Shown one piece after another: positions 1-48,019 of a stretch of DNA of 48,019 bases. The position numbers were made by a program, and so were the translations under genes. Source of the stretch: an uncultured Lachnospiraceae bacterium (GTDB lineage Bacteria; Bacillota; Clostridia; Lachnospirales; Lachnospiraceae); assembly GCA_947626795.1 (NCBI GenBank), contig CANQTH010000013.1, positions 1-48,019 on the forward strand, read 5' to 3'. The number at the start of each line of letters is the position of its first letter. Within the stretch, counting starts at the first letter, position 1. The notes beneath the pieces were generated by a model. The model was not told where the DNA came from and did not search any database. It saw only the letters and a program-made list of their open reading frames with translations.

Positions 1-263
1 ACGGGCTGGAATGGTCGGTTGGGAAAGTCGCGGGAGAAGAGGAGCTTGCGGCGGGCTCCGGCCGGGCCTATGAGGCGGCCGGGGAGGCGCAGGAAGCGAC
101 GGCTCTGCTGCCGGATTATGCGTTCAAGGGTTCGGACGCTTCCGCGGGGACGAGCGTTTCCGGCCTGTCGGGGGCGGCGGCAGTCCTCGCGCTCTGCGTG
201 GGCGCGTGCCATGCCTTCCGGTTTTTTAAGGGACGGGGCGGGCGCGGGCAGAGGACAGAGTGA
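1..263 (+). CDS. cbiM: C-terminal end of CbiM-type cobalt transport protein (PDGLE domain), partial
   Basis: The open frame enters from the left edge and reads GLEWSVGKVAG at once, the signature start of the PDGLE domain. That domain replaces or accompanies CbiN in cobalt energy-coupling-factor transporters. About 87 residues are visible, ending in one hydrophobic helix (GAAAVLALCVGACHAF) and a basic tail (FFKGRGGRGQRTE), then TGA at 261-263. The domain is thought to assist the substrate-binding membrane protein CbiM in Co2+ uptake. cbiQ and cbiO follow, which supports the call. The fragment could be the tail of a CbiM-PDGLE fusion or a separate PDGLE protein; the start lies outside the window. 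The stop codon sits inside a 35-bp sequence repeated 70 bp downstream. Confidence 0.85.
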   Translation, partial: GLEWSVGKVAGEEELAAGSGRAYEAAGEAQEATALLPDYAFKGSDASAGTSVSGLSGAAAVLALCVGACHAFRFFKGRGGRGQRTE

Positions 264-360
264 GAGGTTGTCTGGCGTAACAGTTCAGCTCTGCGAGACG
301 ATCCGCAAGCTGCGCGTCGTCCACCGCAGAGTGAGAGGTTGTCTGGCGTAACAGTTCAGC
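256..360 (+). repeat. Two direct copies of a ~35-bp sequence spanning the cbiM stop
   Basis: The block CAGAGTGAGAGGTTG followed by TCTGGCGTAACAGTTCAGC occurs at about 256-290 and again at 326-360. The first copy contains the stop codon of the upstream gene. The 36-bp stretch between them, with CTGCGAGACGATCCGCAAG, has no feature I can name. Confidence 0.8.
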
Positions 361-500
361 CTTCCGGCTTCACAGTTACGGAATCCGGCTCATTTCAAGT
401 TTGCCTTCGGCAAAGAGCCATTCCCACTCGGCAGAATTTACACGTTCTTACGGATTTTGCAGCAAATGCAAAATCCTGGGCTGAACTGTTACTGTCTGGC
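343..500 (-). repeat. Intergenic hairpin repeat element, copy A (inverted)
   Basis: This is a reverse-oriented relative of the elements at 1321-1450 and 1471-1600. It carries GGAATCCGGCTC, the small TTGCCTTCGGCAAA hairpin, the GGATTTTGCAGC block and terminal CTGAACTGTTAC. It fills the gap before cbiQ. Its potential to fold into a long RNA hairpin is seen directly; any function is unknown. Confidence 0.75.
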
Positions 501-523
501 ATTCTCTTAGAAAGGCGGGGCGT

Positions 524-1294
524 ATGGGAAGATTAGGCGGCGCGCTTTCAGAAGTCCGTCGCATGGACGAGATCGCGTCAAGAAAGCAGTGGGTGAACCA
601 GATCCATCCACTGGTAAAATTGATGGTCACGGCGCTTTTTCTTGTGCTGGCCATGTCCTTTTCCCCGGACAGGCTGGCATTTCTTTTGCGGATGGGGGCG
701 TATCCGATCGCGCTGTTCATCTTAGGGGAAGTCCCGTTTTGGGACAGCTTGCGGCGGCTGCGCGTCGTCTTGCCGCTTGTCTGCCTGACGGGCGCGCTCA
801 ATCCGTTTTTTGACCGCAGCCCGGGAGCGGAGCTTTTCGGCGTTCCGGTCACGGCGGGCGTTTTGTCGATGCTTGCCCTGATGGTGAAAGGGATTTACGG
901 CGTCCTGGCGTCTTATCTCTTGATCGCGACGACGCCGATCGAGGAGATCTGCTACGCCCTGCGCAAGCTGCGCGTCCCGGCCGTCCTCGTGACGCAGTTT
1001 TTGCTGACGTGCCGTTATATCAGCCTTTTGCTGGAGGAGGCGGGCCGCGTCATGCAGGCGTACTCTTTGCGCGCGCCGGGGCAGAAAGGCGTGCGCTTTC
1101 GGGCGTGGGGGTCGTTGGCCGGGCAGCTTTTGCTAAGGAGCATGGACCGGGCGGACGAGGTGTATCAGAGTATGGCGCTCCGCGGGTTCCGCGGGGAATT
1201 TTGCCAGGGGGAAGGGCTGCGCTGCCGGGCGAAGGATTACTTGTACCTGGCTGTTTGGGCTGGGATCTTTTTCCTGCTCTGTCGCTGCGGCTAG
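524..1294 (+). CDS. cbiQ: CbiQ, transmembrane component of cobalt ECF transporter
   Basis: A 256-aa integral membrane protein with several hydrophobic segments (LVKLMVTALFLVLAMSF near residue 30, LPLVCLTGALNPFF near 87, MLALMVKGIYGVLASYLL near 115). CbiQ proteins are the T component that couples ATP hydrolysis by CbiO to cobalt movement through CbiM. The cytoplasmic coupling region is recognisable: SLRAPGQKG and, near residue 215, YQSMALRGF, where an A-R-G motif contacts the ATPase. The ATG at 524 follows AAGGCGG with good spacing; a second ATG at 563 is possible. The gene lies between the CbiM fragment and cbiO, but it is separated from each by long repeat-filled gaps, unusual for this operon. 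Confidence 0.92.
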   Translation: MGRLGGALSEVRRMDEIASRKQWVNQIHPLVKLMVTALFLVLAMSFSPDRLAFLLRMGAYPIALFILGEVPFWDSLRRLRVVLPLVCLTGALNPFFDRSPGAELFGVPVTAGVLSMLALMVKGIYGVLASYLLIATTPIEEICYALRKLRVPAVLVTQFLLTCRYISLLLEEAGRVMQAYSLRAPGQKGVRFRAWGSLAGQLLLRSMDRADEVYQSMALRGFRGEFCQGEGLRCRAKDYLYLAVWAGIFFLLCRCG

Positions 1295-1320
1295 AAAGCC
1301 GGGGTTTGAGTGGATTTGAG

Positions 1321-1450
1321 GACTTTGCGCTTGCTGCAAAGTCCGTAAGGAAGAGTAAGTTTTGCCGAGAGGGAATCCGGCTCCTTGCCGAAGGCAAATT
1401 TGAAATGAGCCGGATTCCGTAACAGGGAAGCCGGAAGGCTGAAGTGTTAC
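1321..1450 (+). repeat. Intergenic hairpin repeat element, copy B
   Basis: A ~130-bp element made of a first hairpin (GACTTTGC, loop, GCAAAGTC) and a second long hairpin (GGAATCCGGCTC paired with GAGCCGGATTCC, enclosing TTGCCGAAGGCAA), ending in CTGAAGTGTTAC. It is nearly identical to the copy starting 150 bp later. It lies just after the cbiQ stop. Confidence 0.85.
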
Positions 1451-1470
1451 AGGAAAAGATAACAGCTCAG

Positions 1471-1600
1471 GACTTTGCGCTTGCTGCAAAGTCCGTAAGA
1501 AAGAGTAAATTTTGCCGAGAGGGAATCCGGCTCCTTGCCGAAGGCAAATTTGAAATGAGCCGGATTCCGTAACAGGGAAGCCGGAAGGCTGAACTGTTAT
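1471..1600 (+). repeat. Intergenic hairpin repeat element, copy C (tandem with B)
   Basis: The second direct copy, 150 bp downstream of copy B and differing by only a few bases. It ends CTGAACTGTTAT just upstream of the cbiO ribosome-binding site. The two copies together separate cbiQ from cbiO by over 300 bp, and I see no gene in that gap. Confidence 0.85.
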
Positions 1601-1621
1601 ACAGAAAAGAGGTTGGGGCGG

Positions 1622-2395
1622 ATGGGGACTGCGATTGGAATCAAGATGGAACACGTCGGCTTTTGTTATGAGAAAGGCGCGCCGATCCTGCGGGACGTCA
1701 CATTTTCCGCGGGCGCGGGGGAATGCGTCGGTCTGATCGGCGCGAACGGCGTCGGGAAGTCCACGCTCCTGCGGCTCTTGGTGGGGCTGAACGCTGGGTA
1801 CAGCGGGCGCGTGCAGGTCTGCGGGCTTTCCGTGGAAAAGAAGAATCTTCCGGAGATCCGAAGGCGGGCGGGGTACGTGTTCCAGGATTCGGACAGCCAG
1901 TTGTTCTCGCAGAACGTGTACGAGGACGTGGCGTTCGCGCCAAGGAATTACGGCCTGCCGGAGGACGAGGTGGGGAAGCGCGCCAGAGAGGCTTTGGAAA
2001 TGGCGCGGATCTGGCATTTGAGGGAAAAGCAGGTATACAAAATGTCGGGCGGGGAGAAAAAGCTGGCGGCTATCGCGGGCGTGCTTGCGATGCGGCCGGA
2101 TATTCTTTTGATGGATGAGCCGACCATTTCCTTAGACCCGAAGAACCGCAGGAACCTCATCCATATTTTAAACGGCCTGGGGCAGTTGAAGGTCATCGCC
2201 ACCCACGACCTGGACATGGCGCTGGATACCTGCAGCCGCGTGGCTCTGATGGCGGACGGAAAGATCGTGCGGGACGGGCCGGCAAAGGAAATTTTGTCGG
2301 ATCAGGAATTGCTGGAGGCGCACGGGCTGGAACTCCCGTTATGTCTGCAGGGTCTTAGGGGGAATGGGATTTCCGCTATGCCGGCAGAGTCTTAG
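1622..2395 (+). CDS. cbiO: CbiO, ATP-binding subunit of cobalt ECF transporter
   Basis: A 257-aa ABC ATPase. Walker A is GANGVGKST near residue 40, the Q-loop lies in VFQDSDSQLFSQ, the signature is MSGGEKKLAAIAG, Walker B is ILLMDEPT and the switch histidine is in IATHDLDMA. The sequence QDSDSQLF after the Q-loop is typical of ECF ATPases for metals. It powers cobalt uptake with CbiM and CbiQ. I prefer ATG 1622, 9 nt after GAGG, over the in-frame TTG at 1613; ATG 1646 is also possible. The C-terminal tail (CLQGLRGNGISAMPAES) lies in a short tandem duplication that continues past the stop, so the last residues may be recent and non-conserved. Confidence 0.92.
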   Translation: MGTAIGIKMEHVGFCYEKGAPILRDVTFSAGAGECVGLIGANGVGKSTLLRLLVGLNAGYSGRVQVCGLSVEKKNLPEIRRRAGYVFQDSDSQLFSQNVYEDVAFAPRNYGLPEDEVGKRAREALEMARIWHLREKQVYKMSGGEKKLAAIAGVLAMRPDILLMDEPTISLDPKNRRNLIHILNGLGQLKVIATHDLDMALDTCSRVALMADGKIVRDGPAKEILSDQELLEAHGLELPLCLQGLRGNGISAMPAES

Positions 2396-2438
2396 GGGAT
2401 GGGATTTTCGCTATGTTTGCAGGTTTTAGGGGGCGAGG
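2348..2438 (+). repeat. Three imperfect ~36-bp tandem copies across the cbiO 3' end
   Basis: Copies begin at about 2348, 2385 and 2420, each with CAG(G/A)GTCTTAGG or a close variant, and GGGATTT(C/T)CGCTATG in the first two. The array overlaps the last codons and stop of cbiO and runs into the next gene's leader. Confidence 0.7.
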
Positions 2439-2471
2439 CTGCCGGGAAATGGAGAAAAGGAGTTGGTAGAT

Positions 2472-3674
2472 ATGGGCGGCGCGGCCGTTACATTGAAAAA
2501 AGGAGAAGGCAGGACGGTGAAGTCCGGCGGGATGTGGGTCTTTGACAATGAGATCGCGTCCGTGGAGGGGGATTTTACAAATGGGGATATCGTGGATGTT
2601 TGCGATTTTGACGGCTATCCGTTGGGGAAGGGATTTTTGAACGTCAATTCCAAGATACGCGTCCGCATGATGGCGCGGGGGCGGGGGGCGGAGGTGGACT
2701 CGGATCTGATCCGGATGCGCGCAGAACGCGCGTGGGAGTATCGGAAAAAGACGGTGGATACCTCGTCCTGCCGCGTGATCTTCGGGGAGGCGGACTGGCT
2801 GCCCGGGCTGGTCGTGGACAAATATTCGGACATCCTGGTCGTGCAGTCCCTGGCGCTTGGCATAGACCGCTACAAAGAAGAGATCTTAGAGGATCTGAAG
2901 GAATGCATGGAAAAGGACGGCGTGAAGATCCGCGGGGCGTACGAGCGCAGCGACGCGAAAGTGCGCAGGCAGGAAGGGATGGAGCTGCGCAAGGGCTTTC
3001 TGGGGCCTGCGTTTGACACGAAGGTGGAAATTTTGGAAAACGGCGTCCGCTATCTCGTGGATGTGAAGGATGGCCAGAAGACAGGGTTTTTCCTGGATCA
3101 GAAATACAACCGCAAGGCCATCCAGCGTATTTGCAGGGACGCGCGGGTCTTAGACTGCTTTACGCATACGGGATCGTTCGCCCTGAATGCCGGGATCGCC
3201 GGGGCGAGGAGCGTGCTTGGCGTGGACGCTTCCCAACTGGCGGTGGATCAGGCCAGGGAAAACGCCGCGCTGAACGGCTTGTCGGAAAAAGTGGTGTTCC
3301 AGTGCGCGGACGTGTTCGAACTGCTGCCGGAATTGGAGCGGCAGGGCGAGAAGTTTGACGTCGTCATCTTAGACCCGCCCGCGTTCACGAAGTCCAGGCA
3401 TTCTGTGAAAAATGCCGTCAAGGGCTATCGCGAGATCAACCTGCGCGGCATGAGGCTGGTAAAGGACGGGGGCTTTTTGGCGACCTGCTCCTGCTCCCAT
3501 TTCATGGAAGAGGAGCTGTTCGCAAAGACGATCCGCCAGGCGGCGTCAAGCGCGCACAAGCGGCTGCGCCAGGTGGAATTCCGTACCCAGGCGCCGGATC
3601 ATCCGATCCTGTGGGAGGCGGGAGAGTCTTATTATCTGAAATTTTTTATCTTCCAGGTGTGCGAAGAAGCGTGA
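2472..3674 (+). CDS. RlmI-like class I SAM-dependent rRNA methyltransferase
   Basis: About 400 aa with an N-terminal PUA-like RNA-binding domain (residues ~1-80, VTLKKGEGRTVKSGGMWVF), a middle domain, then a Rossmann methyltransferase. Motif I is VLDCFTHTGSFALNAG near residue 228, the acidic SAM contact is VLGVDASQ, and motif IV is DPPAF at residues 301-305. This layout matches RlmI-type 23S rRNA cytosine-5 methyltransferases; the exact target base is inferred only. A cysteine-rich LATCSCSHF near residue 340 fits an m5C enzyme. The open frame can start at TTG 2463, but AAGGAG ends at 2462, so ATG 2472 with 9-nt spacing is the better start. No operon partner is evident. Confidence 0.88.
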   Translation: MGGAAVTLKKGEGRTVKSGGMWVFDNEIASVEGDFTNGDIVDVCDFDGYPLGKGFLNVNSKIRVRMMARGRGAEVDSDLIRMRAERAWEYRKKTVDTSSCRVIFGEADWLPGLVVDKYSDILVVQSLALGIDRYKEEILEDLKECMEKDGVKIRGAYERSDAKVRRQEGMELRKGFLGPAFDTKVEILENGVRYLVDVKDGQKTGFFLDQKYNRKAIQRICRDARVLDCFTHTGSFALNAGIAGARSVLGVDASQLAVDQARENAALNGLSEKVVFQCADVFELLPELERQGEKFDVVILDPPAFTKSRHSVKNAVKGYREINLRGMRLVKDGGFLATCSCSHFMEEELFAKTIRQAASSAHKRLRQVEFRTQAPDHPILWEAGESYYLKFFIFQVCEEA

Positions 3675-3744
3675 GGCGCGTCTGAAACCAGGGCTGGAAG
3701 TCGGCGGATTGCCGGAAGAATCAGGAGAAAGAAGGAATTATGAC

Positions 3745-5112
3745 ATGAGTGGACGCGTAGACATGACGAAAGGCCCGTTAGGGGGCAAGATCATAAAATA
3801 TACGATCCCGCTTGCCGTGACGGGGATCTTGCAGCAGTTGTTCAATGCGGCGGATCTGGCGGTGGTCGGGCAGTTTTCCGGGAAGGAGGCAATGGCCGCG
3901 GTCGGCGGGAACGCTCCGGTCATCGGGATTTTGGTCAACCTCTTCGTGGGGATCTCGCTTGGGAGCAACGTCGTCATCGCAAGATGCATCGGGCAGCGGG
4001 ACGAGGCGCAAGTCTCAAAGACCGTGCATACGTCAGTGATCGTGGCGCTGCTTGGCGGGATCCTGGTCACGGTCTTGGGGGAATTGTTTGCGCCGGGCGT
4101 CGTGGAGATGCTCGACGTCCCGACGGAAGTCTTCCCGCTTGCCGTAAAATACCTGCGGATCTATCTGGTCGGGATGCCCGTCATCTTATTGTATAATTTT
4201 GAGTCGGCGATCTTCCGGAGCTGCGGGAATACGAGGACGCCGCTCGCCGCGCTGGTGGCTTCCGGCATATTGAACGTTCTGCTCAACCTGTTCTTCGTCC
4301 TTGCGCTTGGGATGGACGTGGACGGGGTGGCGACGGCGACTGTGATCGCGAACGCCGTAAGCTCCCTGCTTTTGTTCGCGGCGCTGCTGCGGACGGATCT
4401 GGTGGTGAAACTGAGCGTGCGGAAGCTGCGCGTCCATATGGACGTGCTGGGGCAGATGTTAAAGATCGGGATTCCGGCGGGCGTGCAGGGGATGATCTTC
4501 TCTTTTGCGAACATCATCGTCCAGTCGGCGGTCAACAGCCTGGGAACCACGGTTATGGCGGCGTCTTCCGCGGCCTACAACCTGGAGATCTTCTCTTATT
4601 ACATCATGAATTCCTTCGGCCAGGCCTGCACGACGTTCGTCGGGCAGAATTACGGCGCGGGGGAGAACGGCAGGTGCCGGAAGGCACTGGGGCTGTGCCT
4701 GCTGCAGAGCGCGGCGGGGACGGCGCTTTCCTGTGGGCTGATCCTGACGTTCAGCACGCAGCTCCTTGGGATCTTCACGACGTCCCCGGACGTCATCGCC
4801 ACGGGGCGCGTCCGCTTGGGATACATCTTTTTCGCGTATATGTTCAGCTTTGCGCAGGAAACCCTCTCCGGCTACCTGCGCGGGTTCGGGGTGTCCTTCA
4901 TCCCGGCGGCCTGCTCGGTCATCGGGATCTGCGGCGTGCGGCTGACCTGGATCTTTACGGTGTTCCGACGCTGGCCGTCCTTTGAGACGATCATGCGCGT
5001 GTACCCGGTCAGCCTGGGGATCACGGCGCTCGTCATCCTGGCCGTGACGCTCATCGTCCGCCCTTCCAGGCGGTACCGGATCGCGAAAGATTCCGCGGCA
5101 GGGAATCCGTAA
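3745..5112 (+). CDS. MATE family multidrug/sodium antiporter
   Basis: About 455 aa, almost entirely hydrophobic, with the roughly 12 membrane spans expected of MATE exporters. The N-terminus carries the family hallmark DMTKGPLGGKIIKYTIPLA followed by FNAADLAVVGQFSG. The internal-repeat relation appears in the second half (GIPAGVQGMIFSFANIIVQ, then GQNYGAGENGRCRKAL). These proteins export cationic compounds using Na+ or H+ gradients; the substrate cannot be read here. ATG 3745 has GAAGGA 8 nt upstream and is preferred to the upstream in-frame TTG at 3709. It stands alone between rlmI and a repeat element. Confidence 0.9.
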   Translation: MSGRVDMTKGPLGGKIIKYTIPLAVTGILQQLFNAADLAVVGQFSGKEAMAAVGGNAPVIGILVNLFVGISLGSNVVIARCIGQRDEAQVSKTVHTSVIVALLGGILVTVLGELFAPGVVEMLDVPTEVFPLAVKYLRIYLVGMPVILLYNFESAIFRSCGNTRTPLAALVASGILNVLLNLFFVLALGMDVDGVATATVIANAVSSLLLFAALLRTDLVVKLSVRKLRVHMDVLGQMLKIGIPAGVQGMIFSFANIIVQSAVNSLGTTVMAASSAAYNLEIFSYYIMNSFGQACTTFVGQNYGAGENGRCRKALGLCLLQSAAGTALSCGLILTFSTQLLGIFTTSPDVIATGRVRLGYIFFAYMFSFAQETLSGYLRGFGVSFIPAACSVIGICGVRLTWIFTVFRRWPSFETIMRVYPVSLGITALVILAVTLIVRPSRRYRIAKDSAAGNP

Positions 5113-5206
5113 GAACGTGTAAAGTTTGCCGGGTGGGGATCCGGCTCTTTGCCGAAGGAAAATTTGAAATGAGCCGGATCCCGTAACTGTGAAGGCAAAC
5201 TGTTAC
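5108..5206 (+). repeat. Intergenic hairpin repeat element, copy D (partial)
   Basis: It has the second-hairpin part of the family (GGATCCGGCTC ... GAGCCGGATCC around GCCGAAGG) and ends CTGTTAC. It begins in the last codons of the MATE gene, so the 3' end of that gene is built from repeat sequence. Confidence 0.75.
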
Positions 5207-5236
5207 AAAAAAAGAATGCGATAACGGCGAGGCGTA

Positions 5237-5265
5237 TTGACTTTATTTCTGTAAAATGCTATATT
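5237..5265 (+). promoter_or_regulatory. Sigma-A promoter for riboswitch-dapA transcript
   Basis: TTGACT at 5237-5242 and TATATT at 5260-5265 with a 17-nt spacer. The lysine riboswitch aptamer begins about 25 nt downstream. Confidence 0.8.
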
Positions 5266-5289
5266 AGCCTTAGTTGAAAAATATAATTT

Positions 5290-5451
5290 GATAGAGGTCG
5301 CGCAATTCATGAGTAGTTTGCCGGATGTGGCAGGCACAGCCGATGGCGGATGAAAGGGGAGTGCGCCGAAAGGGCTTGTTTCCTGCGGCAAGTCCCTTGG
5401 GCGTAAGGCGAATAGCCTTATGACTGTCATCTGGACGGATGGAGAGCTATC
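5290..5451 (+). promoter_or_regulatory. Lysine riboswitch (L box) aptamer
   Basis: The closing stem pairs GATAG (5290-5294) with CTATC (5447-5451). The conserved L-box segments are present in order: AGAGGTCGCGC, GAGTAGT, the GCGCCGAAAGG block, and TGACTGTCAT followed by GGATGGAGAGCTATC. Lysine binding represses lysine-pathway genes by early termination or translation block, which fits dapA about 220 nt downstream. The aptamer is about 162 nt, near the usual size. Confidence 0.92.
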
Positions 5452-5482
5452 GGAGAGTTATGCGGATATTTGATATCTTTGA

Positions 5483-5507
5483 GCCGACGTTCCGTCGGCC
5501 TTTCTAT
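5483..5507 (+). terminator. Candidate riboswitch-controlled terminator
   Basis: GCCGACG pairs with CGTCGGC around a 3-nt loop and is followed by CTTTCTATT, 31 nt after the aptamer. A second weaker hairpin (CGCTGCAAG 5570-5578 with CTTGCAGCG 5594-5602) lies nearer dapA. Which one forms the expression platform is inference. Confidence 0.55.
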
Positions 5508-5669
5508 TCCCGCGAGCAATGAGGAAAATAGCCATGCTTGCATGGATATTTGACGAATGCCGCGAGGGGCGCTGCAAGATTGATACCTCGTTGCTTGCAG
5601 CGGGGTCTTTGATTGTTTGGAGCGGCGGGACATGGAATTTTTAAGAAGGATTCAACAGGAGGGAAGGAA

Positions 5670-6566
5670 ATGGCAATTTTCAAAGGAGCTGGCGTCGCGC
5701 TCGTGACGCCGATGAAGGAAAATCTTGAGGTGGATTATGACAAGCTGGCGGAGATCCTGGAAGATCAGATACAGAACGGGACGGACAGCATCATCATCGT
5801 CGGCACGACCGGGGAAGCGTCGACGCTTACGATCGAGGAGCATCTGGAAGTCATCCGCGCGGCGGTTTCCATCGTGAATAAGCGGATCCCGGTCATCGCG
5901 GGGACTGGGTCGAATTGCACGAAGACGGCTGTGGATCTGTCTTATCAGGCGCAGCTTGCCGGAGCGGACGGGCTTTTGGTGGTGACGCCGTATTACAACA
6001 AGGCCACGCAGAAGGGACTGATCAGCCATTATACCGAGATCGCGAAAAAGGTGGATATCCCCATCATCTTATATAACGTGCCGGGCAGGACGGGATGCAA
6101 GATCGCGCCTGAGACGGCGGCGGCCCTGGCGAGGGACGTGGACAACATCGTCGGGATGAAGGACGCGGTTGGCGACATTTCCTATACGCTGCGGCTGATG
6201 GAGCAGGTGCAGGGGGATTTCGACTTGTATTCCGGGGAAGACGGGCAGGTGATCCCGCTGCTCGCCTGCGGGGGGATCGGCGTGATCTCCGTGCTTTCCA
6301 ACATCGCGCCGCGTTTCACGCACGACATGGTGATGAATTACTTGAATGGGAACCGCGAGGAGGCCTTACGGATGCAGTTGAAGGCGCTGCCGCTCGTGGA
6401 CGCGCTGTTTTGCGAGGTCAACCCGATCCCGGTGAAGGCGGCCATGAATCTGCTGGGCTGGGAAGTCGGGCCGCTGCGCGCGCCGCTTTCGGAGATGGAG
6501 CCGGAAAACAAGAAGCGTCTGGCGAAGGCGATGGAAGAGTTTGGGCTTTTGGGTTCGGGGAAATAA
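5670..6566 (+). CDS. dapA: 4-hydroxy-tetrahydrodipicolinate synthase
   Basis: 298 aa, normal length for DapA, a cytoplasmic TIM-barrel aldolase condensing pyruvate with aspartate semialdehyde in lysine/diaminopimelate synthesis. The TTGEA motif lies at residues 46-50, the catalytic tyrosine in LYNVPGR (Tyr135), and the Schiff-base lysine in GMKDAVGD (Lys164). The ATG at 5670 follows AGGAGGGAAGG; the longer frame from 5613 lacks a comparable ribosome-binding site and adds non-conserved residues. It is preceded by a lysine riboswitch and followed by dapB, so feedback control by lysine is very likely. Confidence 0.96.
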   Translation: MAIFKGAGVALVTPMKENLEVDYDKLAEILEDQIQNGTDSIIIVGTTGEASTLTIEEHLEVIRAAVSIVNKRIPVIAGTGSNCTKTAVDLSYQAQLAGADGLLVVTPYYNKATQKGLISHYTEIAKKVDIPIILYNVPGRTGCKIAPETAAALARDVDNIVGMKDAVGDISYTLRLMEQVQGDFDLYSGEDGQVIPLLACGGIGVISVLSNIAPRFTHDMVMNYLNGNREEALRMQLKALPLVDALFCEVNPIPVKAAMNLLGWEVGPLRAPLSEMEPENKKRLAKAMEEFGLLGSGK

Positions 6567-6671
6567 GGCGCTTGTTGCCCACCGCCCATAGAGGTGAGGG
6601 TTTTTCCCGTCTGATAAGAAAGCAGGAAGGGATGACGGTATGTCAGTGGCAATGAAAGAAGATTACCGAGA

Positions 6672-6827
6672 ATGCGCGAGGAGCAGAAAAAAGAAGTCCG
6701 CAAACTGGTAATGGAAGGATTGGAGCAGATAGAAGAAGGAAAAACAAAAGATTTTTACGCGGTGTGCGACAGATTGGAGAAAAAATACAGGGATGAGGCA
6801 GTATCTCTGGCGCTACCGAACGCATAA
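6672..6827 (+). CDS. Small 51-aa protein, antitoxin-like, possibly truncated
   Basis: The frame reads MREEQKKEVRKLVMEG, then LEQIEEGKTKDFYAVCDRLE and KKYRDEAVSLALPNA. The pattern EGLxQIxxGKxxDFxxVxDRLEKKY resembles the C-terminal half of short antitoxin or stability-determinant proteins of type II toxin-antitoxin pairs, but I cannot assign it firmly and no toxin is adjacent. In another frame just upstream, an AGGAAGG site precedes ATGTCAGTGGCAATG encoding MSVAMKEDYR, which would join naturally to this protein after a small frameshift. It may therefore be a decayed longer gene. It sits in the dapA-dapB gap. Confidence 0.4.
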   Translation: MREEQKKEVRKLVMEGLEQIEEGKTKDFYAVCDRLEKKYRDEAVSLALPNA

Positions 6828-6841
6828 CGGAGGGAAATGAA

Positions 6842-7630
6842 ATGGTAAGGATCATCATGCATGGATGCAACGGTAAGATGGGGCAGACCGTCACGGGGAT
6901 CTGCAGCGAGGATGGCGAGGCCGAGATCGTGGCGGGCGTCGACCCATACAATGGGCGGGAGAACCCGTATCCGGTATTTCAAAGTATCGGGGAATGCGAC
7001 GTGGAAGCGGACGTCGTAGTGGATTTTGCGGCGGCGGGCGCGGTGGACGCGTTGTTAGATTACTGCGCGGAGCATAAGCTTCCGGTGGTTTTATGCACAA
7101 CGGGGCTGAGTGAGGCGCAGCTTCAGAAAGTGGAAGAGACGAGCAGGCAGACGGCTGTCTTGAAGTCCGCGAATATGTCGCTTGGGATCAACCTGCTGCT
7201 GGATCTGCTGCCGAAAGCCGCGCATGTGCTTGCGCCTGCGGGGTTTGACATGGAGATCGTGGAAAAGCACCACAATCAGAAAGTGGACGCGCCAAGCGGG
7301 ACGGCGTACGCGCTGGCGGATTCCATCAACGATTCGCTGGGGCGTTCTTATGAATATAAGTTCGATCGGTCGAAGGACCGCAAGAAACGGGAGAAAAACG
7401 AGATTGGGATCCAGGCTGTCCGGGGCGGGAGCATCGTCGGGGAACACGAGGTGATCTTTGCCGGGACGGACGAGGTGATCGAGATCAAGCATACGGCGTA
7501 CTCCAAAGCGGTTTTTGCGAAAGGCGCGGTAGAGGCGGCGAAATTCCTGGCGGGGAAGCCAGCCGGGAAATACGATATGCGGGATGTCGTGCTGCAGCCT
7601 GGAACGGGGACGGGTCCCGCAGCATCTTAA
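6842..7630 (+). CDS. dapB: 4-hydroxy-tetrahydrodipicolinate reductase
   Basis: 262 aa with the N-terminal dinucleotide-binding motif HGCNGKMG (residues 7-14) and the DapB signature EKHHNQKVDAPSGTA near residues 141-155, including the catalytic His pair (143-144) and Lys147. It reduces the DapA product with NAD(P)H in the cytoplasm. AGGGAAATGAA precedes ATG 6842. It lies downstream of the riboswitch and dapA, so co-regulation is likely. The last dozen residues (PGTGTGPAAS) look non-conserved and run into the intergenic repeat that begins at the stop. Confidence 0.95.
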   Translation: MVRIIMHGCNGKMGQTVTGICSEDGEAEIVAGVDPYNGRENPYPVFQSIGECDVEADVVVDFAAAGAVDALLDYCAEHKLPVVLCTTGLSEAQLQKVEETSRQTAVLKSANMSLGINLLLDLLPKAAHVLAPAGFDMEIVEKHHNQKVDAPSGTAYALADSINDSLGRSYEYKFDRSKDRKKREKNEIGIQAVRGGSIVGEHEVIFAGTDEVIEIKHTAYSKAVFAKGAVEAAKFLAGKPAGKYDMRDVVLQPGTGTGPAAS

Positions 7631-7838
7631 CCGAGGGCTTTGCGCTTGCTGCGAAGTCCGTAAGGACACGGAGATTCAGGCAGGAGGGAATCCCCCGCCG
7701 CAGGCGACTGGAACGGAGCGGATTCCGCAGCATCTTAACCGAGGGCTTTGCGCTTGCTGCGAAGTCCGTAAGGACACGAATATTCAGGCAAGAAGGAATC
7801 CGTCCCGCCGCCCGCTACAGGCGATTGGAACGGATTCC
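7618..7838 (+). repeat. Two tandem copies of a ~110-118-bp intergenic hairpin element (E, F)
   Basis: Units start with CGCAGCATCTTAACCGAGG at about 7618 and 7736, followed by the GGGCTTTGCGCTTGCTGCGA hairpin shared with the elements near cbiQ. Each unit ends in GGATTCC. The first copy overlaps the dapB stop. Confidence 0.8.
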
Positions 7839-7843
7839 TTCTT

Positions 7844-7881
7844 GCATTTCCATGCGCGGACGAAATGCCGCGGGAGTTTTT
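7844..7881 (+). terminator. Possible terminator for the dap transcript
   Basis: GCATTTC pairs with GAAATGC, followed by CGCGGGAG and five T. The stem is short and the T run touches the asnA stop codon on the other strand, so this is a weak call. Confidence 0.35.
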
Positions 7882-8890
7882 ACAATAACTGGATGCCTTG
7901 CGCCTCCAGTTTTTTCTTGTCGTCCTCTTTCCATAAGGAAGACTGCACTTCCCCGATGTGCGCTTTCCGCAGGTAGAACATGCAGATGCGGGACTGGCCG
8001 ATGCCGCCGCCGATCGTGTAGGGAAGCGTCCCGTCGATGATCTCTTTTTGGAAAGGCAGGCTCGCGCGCTCCGGGCAGCCCGCTTTTTCCAATTGCTCCA
8101 GGAGAGACTGCCGATCGACGCGGATGCCCATGGAGGACAGTTCGAGCGCGATGTCCAGCACAGGATAGTAGACGATGATGTCCGCGTTCAGTGCCCAGTC
8201 GTCGTAGTCCGGGGCCCTGCCGTCGTGCGGTTCGCCGGACTTTAGGAGGTCGCCGATCTGCATGACGCAGACCGCGCCTTTCTCGCGCGCGATATGAAGC
8301 TCGCGCTCTTTCGGCTGGCAGTCCGGGTACAAGTCTTCCAGCTCCCCGGATGTGATGAAGAAGATCTCCTCGGGGAGGATCTCTTTAATATAGTCATATT
8401 GGATCGACATATATTTTTCTGTTTTGCGCAGGACGTCGTACACCGTCCTTACGACGCTTTTTAAGTATTCCAGGTTCCGGTCCTCTTTGGAAATGACCCG
8501 CTCCCAATCCCATTGATCCACAAAGATGGAATGGATATTGTCCGTCTCTTCATCGCGCCGTATGGCGTTCATGTCTGTATAAAGCCCTTCGCCAAGGGAA
8601 AATCCATATTTTTTCAATGCGTAGCGCTTCCATTTCGCGAGGGAGTGGACGATCTCCGCTTCCTTTTCCGCCTGCTCTTTGATTCCAAAAGAAACCGGGC
8701 GTTCCACGCCGTTTAAGTTGTCGTTCAGCCCGGAGGCCGGATCCACGAACAGGGGGGCGGAGACGCGCTGCAAGTTCAGCCCTTTGGAAAGGAGGGACTG
8801 GAACGTGTCCTTGACCGTCTTGATGGCGACCTGCGTATCATGCAGGTTCAGCTCGGAATGGTAATTTTGCGGGATGATCAATTGCTTCAT
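7880..8890 (-). CDS. asnA: Aspartate--ammonia ligase (AsnA-type asparagine synthetase)
   Basis: 336 aa, the usual AsnA length. This class-II-aminoacyl-tRNA-synthetase-like enzyme makes asparagine from aspartate, ammonia and ATP. Recognisable segments are APLFVDPASGLNDNL, the ATP-site region SIFVDQWDWERVI, and the C-terminal TIGGGIGQSRICMFYL. Translation probably starts at the ATG complementary to 8888-8890, because GGAGG lies 5 nt upstream; the in-frame ATG 12 nt earlier overlaps that site. It is convergent with the dap genes and divergent from the recombinase remnant. Confidence 0.95.
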   Translation of the reverse strand: MKQLIIPQNYHSELNLHDTQVAIKTVKDTFQSLLSKGLNLQRVSAPLFVDPASGLNDNLNGVERPVSFGIKEQAEKEAEIVHSLAKWKRYALKKYGFSLGEGLYTDMNAIRRDEETDNIHSIFVDQWDWERVISKEDRNLEYLKSVVRTVYDVLRKTEKYMSIQYDYIKEILPEEIFFITSGELEDLYPDCQPKERELHIAREKGAVCVMQIGDLLKSGEPHDGRAPDYDDWALNADIIVYYPVLDIALELSSMGIRVDRQSLLEQLEKAGCPERASLPFQKEIIDGTLPYTIGGGIGQSRICMFYLRKAHIGEVQSSLWKEDDKKKLEAQGIQLL

Positions 8891-8955
8891 GATTGCCTCC
8901 ATTTCTGTGCGCCTGGCACAAGATATATATATGATATTTGTCGTGTCCTGAGTAG

Positions 8956-8998
8956 CAGTTCGCCCAGGGACTTTGCGCTTGCTGCAAAGCCCGTAAAG
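8956..8998 (+). repeat. Intergenic hairpin repeat, short copy G
   Basis: Only the first hairpin of the family is left: GGACTTTGCGCTTGCTGCAA followed by AGCCCGTAAAG, in the asnA-recombinase gap. Confidence 0.65.
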
Positions 8999-9014
8999 GT
9001 ATGGGGTTCACTAG

Positions 9015-9659
<645 letters not shown>

Positions 9660-9670
9660 GAGAAAAAGAA

Positions 9671-9696
9671 AGAGTGCCAAAAGGTGTACGTTTTGA
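9671..9696 (+). repeat. Left recombination site of putative invertible segment
   Basis: Left arm AGAGTGCCAAAA, core GGTGTACG (9683-9690), right arm TTTTGA. The inner arms CAAAA and TTTTG are palindromic, as expected for binding of a recombinase dimer. The central dinucleotide is GT. Confidence 0.75.
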
Positions 9697-9818
9697 CAAC
9701 ATCCACATATGTTCCTATCCGAAAAGAAAAACATCAAAATCAACGGATATTTTTATAAAAATTTTAAAATATAAGAACATGGAGAATTAATCCAAGCTTA
9801 ATCCAAGCGAAAAAACCC

Positions 9819-9846
9819 TTGCATATGTCATAAAATGTGGTAAAAT
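9819..9846 (+). promoter_or_regulatory. Promoter for the glycan operon inside the invertible segment
   Basis: TTGCAT (9819-9824), a 16-nt spacer and TAAAAT (9841-9846). It points toward the gene at 10030. Confidence 0.6.
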
Positions 9847-9854
9847 AACGAGGG

Positions 9855-9922
9855 AAGTGCCGATGACGCATGCGTCAAGAGGCATTTGACGAGTATCTCC
9901 ATCGAGACGATAGTCGAGATGG
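9855..9922 (+). promoter_or_regulatory. Structured leader RNA with two hairpins
   Basis: Hairpin 1 pairs AAGTGCC (9855-9861) with GGCATTT (9881-9887) and contains the 14-nt perfect palindrome TGACGCATGCGTCA (9864-9877). Hairpin 2 pairs CCATC..GAC with GTC..GATGG (9899-9922) across tandem G-A/A-G mismatches and a GATA loop. No T tract follows either, so they are not ordinary terminators. A role in antitermination or protein binding is inference. Confidence 0.5.
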
Positions 9923-9941
9923 TAAAATGTTTTAGGGATTT

Positions 9942-9967
9942 AGAGTGCCAAAACGTACACTTTTTGA
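9942..9967 (-). repeat. Right recombination site of putative invertible segment
   Basis: Left arm AGAGTGCCAAAA, core CGTACACT (9954-9961), right arm TTTTGA. Compared with the left site the arms match in direct orientation while the core is inverted; the central dinucleotide is AC, the complement of GT. Confidence 0.75.
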
Positions 9968-10029
9968 TTCGGTTTTTTATGAGAAAGCATGATATGAGAC
10001 GGAGAATCCATGATTTAGAGGTTATATGA

Positions 10030-11157
10030 ATGGAATATTATGACAAAATTATTATAGGCGCTGGCTGGTATGGGCTGTATTCCGCATTATTTTGCGGGCA
10101 GAAAAAACAGAAAGTCTTAGTCTTAGAATGTGATTCAGAGCCATTTCAGCGTGCCACTTATATTAATCAGGCACGCGTCCACCAGGGATATCATTATCCG
10201 CGTTCCATCTCAACTGCCATGAAATCAGCTGGGTATTTTGAAAGATTTAACAAAGATTATGGCTTTTGTATTAATCGGGAGTTTGAGAAGATATATGCGA
10301 CGTCCAGCCAGTATTCCTGGTCTGATGGGAGGCAGTTCAAGAATTTTTGCAAAGCGGCAGGCATCCCATGCGAAGAACTTCATCCGGAACAATTTTTTAA
10401 GGAACAAATGTGTGACGGGGCGTTTCTTACCAGGGAGTATACGTACGATGCAATGCTGTTAAAGGATTACCTTCTTGAAAAATTGAAGCCTTTGCGGAAT
10501 GTTGAGATTAAGTATGGCGTAAAGATCACCAGGATTGAGAAGCTGCAGGATGCATATGAAGTTTATGCGGATGGGGACGTATGCCGCACAGGGTTTCTGC
10601 TAAATGCGGCGTATGCAGGGACGAACCAGGTTCTTGATCTGGTCGGATATGAGAAATTTGCCATTAAATATGAACTGTGTGAGATCATTCTTTGTGATGT
10701 GAATGAAAAGTTGAGGCAGTATGGCTTTACTGTTATGGACGGGCCTTTTTTTTCAATCATGCCATTTGGGAAGACGGGATTTCATTCCCTTACATCCGTT
10801 ACATTTACGCCGCATACGACAAGTTACGATGCTTTGCCTGTATTTGCCTGCCAGGAAAAAAGCGGAGGATTTTGTTCCAGAGAGAGATTGGGCAACTGCA
10901 ATGATTGCCCGGCAAAGCCTCAAACAGCATTCCCTTATATGGCAAATCTGGCGAAGAAATATCTGAAAGATGAATTTAAGTTTCAGTATCGGACGTCTCT
11001 TTTTTCTATGAAGCCAATCCTTGCAAGTTCGGAAATTGATGATTCTAGGCCAACTGTAATAAAGACCTATTCGAAGAATCCGACATTTGTCGGGGTGCTT
11101 TCAGGGAAAATAAATACAGTTTATGATCTGGATGAGGTATTGGATGATGGGGAATAA
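10030..11157 (+). CDS. FAD-dependent oxidoreductase of a glycan operon
   Basis: 375 aa. The N-terminus KIIIGAGWYGLYSALF contains the dinucleotide-binding GxGxxG at residues 10-15, followed by VLVLECD, whose acidic end fits binding of the FAD ribose. The body resembles the DAO/amine-oxidase-like FAD family, and KINTVYDLDEVL near the C-terminus fits the second FAD contact. A cysteine-containing stretch (CSRERLGNCNDCP, around residues 280-292) may bind metal. Substrate unknown; as first gene of a sugar operon it may oxidise or rearrange a nucleotide- or lipid-linked sugar, but that is inference. It lies about 60 bp downstream of the invertible promoter segment. The AT-rich codon use differs from the dap genes. 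Confidence 0.7.
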   Translation: MEYYDKIIIGAGWYGLYSALFCGQKKQKVLVLECDSEPFQRATYINQARVHQGYHYPRSISTAMKSAGYFERFNKDYGFCINREFEKIYATSSQYSWSDGRQFKNFCKAAGIPCEELHPEQFFKEQMCDGAFLTREYTYDAMLLKDYLLEKLKPLRNVEIKYGVKITRIEKLQDAYEVYADGDVCRTGFLLNAAYAGTNQVLDLVGYEKFAIKYELCEIILCDVNEKLRQYGFTVMDGPFFSIMPFGKTGFHSLTSVTFTPHTTSYDALPVFACQEKSGGFCSRERLGNCNDCPAKPQTAFPYMANLAKKYLKDEFKFQYRTSLFSMKPILASSEIDDSRPTVIKTYSKNPTFVGVLSGKINTVYDLDEVLDDGE

Positions 11158-12085
11158 GGAAAAAAATTTTGTTTCGGCGGTTATTTATGTGCATAATGAA
11201 GAGGACAGAATAAGGGAATTTTTGAAAATGATGATTCAGGCGCTCGAAGGGAATTTTGAGCATTCAGAGATCATATGCGTAAATGATAGCTCGGATGATA
11301 AGAGCGTGGATATCATTCGGGAGGTGAGCCAAAAGGCAGAAACTACAAATATTTCCGTTATAAATATGAGTTATTTCCATGGTGTTGAAATTGCCATGAG
11401 GGCCGGCGTGGATATTTCAATTGGTGATTTTGTTTTTGAATTTGATAGCGTGGCCCTGGATTTTGGGGAAGAGGAGATCATGGGCATTTACCGAAGGTCG
11501 CTTCAGGGATATGACATTGTAAGTTCTGTGCCGGATCAAAAGGAAAAATTCACGTCAAAGGTATTTTATTGGATATTCGATCGGTTTTCAGCCTTTCCCT
11601 ATCAAATGAAAACGGAAAGGTTTCGGATCCTTAGCAGACGTGTCATAAACCGCATCGCTTCTATGAATAAGGCCGTGCCATATCGAAAGGCTGTTTATGC
11701 GAATCAGGGATTGAAAACAGATCGGGTTGCTTATGAGGCTAAGGGCAGGGTGGAAGGCAAGCGGGATAGGCAGGAAAAAGCGTATAAGGTTGGGCTTGCG
11801 ATTGATTCCTTATTGTTATTTACAGAGATTGGATATAAAGTTTCGGCGGTATTGACCGGGCTGATGATGTTGATCTCTGTGTTTATGTTGGGGTATGCCG
11901 TTGTTGTTTTTGCTATGGCGCATCCTGTTGCAGGATGGACGACCACGATCTTATTCCTGTCAATTGCATTTTTTGGAGTGTTTGCGATTTTGACAGTTGT
12001 GGTCAAGTACCTGCAATTATTGATAAATTTTGAGTTTAAGCGGAAATATTATAGTTTTGAAGGAATAGAGAAACTTACGAAATAA
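11144..12085 (+). CDS. Family 2 glycosyltransferase with C-terminal membrane helices (GtrB/DPM-like)
   Basis: About 313 aa. The GT-A fold starts with FVSAVIYVHNEEDRIREFL, then VNDSSDDKSVDI and the acidic FEFDSVALDFGEEE region for nucleotide sugar and metal. Two hydrophobic helices follow near the C-terminus (AVLTGLMMLISVFMLGYAVV and TTILFLSIAFFGVFAILTVV). This layout is typical of enzymes that put a sugar on undecaprenyl phosphate at the inner membrane face. ATG 11144 follows GATGAGG with suitable spacing and overlaps the end of the previous gene; the frame opens upstream at 11123. Confidence 0.8.
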   Translation: MMGNKEKNFVSAVIYVHNEEDRIREFLKMMIQALEGNFEHSEIICVNDSSDDKSVDIIREVSQKAETTNISVINMSYFHGVEIAMRAGVDISIGDFVFEFDSVALDFGEEEIMGIYRRSLQGYDIVSSVPDQKEKFTSKVFYWIFDRFSAFPYQMKTERFRILSRRVINRIASMNKAVPYRKAVYANQGLKTDRVAYEAKGRVEGKRDRQEKAYKVGLAIDSLLLFTEIGYKVSAVLTGLMMLISVFMLGYAVVVFAMAHPVAGWTTTILFLSIAFFGVFAILTVVVKYLQLLINFEFKRKYYSFEGIEKLTK

Positions 12086-12097
12086 GGGGGGATGGGA

Positions 12098-13027
12098 ATG
12101 ACCGCATTGGTAGGATATACGGGTTTTGTTGGAAGCAATATATATGCGGCTGCAGGGGATAAGATTGACGCTGTATATAATTCAAAGAATATAGAAGAGG
12201 CATATGGAACAGATCCTGATCTGCTGATATATGCAGGGCTGCGCGCTGAAAAATACTTGGCGAACAATGCTCCGGAAAAAGATATGGAGCTTATATTACA
12301 GGCAGAAAATAATATCGCTAAGATCAACCCAAAAAAATTGGCGCTTATCTCAACGATCGATGTATTTAAGGTTCCAAAGAACGTTGACGAAAATTCTGAA
12401 ATTGATACAGAAAATTTGCATACTTATGGATATAACAGATATCAGTTGGAACTCTGGGCAAGAGAAAAATATCCGGATGCGTTGATCATAAGATTGCCCG
12501 GGCTTTTTGGCAAGAACATAAAGAAGAATTTTATCTATGATCTTATGAACATAATTCCATTTATGCTTAAGGCAGAAAAATTTGAGGAGCTGTCAGAACA
12601 AGATCCGGAGATCAGGAAATATTATGAACTGCAGGAGAACGGATTTTATAAGGTTCGTGTAGAGGATAAAGACAGGGAATTGCTGAAAGAAAAGTTTAAA
12701 ACTCTGGGATTTTCCGCCCTTAATTTTACAGATAGCAGAAGCAAGTATCAGTTTTATGATCTGGGAAGATTATGGGGAGATATGCAGACTGCTCTTGGCG
12801 CAGGGATCACAATGTGGCATCCGGCAACAGAGCCTGTATCAGCAGGAGAGGTATATGAATATTTGACAGGAGAAAAGTTTTTAAATGAGCTTAAAGGAAC
12901 TCCGGCTGACTACGATTATAAAACGATTTACGGGGAGCTGTTTGGAGGAAACGGGGGATATATATGCGGCAAAGAACAAGCACTTTCAGATATCAGGGAT
13001 TTTGTAGGAGGGAAGAGTAATGGCTAA
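12098..13027 (+). CDS. NAD(P)-dependent sugar epimerase/dehydratase-like (extended SDR)
   Basis: 309 aa. The Rossmann start MTALVGYTGFVGSNIY has the GxxGxxG of extended short-chain dehydrogenases acting on nucleotide sugars. The region LALISTIDVFKVP corresponds to the strand with the active-site Ser/Thr. The catalytic Tyr-x-x-x-Lys is not obvious: TYGYNRYQLE gives YxxxR where lysine is expected, so activity may be altered. I place the start at ATG 12098, 6 nt after AAGGGGGG, rather than ATG 12092, which abuts it. The stop overlaps the start of the next gene by 8 nt. It probably prepares the donor sugar for the operon. Confidence 0.7.
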   Translation: MTALVGYTGFVGSNIYAAAGDKIDAVYNSKNIEEAYGTDPDLLIYAGLRAEKYLANNAPEKDMELILQAENNIAKINPKKLALISTIDVFKVPKNVDENSEIDTENLHTYGYNRYQLELWAREKYPDALIIRLPGLFGKNIKKNFIYDLMNIIPFMLKAEKFEELSEQDPEIRKYYELQENGFYKVRVEDKDRELLKEKFKTLGFSALNFTDSRSKYQFYDLGRLWGDMQTALGAGITMWHPATEPVSAGEVYEYLTGEKFLNELKGTPADYDYKTIYGELFGGNGGYICGKEQALSDIRDFVGGKSNG

Positions 13028-15416
13028 ACTGGAAAAATGGAAGAGGACATTATTTTGGATCGTATTTATAATTGTCGCCATAAGGATCGTATATATTGGA
13101 TTCCGCGGAGAATTGAACAAAGAATATTACACGTCAATGGCATATGACTTGAATGCTGCTGAAGGAGTCCCATGTCAGAACTTATCCGAAAGTTTCATTA
13201 GCCAGGAAGGGCGCTTAAATAGCCTGGAACTTATATTTAATAATGTGGCGGATGATAAAGCGGGTGCGGTCACGCTTGGCATATGGAAGGGAGGGGCATT
13301 GCTTTATCAAACAAACATTTCTTTAAGCACGGTTAATAATGGAGAATGGAAAAGGGTCGTACTTAATGCGGAAATGCAGTGGAATATGGAATATACGATA
13401 ACGCTCAATGCCAATGAAGAATGTACGCAGATTCCGACTGTATATGTAGTCGCCGCAGGGGCAACCGAGATTACAGCGGCATATAGTGGAGATGATATGC
13501 TTCCTGGCGCGATTGCGATTAATTTTGGCTATTTAAGGAAGCCTGGTATTTTTGATCGGCTTTCCGTGATATCGTTATGGATTTTATTTGTGGCCGCGTC
13601 CTTTTTTGTATTGCGTTATTTTGAGAAGATGTTAGAGGCTGTTAAAGGCATATATCGGTATTTTGCCTCAAGAGTGAATGAGGCGGTCCTGCTGGCAGCA
13701 TTGGAATTGCTGTCCTGCCTTATCATGATCAGCAGCAGCGGGATAGAGTTTCAAGAGCCGACAAAGATCATTTTGTATATCATATCTTTGCTTTCCGTGG
13801 TAAACTATGCGGAGAAGAGGGCGTACATAAAAAATCTGATCGACAGGCCGCAGAAAAAGGCTTTTCTATATTTCCTGTATTTGTATTCGGCATTTGCGCT
13901 GACAGGCCAGAGGCTCTTGGCTTATCCGCTGGCATTGAAGCTGACAGTGGCCAGGATATTTGTCTTTGCGGTAACGGTTTTTTGGTTTGTTCCGGTAGTC
14001 AATACGCTTTTGTATTATATGGAAGCGGCCTGGAAACGGGCTTTTGGCACGGAAGTGAAACAGAAGACGATCGTTTTTGTTGCTTTGTGCGTCCTGGCTC
14101 TGTGGCTTCCTGCCATTTATAATCTGATCGCAAATAATCCTGGAATATCTAGCGCTGATACAGAGGGCTGCATGGTTAATCTAGCCCAGAACCTGTATGG
14201 GGTGAGTGATTGGCATCCGGCATTTTACAGTATGGTTTTGCACGTGATCGAAAAGATCTCAAATACTACCTATGCGGTCATTGCCGTCCAGTATTTTTTC
14301 TGGGCATATGTGGTGGCCGAGCTTCTTTTATATTTGCGGAAAAAGGGGATGAAGGAAAGCGTTTTATTGGGAGCGGCTGTTTTTGCCGGATGCAATGCCG
14401 GGAATTTTATGCATATAAACACAATATGGAAGGATATCCCGTATGCCCTTTCCGTGCTATGGGCTTTTGTGGTCATCGTAAAGTTAGTGACCGATCATGA
14501 AGAGTATAGATATAAGAGATATGTTTATCTGGAACTTGTGGTCTCCATGGTGGGTGTTTATTTTTATAGAAAAAATGGAGTGGTAACTTTTCTTGTGATC
14601 ACCGTTGGCATCCTGATAGCCCTTAGGAAAAACCGCAGGGTCTGGGGGGCGATGGCGATGACGATGGCTTTGATCGTCATGGTCAAAGGCCCGGTTTATC
14701 ACTATTTTGAGGTGCAGGATACGGGAAGGACGGGCATTTATATCGGCTTGGGACAGGATGTTTTAGGAGTCTATTATGCCGGAGGGGAAGTGTCAGAAGA
14801 TACTCTTGAAATGGTAGGGATGATGACAGGATATAATACAACTGAATATCAGTATACGCCTACCTGGTCGTATGCAGCATATGATGTGGATGTTACCCCA
14901 GGACAGTTTATTGCGAATTATCTGGATACTTTTATTAAAAATCCGGTCATTATGCTGCGGGCGGTCATCAACCGGGAGGATGCGCTCTGGGATATTTATG
15001 CGGGGCAGGATGCGCATTTGGGATGCGTCAATTATTCAGGAACAATGGATAGCGACCAGCCTTGGGCAGAGCAGTACCCCGCCAGGCGTTATATGAGCTT
15101 ATCGGAAGAAATGTCGGCGGCGACTGCCTATACGGCAGGATCGCAGTGGATATCCGCGATAGAATGGAGATGCGGGCTATTTACATTGCTGGGATTGGTA
15201 GCGGCCGCGTTTGTGATCTTACGAAGAGGCATAAAAAAATATCTTGTCATTTTATGCCCGCTTGCGGGCCATGTCTTGAGCTTGTTATTGTCGACGGGAT
15301 GGTCGGATTTTCGGTATTTTTGGCCGATGAATTTAATGAATATGTCCTTAATCCTGGTTGTGTTGGTGATCATGCGGCAAGGGAAAGAGGAAAAGGAAGG
15401 TGAAGGATTGAAATGA
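13020..15416 (+). CDS. Large polytopic membrane protein, probable GT-C-type glycosyltransferase (DUF6020-like)
   Basis: 798 aa. One helix near residues 10-28 is followed by an extracellular domain of about 150 residues rich in beta-strand patterns, then roughly 12 membrane helices. The segments SSADTEGCMVNLAQNLYG, SDWHPAFYSMVLHVIEKI and NTIWKDIPYALSVLWAF, plus a late SDFRYFWPMNLMNMS, recall DUF6020-like proteins, which are presumed lipid-sugar-dependent glycosyltransferases acting outside the membrane. Asp and Glu residues in extracellular loops would be catalytic candidates. It overlaps its neighbours by 8 and 4 nt, so it is translationally coupled. In a Gtr-like scheme it would be the transferase that decorates a surface polymer; this is inference. 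Confidence 0.65.
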   Translation: MAKLEKWKRTLFWIVFIIVAIRIVYIGFRGELNKEYYTSMAYDLNAAEGVPCQNLSESFISQEGRLNSLELIFNNVADDKAGAVTLGIWKGGALLYQTNISLSTVNNGEWKRVVLNAEMQWNMEYTITLNANEECTQIPTVYVVAAGATEITAAYSGDDMLPGAIAINFGYLRKPGIFDRLSVISLWILFVAASFFVLRYFEKMLEAVKGIYRYFASRVNEAVLLAALELLSCLIMISSSGIEFQEPTKIILYIISLLSVVNYAEKRAYIKNLIDRPQKKAFLYFLYLYSAFALTGQRLLAYPLALKLTVARIFVFAVTVFWFVPVVNTLLYYMEAAWKRAFGTEVKQKTIVFVALCVLALWLPAIYNLIANNPGISSADTEGCMVNLAQNLYGVSDWHPAFYSMVLHVIEKISNTTYAVIAVQYFFWAYVVAELLLYLRKKGMKESVLLGAAVFAGCNAGNFMHINTIWKDIPYALSVLWAFVVIVKLVTDHEEYRYKRYVYLELVVSMVGVYFYRKNGVVTFLVITVGILIALRKNRRVWGAMAMTMALIVMVKGPVYHYFEVQDTGRTGIYIGLGQDVLGVYYAGGEVSEDTLEMVGMMTGYNTTEYQYTPTWSYAAYDVDVTPGQFIANYLDTFIKNPVIMLRAVINREDALWDIYAGQDAHLGCVNYSGTMDSDQPWAEQYPARRYMSLSEEMSAATAYTAGSQWISAIEWRCGLFTLLGLVAAAFVILRRGIKKYLVILCPLAGHVLSLLLSTGWSDFRYFWPMNLMNMSLILVVLVIMRQGKEEKEGEGLK

Positions 15417-16201
15417 ACTTATCCATATCAAATATAGGATGGTCAGAAGAGGAGGATGAAAAGGCGTATTCCCTCATGGAACAATACGGATTCAAAGGAT
15501 TGGAGATCGCCCCGACAAGGATATTCCCGGAAGACCCATATGGGAACTTAAAACAGGCGTCTGCCTGGGCTGAAAGGATTGCGCGGGAGAACGGTTTTTC
15601 CATTCCATCCATGCAGTCAATCTGGTATGGCAGGCAGGAAAAAATTTTCGGGACAGAAAAAGAGCGGGAATTGCTTTTAGGACATACAAAAAAAGCAATT
15701 GATTTCGCCGTGGCGATACGATGCAAAAATCTTGTGTTAGGATGTCCGAAAAATCGGGTGATCCCGGAAGGAGCGGATCCGGAAGTGGGAAGATGTTTCT
15801 TTCGGGAACTTGGGGAGTATGCCGCTTTAAAAGGGACAGCGATAGGATTCGAGGCGAATCCGTCGGTTTATCATACGAATTATATGAATGAGACAAGCGA
15901 GGCTTTTGACTTGATAGAAGCCGTTGGCTCTGCGGGGTTCCGTTTGAATTTGGATGTAGGAACGATGGTTCAAAATGGGGAGCAGGCTGAAGAGATCAAA
16001 GGGAAAGTCAAATTGATCAATCACGTTCACATAAGCGAGCCAGGGCTAAAGAAGATTGAGAAAAGGGAATTGCATCGGAGGCTTTTGGAAAATTTGGCAT
16101 CGGAGGGTTATGAGGGATATATTTCCATTGAGATGGGCAAGGAAAGCGGTTTAGAGGAGATAGAAAATGCCATGCGTTACGTAAAGGAGATTTTTGGATG
16201 A
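15413..16201 (+). CDS. Sugar phosphate isomerase/epimerase-like TIM barrel
   Basis: 262 aa of the xylose-isomerase-like TIM-barrel family (AP endonuclease 2 superfamily). Characteristic pieces are YGFKGLEIAPTRIF near residue 23, IGFEANPSVY with the metal-binding Glu, LNLDVGTMVQN with Asp, VHISEPGL with His and YISIEMG with the last Glu. Members isomerise or epimerise sugars using a divalent metal in the cytoplasm. The ATGA overlap with the upstream gene shows tight coupling. The substrate is unknown; in this operon it probably helps make the transferred sugar. Confidence 0.7.
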   Translation: MNLSISNIGWSEEEDEKAYSLMEQYGFKGLEIAPTRIFPEDPYGNLKQASAWAERIARENGFSIPSMQSIWYGRQEKIFGTEKERELLLGHTKKAIDFAVAIRCKNLVLGCPKNRVIPEGADPEVGRCFFRELGEYAALKGTAIGFEANPSVYHTNYMNETSEAFDLIEAVGSAGFRLNLDVGTMVQNGEQAEEIKGKVKLINHVHISEPGLKKIEKRELHRRLLENLASEGYEGYISIEMGKESGLEEIENAMRYVKEIFG

Positions 16202-16995
16202 CGGTATATGGGAGGCAGCCTGGAGTCCCAGGATTCCAGTGCATGGAGTATGCAGGAAAAACGAAGGATTATGCGGTCCTTATCCCTATCATCAATGAAG
16301 GGGACAGGATCATTAAAGAATTGAAACGCGCGTACAAACATCATGTGGCAGATCATGCCGATCTTGTTATTTGCGATGGAGGCTCAACAGACGGATGTAC
16401 GGAGGAAAGCAGGCTTCGGAAATTAAAGGTGAATGCATTGCTTGTGAAGCAAGACGTCGGGAAGCAAGGGGCGCAGCTCCGCATGGGCATCTGGTGGGCC
16501 TTAGAGAGAGGGTATAAAGGGATCATTACGATTGATGGGAATAATAAGGACAGTATTGAAGATGTCCCGCATTTTATTGAAAAATTGCAGGAAGGGTATG
16601 ATTTTGTCCAGGGATCAAGGTTCATAAAAGGCGGGAAAGCGATCCGCACGCCATTGGCCCGTGCCATAGCCGTAAAATTTGTCCATGCGCCAATGATCTC
16701 CCTGGCTGCGCGCCATAGATTTACCGATACTACAAACGCATATCGGGCATATTCGGCTAAGTATCTTCAGGATGGGCGCGTGGCTCCTTTGCGCGATGTA
16801 TTCATGACATATGAGCTGCTGGCGTATCTTTCTGTACGTGCGGCACAGTTGGGATATAAAGTGTGCGAGATACCTGTAACGAGGGCTTATCCCAAGTCAG
16901 GGGAAACGCCGACAAAAATCAGTTTTTTTAAAGGAAATTTAGAATTGATGAAAATACTGCTGTGCAATGCGTTTGGGGCATATGATCCAAAATAA
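16198..16995 (+). CDS. Family 2 glycosyltransferase (dolichol-phosphate-mannose-synthase-like)
   Basis: 265 aa. The GT-A fold is seen in YAVLIPIINEGDRIIKELK, VICDGGSTDG and ITIDGNNKDS (the D-x-N/D metal motif), plus the later FVQGSRFIKGG. No clear C-terminal membrane helices are present, so it may be peripheral. It overlaps the upstream gene by ATGA. The operon thus has two GT2 enzymes, which could charge undecaprenyl phosphate with two sugars or one precursor in two steps. Acceptor and donor cannot be read from sequence. Confidence 0.8.
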   Translation: MTVYGRQPGVPGFQCMEYAGKTKDYAVLIPIINEGDRIIKELKRAYKHHVADHADLVICDGGSTDGCTEESRLRKLKVNALLVKQDVGKQGAQLRMGIWWALERGYKGIITIDGNNKDSIEDVPHFIEKLQEGYDFVQGSRFIKGGKAIRTPLARAIAVKFVHAPMISLAARHRFTDTTNAYRAYSAKYLQDGRVAPLRDVFMTYELLAYLSVRAAQLGYKVCEIPVTRAYPKSGETPTKISFFKGNLELMKILLCNAFGAYDPK

Positions 16996-17008
16996 GGCGG
17001 TGGTGTGG

Positions 17009-17350
17009 ATGATGGAATCTTTTCGGCGGAATAAAAAAGGGATCTTGTTAATGCTGGTCTCTTCCGCGTGCGTCTGCGTCGGGCAGTTGTTTTGGAAAAT
17101 ATCAGCGGAAAAAGGACTTTTGTTTTTAATGGCAGGTTTTTGTTTTTATGGGATTGGGGCAATGCTGATGATTTTCGCATATCGTTTTGGTAAATTGTCC
17201 GTATTGCAGCCAATGCTAAGCCTTAATTATGTGATGGGCGCCATATTGGCCATAGCGGTATTAGGGGAGAGTGTGACTCTGTCAAAATGTATTGGCATAT
17301 TGGTGATCGTAAGCGGCGTGATCTTGATCGCTGGAGGTGATGAGGAGTGA
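17009..17350 (+). CDS. Small four-helix EamA/SMR-like membrane protein, first of a pair
   Basis: 113 aa with four hydrophobic helices: GILLMLVSSACVCVGQLFW, FLMAGFCFYGIGAMLMIFAY, a central LSVLQPMLSLNYVMGAILAI and a last CIGILVIVSGVILIAGG. VLQPMLSLNYVMGAILA matches the EmrE/ArnE-type half of the drug-metabolite transporter superfamily. The upstream frame is open to 16967, but AAGGCGG at 16994-17000 supports ATG 17009. Paired with the next gene it resembles ArnE/ArnF, which flip lipid-linked aminoarabinose; a flippase for undecaprenyl-phosphate sugar is a reasonable inference. Confidence 0.75.
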   Translation: MMESFRRNKKGILLMLVSSACVCVGQLFWKISAEKGLLFLMAGFCFYGIGAMLMIFAYRFGKLSVLQPMLSLNYVMGAILAIAVLGESVTLSKCIGILVIVSGVILIAGGDEE

Positions 17351-17697
17351 TTGGATATCTTACGGGAATATTGGCAATGACATTTTTAGGGGCGGCCGCG
17401 TCGTTATTTTTAAAACGTGCGTCAGGATCGGAAAAAATATGGAATTTGATAAAGGATTCTAATTTGTACGTTGGCGGTTTTTTATATCTGGTGTCTGCGG
17501 TCTTTAATATTTTGCTTTTAAAATATTTGGATTATTCTGTGGTGTTGCCGTTAACGTCATTAACGTATGTATGGACGATGCTGTTATCTTACTTGGTTTT
17601 AAAAGAGAAAATTACGGGAAAGAAGATAGTTGGAGTGGTTTTTATCTTGGCAGGTGGGATATGTGTTTCGATTGCGGATAAGATTCCATTGCGCTAA
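17347..17697 (+). CDS. Small EamA/SMR-like membrane protein, second of a pair
   Basis: 116 aa, four helices, GTG start at 17347 overlapping the upstream stop and preceded by GATGAGGA. YLVSAVFNILLLKYLDYSVV and LPLTSLTYVWTMLLSYLVL carry the DMT-family pattern, and the end is KIVGVVFILAGGICVSIAD. Two adjacent, translationally coupled half-size DMT proteins usually form a heterodimer. It is the last gene of the operon, 17 bp before a strong terminator. The likely role is inner-membrane translocation of the lipid-linked sugar made by the GT2 enzymes. Confidence 0.75.
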   Translation: MIGYLTGILAMTFLGAAASLFLKRASGSEKIWNLIKDSNLYVGGFLYLVSAVFNILLLKYLDYSVVLPLTSLTYVWTMLLSYLVLKEKITGKKIVGVVFILAGGICVSIADKIPLR

Positions 17698-17714
17698 AGG
17701 GGATCAACCTTTTG

Positions 17715-17762
17715 GAACGCCGTAAAATAGCTGGGATTCAGTTATTTTGCGGCGTTCTTTTT
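17715..17762 (+). terminator. Rho-independent terminator of the glycan operon
   Basis: A 19-bp stem pairs GAACGCCGTAAAATAGCTG with CAGTTATTTTGCGGCGTTC (two G-U pairs), with a GGATT loop, followed by TTTTT. Confidence 0.93.
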
Positions 17763-17866
17763 ATCAGATGGTATGAATGCTTCACACACAGGGGGAAAGG
17801 AAGATGGAAGGAAAAAATATCCATTAATGAGATTAGTTTTTCAGAGCATTTTAATAAAAACAGAAC

Positions 17867-17895
17867 TTGTGTTTGGAAATGATTTATGCTAATAT
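17867..17895 (+). promoter_or_regulatory. Promoter of the restriction-modification operon
   Basis: TTGTGT, a 17-nt spacer and TAATAT, 28 nt before the start codon. Between the terminator and this promoter the only item seen is a short copy of the recombinase gene start (GGGGGAAAGGAAGATGGA at 17792) that stops after a few codons. Confidence 0.65.
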
Positions 17896-17923
17896 ATTGC
17901 TAAAGTGATATGGAGGAATTGAG

Positions 17924-20143
17924 ATGGCGTCAGAAGAATTAACAAAAGGAATTGTTTCTGGAAAATTAAGTGCATTAGAAGGGTATTCCTCAAAACAAAA
18001 CGTGGATCATAATGGAATTATATGGTTTAAGGAAGATAGTTATAAGGGGACGGCTTACGATTGGATCAAAGATATTTTTGCCAAAGCATCGAAAAAGCAA
18101 ACAATGTTAGGAAGAGGAATCCCTGATTTTGTAGTTGTAAAAGAGAGATCGAATGTTATCGTTGTAGTAGAATGCAAAGCAGAGATAAATGGCGTTAGCA
18201 GTAAACATTCGATGTTTGATAATGTGGAAGAGTATAAGCTATATGGTTATGGAACCCCGACAGAAACGGAGCTGTATGCAATAAATGGAGCATTGTATTA
18301 TGCTACTTTTTTAAATCAAAAATATGATGTTGTTGCAGTTGGGGTATCTGGTCAAAGTAAGTCTGAATTAAGGATTACATCATTTGTATTGCCGAAAGGC
18401 GGAGAAATATCAGACATCGAAATAATGGAAGACGGTGGGTATAATGATGGATTGGTTTCTATTGAACAGTATGAAAAAGAGGTTGATCTTGTATTGAATC
18501 GATTTGCTGCGACAGAGGAAGAGATTAGAAAGGAACTTAGAAAATATACTTTATCTTGTGCAAATTTTTTGCGTGCAAATGGAATAGAGGATAATTCTAA
18601 AGCAGGATTTGTGTCAGCGATTGTACTGGGGTTGACAAATAAGAAGTCAAGACTATATAGAGAAACAAAATCCGCTATTGATAGGAAAATGGAATCCAAG
18701 TCCAAAAAAATGCTAGATGACCCAATTGGAAAAGATGCAGTAAAAATGTTGAAGGCATCTTTATATGGGGATGGCAAAGATGAATATGAGGACGATTATA
18801 TTGAGGGTGTGTGGGATATAGATAAAATTCCGAAAGGGAAAAGAAAATCTTTAAAAAAATTTTATGATGTTTTATTGAGTAAAGACGAATTAACAAAAGC
18901 GCCGAAAGGACAAAATACGTATTTCAATGATGGAGATACAGTTTTATCATGCTGTATTTATTCGCTGTATGTAAATGTTATTGAGATATTGGAGCATTAT
19001 AAAGGTATTGATATTATGGGAGAATTTTATATCACTTTTTTGCGCTTTACGAAAGGAAACGCAAAAGAAAAAGGCATTGTTTTGACTCCTAAGCATATCA
19101 CAGATTTATTTTGTGACTTGGCTGAATATTATAGTGGACAGCCATTTTCAGAAAAAACAAAAATAATAGATACATGTTGTGGCACAGGGGCATTTTTGAT
19201 TTCTGCGCTTGAACGAATCAAGGAGAATATTCGTCGCCAGTTTATGAGTGAAAAGCAAAAGGAAGAAAAATATCAATATGCACGGGTAAATAGTCTGATC
19301 GGGGTAGAAAGAGATGCATCCATGTATGCTCTTGCATATGCGAATATGCGTTTTCATGGAGACGGAAAGGCGAATTTATTTAATTGTTCATCCCTTATGT
19401 CAGATTCGTATAATCCAATAGACGATAGCGGCATGACATATATGCAAGATGGGAAAAAAGTTCCGCTATCAGAAGCATTAGAGGCATTTGGGGACATCGA
19501 CGTAGCTATGATCAATCCTCCATATTCTATAGGGACAAATGCAAATAAGATAAGCAAGCCATATCCGGATGATACGCCGCCAGAAGTAGTAATGCAAAAA
19601 GGACAGGATGAATTGGATTTTATAGCGTCTATGTTACATTATATTAAGGTCGGCGGGATAGGAATAGCAATTGTTCCTATGTCATGCGCAGGGAATAGTG
19701 GGAGAAATTTACGTAAGGAAATATTAAAGCATCATACTTTATTAGCTTGCATGACAATGCCAGCGAACTTGTTTTTTGATAGCCATGTGGGAACGGCTAC
19801 GTGTATTATGGTATTTAAAGCGCATATTCCACATGATGAAAAGAAGGCCGTTTTTTTTGCAAGGTGGCAGGATGATGGATTTAAAGTAATTCCACATAAT
19901 GGGAGAAAAGACACTGGCAGGTGGTCAAATATTCGTGTTCAATGGATGGAACAGATCGATGGAGTTGCTGATCCGAATGACTATATTTTTGTAAAACATA
20001 AGATAAAAACAGGCGATGAGGCGCTTGCAGAAGCATATATTAAGACGGACTATAGCAAATTATCTGAAGAAGATTTTGAGCGTACCTTAAAAAAATATGC
20101 ATTATATAAGTATATGAGCGAACAAGGAATGTTGGAGGAATAA
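17924..20143 (+). CDS. Restriction nuclease-N6-adenine methylase fusion (type IIB/IIG, BcgI-A-like)
   Basis: 739 aa. The N-terminal PD-(D/E)xK nuclease shows GRGIPDFVVV with P67-D68 and VVVECKAE with Glu83-x-Lys85. After a helical linker comes a type-I-like N6-adenine methyltransferase: LTPKHITDLF, motif I IDTCCGTGAFLISAL near residue 416, and catalytic MINPPYSIG near residue 531. The fused nuclease and methylase plus a separate two-domain specificity protein downstream match BcgI-type systems, which cut and methylate asymmetric bipartite sites using SAM. GGAGG precedes ATG 17924. Its AT-rich composition differs from the flanking housekeeping genes. Confidence 0.85.
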   Translation: MASEELTKGIVSGKLSALEGYSSKQNVDHNGIIWFKEDSYKGTAYDWIKDIFAKASKKQTMLGRGIPDFVVVKERSNVIVVVECKAEINGVSSKHSMFDNVEEYKLYGYGTPTETELYAINGALYYATFLNQKYDVVAVGVSGQSKSELRITSFVLPKGGEISDIEIMEDGGYNDGLVSIEQYEKEVDLVLNRFAATEEEIRKELRKYTLSCANFLRANGIEDNSKAGFVSAIVLGLTNKKSRLYRETKSAIDRKMESKSKKMLDDPIGKDAVKMLKASLYGDGKDEYEDDYIEGVWDIDKIPKGKRKSLKKFYDVLLSKDELTKAPKGQNTYFNDGDTVLSCCIYSLYVNVIEILEHYKGIDIMGEFYITFLRFTKGNAKEKGIVLTPKHITDLFCDLAEYYSGQPFSEKTKIIDTCCGTGAFLISALERIKENIRRQFMSEKQKEEKYQYARVNSLIGVERDASMYALAYANMRFHGDGKANLFNCSSLMSDSYNPIDDSGMTYMQDGKKVPLSEALEAFGDIDVAMINPPYSIGTNANKISKPYPDDTPPEVVMQKGQDELDFIASMLHYIKVGGIGIAIVPMSCAGNSGRNLRKEILKHHTLLACMTMPANLFFDSHVGTATCIMVFKAHIPHDEKKAVFFARWQDDGFKVIPHNGRKDTGRWSNIRVQWMEQIDGVADPNDYIFVKHKIKTGDEALAEAYIKTDYSKLSEEDFERTLKKYALYKYMSEQGMLEE

Positions 20144-20147
20144 CTCT

Positions 20148-21272
20148 ATGGATACCAGTAATTGGGTAGATTTTTATTTAGGAAAAATATTCGAGGTCAA
20201 AAAAGGGAAACGGTTGACGAAAGAAAATATGACTCCTGGTGATCTGAATTTCCTGGGCGCAATACAAGGAAGAAACGGAATAAGAGAAAAGATCAATGAA
20301 GAACCACTTTTTCAAGGTAATTGCATATCTGTAAATTATAATGGATGCGGAGTTGGCGAAGCTTATTACCAAAAGGAACCATTTTGGGCATCGGATGATG
20401 TGAATGTTTTATTTTTACGGGAACATGAAATGAACGAAGCATTGGCGATGTTTTTTATAACAATCATTAGAAATGAAAAATACAGGTTTAGTTATGGACG
20501 TAAGTGGAACAAAGAACAGATGGAAAAAACAATTCTAAAGCTTCCGGCACGGATGGTTCATGGAGAATATGTAATTGATGAAAGAAATTTTTATTCGGAC
20601 GAAGGGTATATTCCTGATTTTTCGTTTATGGAAAAGTTTATATTATCATTGAATGATGATGTAAAAGACATACCAGACTATTTTTTGGAAGAAGGGTATG
20701 ATAAAGCTTGTTGGTATATGGATAACATAGATCAGTATGAATTTGAAAAACAATATTCTGCTTCAGCGCTGCATAGAAAAATTTCATTACAAGATCGAGA
20801 ATGGAAATATTTTTGCCTTGGAGATAAGAAATATTTTGATGTCCGGAGGGGAGATTCAGTATACATAAAAAATATGGCACTTGGTGAAGTGCCTTATGTA
20901 AGTACAACACAGGAGAATAATGGGATTACGGCTTATGTGGCGGATAGTAATCGAAAAGGGAATGCAATTACCCTGGCATATGATGGAAGTATAGGAGCAT
21001 GCTTTTATCAAGAGGAAGATTTTTTTGCCAGCGAAAAAATCGTAACAATAGAAACGGTTCAGTATCCAATGAATAAATATATTGCAATGTTTTTTATCCC
21101 GATTTTAAAGTTAGAATCAGAGAAGTATTCATATGGTGGAAGAAAGTGGACGGTTGAAAAGCAAATGAAAGAGACATTGATCATGTTGCCGATCGATGAA
21201 AAAAGCAACGATCCTGACTATATATTTATGGAAGATTTTATAAAGTCGCTTCCATTTAGCTGTAATATTTAG
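20148..21272 (+). CDS. Restriction-modification specificity subunit (HsdS/BcgI-B-like)
   Basis: 374 aa with two homologous halves, each a target-recognition domain followed by a spacer region. The halves share FxxGKxxxVKKGKR-like and FCLGDKKYFDVRRG openings and matching closings, YGRKWNKEQMEKTILKLP (about residue 115-133) and GGRKWTVEKQMKETLIMLP (about 325-345). Such proteins choose the bipartite DNA target for the methylase-nuclease. The gene starts 4 nt after the upstream stop, with GGAGGAATAA inside the end of that gene, so both are made together. The recognition sequence cannot be predicted. Confidence 0.85.
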   Translation: MDTSNWVDFYLGKIFEVKKGKRLTKENMTPGDLNFLGAIQGRNGIREKINEEPLFQGNCISVNYNGCGVGEAYYQKEPFWASDDVNVLFLREHEMNEALAMFFITIIRNEKYRFSYGRKWNKEQMEKTILKLPARMVHGEYVIDERNFYSDEGYIPDFSFMEKFILSLNDDVKDIPDYFLEEGYDKACWYMDNIDQYEFEKQYSASALHRKISLQDREWKYFCLGDKKYFDVRRGDSVYIKNMALGEVPYVSTTQENNGITAYVADSNRKGNAITLAYDGSIGACFYQEEDFFASEKIVTIETVQYPMNKYIAMFFIPILKLESEKYSYGGRKWTVEKQMKETLIMLPIDEKSNDPDYIFMEDFIKSLPFSCNI

Positions 21273-21315
21273 TTCACAAAGGAAATTACGATATATCATG
21301 CAAGGGGGGAGCGTC

Positions 21316-22131
21316 ATGTTTGCGAGGCTGCAGCTTGAATTGCAGTTAGAGTCAGATGAAATCATATCTTATCAAAAAGCAGTTCTTTTGCAGAGCGTTC
21401 TGATGGAGCGGGTAGATCCTGCTTATGCGGAGCGGCTTCATCAATCGGTATTACATCCCTATCGGCAGTCAGTCGTCCGACGGGAAAATAAGAATATCTG
21501 GACGGTATGCACCACAAGCGGGGAAGCTTATCAGAATATCCTGCTTCCTTTGCAGGACAGCGGCTTTTCAGAATTTGTCCTGGAACATGACAGCAGGAAA
21601 GTGTCCGTTGTGGACAGGTGGTTAGAGCAGATCGAGCGAAAGCGGTTCATGGAAGAATATTATCTGAAAGATGCGGATCGTTATTTCCGTATTTTGTTTA
21701 AGACGCCCACAGCCTTTAAGCGCCAGGGCGAGTATGTGTCCTTTCCGGATCTAAGGCTGATCTATCAGAGCCTTATGAAAAAATACGATGCTTCCGCTGA
21801 ACACGAGACGGTTGAGAGCGAAGAATTGTTGGAACAGCTTGTGCAGTACAGCAGGATCGTAAGGTACGATCTGCATAGCTGCAGTTATTCCGTGCATGGA
21901 GCGAGGGTTCCAGCCTTTATGGGACAGATGCAGATCCGCGTAGCCGGGCCGCACGCAATGGTCAATTTTGTGAGCCTGCTTCTGCATTTCGGGGAATATT
22001 CCGGAATCGGGATAAAAACAGCCATGGGGATGGGAGATTTTGCACTGGCGGATGCGAAGAGCCGGAAGCGTCCGCCAGGCGCGGCCAAAAGCGAAGAGCA
22101 GGAAAAATATCCTGCGGACCGCAGCGGATGA
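21316..22131 (+). CDS. cas6: CRISPR-associated endoribonuclease Cas6
   Basis: 271 aa RAMP-fold protein. The C-terminal glycine-rich signature is clear in SGIGIKTAMGMGDF (about residues 228-241). Cas6 cuts the precursor transcript inside each repeat, leaving an 8-nt 5' tag for the Csm complex. The repeats here have a GC-rich stem (CCCC-GAAA-GGGG) just upstream of the expected cut. ATG 21316 has AAGGGGGGA upstream; the longer frame from 21298 is less likely. It is the first gene of the csm operon. A histidine in the N-terminal region would be the usual catalytic base (candidates around HQSVLHPYR). Confidence 0.88.
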   Translation: MFARLQLELQLESDEIISYQKAVLLQSVLMERVDPAYAERLHQSVLHPYRQSVVRRENKNIWTVCTTSGEAYQNILLPLQDSGFSEFVLEHDSRKVSVVDRWLEQIERKRFMEEYYLKDADRYFRILFKTPTAFKRQGEYVSFPDLRLIYQSLMKKYDASAEHETVESEELLEQLVQYSRIVRYDLHSCSYSVHGARVPAFMGQMQIRVAGPHAMVNFVSLLLHFGEYSGIGIKTAMGMGDFALADAKSRKRPPGAAKSEEQEKYPADRSG

Positions 22132-22170
22132 GCGGAAGAAGAGAGTTCTGAAAACAGGAAGGAGGAGAAT

Positions 22171-24567
22171 ATGCAGACAGAGAAAATGCAGCTGATCGTT
22201 GGGGCGCTGCTCCACGATATTGGCAAAGTGATTTACAGGCAGGGAGACGGGCGTAAGCACAGTATAAGCGGGTATGAATTTTTGAGCCGGGAAGCCCATA
22301 TAGAAGAAAAAAACGTACTGGATCCCGTGCGTTTCCACCACAAAGCGGAATTGCAGAAGGCGGACGTTCCGGCGGATTCTTTTGCATATATTGCCTATAT
22401 TGCAGATAATATTGCAGCCGGGGCGGACCGCCGGAAAAACGACGGGGAAGAGAAGGGATTTTCAAAAGAGATCCCATTGGAATCCGTATTTAATATTTTG
22501 AATGGAAATGATAAAAAACTGCACTACCGCCGCGGCATACTGGAAGATACCGCAGATAAGATCCAGGTTCCGACCGATCAGCAAGAAGCGTTTGACGAGG
22601 GTTTTTATTATAAGGTGAAGCAGAATCTTTTGAACAATTTTCTTGGCATATTTTGGGAAGAAGAGTATCTGAATTCCATTTTGGAGATCCTGGAAGGGAA
22701 CTTGTCCCTGGTTCCATCTTCTACGGCCAGAGACGAGCTGGCGGATATATCGCTGTATGACCATGTGAAGCTTACGGCGGCGGCCGCCTCATGCATCTAC
22801 GACGATCTGGAAGAGAAGGGGATACGGGACTATCGCGCCTGCCTGTTTGAAAAAGAGAAAGAATTTAAGCAGGAAAAAACGTTTTTGCTCTGCTCTATGG
22901 ACATTTCCGGCATCCAGAAGTTCATCTATACGATACATAGCGAAGGGGCGCTGCGGAACCTGCGCGCACGTTCTTTTTACTTAAGCATCATGATGGAGCA
23001 TATCATCGACACGCTGCTTCAAAGGCTGGAACTGTCAAGGGCGAACCTGATCTATTCCGGGGGCGGGCACTGCTATCTTCTGCTGGCGAATACAAAGAAG
23101 ACAAAGCAGACGGTAGAAGAATTTGAAAAAGAGCTGAACCAATGGCTGCTGGAGAATTTTGACATAGCGCTGTATGTGGCGGCGGGGGCGGTGGAATGCA
23201 GTGCGTCTGAGCTTCGGAATGAGCCGAAAGGAAGCTATTCGGAAATTTTCCGGCGGCTTGGCAATATGCTTTCCCAAAAGAAATCTTCGCGGTATTCCGC
23301 AGGCCAGATCCGTATGTTGAATCGGAAAAGGAATGCAGACCATACGCGGGAATGCAAAGTGTGCAAGCGGCTGGACCGCCTGGAGGAAGACGGAAACTGC
23401 ACGATCTGTTCCGCTATATTGGGCATCTCGAAAGATATTTTGTACAGTGATTTTTTTGTGGTCTTGTCAGAAGAAGAAAAAGGAGCGCTGCCGCTGCCGT
23501 TTCATGCCTGGATGGTGGCGGAGAATAAAAGCGGATCGGAAGCGCGGATGGGGCAGGAAGCATATCTGCGCGCTTACGGGAAAAATAAGATGTTTTCCGG
23601 CAAGCACATTTCCGGGAAACTCTGGGTTGGAAATTATACGACGGGCGAGACCTTTGAAGAACTGGCAGCTCAGGCGGAAGGAATAAAAAGGATCGGGATT
23701 TTAAGAGCAGATGTGGATAATCTGGGAAGAGCGTTTGTGTCCGGTTTTGAAAGCGAAAAGAATGGAGATAAGTATGTGACGCTGTCCAGGACGGCGGCAT
23801 TGTCCAGGCAGTTGTCCATGTTTTTCCAGTATCATATCAATGCGATACTGGCGCATCCGAAATTTTCACTGGACGGAAAGCCAAAGAAGGAAAGAAAGGC
23901 GGCGATCGTCTATTCCGGCGGAGACGACCTGTTCCTGGTGGGAGCGTGGAATGAGATCGTAGAGCTTGCCGTAGATATCCAAAGGGCTTTCCGGGAATAT
24001 ACGGAAGGAACGCTGACGCTGTCGGCGGGGATCGGGATATACCAGCCGGGATTCCCGATCCATGCCAGCGCGGCGGAAGTGGCGGGATTAGAGGAAGATT
24101 CCAAATCGCTGCCGGGGAAGGATGCGGTTACATTCCTGCCAGATGGCGCGTGGCATTCAGAGACCGGGGAGGATGGCGCAGAATGCCGGGTGAATGACGC
24201 GACCTATTCCTGGAAGACATTTCAGGAAGAAACGCTGGGGGAAAAGTTCCAGGCGGTTTACGCGTTTTTCCAAAATTCGGAGGACAAAGGGAAGAGCTTT
24301 TTGTACCATCTGCTGGAATTGGTGCGGAAACGGGAGGACAAGCTGAACCTTGCCAGATATGTTTATCTGCTGACCCGAATGGAGCCCGGCGAGCGTTCCA
24401 GCCCGGAAGAGAAGCAGAGGTATCAGGAATTTTCCAGAAAAATGTACCAGTGGATGCAGGATGAAAAAGACTGCCGGCAGTTGAAGACAGCGATCAACCT
24501 GTATGCATATTACGTCAGGGAAGAAAAAGAATCGCGGGGCTTGAGCCGTGAGAAGGAGGAAACGTGA
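22171..24567 (+). CDS. cas10: Cas10/Csm1, signalling and DNase subunit of type III-A Csm complex
   Basis: 798 aa. The N-terminal HD nuclease motif LLHDIGK includes His15-Asp16. A zinc-finger with Cys395, Cys398, Cys410 and Cys413 lies between the Palm domains. The second Palm holds the cyclase motif YSGGDD with Gly583-Gly584-Asp585-Asp586, intact for making cyclic oligoadenylates when target RNA is bound. The Csm6 gene downstream, with CARF and HEPN motifs, is the expected receptor. An AAGGAGGAG site precedes ATG 22171. Both active sites look functional, so DNA cleavage and second-messenger synthesis are both expected. Confidence 0.95.
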   Translation: MQTEKMQLIVGALLHDIGKVIYRQGDGRKHSISGYEFLSREAHIEEKNVLDPVRFHHKAELQKADVPADSFAYIAYIADNIAAGADRRKNDGEEKGFSKEIPLESVFNILNGNDKKLHYRRGILEDTADKIQVPTDQQEAFDEGFYYKVKQNLLNNFLGIFWEEEYLNSILEILEGNLSLVPSSTARDELADISLYDHVKLTAAAASCIYDDLEEKGIRDYRACLFEKEKEFKQEKTFLLCSMDISGIQKFIYTIHSEGALRNLRARSFYLSIMMEHIIDTLLQRLELSRANLIYSGGGHCYLLLANTKKTKQTVEEFEKELNQWLLENFDIALYVAAGAVECSASELRNEPKGSYSEIFRRLGNMLSQKKSSRYSAGQIRMLNRKRNADHTRECKVCKRLDRLEEDGNCTICSAILGISKDILYSDFFVVLSEEEKGALPLPFHAWMVAENKSGSEARMGQEAYLRAYGKNKMFSGKHISGKLWVGNYTTGETFEELAAQAEGIKRIGILRADVDNLGRAFVSGFESEKNGDKYVTLSRTAALSRQLSMFFQYHINAILAHPKFSLDGKPKKERKAAIVYSGGDDLFLVGAWNEIVELAVDIQRAFREYTEGTLTLSAGIGIYQPGFPIHASAAEVAGLEEDSKSLPGKDAVTFLPDGAWHSETGEDGAECRVNDATYSWKTFQEETLGEKFQAVYAFFQNSEDKGKSFLYHLLELVRKREDKLNLARYVYLLTRMEPGERSSPEEKQRYQEFSRKMYQWMQDEKDCRQLKTAINLYAYYVREEKESRGLSREKEET

Positions 24568-24959
24568 TGGAAATAACGGAAAAAACTTATGTTGAGAAAG
24601 CGGAAAAGGCTGTTTTGTCGCATAAGAACAGAAAAAATGAGAGAACGGGAAAAACAACTCCCATGGTTACGACGTCGAAGATCCGGAATCTGCTGGCAAT
24701 GGCCGGGGATATTTACAATGAGATATTGCGGTGGGAAGGGGAGACATTGAGCGACGAACTCTGCGGCAGGGTCGATTATCTGAGGATCCGCGTCTTATAT
24801 GAAGCGGGCCGGGATCCGGCGGTAAAGGATTTTGTTGAAAAAGCAGGGATTTTAAAATGCTTAGAAGAGATAAAAGGGAGCAAGAAGCAGTATCTGTTGT
24901 TCCATCGGTATATGGAAGCACTGGTGGCATACCACAGATTTCATGGCGGAAAGGATTGA
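24567..24959 (+). CDS. csm2: Csm2, small subunit of type III-A complex
   Basis: 130 aa, mostly helical, with the Csm2 pattern TSKIRNLLAMAGDIYNEI followed by LRIRVLYEAGRDPAVKDF. Csm2 lines the effector along the target RNA together with Csm3. The cas10 TGA and the csm2 ATG overlap by one base at 24567, with AGGAGG 7 nt upstream; an in-frame GTG one codon earlier is less likely. Confidence 0.92.
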   Translation: MEITEKTYVEKAEKAVLSHKNRKNERTGKTTPMVTTSKIRNLLAMAGDIYNEILRWEGETLSDELCGRVDYLRIRVLYEAGRDPAVKDFVEKAGILKCLEEIKGSKKQYLLFHRYMEALVAYHRFHGGKD

Positions 24960-24974
24960 TCAGGAGGTAGAATC

Positions 24975-25634
24975 ATGTATGCAAAAATAGAGATAACAGG
25001 AAAATTAGAAGTTGTAACGGGACTGCATATCGGCGGTTCTTCTGCATTTGCCGCGATCGGGGCGGTAGATTCCCCGGTTATCCTGGATGTCAGGACGAAC
25101 CTTCCCATGATACCGGGAAGCTCCCTGAAAGGGAAGGTGAGGGCTTTGCTGGCGAAGGCATATAATGAAGGGCTGGCGGGAAAGCCGGATGATGACGACG
25201 AGTGCCTCACCAGGCTGTTTGGGTCGGCGAAAAAGGGGGCGGTGAAGACAAGCCGCATCCTTGTCTCGGACATGATGCTCTGCAATGAAAAGGAGCTGCG
25301 CGCGCAGGGGCTGCAGGGTATGACGGAGATAAAATTTGAAAACAGCATAGACCGGATCACGGCGGTTGCGAACCCCAGGCAGATCGAGCGCGTGGTGCGC
25401 GGCACGCAGTTTGGGCTGAACATGATCTATGAAGCGGAAAAAGAAGAAGAGATCGCGGAAGATTTTGAGGTGTTGGCGCGGGGATTTGAGCTGCTGCAAT
25501 ATGATTATCTGGGCGGGAACGGTTCCAGGGGATATGGAAAGGTGAAATTCCATGATCTGGCTGCCGAGACTGTGATCGGTGAGGTTCCGGAAGAAATTCT
25601 TGAGGCCTGCAATCAAAAATTAAAGGACGTGTAA
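24975..25634 (+). CDS. csm3: Csm3, backbone and target-RNA-cleaving subunit
   Basis: 219 aa RAMP protein. GLHIGGSSAFAAIGAVDSPV contains Asp32, the residue known in Csm3 proteins to cut target RNA every six nucleotides. IPGSSLKGKVRALL is the usual RAMP loop, and GGNGSRGYGKVKF is the C-terminal glycine-rich motif. Several copies form the crRNA-binding filament. It has an AGGAGGTAGAATC leader before ATG 24975 and lies 15 nt after csm2. Confidence 0.95.
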   Translation: MYAKIEITGKLEVVTGLHIGGSSAFAAIGAVDSPVILDVRTNLPMIPGSSLKGKVRALLAKAYNEGLAGKPDDDDECLTRLFGSAKKGAVKTSRILVSDMMLCNEKELRAQGLQGMTEIKFENSIDRITAVANPRQIERVVRGTQFGLNMIYEAEKEEEIAEDFEVLARGFELLQYDYLGGNGSRGYGKVKFHDLAAETVIGEVPEEILEACNQKLKDV

Positions 25635-25636
25635 GG

Positions 25637-26572
25637 ATGGAATATAAGATTTATCAGTTTGAATTTACGACGGGAGTGCATTTCGGGGAGAGATCCTTAG
25701 AAGACGCGGGCTGCACGGTATTGGCGGATACGTTGTTTTCCGCGCTGTGCCAGGAAGCCGTAAAGCGGGGCGAAAAAGAACTGGAAGTTTTTGTAAGGAA
25801 AGCCGAAGAGGGAAGGATACAGTTCTCGGACAGCTTCCCGTATATTGGAGATACTTATTATCTTCCGAAGCCGATGATGAAAGTGGAGTCGGAAGAGAAA
25901 AAAGGAGATTCCGTACTGAAAAAAGCATATAAAAAACTGAATTATGTCCCGGCGGACAAATTTGAAGAGTATCTGGAAGGGAAACTGGACGTCAGGAAGG
26001 AAAGCGGGAAAATAAGAGACCTGCTGGGCAGCAGAATGATCCGGACAAGCGCGGCTGTGCGCGGCGAAGAAGAGACGAGGCCGTACCGCGTCGGCATTTA
26101 TTATTTCAGGCCGGAGAGCGGATTGTATCTGATCCTGGGCTATCAGCAAAAAGAAGACATGGATCTGGCGGAAGAGTATCTGTCTTCCCTGGCTCTTTCC
26201 GGAATTGGCGGGAAAAGAAGCGCAGGCCTGGGAAAATTTGATCTGAAATATGGGAAAATGCCGAAGGAGATGCGGGAACGCCTGGATCCGGAACGCGCGT
26301 CGTCTTATATGTCGCTGTCCGTCAGCCTTCCGCGCGATGAGGAACTGGAAAGCGCGTTGGGGCAGGCAAGCTATGCAATGATAAAGCGGAGCGGATTTGT
26401 GCTTTCCGGCGCTTATGCGCCGGAACAGCGCAGAAAGCGGGATCTGTTTGCGATTCAGGCAGGTTCCTGTTTTCGAAACCGATTTGAAGGAAATATTTAT
26501 GACGTCAGCGAGGGCGGAGCGCATCCGGTATATCGGTACGCAAAGCCAATGTTCTGGGAGGTGATGGCTTGA
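25637..26572 (+). CDS. csm4: Csm4, crRNA 5'-tag-binding subunit
   Basis: 311 aa. It starts YKIYQFEFTTGVHFGE, continues with the Csm4-like LADTLFSALCQEA and carries a glycine-rich loop LSGIGGKRSAGLGKFDLK near residue 192. Csm4 sits with Cas10 at the base of the complex and holds the 8-nt crRNA tag, so it directly contacts the tag base that varies in this array. It starts 2 nt after csm3. Confidence 0.9.
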   Translation: MEYKIYQFEFTTGVHFGERSLEDAGCTVLADTLFSALCQEAVKRGEKELEVFVRKAEEGRIQFSDSFPYIGDTYYLPKPMMKVESEEKKGDSVLKKAYKKLNYVPADKFEEYLEGKLDVRKESGKIRDLLGSRMIRTSAAVRGEEETRPYRVGIYYFRPESGLYLILGYQQKEDMDLAEEYLSSLALSGIGGKRSAGLGKFDLKYGKMPKEMRERLDPERASSYMSLSVSLPRDEELESALGQASYAMIKRSGFVLSGAYAPEQRRKRDLFAIQAGSCFRNRFEGNIYDVSEGGAHPVYRYAKPMFWEVMA

Positions 26573-27720
26573 AAGAGACATTGTTGGCATATGAAGTGGA
26601 ATTAAAGACGTTAGGGCCTGTCTATATTGGAAGCGGGAAAGAGATCGGGAAGAAGGAATATGCATATTCTCCCTATAAAGAACAGGTTTCGGTCTTTGAC
26701 CTCTCAAAGCTGGGATTGCTCCTGGTACGGAAAAGGCGAATGAAAGACTATGAAAAGTATATGCTGCAGAATAGCCGGGAAGATCTTGGGCGCTGGCTGG
26801 TAAAACAAGGCATATCGGAAAAAGAGTATCAAAGCTGCATCCGTTACCGCCTGGATGTGCAGGATTCATCCTGGGATACGAGAAATAAGATGTCCGTCCT
26901 GGAATTTATCAAGGATGCTTACGGGCTGCCTTACGTGCCGGGCAGTTCGCTCAAGGGGATGCTCCGCACGATCTTATTGGCGGACGACCTGATGCGGGAG
27001 CCGGAAAAATACCGCCAGGCGAAACGGGATGTGGAGCAGAAGCTGAAGGAGAAAATAGAGCAGATGCGGCAGCAGCGGAAAAGGCCGGACAGAAACATAT
27101 GCAGGCAGGAGTCGGCGAGGATGGAGCAGAATGCATTCCATACATTGAACCGTCCCAAAAGCAAGATACAGGATGCGGTAAATGATAAACTGTCAGGGCT
27201 GATCGTAGGCGACAGCGCGCCTTTGAGCATGAAAGACCTGATGCTGTGCCAAAGAACGGAATTGCACAGGGACGGGGAAGAAAAGAGCTTGAATGTATTG
27301 CGGGAAGCGATAAGGCCCGGCACGGTCATTCGTTTTCCGATCACGATCGATACCAGCGTCTGCGATATTACGCAGGAGCGCATCGAACAGGCGGTAAAGG
27401 CTTTTGGGGAAATGTATTATAAATGTTTTCTGAAAGAGTTCCCGAAAATGCAGCCGCCGGACGCCGGAACGGTCTGGCTGGGCGGCGGAACGGGATTTGC
27501 GACCAAAACAGAGGTATATCCCATGTTTGGAAAAGCGTCCGGCCTGGAACGGGCAATGGAGATCTTCCGCGCCACCGGAGTGCCGGAGAATCATCGCCAT
27601 GCAAAAGATCGGGCGTTGGGAGTGTCGCCGCACATCTGCAAGGTCACATATTGGAATGGGAAACGCTGTCAGATGGGAATGTGTAAAATGACGTTTTCCC
27701 CGAAAAATCAGCAGAAATGA
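26569..27720 (+). CDS. csm5: Csm5, distal subunit of type III-A complex
   Basis: 383 aa RAMP protein. LGPVYIGSGKEIGKKEYAY is the N-terminal signature, YVPGSSLKGMLRTILL the RAMP loop, and LGGGTGFATKTEVYPMF the C-terminal glycine-rich part. Csm5 caps the filament and helps 3' maturation of crRNA. Translation starts at TTG 26569, 5 nt after GGAGGTG and overlapping the csm4 stop by 4 nt, which points to coupling. It is the last csm gene before the array. Confidence 0.92.
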   Translation: MKETLLAYEVELKTLGPVYIGSGKEIGKKEYAYSPYKEQVSVFDLSKLGLLLVRKRRMKDYEKYMLQNSREDLGRWLVKQGISEKEYQSCIRYRLDVQDSSWDTRNKMSVLEFIKDAYGLPYVPGSSLKGMLRTILLADDLMREPEKYRQAKRDVEQKLKEKIEQMRQQRKRPDRNICRQESARMEQNAFHTLNRPKSKIQDAVNDKLSGLIVGDSAPLSMKDLMLCQRTELHRDGEEKSLNVLREAIRPGTVIRFPITIDTSVCDITQERIEQAVKAFGEMYYKCFLKEFPKMQPPDAGTVWLGGGTGFATKTEVYPMFGKASGLERAMEIFRATGVPENHRHAKDRALGVSPHICKVTYWNGKRCQMGMCKMTFSPKNQQK

Positions 27721-27915
27721 ATCGATGAAGCGGCGGGGCGTCTGCCCTGCCAGCCCAATCGCTTGCTGCGGGGATACGCGGTTTGCGCCGCAGCAGGCTA
27801 TAACTGGGATTTCGCGCATTTTTGGGACAGGCAGGGAAGCTTCCATGCACAGAAATTTGTTTGCGCCGCAAAGCAGGCTTGAAAGCATTGATTTTACTGG
27901 GCTGCAGGCGGCGGG
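27721..27915 (+). promoter_or_regulatory. CRISPR leader region
   Basis: 195 nt between csm5 and the first repeat, at the end of the array with intact repeats. It is fairly GC-rich, unlike many leaders, with two related pieces (GTTTGCGCCGCAGCAGGCT and GTTTGCGCCGCAAAGCAGGC). I see no convincing promoter; the array might also be read through from the csm operon. Confidence 0.6.
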
Positions 27916-30900
27916 ATTTGAAATAACGAGACCCCGAAAGGGGACGGAAATTGTAAACCATATCCCCGTCCTTAGTTTCAGAAGTAGTACATTTGAAATA
28001 ACGAGACCCCGAAAGGGGACGGAAATTTTCCTTCCGCGCCCAATAAAAGTTATTCGTTGAATTTGAAATAACGAGACCCCGAAAGGGGACGGAAATGAAA
28101 AACCGTCAACATTCCAGACACGGAACTTGAAATTTGAAATAACGAGACCCCGAAAGGGGACGGAAATGATAGCCTCCTCTTTCGTCAACTCAAGCACTTT
28201 CATATTTGAAATAACGAGACCCCGAAAGGGGACGGAAATTTGGGATATTTGTTTTGATTATCATTATTTTTCACATTTGAAATAACGAGACCCCGAAAGG
28301 GGACGGAAATGTATTAATGCTGCTTCTTTGTTTTCGTTGGAGATATCATTTGAAATAACGAGACCCCGAAAGGGGACGGAAATCTCAAAATGCACTATTA
28401 CAGAAATAATGGTGGGATTTGAAATAACGAGACCCCGAAAGGGGACGGAAATCATCGAATCAGGCTTAGTTACTAATTTCTTATGTTGTATTTGAAATAA
28501 CGAGACCCCGAAAGGGGACGGAAATTCTTGGTTGTGCGCTTTACGGTTTCATTGTTTGTATTTGAAATAACGAGACCCCGAAAGGGGACGGAAATTACCG
28601 TATGACATTGGTTATGCAGTTTGTGACAGAATTTGAAATAACGAGACCCCGAAAGGGGACGGAAATCGATAACAGGGAATATTCATTAGCAAAACTTACG
28701 ATTTGAAATAACGAGACCCCGAAAGGGGACGGAAATTTGTATATCCTCTCTTTTCTTTTGATATACCTATTTGAAATAACGAGACCCCGAAAGGGGACGG
28801 AAATAAGGCTGCCCTGCTTCTTATCCCAAAGATTATTTGTATTTGAAATAACGAGACCCCGAAAGGGGACGGAAATTACTACTTATTCAATTGTCAAGGT
28901 ACTTCTCTTTTCAGATTTGAAATAACGAGACCCCGAAAGGGGACGGAAATCCATGTGTGCGGGCTCGCTAAATGCGAACCCCATGATTTGAAATAACGAG
29001 ACCCCGAAAGGGGACGGAAATATTCCATATCTTTATTCCTTGCGAAGGAATCCTTCACAATTTGAAATAACGAGACCCCGAAAGGGGACGGAAATCGTCG
29101 GAAGCCGTTTCAATGGCCTCCAACAAATCAATTTGAAATAACGAGACCCCGAAAGGGGACGGAAATTCAACAGGAGCTTGTACAACAGTTCCGGTATTGT
29201 ATTTGAAATAACGAGACCCCGAAAGGGGACGGAAATAAAACCCTTGTAAAACTTTCATCTACCTGATACTTATTTGAAATAACGAGACCCCGAAAGGGGA
29301 CGGAAATAATAGTCCATCTCTTTGTTCCTTGTGAAGGAATCCTTATTTGAAATAACGAGACCCCGAAAGGGGACGGAAATCGTAGATAGTCTCGCTGTAC
29401 GAAACAGCGAGAAAACATTTGAAATAACGAGACCCCGAAAGGGGACGGAAATTCTTACGAAAACCCTTGTAAAATTTTCCCCTACCATTTGAAATAACGA
29501 GACCCCGAAAGGGGACGGAAATGGAATACTCCTTCCCATTTGTCCATATTGGAGTTCCATTTGAAATAACGAGACCCCGAAAGGGGACGGAAATTCCAAC
29601 CGAAAATCGGTTGTGCCGTGGTTGTTGAAATTTGAAATAACGAGACCCCGAAAGGGGACGGAAATTTCTTCCACCAGCATCCAGTTGTCTGCATTCAGCC
29701 TGATTTGAAATAACGAGACCCCGAAAGGGGACGGAAATTCTTACGAAAACCCTTGTAAAATTTTCCCCTACCATTTGAAATAACGAGACCCCGAAAGGGG
29801 ACGGAAATCCCTATCTTCTCGATATTTCAACCACGGCGTCGATTTGAAATAACGAGACCCCGAAAGGGGACGGAAATTGCCTGCCGTGCACCCTTCTATA
29901 AGATTACCGTCATTTGAAATAACGAGACCCCGAAAGGGGACGGAAATTTGGGGACGAAATTACATATAAAAAGTCCCCCTCATTTGAAATAACGAGACCC
30001 CGAAAGGGGACGGAAATGCTGAAAAGGAGAGGTTAAGGATGGGCTTGCTCGAAGAATTTGAAATAACGAGACCCCGAAAGGGGACGGAAATATATCCCCA
30101 ATTGCTTGGGGATGAAATTACATATAAAACATTTGAAATAACGAGACCCCGAAAGGGGACGGAAATAGTGCCATGCCTCCCTCAACAGGTTTGAATCACC
30201 ATAAATTTGAAATAACGAGACCCCGAAAGGGGACGGAAATCGTTTTCTTTTTGTGGACATTGGGTTACTATTCAATTTATTTGAAATAACGAGACCCCGA
30301 AAGGGGACGGAAATTTCCATCCCGTCCTCCCCATAAGGGGCGAACTCGTTATTTGAAATAACGAGACCCCGAAAGGGGACGGAAATCCAAGCGTCAAAAT
30401 GCGCTTGGGAGAAGGTTCTCCCTGATTTGAAATAACGAGACCCCGAAAGGGGACGGAAATCCACTCGCGACTTTCCTCAACCCCGCGCTCGGCATTTGAA
30501 ATAACGAGACCCCGAAAGGGGACGGAAATCCACCTGCCGTGCCCTACAGAATTACCGTCCCCTATTTGAAATAACGAGACCCCGAAAGGGGACGGAAATT
30601 GTCTTGGAATCCACAATGTGACAGAGCTTCCCATTTGAAATAACGAGACCCCGAAAGGGGACGGAAAGCACCTGCCGTGCCCCTTTTACAGAATTACCGT
30701 CCCCATTTGAAATAACGAGACCCCGAAAGGGGACGGAAAGTTCTGGCGGCCTTCCCTGTGCCTACATTACCGGGCTAAATTTGAAATAACGAGACCCCGA
30801 AAGGGGACGGAAAGTGCTATGCCGTACAGCTTCGACGTTTTGCGGAATATTTGAAATAACGAGACCCCGAAAGGGGACGGAAAGATTTTGTTTCTTGTTC

Positions 30901-33112
30901 CAATAAGTGTTTCTCACATATTTGAAATAACGAGACCCCGAAAGGGGACGGAAAGTTGTTATCCATTTCATATTTACCTATAATCTTTTTCATAATTTGA
31001 AATAACGAGACCCCGAAAGGGGACGGAAACGCTTCCAGCTCCTCCGTTGGTATACCGAGAATTATTTGAAATAACGAGACCCCGAAAGGGGACGGAAACG
31101 GCGTTACTGCTTCACTTAGTGGCGGTGTGGTTTGTTCATTTGAAATAACGAGACCCCGAAAGGGGACGGAAACGGCGTTACTGCTTCACTTAGTGGCGGT
31201 GTGGTTTGTTCATTTGAAATAACGAGACCCCGAAAGGGGACGGAAACACATTTTGAAAGGAGGTTGATAAGGTGTCACCGAAATTTGAAATAACGAGACC
31301 CCGAAAGGGGACGGAAACTTTTCCCAATAATTCATGATTTTTCCTCTCTTTCATTTGAAATAACGAGACCCCGAAAGGGGACGGAAACATTTTTCATAAT
31401 CTCTCTCTCCTTTTTTTTTTATTTGAAATAACGAGACCCCGAAAGGGGACGGAAACAACGATCAAATTTTTTCGTGTCATCTTTCCAGATATTCATTTGA
31501 AATAACGAGACCCCGAAAGGGGACGGAAACGGCAGCCGTGAACCATTCACGGCTTTCTTCCACGCCGATTTGAAATAACGAGACCCCGAAAGGGGACGGA
31601 AACACGCAAATAACGTTATCGGGCAAGCCATGTGAGCAGGATTTGAAATAACGAGACCCCGAAAGGGGACGGAAACGTGCCATGCCTCCCCCAACAAGTT
31701 GCTTTCCACCTATTTGAAATAACGAGACCCCGAAAGGGGACGGAAACCAATAGCCGCTTGCTTTTGTTCTTCTAAAGTCATTATTTGAAATAACGAGACC
31801 CCGAAAGGGGACGGAAACAGGCTTTCTGCCCGTCAACCGTTATCAGAAAGCCATAATTTGAAATAACGAGACCCCGAAAGGGGACGGAAACGCCGGGGCG
31901 TTACTGCTTCGCTTAGATGCGGCTCCATTTGAAATAACGAGACCCCGAAAGGGGACGGAAACTCTTTCAAGTTCTTTGTTTTCCGCTTTTTCTTCTATTT
32001 GAAATAACGAGACCCCGAAAGGGGACGGAAACCCGGATTTGCTTCATAGTCCGATTCCGCGTGGTTGCATTTGAAATAACGAGACCCCGAAAGGGGACGG
32101 AAACTTTCCTTACGAAAACCCTTGTGAAGTTTGCATCTGATTTGAAATAACGAGACCCCGAAAGGGGACGGAAACTCAGGGACAGTAATCTCCTGAGCAT
32201 CTCGACATCCAAATTTGAAATAACGAGACCCCGAAAGGGGACGGAAACATTTTCCCTCTATTTTTTTCATTTCTGTTTCCTCATTTGAAATAACGAGACC
32301 CCGAAAGGGGACGGAAACGATAACGCTCAGTACGAGGGGACGGTAATCTTATAAAAAAGAAAATTTGAAATAACGAGCCCCCGAAAGGGGACGGAAACCT
32401 TATTAAATCCAGTTTAAACATTTCATCATTCAATTTGAAATAACGAGACCCCGAAAGGGGACGGAAACTCGCGTAAAAAAATTGCTTGCGATTGTATTCG
32501 GCAATTATTTGAAATAACGAGACCCCGAAAGGGGACGGAAACCTTGCCGCCACTGATTTTTTGAACCATCTTTACACATTATTTGAAATAACGAGACCCC
32601 GAAAGGGGACGGAAACGATAATTTCCGTTCCGTTTGTTGCTTTTTCAATTCTGATTTGAAATAACGAGACCCCGAAAGGGGACGGAAACAGATTGCGTCT
32701 TTACCTTCGGACCTTACAAAGAATTTGAAATAACGAGACCCCGAAAGGGGACGGAAACAGATTGCGTCTTTACCTTCGGACCTTACAAAGAATTTGAAAT
32801 AACGAGACCCCGAAAGGGGACGGAAACGTCTTTCAGCCACTTAATGAGCCTGTTTCTTCCTAATTTGAAATAACGAGCCCCCGGAAGGGGACGGAAACCT
32901 TTGAACCTGCAATTGTTTTTGCCTTTCCCATTTGAAATAACGAGAAAGGGGATGGAAACTTATTTTGCGTTTTACGATTTCCTGTGTTATACTTTTTCTG
33001 TATTTGAAATAGCAAGACCCCGGAAGGGGACGGCAACATACTTGTATTAAGTTCCTCAAAAGCTTTTTCCAAGATTATTTGAAGTAGCGGGACCCCGAAA
33101 GGGGACGGAACG
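27916..33112 (+). CRISPR. Type III-A CRISPR array, 73 repeats and 72 spacers
   Basis: The 36-nt repeat begins ATTTGAAATAACGAGA, has the stem CCCC-GAAA-GGGG and ends ACGGAAA plus one variable base. Spacers are mostly 32-39 nt. By direct count there are 73 repeat units. The first 38 (27916-30599) end in T, the next five (30633-30955) in G, and the rest in C. Repeats from 32863 on are degenerate: a 30-nt unit at 32930, and multiple substitutions at 33002 and 33077; one substitution occurs already at 32363. This fixes the leader at the csm5 side and the trailer at the cas1 side. Plus-strand transcription would give an ACGGAAAN tag, like known III-A tags. Exact duplicate spacers occur at 31100/31174, 32690/32759 and 29453/29739. 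Confidence 0.98.
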
Positions 33113-33189
33113 ATTGCGCCCATAAGATGGAAATGGCGTAAAAGTGCAGGGAAGATGAAAGGAAAAATGAATGCGAAAGAAGGGAGAGC

Positions 33190-34191
33190 ATGAGCTATTT
33201 GTTTGTAAACGCCCATGGGGCCAGCATTAATTACGACAGCAATTATGTGGTGGTAAAATATGGGCAGGAGTCCGAGCGCAAGATACCAGTAGAAAATCTG
33301 GAGGCGATCTATATCTTTACCAGCGCGCAGATTACCTCGCAGTGTGTAGTTCAGTGCCTGAAAAGAGGGATCAATATTTCCTATTATTCGAAAAGCGGCG
33401 CTTATTTTGGCAGGCTGCACTCTACCAGCCATGTAAATGTGAAGCGGCAGAGAAAACAGGCTGCGCTGGCAGATACCGAATTTTCCCTGGAATTGGCCAG
33501 AAATATTCTTTGCGGGAAGATCCATAATCAGAAAATTGTATTGAAGCGTTATGCGAGGAATAGCCAGAAGGATGTGACAGATCTCCAGATTAAGATGCAG
33601 CAGTCTCTGAATAAGATCCAAAGCTGCCATACAATAAGCGAGATGATGGGATATGAGGGAAATGCGGCAAGGCTGTATTTTGAAGGACTCCGCAGGGTGG
33701 TGCATGAGGAATTTGATTTTGACGGAAGAAGCAGAAGGCCGCCGAAAGATGAATTTAACTCCATGCTGAGCCTTGGATATTCCATCCTTATGAATGAAAT
33801 CTATGGGAAATTAGAAAATAAAGGGCTGCATCCCTATTTTGGATTTATGCACAGCGACCGGGAAAATCATCCCACGCTGGCAAGCGATATGATGGAAGAA
33901 TGGCGGGCGACGATCGTAGACGCGATGGTGATGAGCCTTGTGAATGGAAACGAGATCCATAAAAAGCATTTTGAACATGATACGGACAGTCCGGGATACT
34001 ATTTGAATAAGGACGGCTTGAATATTTTTCTGCATAAATTTGAAGGAAAAATGAAGACGGCGGTGCAATATCTGGATTATATTGATTATCCGGCAAGTTT
34101 CCGCCAGTCTATCGACTTGCAGATCAATGAATTGGCAAAGGCAGTGGATGAAGGCGACGCGTCGCTTTATCATCCAATCTGGTTAAGGTGA
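33190..34191 (+). CDS. cas1: Cas1 spacer-integration nuclease
   Basis: 333 aa. The metal-binding residues are readable: Glu156 in GYEGNAARLYFEGL, His221 in FGFMHSDRENHP, and Glu236 in ASDMMEEWR. Cas1 with Cas2 cuts and joins new spacers at the leader end. An AAGGGAGAGC site precedes ATG 33190. The gene lies 77 bp beyond the trailer end of the array and is followed 3 nt later by cas2, so the adaptation genes are separated from the csm operon by the whole array. Confidence 0.97.
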   Translation: MSYLFVNAHGASINYDSNYVVVKYGQESERKIPVENLEAIYIFTSAQITSQCVVQCLKRGINISYYSKSGAYFGRLHSTSHVNVKRQRKQAALADTEFSLELARNILCGKIHNQKIVLKRYARNSQKDVTDLQIKMQQSLNKIQSCHTISEMMGYEGNAARLYFEGLRRVVHEEFDFDGRSRRPPKDEFNSMLSLGYSILMNEIYGKLENKGLHPYFGFMHSDRENHPTLASDMMEEWRATIVDAMVMSLVNGNEIHKKHFEHDTDSPGYYLNKDGLNIFLHKFEGKMKTAVQYLDYIDYPASFRQSIDLQINELAKAVDEGDASLYHPIWLR

Positions 34192-34194
34192 GAG

Positions 34195-34509
34195 ATGGAC
34201 AGTTATTTTTTTGAGACGCAAAAGACAGCGCAGAAGGAAAATGTGTTTGTCCTGATCATTTATGATATCGTGGACAACAAGCAAAGGGTAAGGTTAGCGA
34301 AATATCTGCAGGGATATGGGTTCCGTGTCCAAAAATCAGCGTTTGAAGCAGTGATCCCAAAGAAAAAATACCATAAGCTGTTGCGTGAGCTTCCAGCGTA
34401 TGTGACAGAAAAGGACAGCGTGAAAGTATATAAGATCGTAGGAAATGGACAGGTGACAGCGTTTGGGAAGTCATTTGAAATTGATACGGAAGATGTGATC
34501 GTGATCTAA
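34195..34509 (+). CDS. cas2: Cas2 adaptation protein
   Basis: 104 aa ferredoxin-fold protein. VFVLIIYDIVDNKQRVRLAK shows the first strand with conserved Asp24, then GYGFRVQKSAFEAVIP. It dimerises between two Cas1 dimers for spacer integration. It starts 3 nt after cas1 with its ribosome-binding site inside the end of that gene. Confidence 0.96.
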   Translation: MDSYFFETQKTAQKENVFVLIIYDIVDNKQRVRLAKYLQGYGFRVQKSAFEAVIPKKKYHKLLRELPAYVTEKDSVKVYKIVGNGQVTAFGKSFEIDTEDVIVI

Positions 34510-34660
34510 GACGGCGCAAAGGTGAGGGGCGGTCTGCCATTTTGGCTGTCTGGCGGCATGGGCTTCAGCCGATAGCCGATATGCAGCAGGACAAGAGGGA
34601 CGGTCATTTTGGCTGCCTTGCGGCATTGCGTGGAAAAGACGGAAAGGAGAACTGGATGTT

Positions 34661-36019
34661 ATGAAAGTATTGTTTAGCCCGATTGGGACGACGGATCCGA
34701 TTTCGACGAACCGGGACGGAGGGCTGCTGCATATCTGCAGGATTTATCAGCCGGATAAAGTATATTTGTATCTGTCGAAAGAGATCTGCGGCTACCATGA
34801 TAAAGACGACAGGTATCGGAAAGCCTTGGAACTCCTTGGGGAAGAGCTGGGATGGGAATTTCAGGTGGAAGTCATAAGGGCTGAAAAAATGGAAAATGTC
34901 CAGATTTTTGACGCGTTTATCGACTGCTTTGAAAAAATGCTGGCTGAGATCCGGGAAAAAGACCAGCCGGATGAGATCCTGGTGAACGTTTCGTCCGGGA
35001 CTCCGGCGATGAAATGCTCCCTGCAGATCATCTCCATGCTCTGGCAGGATGTTGTGGCGATCCAGGTTGCTACCCCGATCCGGGAGAGCAATAAGCCGCA
35101 GAAAGAAAAAGGAGAATATGAGCTGGACATCCAATGGGAATGCAATGAGGACCGCCGGGAAGATTTTGAGGACCGAAGCATGGTGTCGGACGCAAAGCGT
35201 CTGCTTGACCGCATTAAGATAGAGAATATGCACAAGTACATCTCTGTTTATGATTACGAAGCGGCGAAGATGATGATGGAGACTTTGTCAAAAGAACCGT
35301 CGGAAGAATTTCGGAATTGCCTTGAGATGGCGAATGCCAGGAGAAGACTGGATTTTAGATATATGAATGCCAATCGGAAGAAATTCCATCTGGAACATTG
35401 GTTTCCCATTATTTCCGATCAGGAAATGAAAGAATTTGAATATCTGCTCAGTATGCAGGTGAAGATGAAAAAAGGGCAGTATGCCGATTTTATCCGGGAT
35501 GTGACGCCGATCTTTTACTCATTTTCCGAAAAGGCGCTGAAAAAATCTTGTGGGCTGTCTTTTCGGGACATCGGGAACAAGCAGGAAAGCAGGAGAAAAC
35601 AGGACAGTGGGAGAAAACAGGACAGAGGAGCGTGGATGCTGGATGTTGACAAGTTAAAAGCGCAGGGGATCCAGCCGGATCACTGGTGGATCGGGCGTCC
35701 TGTCAATATCTCTTCCAACGTGATTTTGTATATTATGAAGCAGAAATGCACAGACCAGGAGCTTTTGAAACTGATGAAAAATATACGGACGGTTGAGCAG
35801 GAAGTGCGCAACCTGGCTGCGCATGAGATCGTCAGTGTTACAAGGAAATGGATCAAGGACTGTACGGGATTTGAGCCGGAGCAGATTATGGACATGCTGT
35901 TTGATTTGGCGGAATATGCAGGGATAGCGGCGGCCAGGAAAAACCGGGATAGTTACGAAAGGATGAATGAAGAATTGAGGCAGATGCAATGGCAGGCTTC
36001 GGGCATGGATTTAGGATGA
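34661..36019 (+). CDS. csm6: Csm6-type CARF-HEPN ribonuclease
   Basis: 452 aa. The N-terminal CARF domain has LFSPIGTTDPIS (residues ~4-15) and VNVSSGTPAMKCSL (108 onward), typical of cyclic-oligoadenylate binding. The C-terminal HEPN domain carries RNLAAH at residues 383-388, the R-x4-H catalytic motif. Activated by the Cas10 product it would degrade RNA non-specifically. A short linker near residue 310-330 contains a near-duplicate RKQDSG-RKQDRG insertion. GGAAAGGAG lies about 11 nt upstream of ATG 34661. The 150-bp gap after cas2 holds two short copies of CATTTTGGCTG..CGGCAT. Confidence 0.9.
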   Translation: MKVLFSPIGTTDPISTNRDGGLLHICRIYQPDKVYLYLSKEICGYHDKDDRYRKALELLGEELGWEFQVEVIRAEKMENVQIFDAFIDCFEKMLAEIREKDQPDEILVNVSSGTPAMKCSLQIISMLWQDVVAIQVATPIRESNKPQKEKGEYELDIQWECNEDRREDFEDRSMVSDAKRLLDRIKIENMHKYISVYDYEAAKMMMETLSKEPSEEFRNCLEMANARRRLDFRYMNANRKKFHLEHWFPIISDQEMKEFEYLLSMQVKMKKGQYADFIRDVTPIFYSFSEKALKKSCGLSFRDIGNKQESRRKQDSGRKQDRGAWMLDVDKLKAQGIQPDHWWIGRPVNISSNVILYIMKQKCTDQELLKLMKNIRTVEQEVRNLAAHEIVSVTRKWIKDCTGFEPEQIMDMLFDLAEYAGIAAARKNRDSYERMNEELRQMQWQASGMDLG

Positions 36020-36087
36020 GATTGAAAGCGGCTCTTTCCTGCTCATGCAGCAATAACGAAGATACTTGTATTTCGGAGGTATTAAGA

Positions 36088-36405
36088 ATGTCTGACTTTA
36101 CGAAAAATCATAAGGACCCGACGAATCGCTATGCTGAAAATATATCAGAGATGACAAAGTCTGTTCAGGGAATATGCGCGGGCAATTATTCAGATGATGA
36201 ATTGAGATTTGTTGTTTTTTGCATAGAAAACCTTGCGGAGGATATGAATGTTGATCCGATCATTGTGCATGATGCATTGGCCAAAGAGAGCGATATTGTC
36301 GATCAATATATGATTCCTTGTTATGAAACGCTTCACACGCAGGGGAAAGAATATATTGTTGAGAATCTAAAAGAAGTGATGGCGGAAAGAGGGATTGTGT
36401 TATGA
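36088..36405 (+). CDS. DUF3791-family small protein (first copy)
   Basis: 105 aa. FVVFCIENLAEDMNVDP and CYETLHTQGKEYIVENLKEV match the DUF3791 pattern as I know it. These proteins are commonly found next to DUF3990 proteins, suggesting a partner or antitoxin-like role, not proven. ATG 36088 follows GGAGGTATTAAG; the frame is open further upstream but there overlaps csm6. Its stop overlaps the next start (ATGA). Confidence 0.7.
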   Translation: MSDFTKNHKDPTNRYAENISEMTKSVQGICAGNYSDDELRFVVFCIENLAEDMNVDPIIVHDALAKESDIVDQYMIPCYETLHTQGKEYIVENLKEVMAERGIVL

Positions 36406-36875
36406 GGGTATATCATGGCTCTTATGTAGAGGTGGCAAAACCGGACATCATACATTCGAGAAAAAGGGTTGATTTTGGGGTCGGATTTTATGTTACTCCG
36501 ATTGAAGAACAGGCAAAAAAATGGTGTAAGCAATATATGCTTAGGAACAAACCAGGTATTGTGAGCGTATATAATTTTGAAGAGAAGGCGTACAAGGAAT
36601 GTCCCTCCTTACAGTTTGAATCTTATTCTGAGGAATGGTTGGATTTTGTTTTTGCCTGCAGAAGAGGACAGGATCAATCAAATTATGAAATTGTAGCTGG
36701 TGGAGTTGCAAACGATAAGGTGTTTGACACAGTAGAATTATATTTTGAAGGAATTATTTCCAAGAAGGATGCGATTGGGAGGCTGGCTTATGAAAAGCCA
36801 AATTTTCAGATATGTTTGAGAACGCAGAATGCGATAGATAAGTATCTTGCATTTGAAAGGAGCAATTCTTTATGA
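36402..36875 (+). CDS. DUF3990-family protein, candidate ADP-ribosyltransferase-fold toxin
   Basis: 157 aa. It begins MRVYHGSYVEVAKPDI, then DFGVGFYVTPIEEQAKKW and later NYEIVAGGVANDKVF. The YHGS...DFGxGFYxT...QA pattern recalls the NAD-binding core of ADP-ribosyltransferase-like folds. A toxin role is inference from this pattern and from being sandwiched between two DUF3791-like proteins with 4-nt overlaps on both sides. It sits directly after csm6, so it could be a defence or stabilisation module of the same island. Confidence 0.65.
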   Translation: MRVYHGSYVEVAKPDIIHSRKRVDFGVGFYVTPIEEQAKKWCKQYMLRNKPGIVSVYNFEEKAYKECPSLQFESYSEEWLDFVFACRRGQDQSNYEIVAGGVANDKVFDTVELYFEGIISKKDAIGRLAYEKPNFQICLRTQNAIDKYLAFERSNSL

Positions 36876-37159
36876 AAGCGAACCGGACTTTGTTACAGAT
36901 GAAATATGCGAGGATCATCCCGCTTTTTGCAGAGAAAGTCGGCATTAATACAAAGCAGGCATTGGATTTTTTTTATCATTCTGTGGAATATCAACTGCTT
37001 AGGGAGGGCGTGTCCGACCTGCATTGCATGGATGAAGATTATATCGCAGAGGATTTGGCGGACGAATGGAGAGAGAAAATCCAGGCTATGAAGAAAGAAG
37101 AAATCGTGAGGGTCGAAGGTACTGGACACAAAGTAAGATGGAGTTTGGTTGATAAATAA
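36872..37159 (+). CDS. DUF3791-like small protein (second, divergent copy)
   Basis: 95 aa. It reads MKYARIIPLFAEKVGINTKQ, then ALDFFYHSVEYQLLREGVSD and YIAEDLADEWREKI. It is shorter and diverged from the protein at 36088, but the order (helix, LAEKVGI-like segment, YIAEDL) is the same. It overlaps the DUF3990 gene by ATGA, so all three are translated together. Presence of a DUF3791 on each side suggests a two-part neutraliser; function not established. Confidence 0.6.
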   Translation: MKANRTLLQMKYARIIPLFAEKVGINTKQALDFFYHSVEYQLLREGVSDLHCMDEDYIAEDLADEWREKIQAMKKEEIVRVEGTGHKVRWSLVDK

Positions 37160-37198
37160 AATTAGAGTTGTACGAAAAGGCACAGAGAAAAAACGCCT

Positions 37199-37310
37199 TG
37201 CCAATCGTCAGAAAGGCATCTCGCCAATCGCCGGAAAAGCATCCCGCCAATCGCCGGAAAAATATCCTGCCAATCATCGGAAAAATATCCCGCCAATCAA
37301 AGGAAAAACG
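37199..37310 (+). repeat. Five tandem copies of a ~22-bp unit
   Basis: The unit CGCCAATCGCCGGAAAAGCA and close variants recur from about 37199 to 37310, just before the promoter of the downstream ATPase gene. Period is about 21-22 bp with scattered substitutions. Confidence 0.8.
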
Positions 37311-37311
37311 G

Positions 37312-37340
37312 TTGCGGAATTTTGCATTTTGGTGCATAAT
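37312..37340 (+). promoter_or_regulatory. Probable promoter of the ATPase gene
   Basis: TTGCGG, a 17-nt spacer and CATAAT, directly after the tandem repeat and 31 nt before the start codon. Confidence 0.5.
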
Positions 37341-37371
37341 AGAGATAACGGGAATGAAGCGAGGTGTTCGG

Positions 37372-38646
37372 ATGAAACGATACAGAAAAAGAATCGCCGA
37401 TGATATTTTAAAACGAAAGCTTGAGGGAAAAGGCGCTGTGCTCATCGAAGGCCCCAAGTGGTGCGGGAAAACCACGACGGCCGAACAGATTGCCGCCAGC
37501 ATTGTGTACATGGATGACCCGGAGAAAAAAGAGCAGAATATCGCCATGTCGGAATTGAATCCCAAACGGCTGTTGAAGGGCGCGACGCCAAGGCTCATCG
37601 ATGAGTGGCAGCTTGCCCCGAAGCTCTGGGACGCGATCCGTTTTGAGGTGGATCACCGAAGCGAGCCTGGACAGTTTGTGCTTACTGGCTCAGCGGTGCC
37701 TGCGGATACCAGGGAGATTACGCACTCCGGCACGGGTCGTTTTACCTGGCTTACAATGCGGCCGATGAGCTTATATGAATCCGGAGACTCGACGGGCGAA
37801 GTCAGCCTGAAAAAATTGTTTGACGGCGAGGTGGAAATTGAAGGAGAATCCACGCTCGACATCGAGCGTCTGGCTTTTCTTGCGTGTCGGGGCGGGTGGC
37901 CGCAGGCTGTGGATATGAGAGAGGAGATCGCCCTTGACCAGGCGGTGGATTATTTTGAGGCGGTTGTCCGTTCTGATATCAATCGGGCAGACCATATTCA
38001 AAAAAATCCGGAAAGAGTTCGCAGGCTCATGCGTTCTTATGCGAGGAATCAGGGCGGTCAAGTACCCAATACCGTGTTGGCGAGGGATATTTCCGCAAAC
38101 GATGAAAAGTCGATCAGCGAGGATACGGTGGCGTCTTATCTCCAAGCCCTCCGTAAGATCTTTGTGGTGGAAGATTTGCCGGCATGGAATCCGAACTTGC
38201 GGTCAAAAACGGCAATTCGTTCGTCGGACACGCGTTATTTTGTGGATCCGTCGATTGCGGCGGCGGCTTTGGGCATCGGGCCAAATGATCTGCTCAATGA
38301 TTTAAAAACCTTCGGGTTTCTGTATGAGACGCTCTGCGTCCGCGATCTTCGTGTCTTTGCGGATGTGCTAGGCGGCAGCGTTTACCATTACCGCGACAAG
38401 GACGGGCAGGAATGTGATGCGGTCGTTCATTTGAGAAATGGAGCATACGGCTTAATTGAAATTAAGCTGGGCGGCGAAAGGCTGATCGAGGAGGGCGTAA
38501 AAAGTTTAAAAGCGATGGAAGCAAAAATTGATACGGAAAAAATGAAAGAGCCGTCGTTCCTTATGGTTTTGACAGGAACAGGCGATTATGCTTACCGCCG
38601 CAAAGACGGCGTTTTGGTGGTTCCGATCGGGTGCTTAAAAAATTGA
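37372..38646 (+). CDS. AAA ATPase with DUF4143 C-terminal domain
   Basis: About 424 aa. Walker A is IEGPKWCGKTTTAEQI near residues 22-37, a Walker-B-like strand ends in ATPRLIDEWQLAP, and a sensor-like FVLTGSAVPAD follows. The C-terminal half has DRADHIQKNPERVRRLMRSYAR-type helices and a PD-(D/E)xK-like EIKLGGERLIEEG in the DUF4143 position. The family is widespread and poorly understood; roles in nucleic-acid transactions or toxin systems have been proposed. ATG 37372 follows GCGAGGTG. The longer frame from 37168 translates the tandem repeat and is rejected. GC content here is higher than in the CRISPR island. Confidence 0.8.
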   Translation: MKRYRKRIADDILKRKLEGKGAVLIEGPKWCGKTTTAEQIAASIVYMDDPEKKEQNIAMSELNPKRLLKGATPRLIDEWQLAPKLWDAIRFEVDHRSEPGQFVLTGSAVPADTREITHSGTGRFTWLTMRPMSLYESGDSTGEVSLKKLFDGEVEIEGESTLDIERLAFLACRGGWPQAVDMREEIALDQAVDYFEAVVRSDINRADHIQKNPERVRRLMRSYARNQGGQVPNTVLARDISANDEKSISEDTVASYLQALRKIFVVEDLPAWNPNLRSKTAIRSSDTRYFVDPSIAAAALGIGPNDLLNDLKTFGFLYETLCVRDLRVFADVLGGSVYHYRDKDGQECDAVVHLRNGAYGLIEIKLGGERLIEEGVKSLKAMEAKIDTEKMKEPSFLMVLTGTGDYAYRRKDGVLVVPIGCLKN

Positions 38647-38767
38647 CAGAAATTGAAGGCGTGCATAAATGTAGGCTGGGCTGTTACTATAAATTTATGC
38701 ATTTGATCGAATGGCTGCTTGCAGACTGAGCCGCCGTCCTGCCCTGTTACAGAATCCGCCGAATAAA

Positions 38768-38803
38768 ATACGCAAGCCTCTCAATCCTGAAAGGTTTGCG
38801 TAT
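38768..38803 (-). terminator. Terminator downstream of tRNA-Gly
   Basis: On the minus strand ATACGCAAACC and GGCTTGCGTAT pair around an internal loop and are followed by TTTATT. It lies 12 bp beyond the tRNA 3' end. Confidence 0.8.
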
Positions 38804-38814
38804 CAATTTAATCA

Positions 38815-38885
38815 AGCAGATAATGGGAGTCGAACCCACCCCCTCAGCTTGGGAAGCTGATGTACTACCGATATACTATATCTGC
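38815..38885 (-). tRNA. tRNA-Gly (anticodon CCC)
   Basis: 71 nt. Acceptor stem GCAGATA pairs with TATCTGC, discriminator T. The anticodon stem TCAGC/GCTGA encloses loop TTCCCAA, giving CCC. The T arm contains GGTTCGACTCC. CCA is not encoded. It has its own promoter and terminator. Confidence 0.93.
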
Positions 38886-38899
38886 ATCCAACAATAGAG

Positions 38900-38928
38900 A
38901 TTATAGCATACCTTTTTTTAAAAGTCCA
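38900..38928 (-). promoter_or_regulatory. Promoter of tRNA-Gly
   Basis: Read on the minus strand: TGGACT, a 17-nt spacer and TATAAT, about 15 nt upstream of the tRNA. Confidence 0.75.
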
Positions 38929-39101
38929 GCCCTAATTTAAAAAAATTTTACAAATTTAAAAAATACTGGTGGAAGGAAAAGAAGTTCTTTGATATAATAA
39001 GAGGAAATTGAGAAAAATAAGGAACAGCCAAAAGGTTACGGGGACGCGTTTGGAACGCGCGCCAGATAAAAGGACAAAAGAGGAATGATGGGGCGGTAGG
39101 C

Positions 39102-39854
39102 ATGACGAAGGAAGAAGAGAGAAGAAGGCGGGCGGCGCAGCAGGCCAGGCGAAGGCGCAGGAAGAAACGGCGGACGGCGCAGTTGGCGAGGCGGTGCGCC
39201 GTGGCGGGGATCGGCATTTTTTTTGCCATCCTGATCGGGACGCGGGTTTTCCGTATCGTGACGTCGGGAGGCGTGGGCGCGCAGAAGCTATTCCGGGACG
39301 GCGAAGGCGGGGAATTTCAGCAGAAGGTGATCGAGCAGACGCCAGATTATCAGGTGGCGCTGCTGACGCCCAACCCCAATTCCCGCCCGCAGACGGCGCT
39401 AAAGAAAGTCGATGGGATCGTCATCCATTATACGGCGAACCCGGGGACGACGGCGATGCAGAACCGGAATTATTTTGAGGGCCTCAAAGACGGCCAGGGA
39501 ACGAAGGCGAGCAGCCACTTTATCATCGGGCTGGAAGGGGAGGTCGTCCAGTGCATCCCCAGCACGGAGGTCGCGTACGCTTCCAACGACAGGAACAGCG
39601 ACACGCTCTCCATCGAATGCTGCCATATGGACGAGACGGGGAAATTTACGGAAAAAACGTACGATTCGCTGGTGGGATTTACCGCGTGGCTGTGCGGGAA
39701 ATTCAACGTTCCGGTCGAAAACGTGATCCGCCATTATGACGTGACGGGGAAGGACTGCCCCCGTTATTATGTGCGGCACGAAGACGAATGGCAGGAATTT
39801 AAAGAGGACGTGCAGCGATATCTGGATACGTACGGGAAGGATCCGGAGACGTGA
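39102..39854 (+). CDS. Membrane-anchored N-acetylmuramoyl-L-alanine amidase (Amidase_2/PGRP-like)
   Basis: 250 aa. A very basic cytoplasmic N-terminus (RRRRAAQQARRRRRKKRR) leads into one membrane helix (VAGIGIFFAILIGTRVF, ~34-50). The catalytic domain shows GIVIHYTANP with zinc ligand His109, ASSHFIIGLEG, and RHYDVTGKDCP with His211 and Cys219, matching T7-lysozyme-type zinc amidases. It would cut the lactyl-alanine bond of peptidoglycan outside the membrane. A TATAAT at 38993-38998 with a poor -35 may be its promoter; the divergent tRNA promoter lies in the same gap. Confidence 0.88.
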   Translation: MTKEEERRRRAAQQARRRRRKKRRTAQLARRCAVAGIGIFFAILIGTRVFRIVTSGGVGAQKLFRDGEGGEFQQKVIEQTPDYQVALLTPNPNSRPQTALKKVDGIVIHYTANPGTTAMQNRNYFEGLKDGQGTKASSHFIIGLEGEVVQCIPSTEVAYASNDRNSDTLSIECCHMDETGKFTEKTYDSLVGFTAWLCGKFNVPVENVIRHYDVTGKDCPRYYVRHEDEWQEFKEDVQRYLDTYGKDPET

Positions 39855-40010
39855 GGCGGCGTCCATATTTTCATCAAGATCGTTTTATAAAATAAAAAAG
39901 CGGATGGCGGCTTCCAGTTTGGGCGGATCTCCGTATCCTCCGGGATTTTGCGGCAGGCGTAAAGTCCGGGCCGCCCTGTTACAAAATTTTAGATAAGAGA
40001 GGACAAAGAC

Positions 40011-42116
40011 ATGAGAAAATTGAGCTGTCTTGCGCTCGCCTTGGCGTTGGCGTTTTGCGGGCTTGGGGACTTGGAAGCCTATGCGTCTGGAAACCTTGCG
40101 GGAAGCGCGCTCGTGGCGGAACAGGAGAAAGGAGCGGGAAACACGGCGCAAACAGGAAATGAGGAAGGAAGCGCGCTTGTGGCGGAACAGGAAAAAGGAG
40201 CGGGAAATACGGCGCAAACAGGAAAAGAAGAAGGAAGCGCGTCCGTGGCGGAACAGGAAAAAAGCGCGGGAAACACGGCGCAAACAGAAAATGAGGAAGG
40301 AAGCGCGCTTGTGGCGGAACAGGAGAAAGGAGCGGGAAACGACGCGACGGGGGATAACGGGACGAAAGAGCCGGCGCAGCAGATGCTGATCGTCGGCAAC
40401 AGCTTTTCACGTTACAAAGTCGGCAATACGGTATATTCTGTGGAGCAGCCTTTGGAAGAGCTTGCGGCCGGGGAAGGGCGCAGCCTGGAAGTGACGACGC
40501 TCGCGCATGGGAGTTCCTATTTGAAATACTATGCGGGGATGAACGAGAATCACATTTCTTATTACAAGGAGCTGATGGAGCTGTTGGTGAACAACACCTG
40601 GGATTATATCGTGTTCCAGGAACAGAGCCAGGCTCCGATCGAGAAATTTTACGATTCCACTTATCCGGCGGTGGTGCGGCTTTTGGAGCTGGTGGGAATC
40701 TTCCAGCCGCAGGCGAAGACGTATCTGTATATGACGCACGGCTTTTGCAACAACAAGACCCTGACGAACACGAACGGGGTGGACAAGCTTTTGACGGCTG
40801 AGGAGATGCAGCTTTATGTGGCGGCGGGGTATCTGACCTTAGAGCATAAGCTTGGCGTGGAAGTGATACCGTCCGGGATGCAGTTTTTGCGCTGCAGCCG
40901 CCTGTACCCGGAGATCGGCCTGTACCGCAGCGACTTAAAGCATCCGTCCTACGCGGGATATTTTTTGGCGGCATGCACGTTTTATCAGAAAATATACGGA
41001 TATACGCCCAACCCGATGAAGGCGAGCTTGACGCTCAACAATTTGGCGGAGTGGGATCTTGTGCGGCTGGCAGCCCTGACCGGTGATTCCATGAAAATGA
41101 GCGCGGACAATGTCACGCTTTACGAAGGGAAGGAAAAGAAGCTGCAGGCGACCCCGATCACGCAGTTTCCGGCATACGCGACCGCGTCTTATAAGAGCCT
41201 GGATCCCGCAGTGGCGACCGTGAATGAGAAGACCGGGCAGATGACGGCGGTCGGGGCAGGAGAGACGGCCATTGTGGCGGAGACGGAGGACGGCCTGCAG
41301 GCGTTCTGCAGCGTCACGGTGAAACAGCGCCTTGCCTTTTCACGCTCCTATTACCAACTGATCGTGGGGGAACGGCTGAAAGTATTGCCGAAGACAGGGA
41401 ACGCGGAGCTGACGTGGAAGAGCGGCCGGAAGTCCGTCGCGACGGTCAGCGACGGGGTGGTGACGGCGGAAGCGCCGGGAAAGGCGACGATAACGGCCAC
41501 GGATGAAAGCGGCGACTCGGCGTCTTACATTGCCTATGTGACGCTGAGCGCGCCCTCCGGCTTAAAAGCGGCTTCCGAGGGCAATCCGGCTGCCGGGTCG
41601 CAGGTTGGACGCGTCAAGGTGTCGTGGAAGGCCGTGGACGGGGCGAAAAAGTACGGCGTTTACCGCTCGGAGAAAAAAGACGGGACGTACGTCCTGATCG
41701 GAACGAGCAATAAGACCTCGTATACGGACAAGACGGCCGCGGCAAATAAGACTTATTATTATAAAGTCGCGTCCAAGAACAGCTATAAATTATGCACGAG
41801 CGAGCTGAGCGAGAGCGTCCGGGGCATGATCCCGAAAGCCCCGGCCCTCACGGCGCGCTGCGTGAAGAAAAAGTACGCGACGCTCTCCTGGGACAAGAAT
41901 ACGAAGGCGAGCGGCTATATCATTTACCGCTCCACGAAGAAAAACGCGGGATACAAGAAGGTGGCAACGATCAAGTCCGCGTCGCGGACGTCCTATTCCG
42001 ACAAATCCGTTAAAAAGAAAAAGACCTACTATTACCGGATAAAGGCGTATCGGGAGATCAACGGGAAGACATTTTACGGGATACGCTGCAAGAAGGTGAA
42101 GGTAACGATCGGATAA
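40011..42116 (+). CDS. Secreted SGNH-hydrolase-like protein with Big2 and FN3 domains
   Basis: 701 aa. Signal peptide LSCLALALALAFCGLGDLEA, then four 22-residue repeats (GSALVAEQEKGAGNTAQT and variants, residues ~31-112). A GDSL-like hydrolase follows: LIVGNSFSRY with Ser131, HGSSYLKYY, QEQSQAP, and SDLKHPSYAG with Asp308 and His311 completing a triad. Next comes a Big2 immunoglobulin-like part (VTLYEGKEKKLQATPI, SLDPAVATVNEKTGQ, AVGAGETAIVAET) and two FN3 repeats (VKVSWKAVDGAKKYGVYRS and ATLSWDKNTKASGYIIYRS). No sortase motif is seen. It is probably an extracellular esterase or deacetylase acting on glycans; substrate unknown. The 3' end is triplicated downstream. Confidence 0.78.
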   Translation: MRKLSCLALALALAFCGLGDLEAYASGNLAGSALVAEQEKGAGNTAQTGNEEGSALVAEQEKGAGNTAQTGKEEGSASVAEQEKSAGNTAQTENEEGSALVAEQEKGAGNDATGDNGTKEPAQQMLIVGNSFSRYKVGNTVYSVEQPLEELAAGEGRSLEVTTLAHGSSYLKYYAGMNENHISYYKELMELLVNNTWDYIVFQEQSQAPIEKFYDSTYPAVVRLLELVGIFQPQAKTYLYMTHGFCNNKTLTNTNGVDKLLTAEEMQLYVAAGYLTLEHKLGVEVIPSGMQFLRCSRLYPEIGLYRSDLKHPSYAGYFLAACTFYQKIYGYTPNPMKASLTLNNLAEWDLVRLAALTGDSMKMSADNVTLYEGKEKKLQATPITQFPAYATASYKSLDPAVATVNEKTGQMTAVGAGETAIVAETEDGLQAFCSVTVKQRLAFSRSYYQLIVGERLKVLPKTGNAELTWKSGRKSVATVSDGVVTAEAPGKATITATDESGDSASYIAYVTLSAPSGLKAASEGNPAAGSQVGRVKVSWKAVDGAKKYGVYRSEKKDGTYVLIGTSNKTSYTDKTAAANKTYYYKVASKNSYKLCTSELSESVRGMIPKAPALTARCVKKKYATLSWDKNTKASGYIIYRSTKKNAGYKKVATIKSASRTSYSDKSVKKKKTYYYRIKAYREINGKTFYGIRCKKVKVTIG
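40101..40364 (+). repeat. Four in-frame 66-bp tandem repeats in the SGNH protein gene
   Basis: Units start with GGAAGCGCGCTCGTGGCGGA or a close variant at 40101, 40167, 40233 and 40299; the last is truncated. The encoded peptide is an acidic, glycine- and alanine-rich spacer between signal peptide and hydrolase domain. Copy number may vary among strains. Confidence 0.9.
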
Positions 42117-42252
42117 GGATCTGCGGGCAATTTTTACAGGATACGCTGCAAGAAAATGAAGGTAAAGATCGGATAAGGATCTGTGGGCAATTTTTACAGG
42201 ATACGCTGCAAGAAAATGAAGGTAAAGATCGGATAAGGATCTGCGGGCAATT
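42071..42252 (+). repeat. Three 60-bp tandem copies of the gene 3' end
   Basis: Units at 42071, 42131 and 42191 share GGATACGCTGCAAGAA, GAAGGTAA and GATCGGATAAGGATCTG. The first contains the true stop codon; the other two are non-coding copies downstream, and a partial fourth copy ends near 42252. Confidence 0.9.
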
Positions 42253-42297
42253 CATGGTTACGGGAAGCGCGAAGCGGCGGCAGAACAGGAGGAACGG

Positions 42298-43800
42298 ATG
42301 GTAAGGGAACAGTACGAGGCCTTAAAAGGCGGGGAAAACCTGCGGAAGGGGCTGATCGGCCTAAAGCAGGCGTTAAAAGAGGAAGGCGCGCGGAAAGAGC
42401 TTCTGGAAGCCCTGCAGGGGGATTATGCGCTGCTGCGCGGGTTCCTTTCCCATGAAGACCCGAAGGTGCGCGGGAATGCGGCGATGGTTCTGGGGCGGCT
42501 TGGGCGGGACGAGAACGCCGGGGCTGTTTACGAGGCTTACCTGCGGGAGGAAAAGCTCTTTGTGAGGAGCAATTACCTGGACGCGCTGGCCTGCCTGGAC
42601 ATTTCCGGCTGCCGGGACGGCTTGGAGCGGCGTCTGCAGGAACTGGAGGCGTATCAGCCGAAGGAAGAGGAAGAAAAGCATATCCGGCAGGAGCTTTTCG
42701 CCTTGCGGAAGCTGCTGCCGGATGAAGAGGCGCATGGACGCCATGTCTTTACGGGGTACGATGAGACTTACGGCGTTTTTTTGACGACCGGGTCCTGCCA
42801 CCAGGAGGTGACGGCCGCCCAGGTGAAAGGCGGGAAGGCGACGGCGCGGAAGGGCGGCGTGCGCGTCGTCACGCGGCAGATCGCGCAGGTGATGGCGATC
42901 CCGACTTACCGGGAAATGCTGTTTTTGCTGGATATTGGGAAAGTGGGGCCGGATCCGAAGGAAGCGGCGCGGGAGCTTGCGGGATCGAGCCTTTGCGGCC
43001 TGTTGCAGAAGGCGCATCCGGGTCAGGAAGGGGCGTTTTTCTTCCGCCTGGGGATCCACGGCCAGATGAAGCTGGACGCGCGCAGCGCGTTCGCAAAAAA
43101 ATGCGCGTTTGCGCTGGAGCAGGAGACGGGGGGCCTGCTGCGCAATTCTACCTCGGATTACGAGGTGGAGATCCGCCTGATGGAGAATGAGGCGGGCTTT
43201 TTCCTCCCGCTCGTCAAGCTGTATACATATGAGGACAAACGTTTTTCCTATCGGAAGCGTACGGTGGCGTCTTCCATGCGCCCAGAGCAGGCGGCCCTCG
43301 CGGCGCGGCTCGCGGAGCCTTACCTTGCGGCTCGCGCGCGCGTCCTGGATCCGTTTTGCGGCGTGGGGACGATGCTTTTGGAACGCGACCGGGTGCGTCC
43401 GGCGCGCGCGATGTGCGGGATCGACCATTACGGGGAAGCCGTGCAGGGCGCGCGCGAGAACGCGCGGCGCGCAGGGAAAGAGGCCCGGTTTATCCAATGC
43501 GACTTTTTCCGGTTCCAGACGGACGGCCTTTTTGACGAGATCATGACCGATATGCCGATGCAGGGGAAGATGAGCCGGGAGGAGCTGGATCAGATGTACG
43601 GGGCGTTTTTCGGGAAGGCGGAGACGCTCCTGACCGAAAAGGGGAAGATGATCTTATGCTCCGATGAGAAAAACCTGGTGAAAAAACAGATCCGCCTGCA
43701 CAAGGCGTTCTGCCTGCTCGCGGAATACGATCTGGACGGGAAGGGGACGCGCGGACTGTTCGTCATAGGGAAAAAGGTGGAAAAGGGCCATAGGGCGTAA
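42298..43800 (+). CDS. HEAT-repeat plus class I methyltransferase fusion (TRM11/UPF0020-like)
   Basis: 500 aa. Residues ~1-150 are helical with a HEAT-like repeat (LSHEDPKVRGNAAMVLGRLG, then VRSNYLDALACL). A middle part resembling a THUMP-type RNA-binding region leads to a Rossmann methyltransferase: SSMRPEQAALAARLAEPYL, motif I ARVLDPFCGVGTML with Asp351, CGIDHYGEAVQGARENARR, and motif IV DMPM at 418-421. The position usually holding NPPY/DPPY in N-methyltransferases of this group is DMPM. It most likely modifies RNA, target unknown. GGAGGAACGG precedes ATG 42298. Confidence 0.75.
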   Translation: MVREQYEALKGGENLRKGLIGLKQALKEEGARKELLEALQGDYALLRGFLSHEDPKVRGNAAMVLGRLGRDENAGAVYEAYLREEKLFVRSNYLDALACLDISGCRDGLERRLQELEAYQPKEEEEKHIRQELFALRKLLPDEEAHGRHVFTGYDETYGVFLTTGSCHQEVTAAQVKGGKATARKGGVRVVTRQIAQVMAIPTYREMLFLLDIGKVGPDPKEAARELAGSSLCGLLQKAHPGQEGAFFFRLGIHGQMKLDARSAFAKKCAFALEQETGGLLRNSTSDYEVEIRLMENEAGFFLPLVKLYTYEDKRFSYRKRTVASSMRPEQAALAARLAEPYLAARARVLDPFCGVGTMLLERDRVRPARAMCGIDHYGEAVQGARENARRAGKEARFIQCDFFRFQTDGLFDEIMTDMPMQGKMSREELDQMYGAFFGKAETLLTEKGKMILCSDEKNLVKKQIRLHKAFCLLAEYDLDGKGTRGLFVIGKKVEKGHRA

Positions 43801-43833
43801 CAGTTCAAGTTCTAGGCTGAACGGTTACTCCTC

Positions 43834-43862
43834 TTGACAAATTCTGTCCTTGCATTTATAAT
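43834..43862 (+). promoter_or_regulatory. Consensus sigma-A promoter
   Basis: TTGACA at 43834-43839 and TATAAT at 43857-43862 with 17 nt between them, a perfect match to consensus, 27 nt upstream of a small ORF. Confidence 0.92.
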
Positions 43863-43889
43863 GGTCAGAAAAAGACACGGGAGGATATC

Positions 43890-44003
43890 ATGAGCGGGAT
43901 CAGAACATACATTTGGGGGGGGTATGAAGAGCGATCTGAAACGGCAGCAAGCGGACAGGAGATAGGACTGTCCTATTTTGGATCACAAGATCACAGGCAA
44001 TGA
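43890..44003 (+). CDS. Orphan 37-aa small protein between a consensus promoter and a strong terminator
   Basis: ATG 43890 lies 6 nt after GGGAGG. The frame encodes MSGIRTYIWGGYEERSETAA, then SGQEIGLSYFGSQDHRQ, ending at TGA 44001-44003, whose last base is the first base of the terminator stem. I do not recognise it. It has no signal peptide, no cysteines and no clear helix; two aromatic/glycine patches (YIWGGY, LSYFG) stand out. A perfect promoter, good ribosome-binding site and immediate terminator argue for a real, well-transcribed short gene. It may alternatively be a small RNA whose ORF is incidental. Confidence 0.5.
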   Translation: MSGIRTYIWGGYEERSETAASGQEIGLSYFGSQDHRQ

Positions 44004-44060
44004 AAAACACTTACCTTTCCCGACAGGGCGATCATCTGTCGGGAAAGGTAAGTGTTTTTT
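44003..44060 (+). terminator. Strong Rho-independent terminator
   Basis: A perfect long stem pairs AAAACACTTACCTTTCCCGA (plus CAG) with CTGTCGGGAAAGG and TAAGTGTTTT, with loop GGCGATCAT and six T. The left arm begins with five A, so it may also stop transcripts coming from the right. Confidence 0.95.
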
Positions 44061-44062
44061 GC

Positions 44063-44091
44063 TTGACGGGAAATATCCTATTGTATTTATG
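44063..44091 (+). promoter_or_regulatory. Probable promoter of the BspA-like gene
   Basis: TTGACG at 44063-44068 and TTTATG at 44086-44091 with a 17-nt spacer, immediately after the terminator and about 130 nt before the start codon. Confidence 0.6.
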
Positions 44092-44219
44092 CGCGAAAGA
44101 GGCACCTGATCAAGCAAAAACACGATGCACGCAGCGATTCGATCTTTGGCTTCGTAGTTACGAAATCCGGGACGCCGGATTTGTTCCTGTCAAATGACAC
44201 TGAAAAAGAGAAGGAAAGG

Positions 44220-47200
44220 ATGAAGAAAATGAAACAGAAAAGATTGTTGAACATCTGCCTTGCGGCTGCGCTTGCTGTTACCATGGCGCCGATGGGAAGC
44301 GCGCGGGCAGCGGGGCCAGGAGAAGCTCAGAGCGTGCAGGCGCAGAAGCATGCAGCCGAGGAAGCGGCTTTGCATGAGGAGACGGCCAGGGGAGCAGGCG
44401 CAAAAGGGCAAGTGCTGGAAACCGTGAAAGAAGAGAGGGCGGCACAGAAAGGAGATTATACGTATGAAGAAAACGAAGATGGGACGGTGACGGTTACAAG
44501 GTATTATGGAAGCGATACAGAGCTTGTGATCCCGGATACGCTTGGCGGGAAGAGCGTGACGAAGATAGGGATGTGGGCATTTGAGTATTGCAGCAATCTG
44601 ACCGAAGTGAAGATACCAGAGAGCGTGACGGAGATTGGAGGTTGGGCATTTAGAGGTTGCAGCAGCATGCCAAGCGTAAAGATACCGGAAGGAGTAGAGA
44701 GCATCGGAAATTATGCATTTTCTGAGTGTAGCAGCCTGACAAGCGTAGAAATTCCGGAAGGAGTAAAGAGCATCGGGGGGAGGGCATTTGAGGGTTGCAG
44801 GAGTCTGACAAGCGTAAAAATCCCGGGAAGTGTAACGAACATTGGGGGGAATGCATTTTATGGAACGTCCTGGCTTGAAGCTCGCCGCGAGGAAAATCCC
44901 CTGATAGTAGAAAACCAAATCCTGATTGATGGAAAAACCTGTGAGGGAGAAGTGAAAATCCCGGAAGGAGTAGAGAGCATCGGGGATGATGCATTTTCTG
45001 AGTGCAGTAGCCTGACAAGCGTAGAGCTTCCGGGAAGCGTAGAGAGTATCGGGAATGGTGCATTTTATTATTGCAGCAGCCTGATAAGCGTAGAGATACC
45101 GGAAGGAGTAGAGAGCATCGGGGATAGTGCATTTTCTAATTGCAGAAGTCTGACAAGCGTAGAAATTCCAGAAAGCGTAACGAGCATCGGGGATGGGGCA
45201 TTTGAATGGTGCGACAGCCTGACAAGCGTAGAGATACCAGGAAGTGTGACGAACATTGGGAGAGGTACATTTAGGTATTGCAGAAGCCTGACAAGCGTAG
45301 AGATACCGGAAGGAGTAGAGAGCATCGGGGGGAGTGCATTTGGAGGAACACCCTGGCTGGAAGCTCGCCGCTGGGAAAATCCTCTGGTAGTTGTAAACCA
45401 TATCCTGATTGATGGACAAACCTGCGCGGGAGAAGTGAAAATTCCGGAAGGAGTAGAGAGCATCGGGGAAGAGGCATTTTCTGGTTGCGAGTACCTGACA
45501 AGCGTAGAGATACCGGAAGGAGTAGAGAGCATCGGGGATGATACATTTTCTGGTTGCAGAAGCCTGACAAACGTAGAGATACCGAAAGGAGTAGAGAGCA
45601 TCGGGGAAGAGGCATTTTCTGAGTGCAGAAGCCTGACAAGCGTAGAGATTCAGGGAGGAGTAGAGAGCATCGGGGATGATGCATTTTCTGGTTGCGAGTA
45701 TCTGACAAGCGTAGAGATTCAGGGAGGAGTAAAGAGCATCGGGGATGATGCATTTTCTGGTTGCAGCAGCCTGACAAGCGTAGAGATTCAGGGAGGAGTA
45801 GAGAGCATCGGGAATATGGCATTTTCTGATTGTAGCAGTCTGGCAAGCGTAGAAATCCAGGGAAGCGTAACGAACATTGGGGATGATGCATTTTCTGGTT
45901 GCAGCAGCCTGACAAGCGTGGAGATTCCGGAAGGAGTAGAGAGCATCGGGGATTGGGCATTTTATTGCTGCAGCAGCCTGACAAGAGTAGAAATTCTGGG
46001 AAGTGCAACGAGCATCGGGTATGAGGCATTTCGTGGTTGTAGCAGCCTGACAAGCGTAGAGATGCCGGGAAGCGTAGAGAGCATCGGGGGGAGGGCATTT
46101 GGAGGAACGCCTTGGCTGGAAGCTCGTCGCGAGGAAAATCCCTTAGTAGTTGTAAACCATATCTTGATTGATGGAGAAACCTGTGAGGGAGCAGTGACAA
46201 TTCCGGAAGGAGTAGAGAGCATCGGGGATGATGCATTTTCTGGTTGCGAGTACCTGACAAGCGTAGAGATACCGGGAAGCGTAGAGAGCATCGGGGAAGA
46301 GGCATTTTATTTTTGCAGCAGCCTGACAAGCGTGGTAATTCCAGGAAGCGTAACGAGCATCGGGGGGAGTGCATTTTGGGGTTGCAGCAGCCTGACATTA
46401 ACGGTTGCCAAGGAAAGTTATGCGGAAGCCTACGCAAAAGAGAATGATATCAAGTACATATATTCAGATAGCGTGGCTTCGGGAGAAGGAGAAGAGACGA
46501 ACCCAGGAAGCGGGAGTGAAGGACAGACGCCGGGCGAAGGAGGGAATCCAGGGACAGGCGGAAACGAAGGAGAGAACCCAGGAACAGGTGGAACTGAAGG
46601 AGAGAACCCAGGAGCAGTCGGAAATGAAGGCGAGAATCCGGGAACAGGCGGAAGTGAAAGCGAGAACCCGGGAACAGGCGGAAGCGAGGGAGAGAATCCC
46701 CATACCCACCAGTATCAGACAAATGTCACAAAGGCTGCGCCGGGGAAGAACGGCAAGATTACAAAGACCTGCTCTGTCTGCGGCGACAAACAGGAGACTG
46801 TCATTTACGCGCCAAAGGCGATGAAGCTGTCCAAGACCTCTTATACATACAGCGGCAAGTCCCAAAAGCCGTCCGTCACGGTGACGGACAGTCAGGGTAA
46901 GGCGTTGAAATCCGGCACGGACTACACGGTGAACTACTCAGGCGGCTGCAAGGCCGTGGGAAGCTATGCCGTGACCGTCACCTTCAACGGCAATTATTCC
47001 GGCACGATGAAGGCGTCTTTTACGATCGCGCCGAAAGGGATGAGCCTCTCCAAAGTGACGGCGAAGAAGAAGGGCTTTGCCCTAAAGTGGAAAAAGCAAA
47101 GCCAGGCGACGGGCTATGAGATCCAGTATTCCACGAGCAAGAAGTTCGAGAAGAAGGCGACCAAGACCGTAACCGTGAAGAAGAACAAGACCGTGTCCAA

Positions 47201-47336
47201 GACCATTTCCAGGCTGAAAGCGAAGAAAAAGTACTATGTGCGCATCTGCGCCTACAAGACGGTAAAGGAAAACGGGAAGAGCAGGAAGCTGTATTCCGGA
47301 TGGTCGAAGGCAAAGACTGTGACGACAAAGAAATAA
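44220..47336 (+). CDS. BspA-like leucine-rich-repeat secreted protein
   Basis: About 1038 aa. Signal peptide LLNICLAAALAVTMAPMGSA. From about residue 85 there are 24 LRR_5/BspA units of ~23 residues with the IGxxAFxxCxSLTSVxIP pattern. Three of them are interrupted by an island reading TPWLEARREENPLVV...ILIDG. A glycine-rich linker of GENPGTGG-type repeats follows, then HTHQYQTNVTKAAPGKNG with a CSVCG motif, a bacterial Ig-like part (SYTYSGKSQKPSVTVTDS) and an FN3-like end (GYEIQYSTSKKFEKKAT). Such proteins bind host or microbial surfaces. No LPxTG is seen. ATG 44220 follows AAGGAAAGG; the frame also opens at 44181. Confidence 0.88.
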   Translation: MKKMKQKRLLNICLAAALAVTMAPMGSARAAGPGEAQSVQAQKHAAEEAALHEETARGAGAKGQVLETVKEERAAQKGDYTYEENEDGTVTVTRYYGSDTELVIPDTLGGKSVTKIGMWAFEYCSNLTEVKIPESVTEIGGWAFRGCSSMPSVKIPEGVESIGNYAFSECSSLTSVEIPEGVKSIGGRAFEGCRSLTSVKIPGSVTNIGGNAFYGTSWLEARREENPLIVENQILIDGKTCEGEVKIPEGVESIGDDAFSECSSLTSVELPGSVESIGNGAFYYCSSLISVEIPEGVESIGDSAFSNCRSLTSVEIPESVTSIGDGAFEWCDSLTSVEIPGSVTNIGRGTFRYCRSLTSVEIPEGVESIGGSAFGGTPWLEARRWENPLVVVNHILIDGQTCAGEVKIPEGVESIGEEAFSGCEYLTSVEIPEGVESIGDDTFSGCRSLTNVEIPKGVESIGEEAFSECRSLTSVEIQGGVESIGDDAFSGCEYLTSVEIQGGVKSIGDDAFSGCSSLTSVEIQGGVESIGNMAFSDCSSLASVEIQGSVTNIGDDAFSGCSSLTSVEIPEGVESIGDWAFYCCSSLTRVEILGSATSIGYEAFRGCSSLTSVEMPGSVESIGGRAFGGTPWLEARREENPLVVVNHILIDGETCEGAVTIPEGVESIGDDAFSGCEYLTSVEIPGSVESIGEEAFYFCSSLTSVVIPGSVTSIGGSAFWGCSSLTLTVAKESYAEAYAKENDIKYIYSDSVASGEGEETNPGSGSEGQTPGEGGNPGTGGNEGENPGTGGTEGENPGAVGNEGENPGTGGSESENPGTGGSEGENPHTHQYQTNVTKAAPGKNGKITKTCSVCGDKQETVIYAPKAMKLSKTSYTYSGKSQKPSVTVTDSQGKALKSGTDYTVNYSGGCKAVGSYAVTVTFNGNYSGTMKASFTIAPKGMSLSKVTAKKKGFALKWKKQSQATGYEIQYSTSKKFEKKATKTVTVKKNKTVSKTISRLKAKKKYYVRICAYKTVKENGKSRKLYSGWSKAKTVTTKK

Positions 47337-47368
47337 GAAGGGGCTGGATACCCCTACTTTCAAAACAG

Positions 47369-47408
47369 GCGGCGCAGGGCAACCGATTTTCCGGATGCCC
47401 TGCGCCGC
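47369..47408 (+). terminator. Hairpin after the BspA-like gene, possible terminator
   Basis: GCGGCGCAGGGC pairs perfectly with GCCCTGCGCCGC around a 16-nt loop, 33 bp after the stop. No T run follows, so it may be an RNA stabiliser or an inefficient terminator. The rest of 47337-47728 holds only the promoter below and no gene I can support. Confidence 0.45.
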
Positions 47409-47474
47409 GTCTGCTGAAAGGAAAGAAGTTTTAGAATAGCCGTTCAGCCCAGGGCTGCGCCCTCATTTTCTTCC

Positions 47475-47504
47475 TTGACAGCCCGGGATCCCCCGGTGTA
47501 TAAT
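47475..47504 (+). promoter_or_regulatory. Promoter upstream of the Rpn-like gene
   Basis: TTGACA, an 18-nt spacer and TATAAT, both perfect hexamers, about 180 nt before a strong ribosome-binding site at 47684. Confidence 0.8.
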
Positions 47505-47728
47505 CATGCCATGCACAGTCGTGCATTCTTATTTTCGCGGACGAAGAGACAGAATGGCAAGCCTGCCTGTTCCTTTGGCAAATGCCGCGATCGCATCAAT
47601 TTGCCGCTCGGCAAAGGACAGCAATCCAGCGTATTTTTGTAAGCCATTGCAGAATACCAGAAACAAACCAACAGACAAGAGGGAAGGAGGGTATTTTTAT
47701 CCAAAAAGAAAACAGGGCGCAGGGGAAA

Positions 47729-48019
47729 ATGCGCAGAGAAGAGCCGCAGGAAACCCTGCACAGAGAAGAAGCAAAGGGAATTCTAACGGAAGAAAAAGCG
47801 CAGGAGACGCCAAAGAAAAGAGTGCCACAAGAGGCGAAAAAAGACAGGGCGCAGGAGACGCCAAAGAGAAAAGAGTCACAGAGGGCGCGAAAAGACAACT
47901 CACTAGAGATTCCGCAGAAAGAAGAGGGCAGTTCCGACGAAGGCCCAAGGCAGATCTACGACAGGATCTTCAAGCGGATCTTCTCCCTGTCCGACAAGGC
48001 GGTCATCAGCCTCATCAAC
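47729..48019 (+). CDS. N-terminal part of Rpn/PD-(D/E)XK-like protein, cut by window edge
   Basis: 97 codons are visible. A hydrophilic N-terminus with two copies of a 51-bp repeat (peptide AQETPKRK and variants) is followed by GPRQIYDRIFKRIFSLSDKA and VISLIN. DRIFKRIFxLSxKAVI is the start of the Rpn family of putative transposase-related nucleases common in this group of bacteria. The frame is open upstream: AAGGAGG at 47684-47690 is followed after 8 nt by ATC CAA AAA GAA AAC, where an ATG would be expected. The real start may thus be lost, or be ATG 47729. Confidence 0.6.
   Translation, partial: MRREEPQETLHREEAKGILTEEKAQETPKKRVPQEAKKDRAQETPKRKESQRARKDNSLEIPQKEEGSSDEGPRQIYDRIFKRIFSLSDKAVISLIN

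What the first reader, a model, noticed from the sequence alone, without database searches (positions are those of the whole stretch)
9671..9967. Phase-variable invertible promoter controlling a surface-glycan operon
Two 26-bp sites share arms (AGAGTGCCAAAA and TTTTGA) in the same orientation while their 8-bp cores are reverse complements (GGTGTACG versus CGTACACT, one mismatch; central dinucleotides GT and AC). For serine recombinases the core sets the outcome, so this arrangement predicts inversion. The ~270-bp segment contains TTGCAT-16-TAAAAT pointing at eight glycan genes, and a serine recombinase gene lies 11 bp away. All of this is read directly; switching itself is inferred.
Basis: partly seen in the sequence, partly recalled or inferred. 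Interest (0 to 1): 0.8.

Follow-up and report, generated by a model that had tools for sequence, protein, structure and literature searches.

The report
Broken serine-recombinase promoter switch, stuck ON
In a gut bacterium, a promoter that could once be flipped back and forth to turn a sugar-coat gene cluster on or off now sits in the ON direction beside a damaged flipping enzyme, and comparison with relatives places it in a family of such switches that usually sit OFF.

Summary
The sites at 9671-9696 and 9942-9967 are real and beyond chance: one inverted pair of CAAAARGTGTACGTTTTG with an asymmetric GT core. They belong to a family: a small serine recombinase, two such sites, then usually a same-strand operon, seen in Lachnospiraceae, Oscillospiraceae and other Clostridia. 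Inversion is supported in a relative: G484 and G481 (one genus) share flanks, 87% and 95% identical, while the segment between the sites matches on the opposite strand, arms exchanged at the core. Of 69 deduplicated loci with site pairs, the promoter match points at the recombinase (OFF) in 51, away (ON) in 6; 12 are undecided. The window shows the mirror-image ON layout.

The three other recombinase relatives found in this draft genome have different recognition helices, two beside sites of different sequence. So this copy is most likely a phase switch frozen ON; that is inferred, not measured. An 82-bp dispersed RNA-like unit begins at its -10 box.

The parts
9671..9696 (+). Left recombination site; 18-bp core 9678-9695 with central dinucleotide GT at 9686-9687
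   Evidence: same site type beside recombinases in relatives
9942..9967 (-). Right recombination site, inverted; core 9949-9966 with AC at 9957-9958
9688..9956 (.). Invertible segment between the two cores, here in the ON orientation
   Evidence: promoter layout mirrored against seven relatives; left-site hairpin weak as found (-4.3 kcal/mol), strong if flipped (-19.8), the reverse of 38 of 46 loci not called ON
9819..9846 (+). Promoter TTGCAT-16-TAAAAT with extended -10 TGGTAAAAT (9838-9846), facing the operon
   Evidence: seven relatives carry TTGC..-17-TAAAAT or TAAGAT at the mirrored end; not listed by the generic scanner
9838..9919 (+). 82-bp dispersed RNA-like unit starting at the -10 box; TGGTAAAAT recurs at 9920-9928
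   Evidence: copies in own genome; consensus structure, 5 of 23 pairs with double-sided changes, small covariation term; no Rfam match
9074..9280 (+). N-terminal piece of the broken serine recombinase (YGYARVSS motif), then out of frame to a stop
   Evidence: (Resolvase profile 2-48)
9204..9659 (+). C-terminal piece of the broken serine recombinase (IDRLGRN, HTH with [10 protein letters not shown]), in the 9108-9659 ORF
   Evidence: (Resolvase profile 53-144; two HTH families just below their curated cut-offs)
10030..17697 (+). Eight-ORF operon: FAD oxidoreductase, GT2, RmlD-like (below cut-off), 798-aa DUF6020-like (below cut-off), TIM barrel, GT2, two EamA
   Evidence: collinear homologues of all eight in G003:C75

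Best explanation
The window holds a decayed member of a clostridial family of promoter switches. A small serine recombinase, encoded just upstream, paired two inverted CAAAARGTGTAC-type sites, cut at the GT core and flipped the promoter-bearing segment. In most family loci the promoter faces the recombinase (OFF). When flipped it faces the downstream surface or glycan operon (ON). Here the segment is in the ON orientation, the local recombinase has lost 26 nt and its reading frame, and no other recombinase found in the genome looks matched to these sites, so the operon is most likely left permanently under the ON promoter. Shown: site pair, family, a reversed segment between conserved flanks in relatives, broken gene. 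Inferred: promoter activity, ON expression, loss of switching.
For: Site pair with 0 mismatches; shuffles give a mean of 0.09 matches at the laxer 3-mismatch setting. Same site type in 11 of 29 genomes of the genus, 24 matches, against 2 matches of the reversed-pattern control in the same 29. A family recombinase ends within 20 bp of a site in 8 of 15 genus loci fetched. Of 80 loci kept from species genomes, 50 have a core-like inverted pair beside the recombinase; the first downstream ORF is on the same strand in 46 of these 50, opposite in 2, none in 2. Reversal: L250 (G484) against L251 (G481), flanks 87.1% over 692 and 95.2% over 1503 on the plus strand, segment 86.6% over 97 and 89.6% over 67 on the minus strand; in-script flip raises identities from 244 to 281 of 308 aligned columns. 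ON layout in window. Break: 26-nt gap against three relatives. Helix/site link: 184 of 200 half-sites of 52 TFYR-class loci are CAAAA or a listed one-mismatch form, 162 exact; the three other own-genome relatives are TFFDK, TFYGK, TFRYR, the last two beside sites of other sequence.
Against: No reads or second strain of this species were seen, so neither past nor present flipping of this copy is shown; the demonstrated reversal is between two species of another genus and those segments also differ by about 50 bp (129 against 179 between cores). The helix/site link is a correlation: 20 of 36 half-sites of 9 TFR-class loci and 22 of 36 of 9 other loci also fit the lax CAAAA test. An intact recombinase could be missing from this 96%-complete, 144-contig assembly, and the C129 copy is cut by its contig edge. 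G002, G011 and G018 have site pairs with no recombinase beside them, so action from a distance is possible. Three of six ON-called loci do not show the flipped-hairpin sign.
Confidence: 0.66

Rival explanations
1. The switch still works: another recombinase in the cell, or intact siblings in the population, flips the segment.
For: Three other recombinase relatives in the genome; G002, G011 and G018 hold site pairs without a neighbouring recombinase and a TFYR-type recombinase elsewhere.
Against: The three relatives have other helices; C22 and C129 sit beside their own, different sites, and C83 has no core-like pair within its 3.6-kb locus. Only the two window sites match the pattern with at most 1 mismatch in this genome.
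Confidence: 0.22
2. The 26-nt gap is an assembly or MAG artefact and the locus is an ordinary intact switch seen in its ON state.
For: Draft assembly of 144 contigs; only one genome seen.
Against: A 26-nt loss is not a typical homopolymer error (general knowledge), and the C-terminal piece is otherwise open and conserved.
Confidence: 0.09
3. The repeats are resolution or deletion sites, or recombinase operators, not inversion sites.
For: The outer arms AGAGTGC lie in the same orientation; among solved structures the family profile matches Sin and Tn3/gamma-delta resolvases best.
Against: Core dinucleotides are GT against AC, and a relative shows the segment reversed between conserved flanks.
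Confidence: 0.03

Closest known systems
Hin/Mpi-type serine-recombinase invertible promoters (Salmonella hin; Bacteroides Mpi; details recalled)
   Same: Small serine recombinase, inverted sites with a 2-bp asymmetric core, promoter on the flipped segment. One family member hits the NCBIfam Mpi model at 41 bits, far below its cut-off of 272; XisF scores higher, 51 of 375.
   Different: Recombinase lies outside and just upstream of the segment, whereas hin lies within the inverted DNA (passage of PMC2784873); sites differ; the profile matches Sin (125 bits) and Tn3/gamma-delta resolvases (up to 88) better than PDB entries named DNA-invertase (4m6f, 3uj3; 62-63 bits).
E. coli fimE/fimS (tyrosine recombinases)
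   Same: Recombinase gene beside the switch; OFF bias; a terminator downstream of fimE in phase OFF only (passages of PMC2784873, and PMC9993118). Here a hairpin just after the recombinase is stronger as found in 38 of 46 loci not called ON.
   Different: Serine, not tyrosine, recombinase; the hairpin is formed by the recombination site itself; Rho not examined; effect on recombinase mRNA untested.
C. difficile cwpV switch (RecV)
   Same: Inverted repeats 195 bp apart upstream of a surface gene, with an orientation-dependent hairpin (passages of PMC2784873).
   Different: Promoter lies outside the cwpV segment, and RecV is a tyrosine recombinase encoded elsewhere (same passages).
Firmicutes_A inverton groups 139 and 125 (PMC11892184; passages and section 8 seen)
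   Same: Clostridial invertons; group 139 lies near recombinase genes.
   Different: Group 139 is linked to a tyrosine recombinase; the motif of group 125 is in a supplement I could not read, so overlap with this family is open.

Membership tests
Serine-recombinase invertible promoter (family level) | Small serine recombinase with catalytic Arg/Ser motif and C-terminal HTH | tested here: met
   A1, 8 rows: invariant YGYxRVS and SIDRLGRN; 202-206 aa for 5 of 8, the other ORFs run longer at the N-terminus; aligned to Sin and Tn3 resolvase
Serine-recombinase invertible promoter (family level) | Inverted sites with asymmetric 2-bp core flanking the segment | tested here: met
   67 of 137 distinct recombinase ORFs had no such pair by the rule used
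Serine-recombinase invertible promoter (family level) | Both orientations of one locus exist | tested here: met
   L250 against L251 and L249, two species of one genus; not the window's species
Serine-recombinase invertible promoter (family level) | Promoter on the segment that connects to the operon in one orientation | tested here: inconclusive
   Match scoring 9 or more in 52 of 61 segments against 13% of shuffles; no RNA data
Working phase-variable switch (this window) | Intact cognate recombinase | tested here: not met
   local gene split over two frames, 26-nt gap; no intact TFYR-class copy among the relatives found in this draft genome
Working phase-variable switch (this window) | Both orientations in the population | not testable with these tools
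   no reads or second strain of the species
Hin/Gin subfamily of DNA invertases | Fis-bound recombinational enhancer | not tested
   feature given in the abstract of PMC3798978 (search listing); no search made here
fimE-like detachable terminator | Recombinase 3' terminator present only in OFF orientation | tested here: inconclusive
   hairpin stronger as found in 38 of 46 loci not called ON, 8 the other way; strong hairpin plus T-rich tail in only 10 of 46 as found against 1 of 46 flipped; of six ON-called loci window, L107, L128 show the reverse and L071, L079, L127 do not

The most novel reading that the evidence does not exclude
A large clostridial family of serine-recombinase promoter switches limits itself: in OFF the promoter fires into the recombinase gene and the recombination site forms the recombinase's 3' hairpin, while in ON both are detached, so ON cells make more recombinase and fall back to OFF. 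It is a convergent, serine-type counterpart of fimE/fimS. The window records an escape from it, frozen ON by loss of the recombinase.
Probability: 0.25. Interest if true: 0.7.

Novelty: new variant of a known kind. Interest (0 to 1): 0.55.

Why it matters
It names a recognisable module (recombinase, site pair, operon) by which many gut Clostridia probably vary surface proteins and glycans, with an OFF bias visible in assemblies. It gives a testable link between recognition helix and site, and a likely natural example of a phase switch that became constitutive. In the open-access library searched I saw no description of a serine-recombinase, GTGTAC-core inverton family in Clostridia (search listings; passages and one section of PMC11892184). 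Most subscription papers and the supplements were out of reach.

Tried and rejected
Deletion/resolution reading: rejected on core polarity. Generic promoter and terminator scan: uninformative. BLAST of the window segment against the other segments: no match, so its ON call rests on layout and hairpin. Viral contigs: 21 and 31 recombinase loci fetched; 35 of these 52 examined, 7 with an inverted pair, no reversed match. Family-wide paired-site pattern search: 2 of 397 genomes, because exact CAAAA arms and a 125-155 gap are too strict (the window itself fails it). Rfam for the 82-bp unit: none. fimE passages in PMC2845655 and PMC8777976 gave nothing useful. One search counted 61 segments including a duplicate (L077 = G004) and G002, G011, G018, which have no recombinase beside them; G018's orientation was arbitrary. 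One search leaves these out; one search dropped L077, G002 and G018, and G011 fell out because its right core did not fit the rule.

Full report
Observation. The best description is an inverted pair of the 18-bp core CAAAARGTGTACGTTTTG, at 9678-9695(+) and 9949-9966(-), with no mismatch to the pattern. Shuffled windows give a mean of 0.09 matches even when 3 mismatches are allowed. The centre of each core is GT on the left and AC on the right, so a serine recombinase that cuts a 2-bp overlap (established for these enzymes, recalled) would invert the segment. The extra arm AGAGTGC lies in the same direction at the outer left and inner right. Flipping the segment would bring the two copies together as one long palindrome at the left site.

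A family of such switches. With at most one mismatch the core occurs 24 times in 11 of 29 genomes of the genus; the backwards control gives 2 matches in the same 29. Most inverted pairs there stand 158-271 bp apart; one in G009 is 48 bp apart. In 8 of 15 loci fetched a family recombinase ends within 20 bp of a site. A ninth, distant recombinase (L050) does not have that layout. Of those 80, 50 have a core-like inverted pair beside the gene. The next ORF runs the same way in 46 of 50, the other way in 2, and none was found in 2. I scanned 56 downstream proteins, a selection of the 78 listed. No Pfam family matches more than 3 of the 56. Among the 25 of 66 families shown are glycosyltransferases, GtrII, LicD, MBOAT, S-layer, flagellin, collagen and leucine-rich repeats, beside unrelated ones such as AMP-binding, Cas12f1-like and AAA.

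Inversion seen. In G484 (L250) and G481 (L251 and a second copy, L249), one genus, the recombinase side is 87% identical over 692 bp and the downstream side 95% over 1503 bp on the same strand (L251). The segment matches on the opposite strand, 86.6% over 97 bp and 89.6% over 67 bp. The inner arms are exchanged at the core. The segments differ in length, 129 against 179 bp. Flipping L250 in a script raises the alignment to L251 from 244 to 281 identities in 308 aligned columns. Shorter reversed matches exist between other species: L071 with G003 and L073, L127 with L126, L139 with L081, L068 with L079. Such short matches are weaker evidence: L119 and L131, which match end to end in the same direction, also give a 27-bp reversed match.

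OFF bias. A promoter matrix finds a match of 9 or more in 52 of 61 segments, against 13% of shuffles. The better strand points at the recombinase in 52, away in 7, and is undecided in 2; shuffles give 38%, 36% and 26%. In 42 of those 52 the -10 box lies 11-23 bp from the recombinase-proximal site. In the deduplicated set, which also holds some viral-contig loci, 137 distinct recombinase ORFs had room downstream. 67 had no site pair, 1 was dropped for short or masked sequence, and 69 had pairs: 51 OFF, 6 ON (window, L071, L079, L107, L127, L128), 12 undecided. The binomial p of 5.7e-10 for 6 of 57 treats loci as independent, which they are not. L250 (ON by eye, TTGCAA-17-TATAAT) was found after this count.

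State of the window. The seven are a selection from the eleven other segments. G015_C44, G004_C14 and G027_C1 instead have T(A/G)GACT-17-TATAAT facing the recombinase, and G018 has no set orientation. G002 and G011, among the seven, were oriented by their downstream gene. The left-site hairpin of the window is -4.3 kcal/mol as found and -19.8 if flipped. The 46 loci not called ON average -16.6 as found and -10.4 flipped, stronger as found in 38 and weaker in 8. Of six ON-called loci, window, L107 and L128 show the reverse; L071, L079 and L127 do not.

The recombinase is broken. Pfam Resolvase positions 2-48 lie in one frame and 53-144 in another. Alignment to three relatives shows a 26-nt gap, in a stretch of about nine residues of which four are invariant in the eight intact rows. 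The catalytic-serine motif and the arginine motif are thus on different reading frames. Three further recombinase relatives exist in the genome: C83, C22, and C129, which is cut by its contig edge; a fourth match, in C122, is weak. Their helices are TFFDK, TFYGK and TFRYR. In 52 TFYR-class loci 184 of 200 half-sites are CAAAA or a listed one-mismatch form. In 9 TFR-class and 9 other loci, two of the latter with an unread helix, the figures are 20 of 36 and 22 of 36. The window's own helix is [10 protein letters not shown]. So the cognate enzyme seems lost and the switch frozen ON. This is inference, and action from a distance is not excluded: G002, G011 and G018 have site pairs with no recombinase beside them.

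Operon. All eight ORFs have collinear homologues (45-80% identity) in G003:C75, with a 2.7-kb interruption between the fifth and sixth. No CAAAA-type pair lies upstream there, at up to 4 mismatches. The first gene was found in full in 2 of 29 genomes (own and G003) and in pieces in G013. The switch is therefore a separable module. Family names come; the substrate is unknown.

The 82-bp unit. 9838-9919 begins at the extended -10 box and TGGTAAAAT recurs at 9920. The model finds 12 matches in this genome, some in tandem, 1 in G014, and weak ones in G017 and G028, so 4 of 29 genomes match. The consensus has two main hairpins and 5 of 23 pairs with double-sided changes, with a small covariation term. 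If the promoter fires, this unit becomes part of the operon's leader.

Literature. Passages and section 8 of PMC11892184 describe Firmicutes_A inverton groups, one tied to a tyrosine recombinase. Passages of PMC2784873 and PMC9993118 describe the phase-OFF terminator of fimE. Passages of PMC2845655 and PMC8777976 were also seen. Other papers were seen only as search listings with abstracts. Remaining Hin and Mpi details are recalled.

Noticed in passing
window 9838-9919 and copies in G000 contigs C2, C4, C8, C43, C62, C70, C97: 82-bp dispersed, partly tandem, structured RNA-like unit flanked by TGGTAWAAT, no Rfam match; 12 matches in this genome, 4 of 29 genus genomes; a copy in another family (G052) lies upstream of what looks like an rlmB-type gene (label by eye).
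   Followed up: partly
window 17924-36019, array 27916-32820: HsdM and HsdS genes, then Cas6 and type III-A csm genes, a CRISPR-like array with 68 copies of a 24-mer, Cas1 and Csm6.
   Followed up: no
G000:C22 (L134) and G000:C129 (L135): Two further recombinase plus inverted-site loci in the same genome, with different arms (TCTGAAAA and TACAGGAA), so the strain may carry several switches.
   Followed up: partly
loci: Recognition helix of the recombinase tracks the half-site sequence (TFYR with TCAAAA; many TFRY with TRCARRAA), a possible specificity code.
   Followed up: partly
G481:C8 (L251) and G481:C51 (L249): Two near-identical copies of one switch locus in one genome, both OFF.
   Followed up: no
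window 5284-5457 and 44181-47336: Lysine riboswitch and a 1051-aa leucine-rich-repeat protein with an fn3 domain.
   Followed up: no
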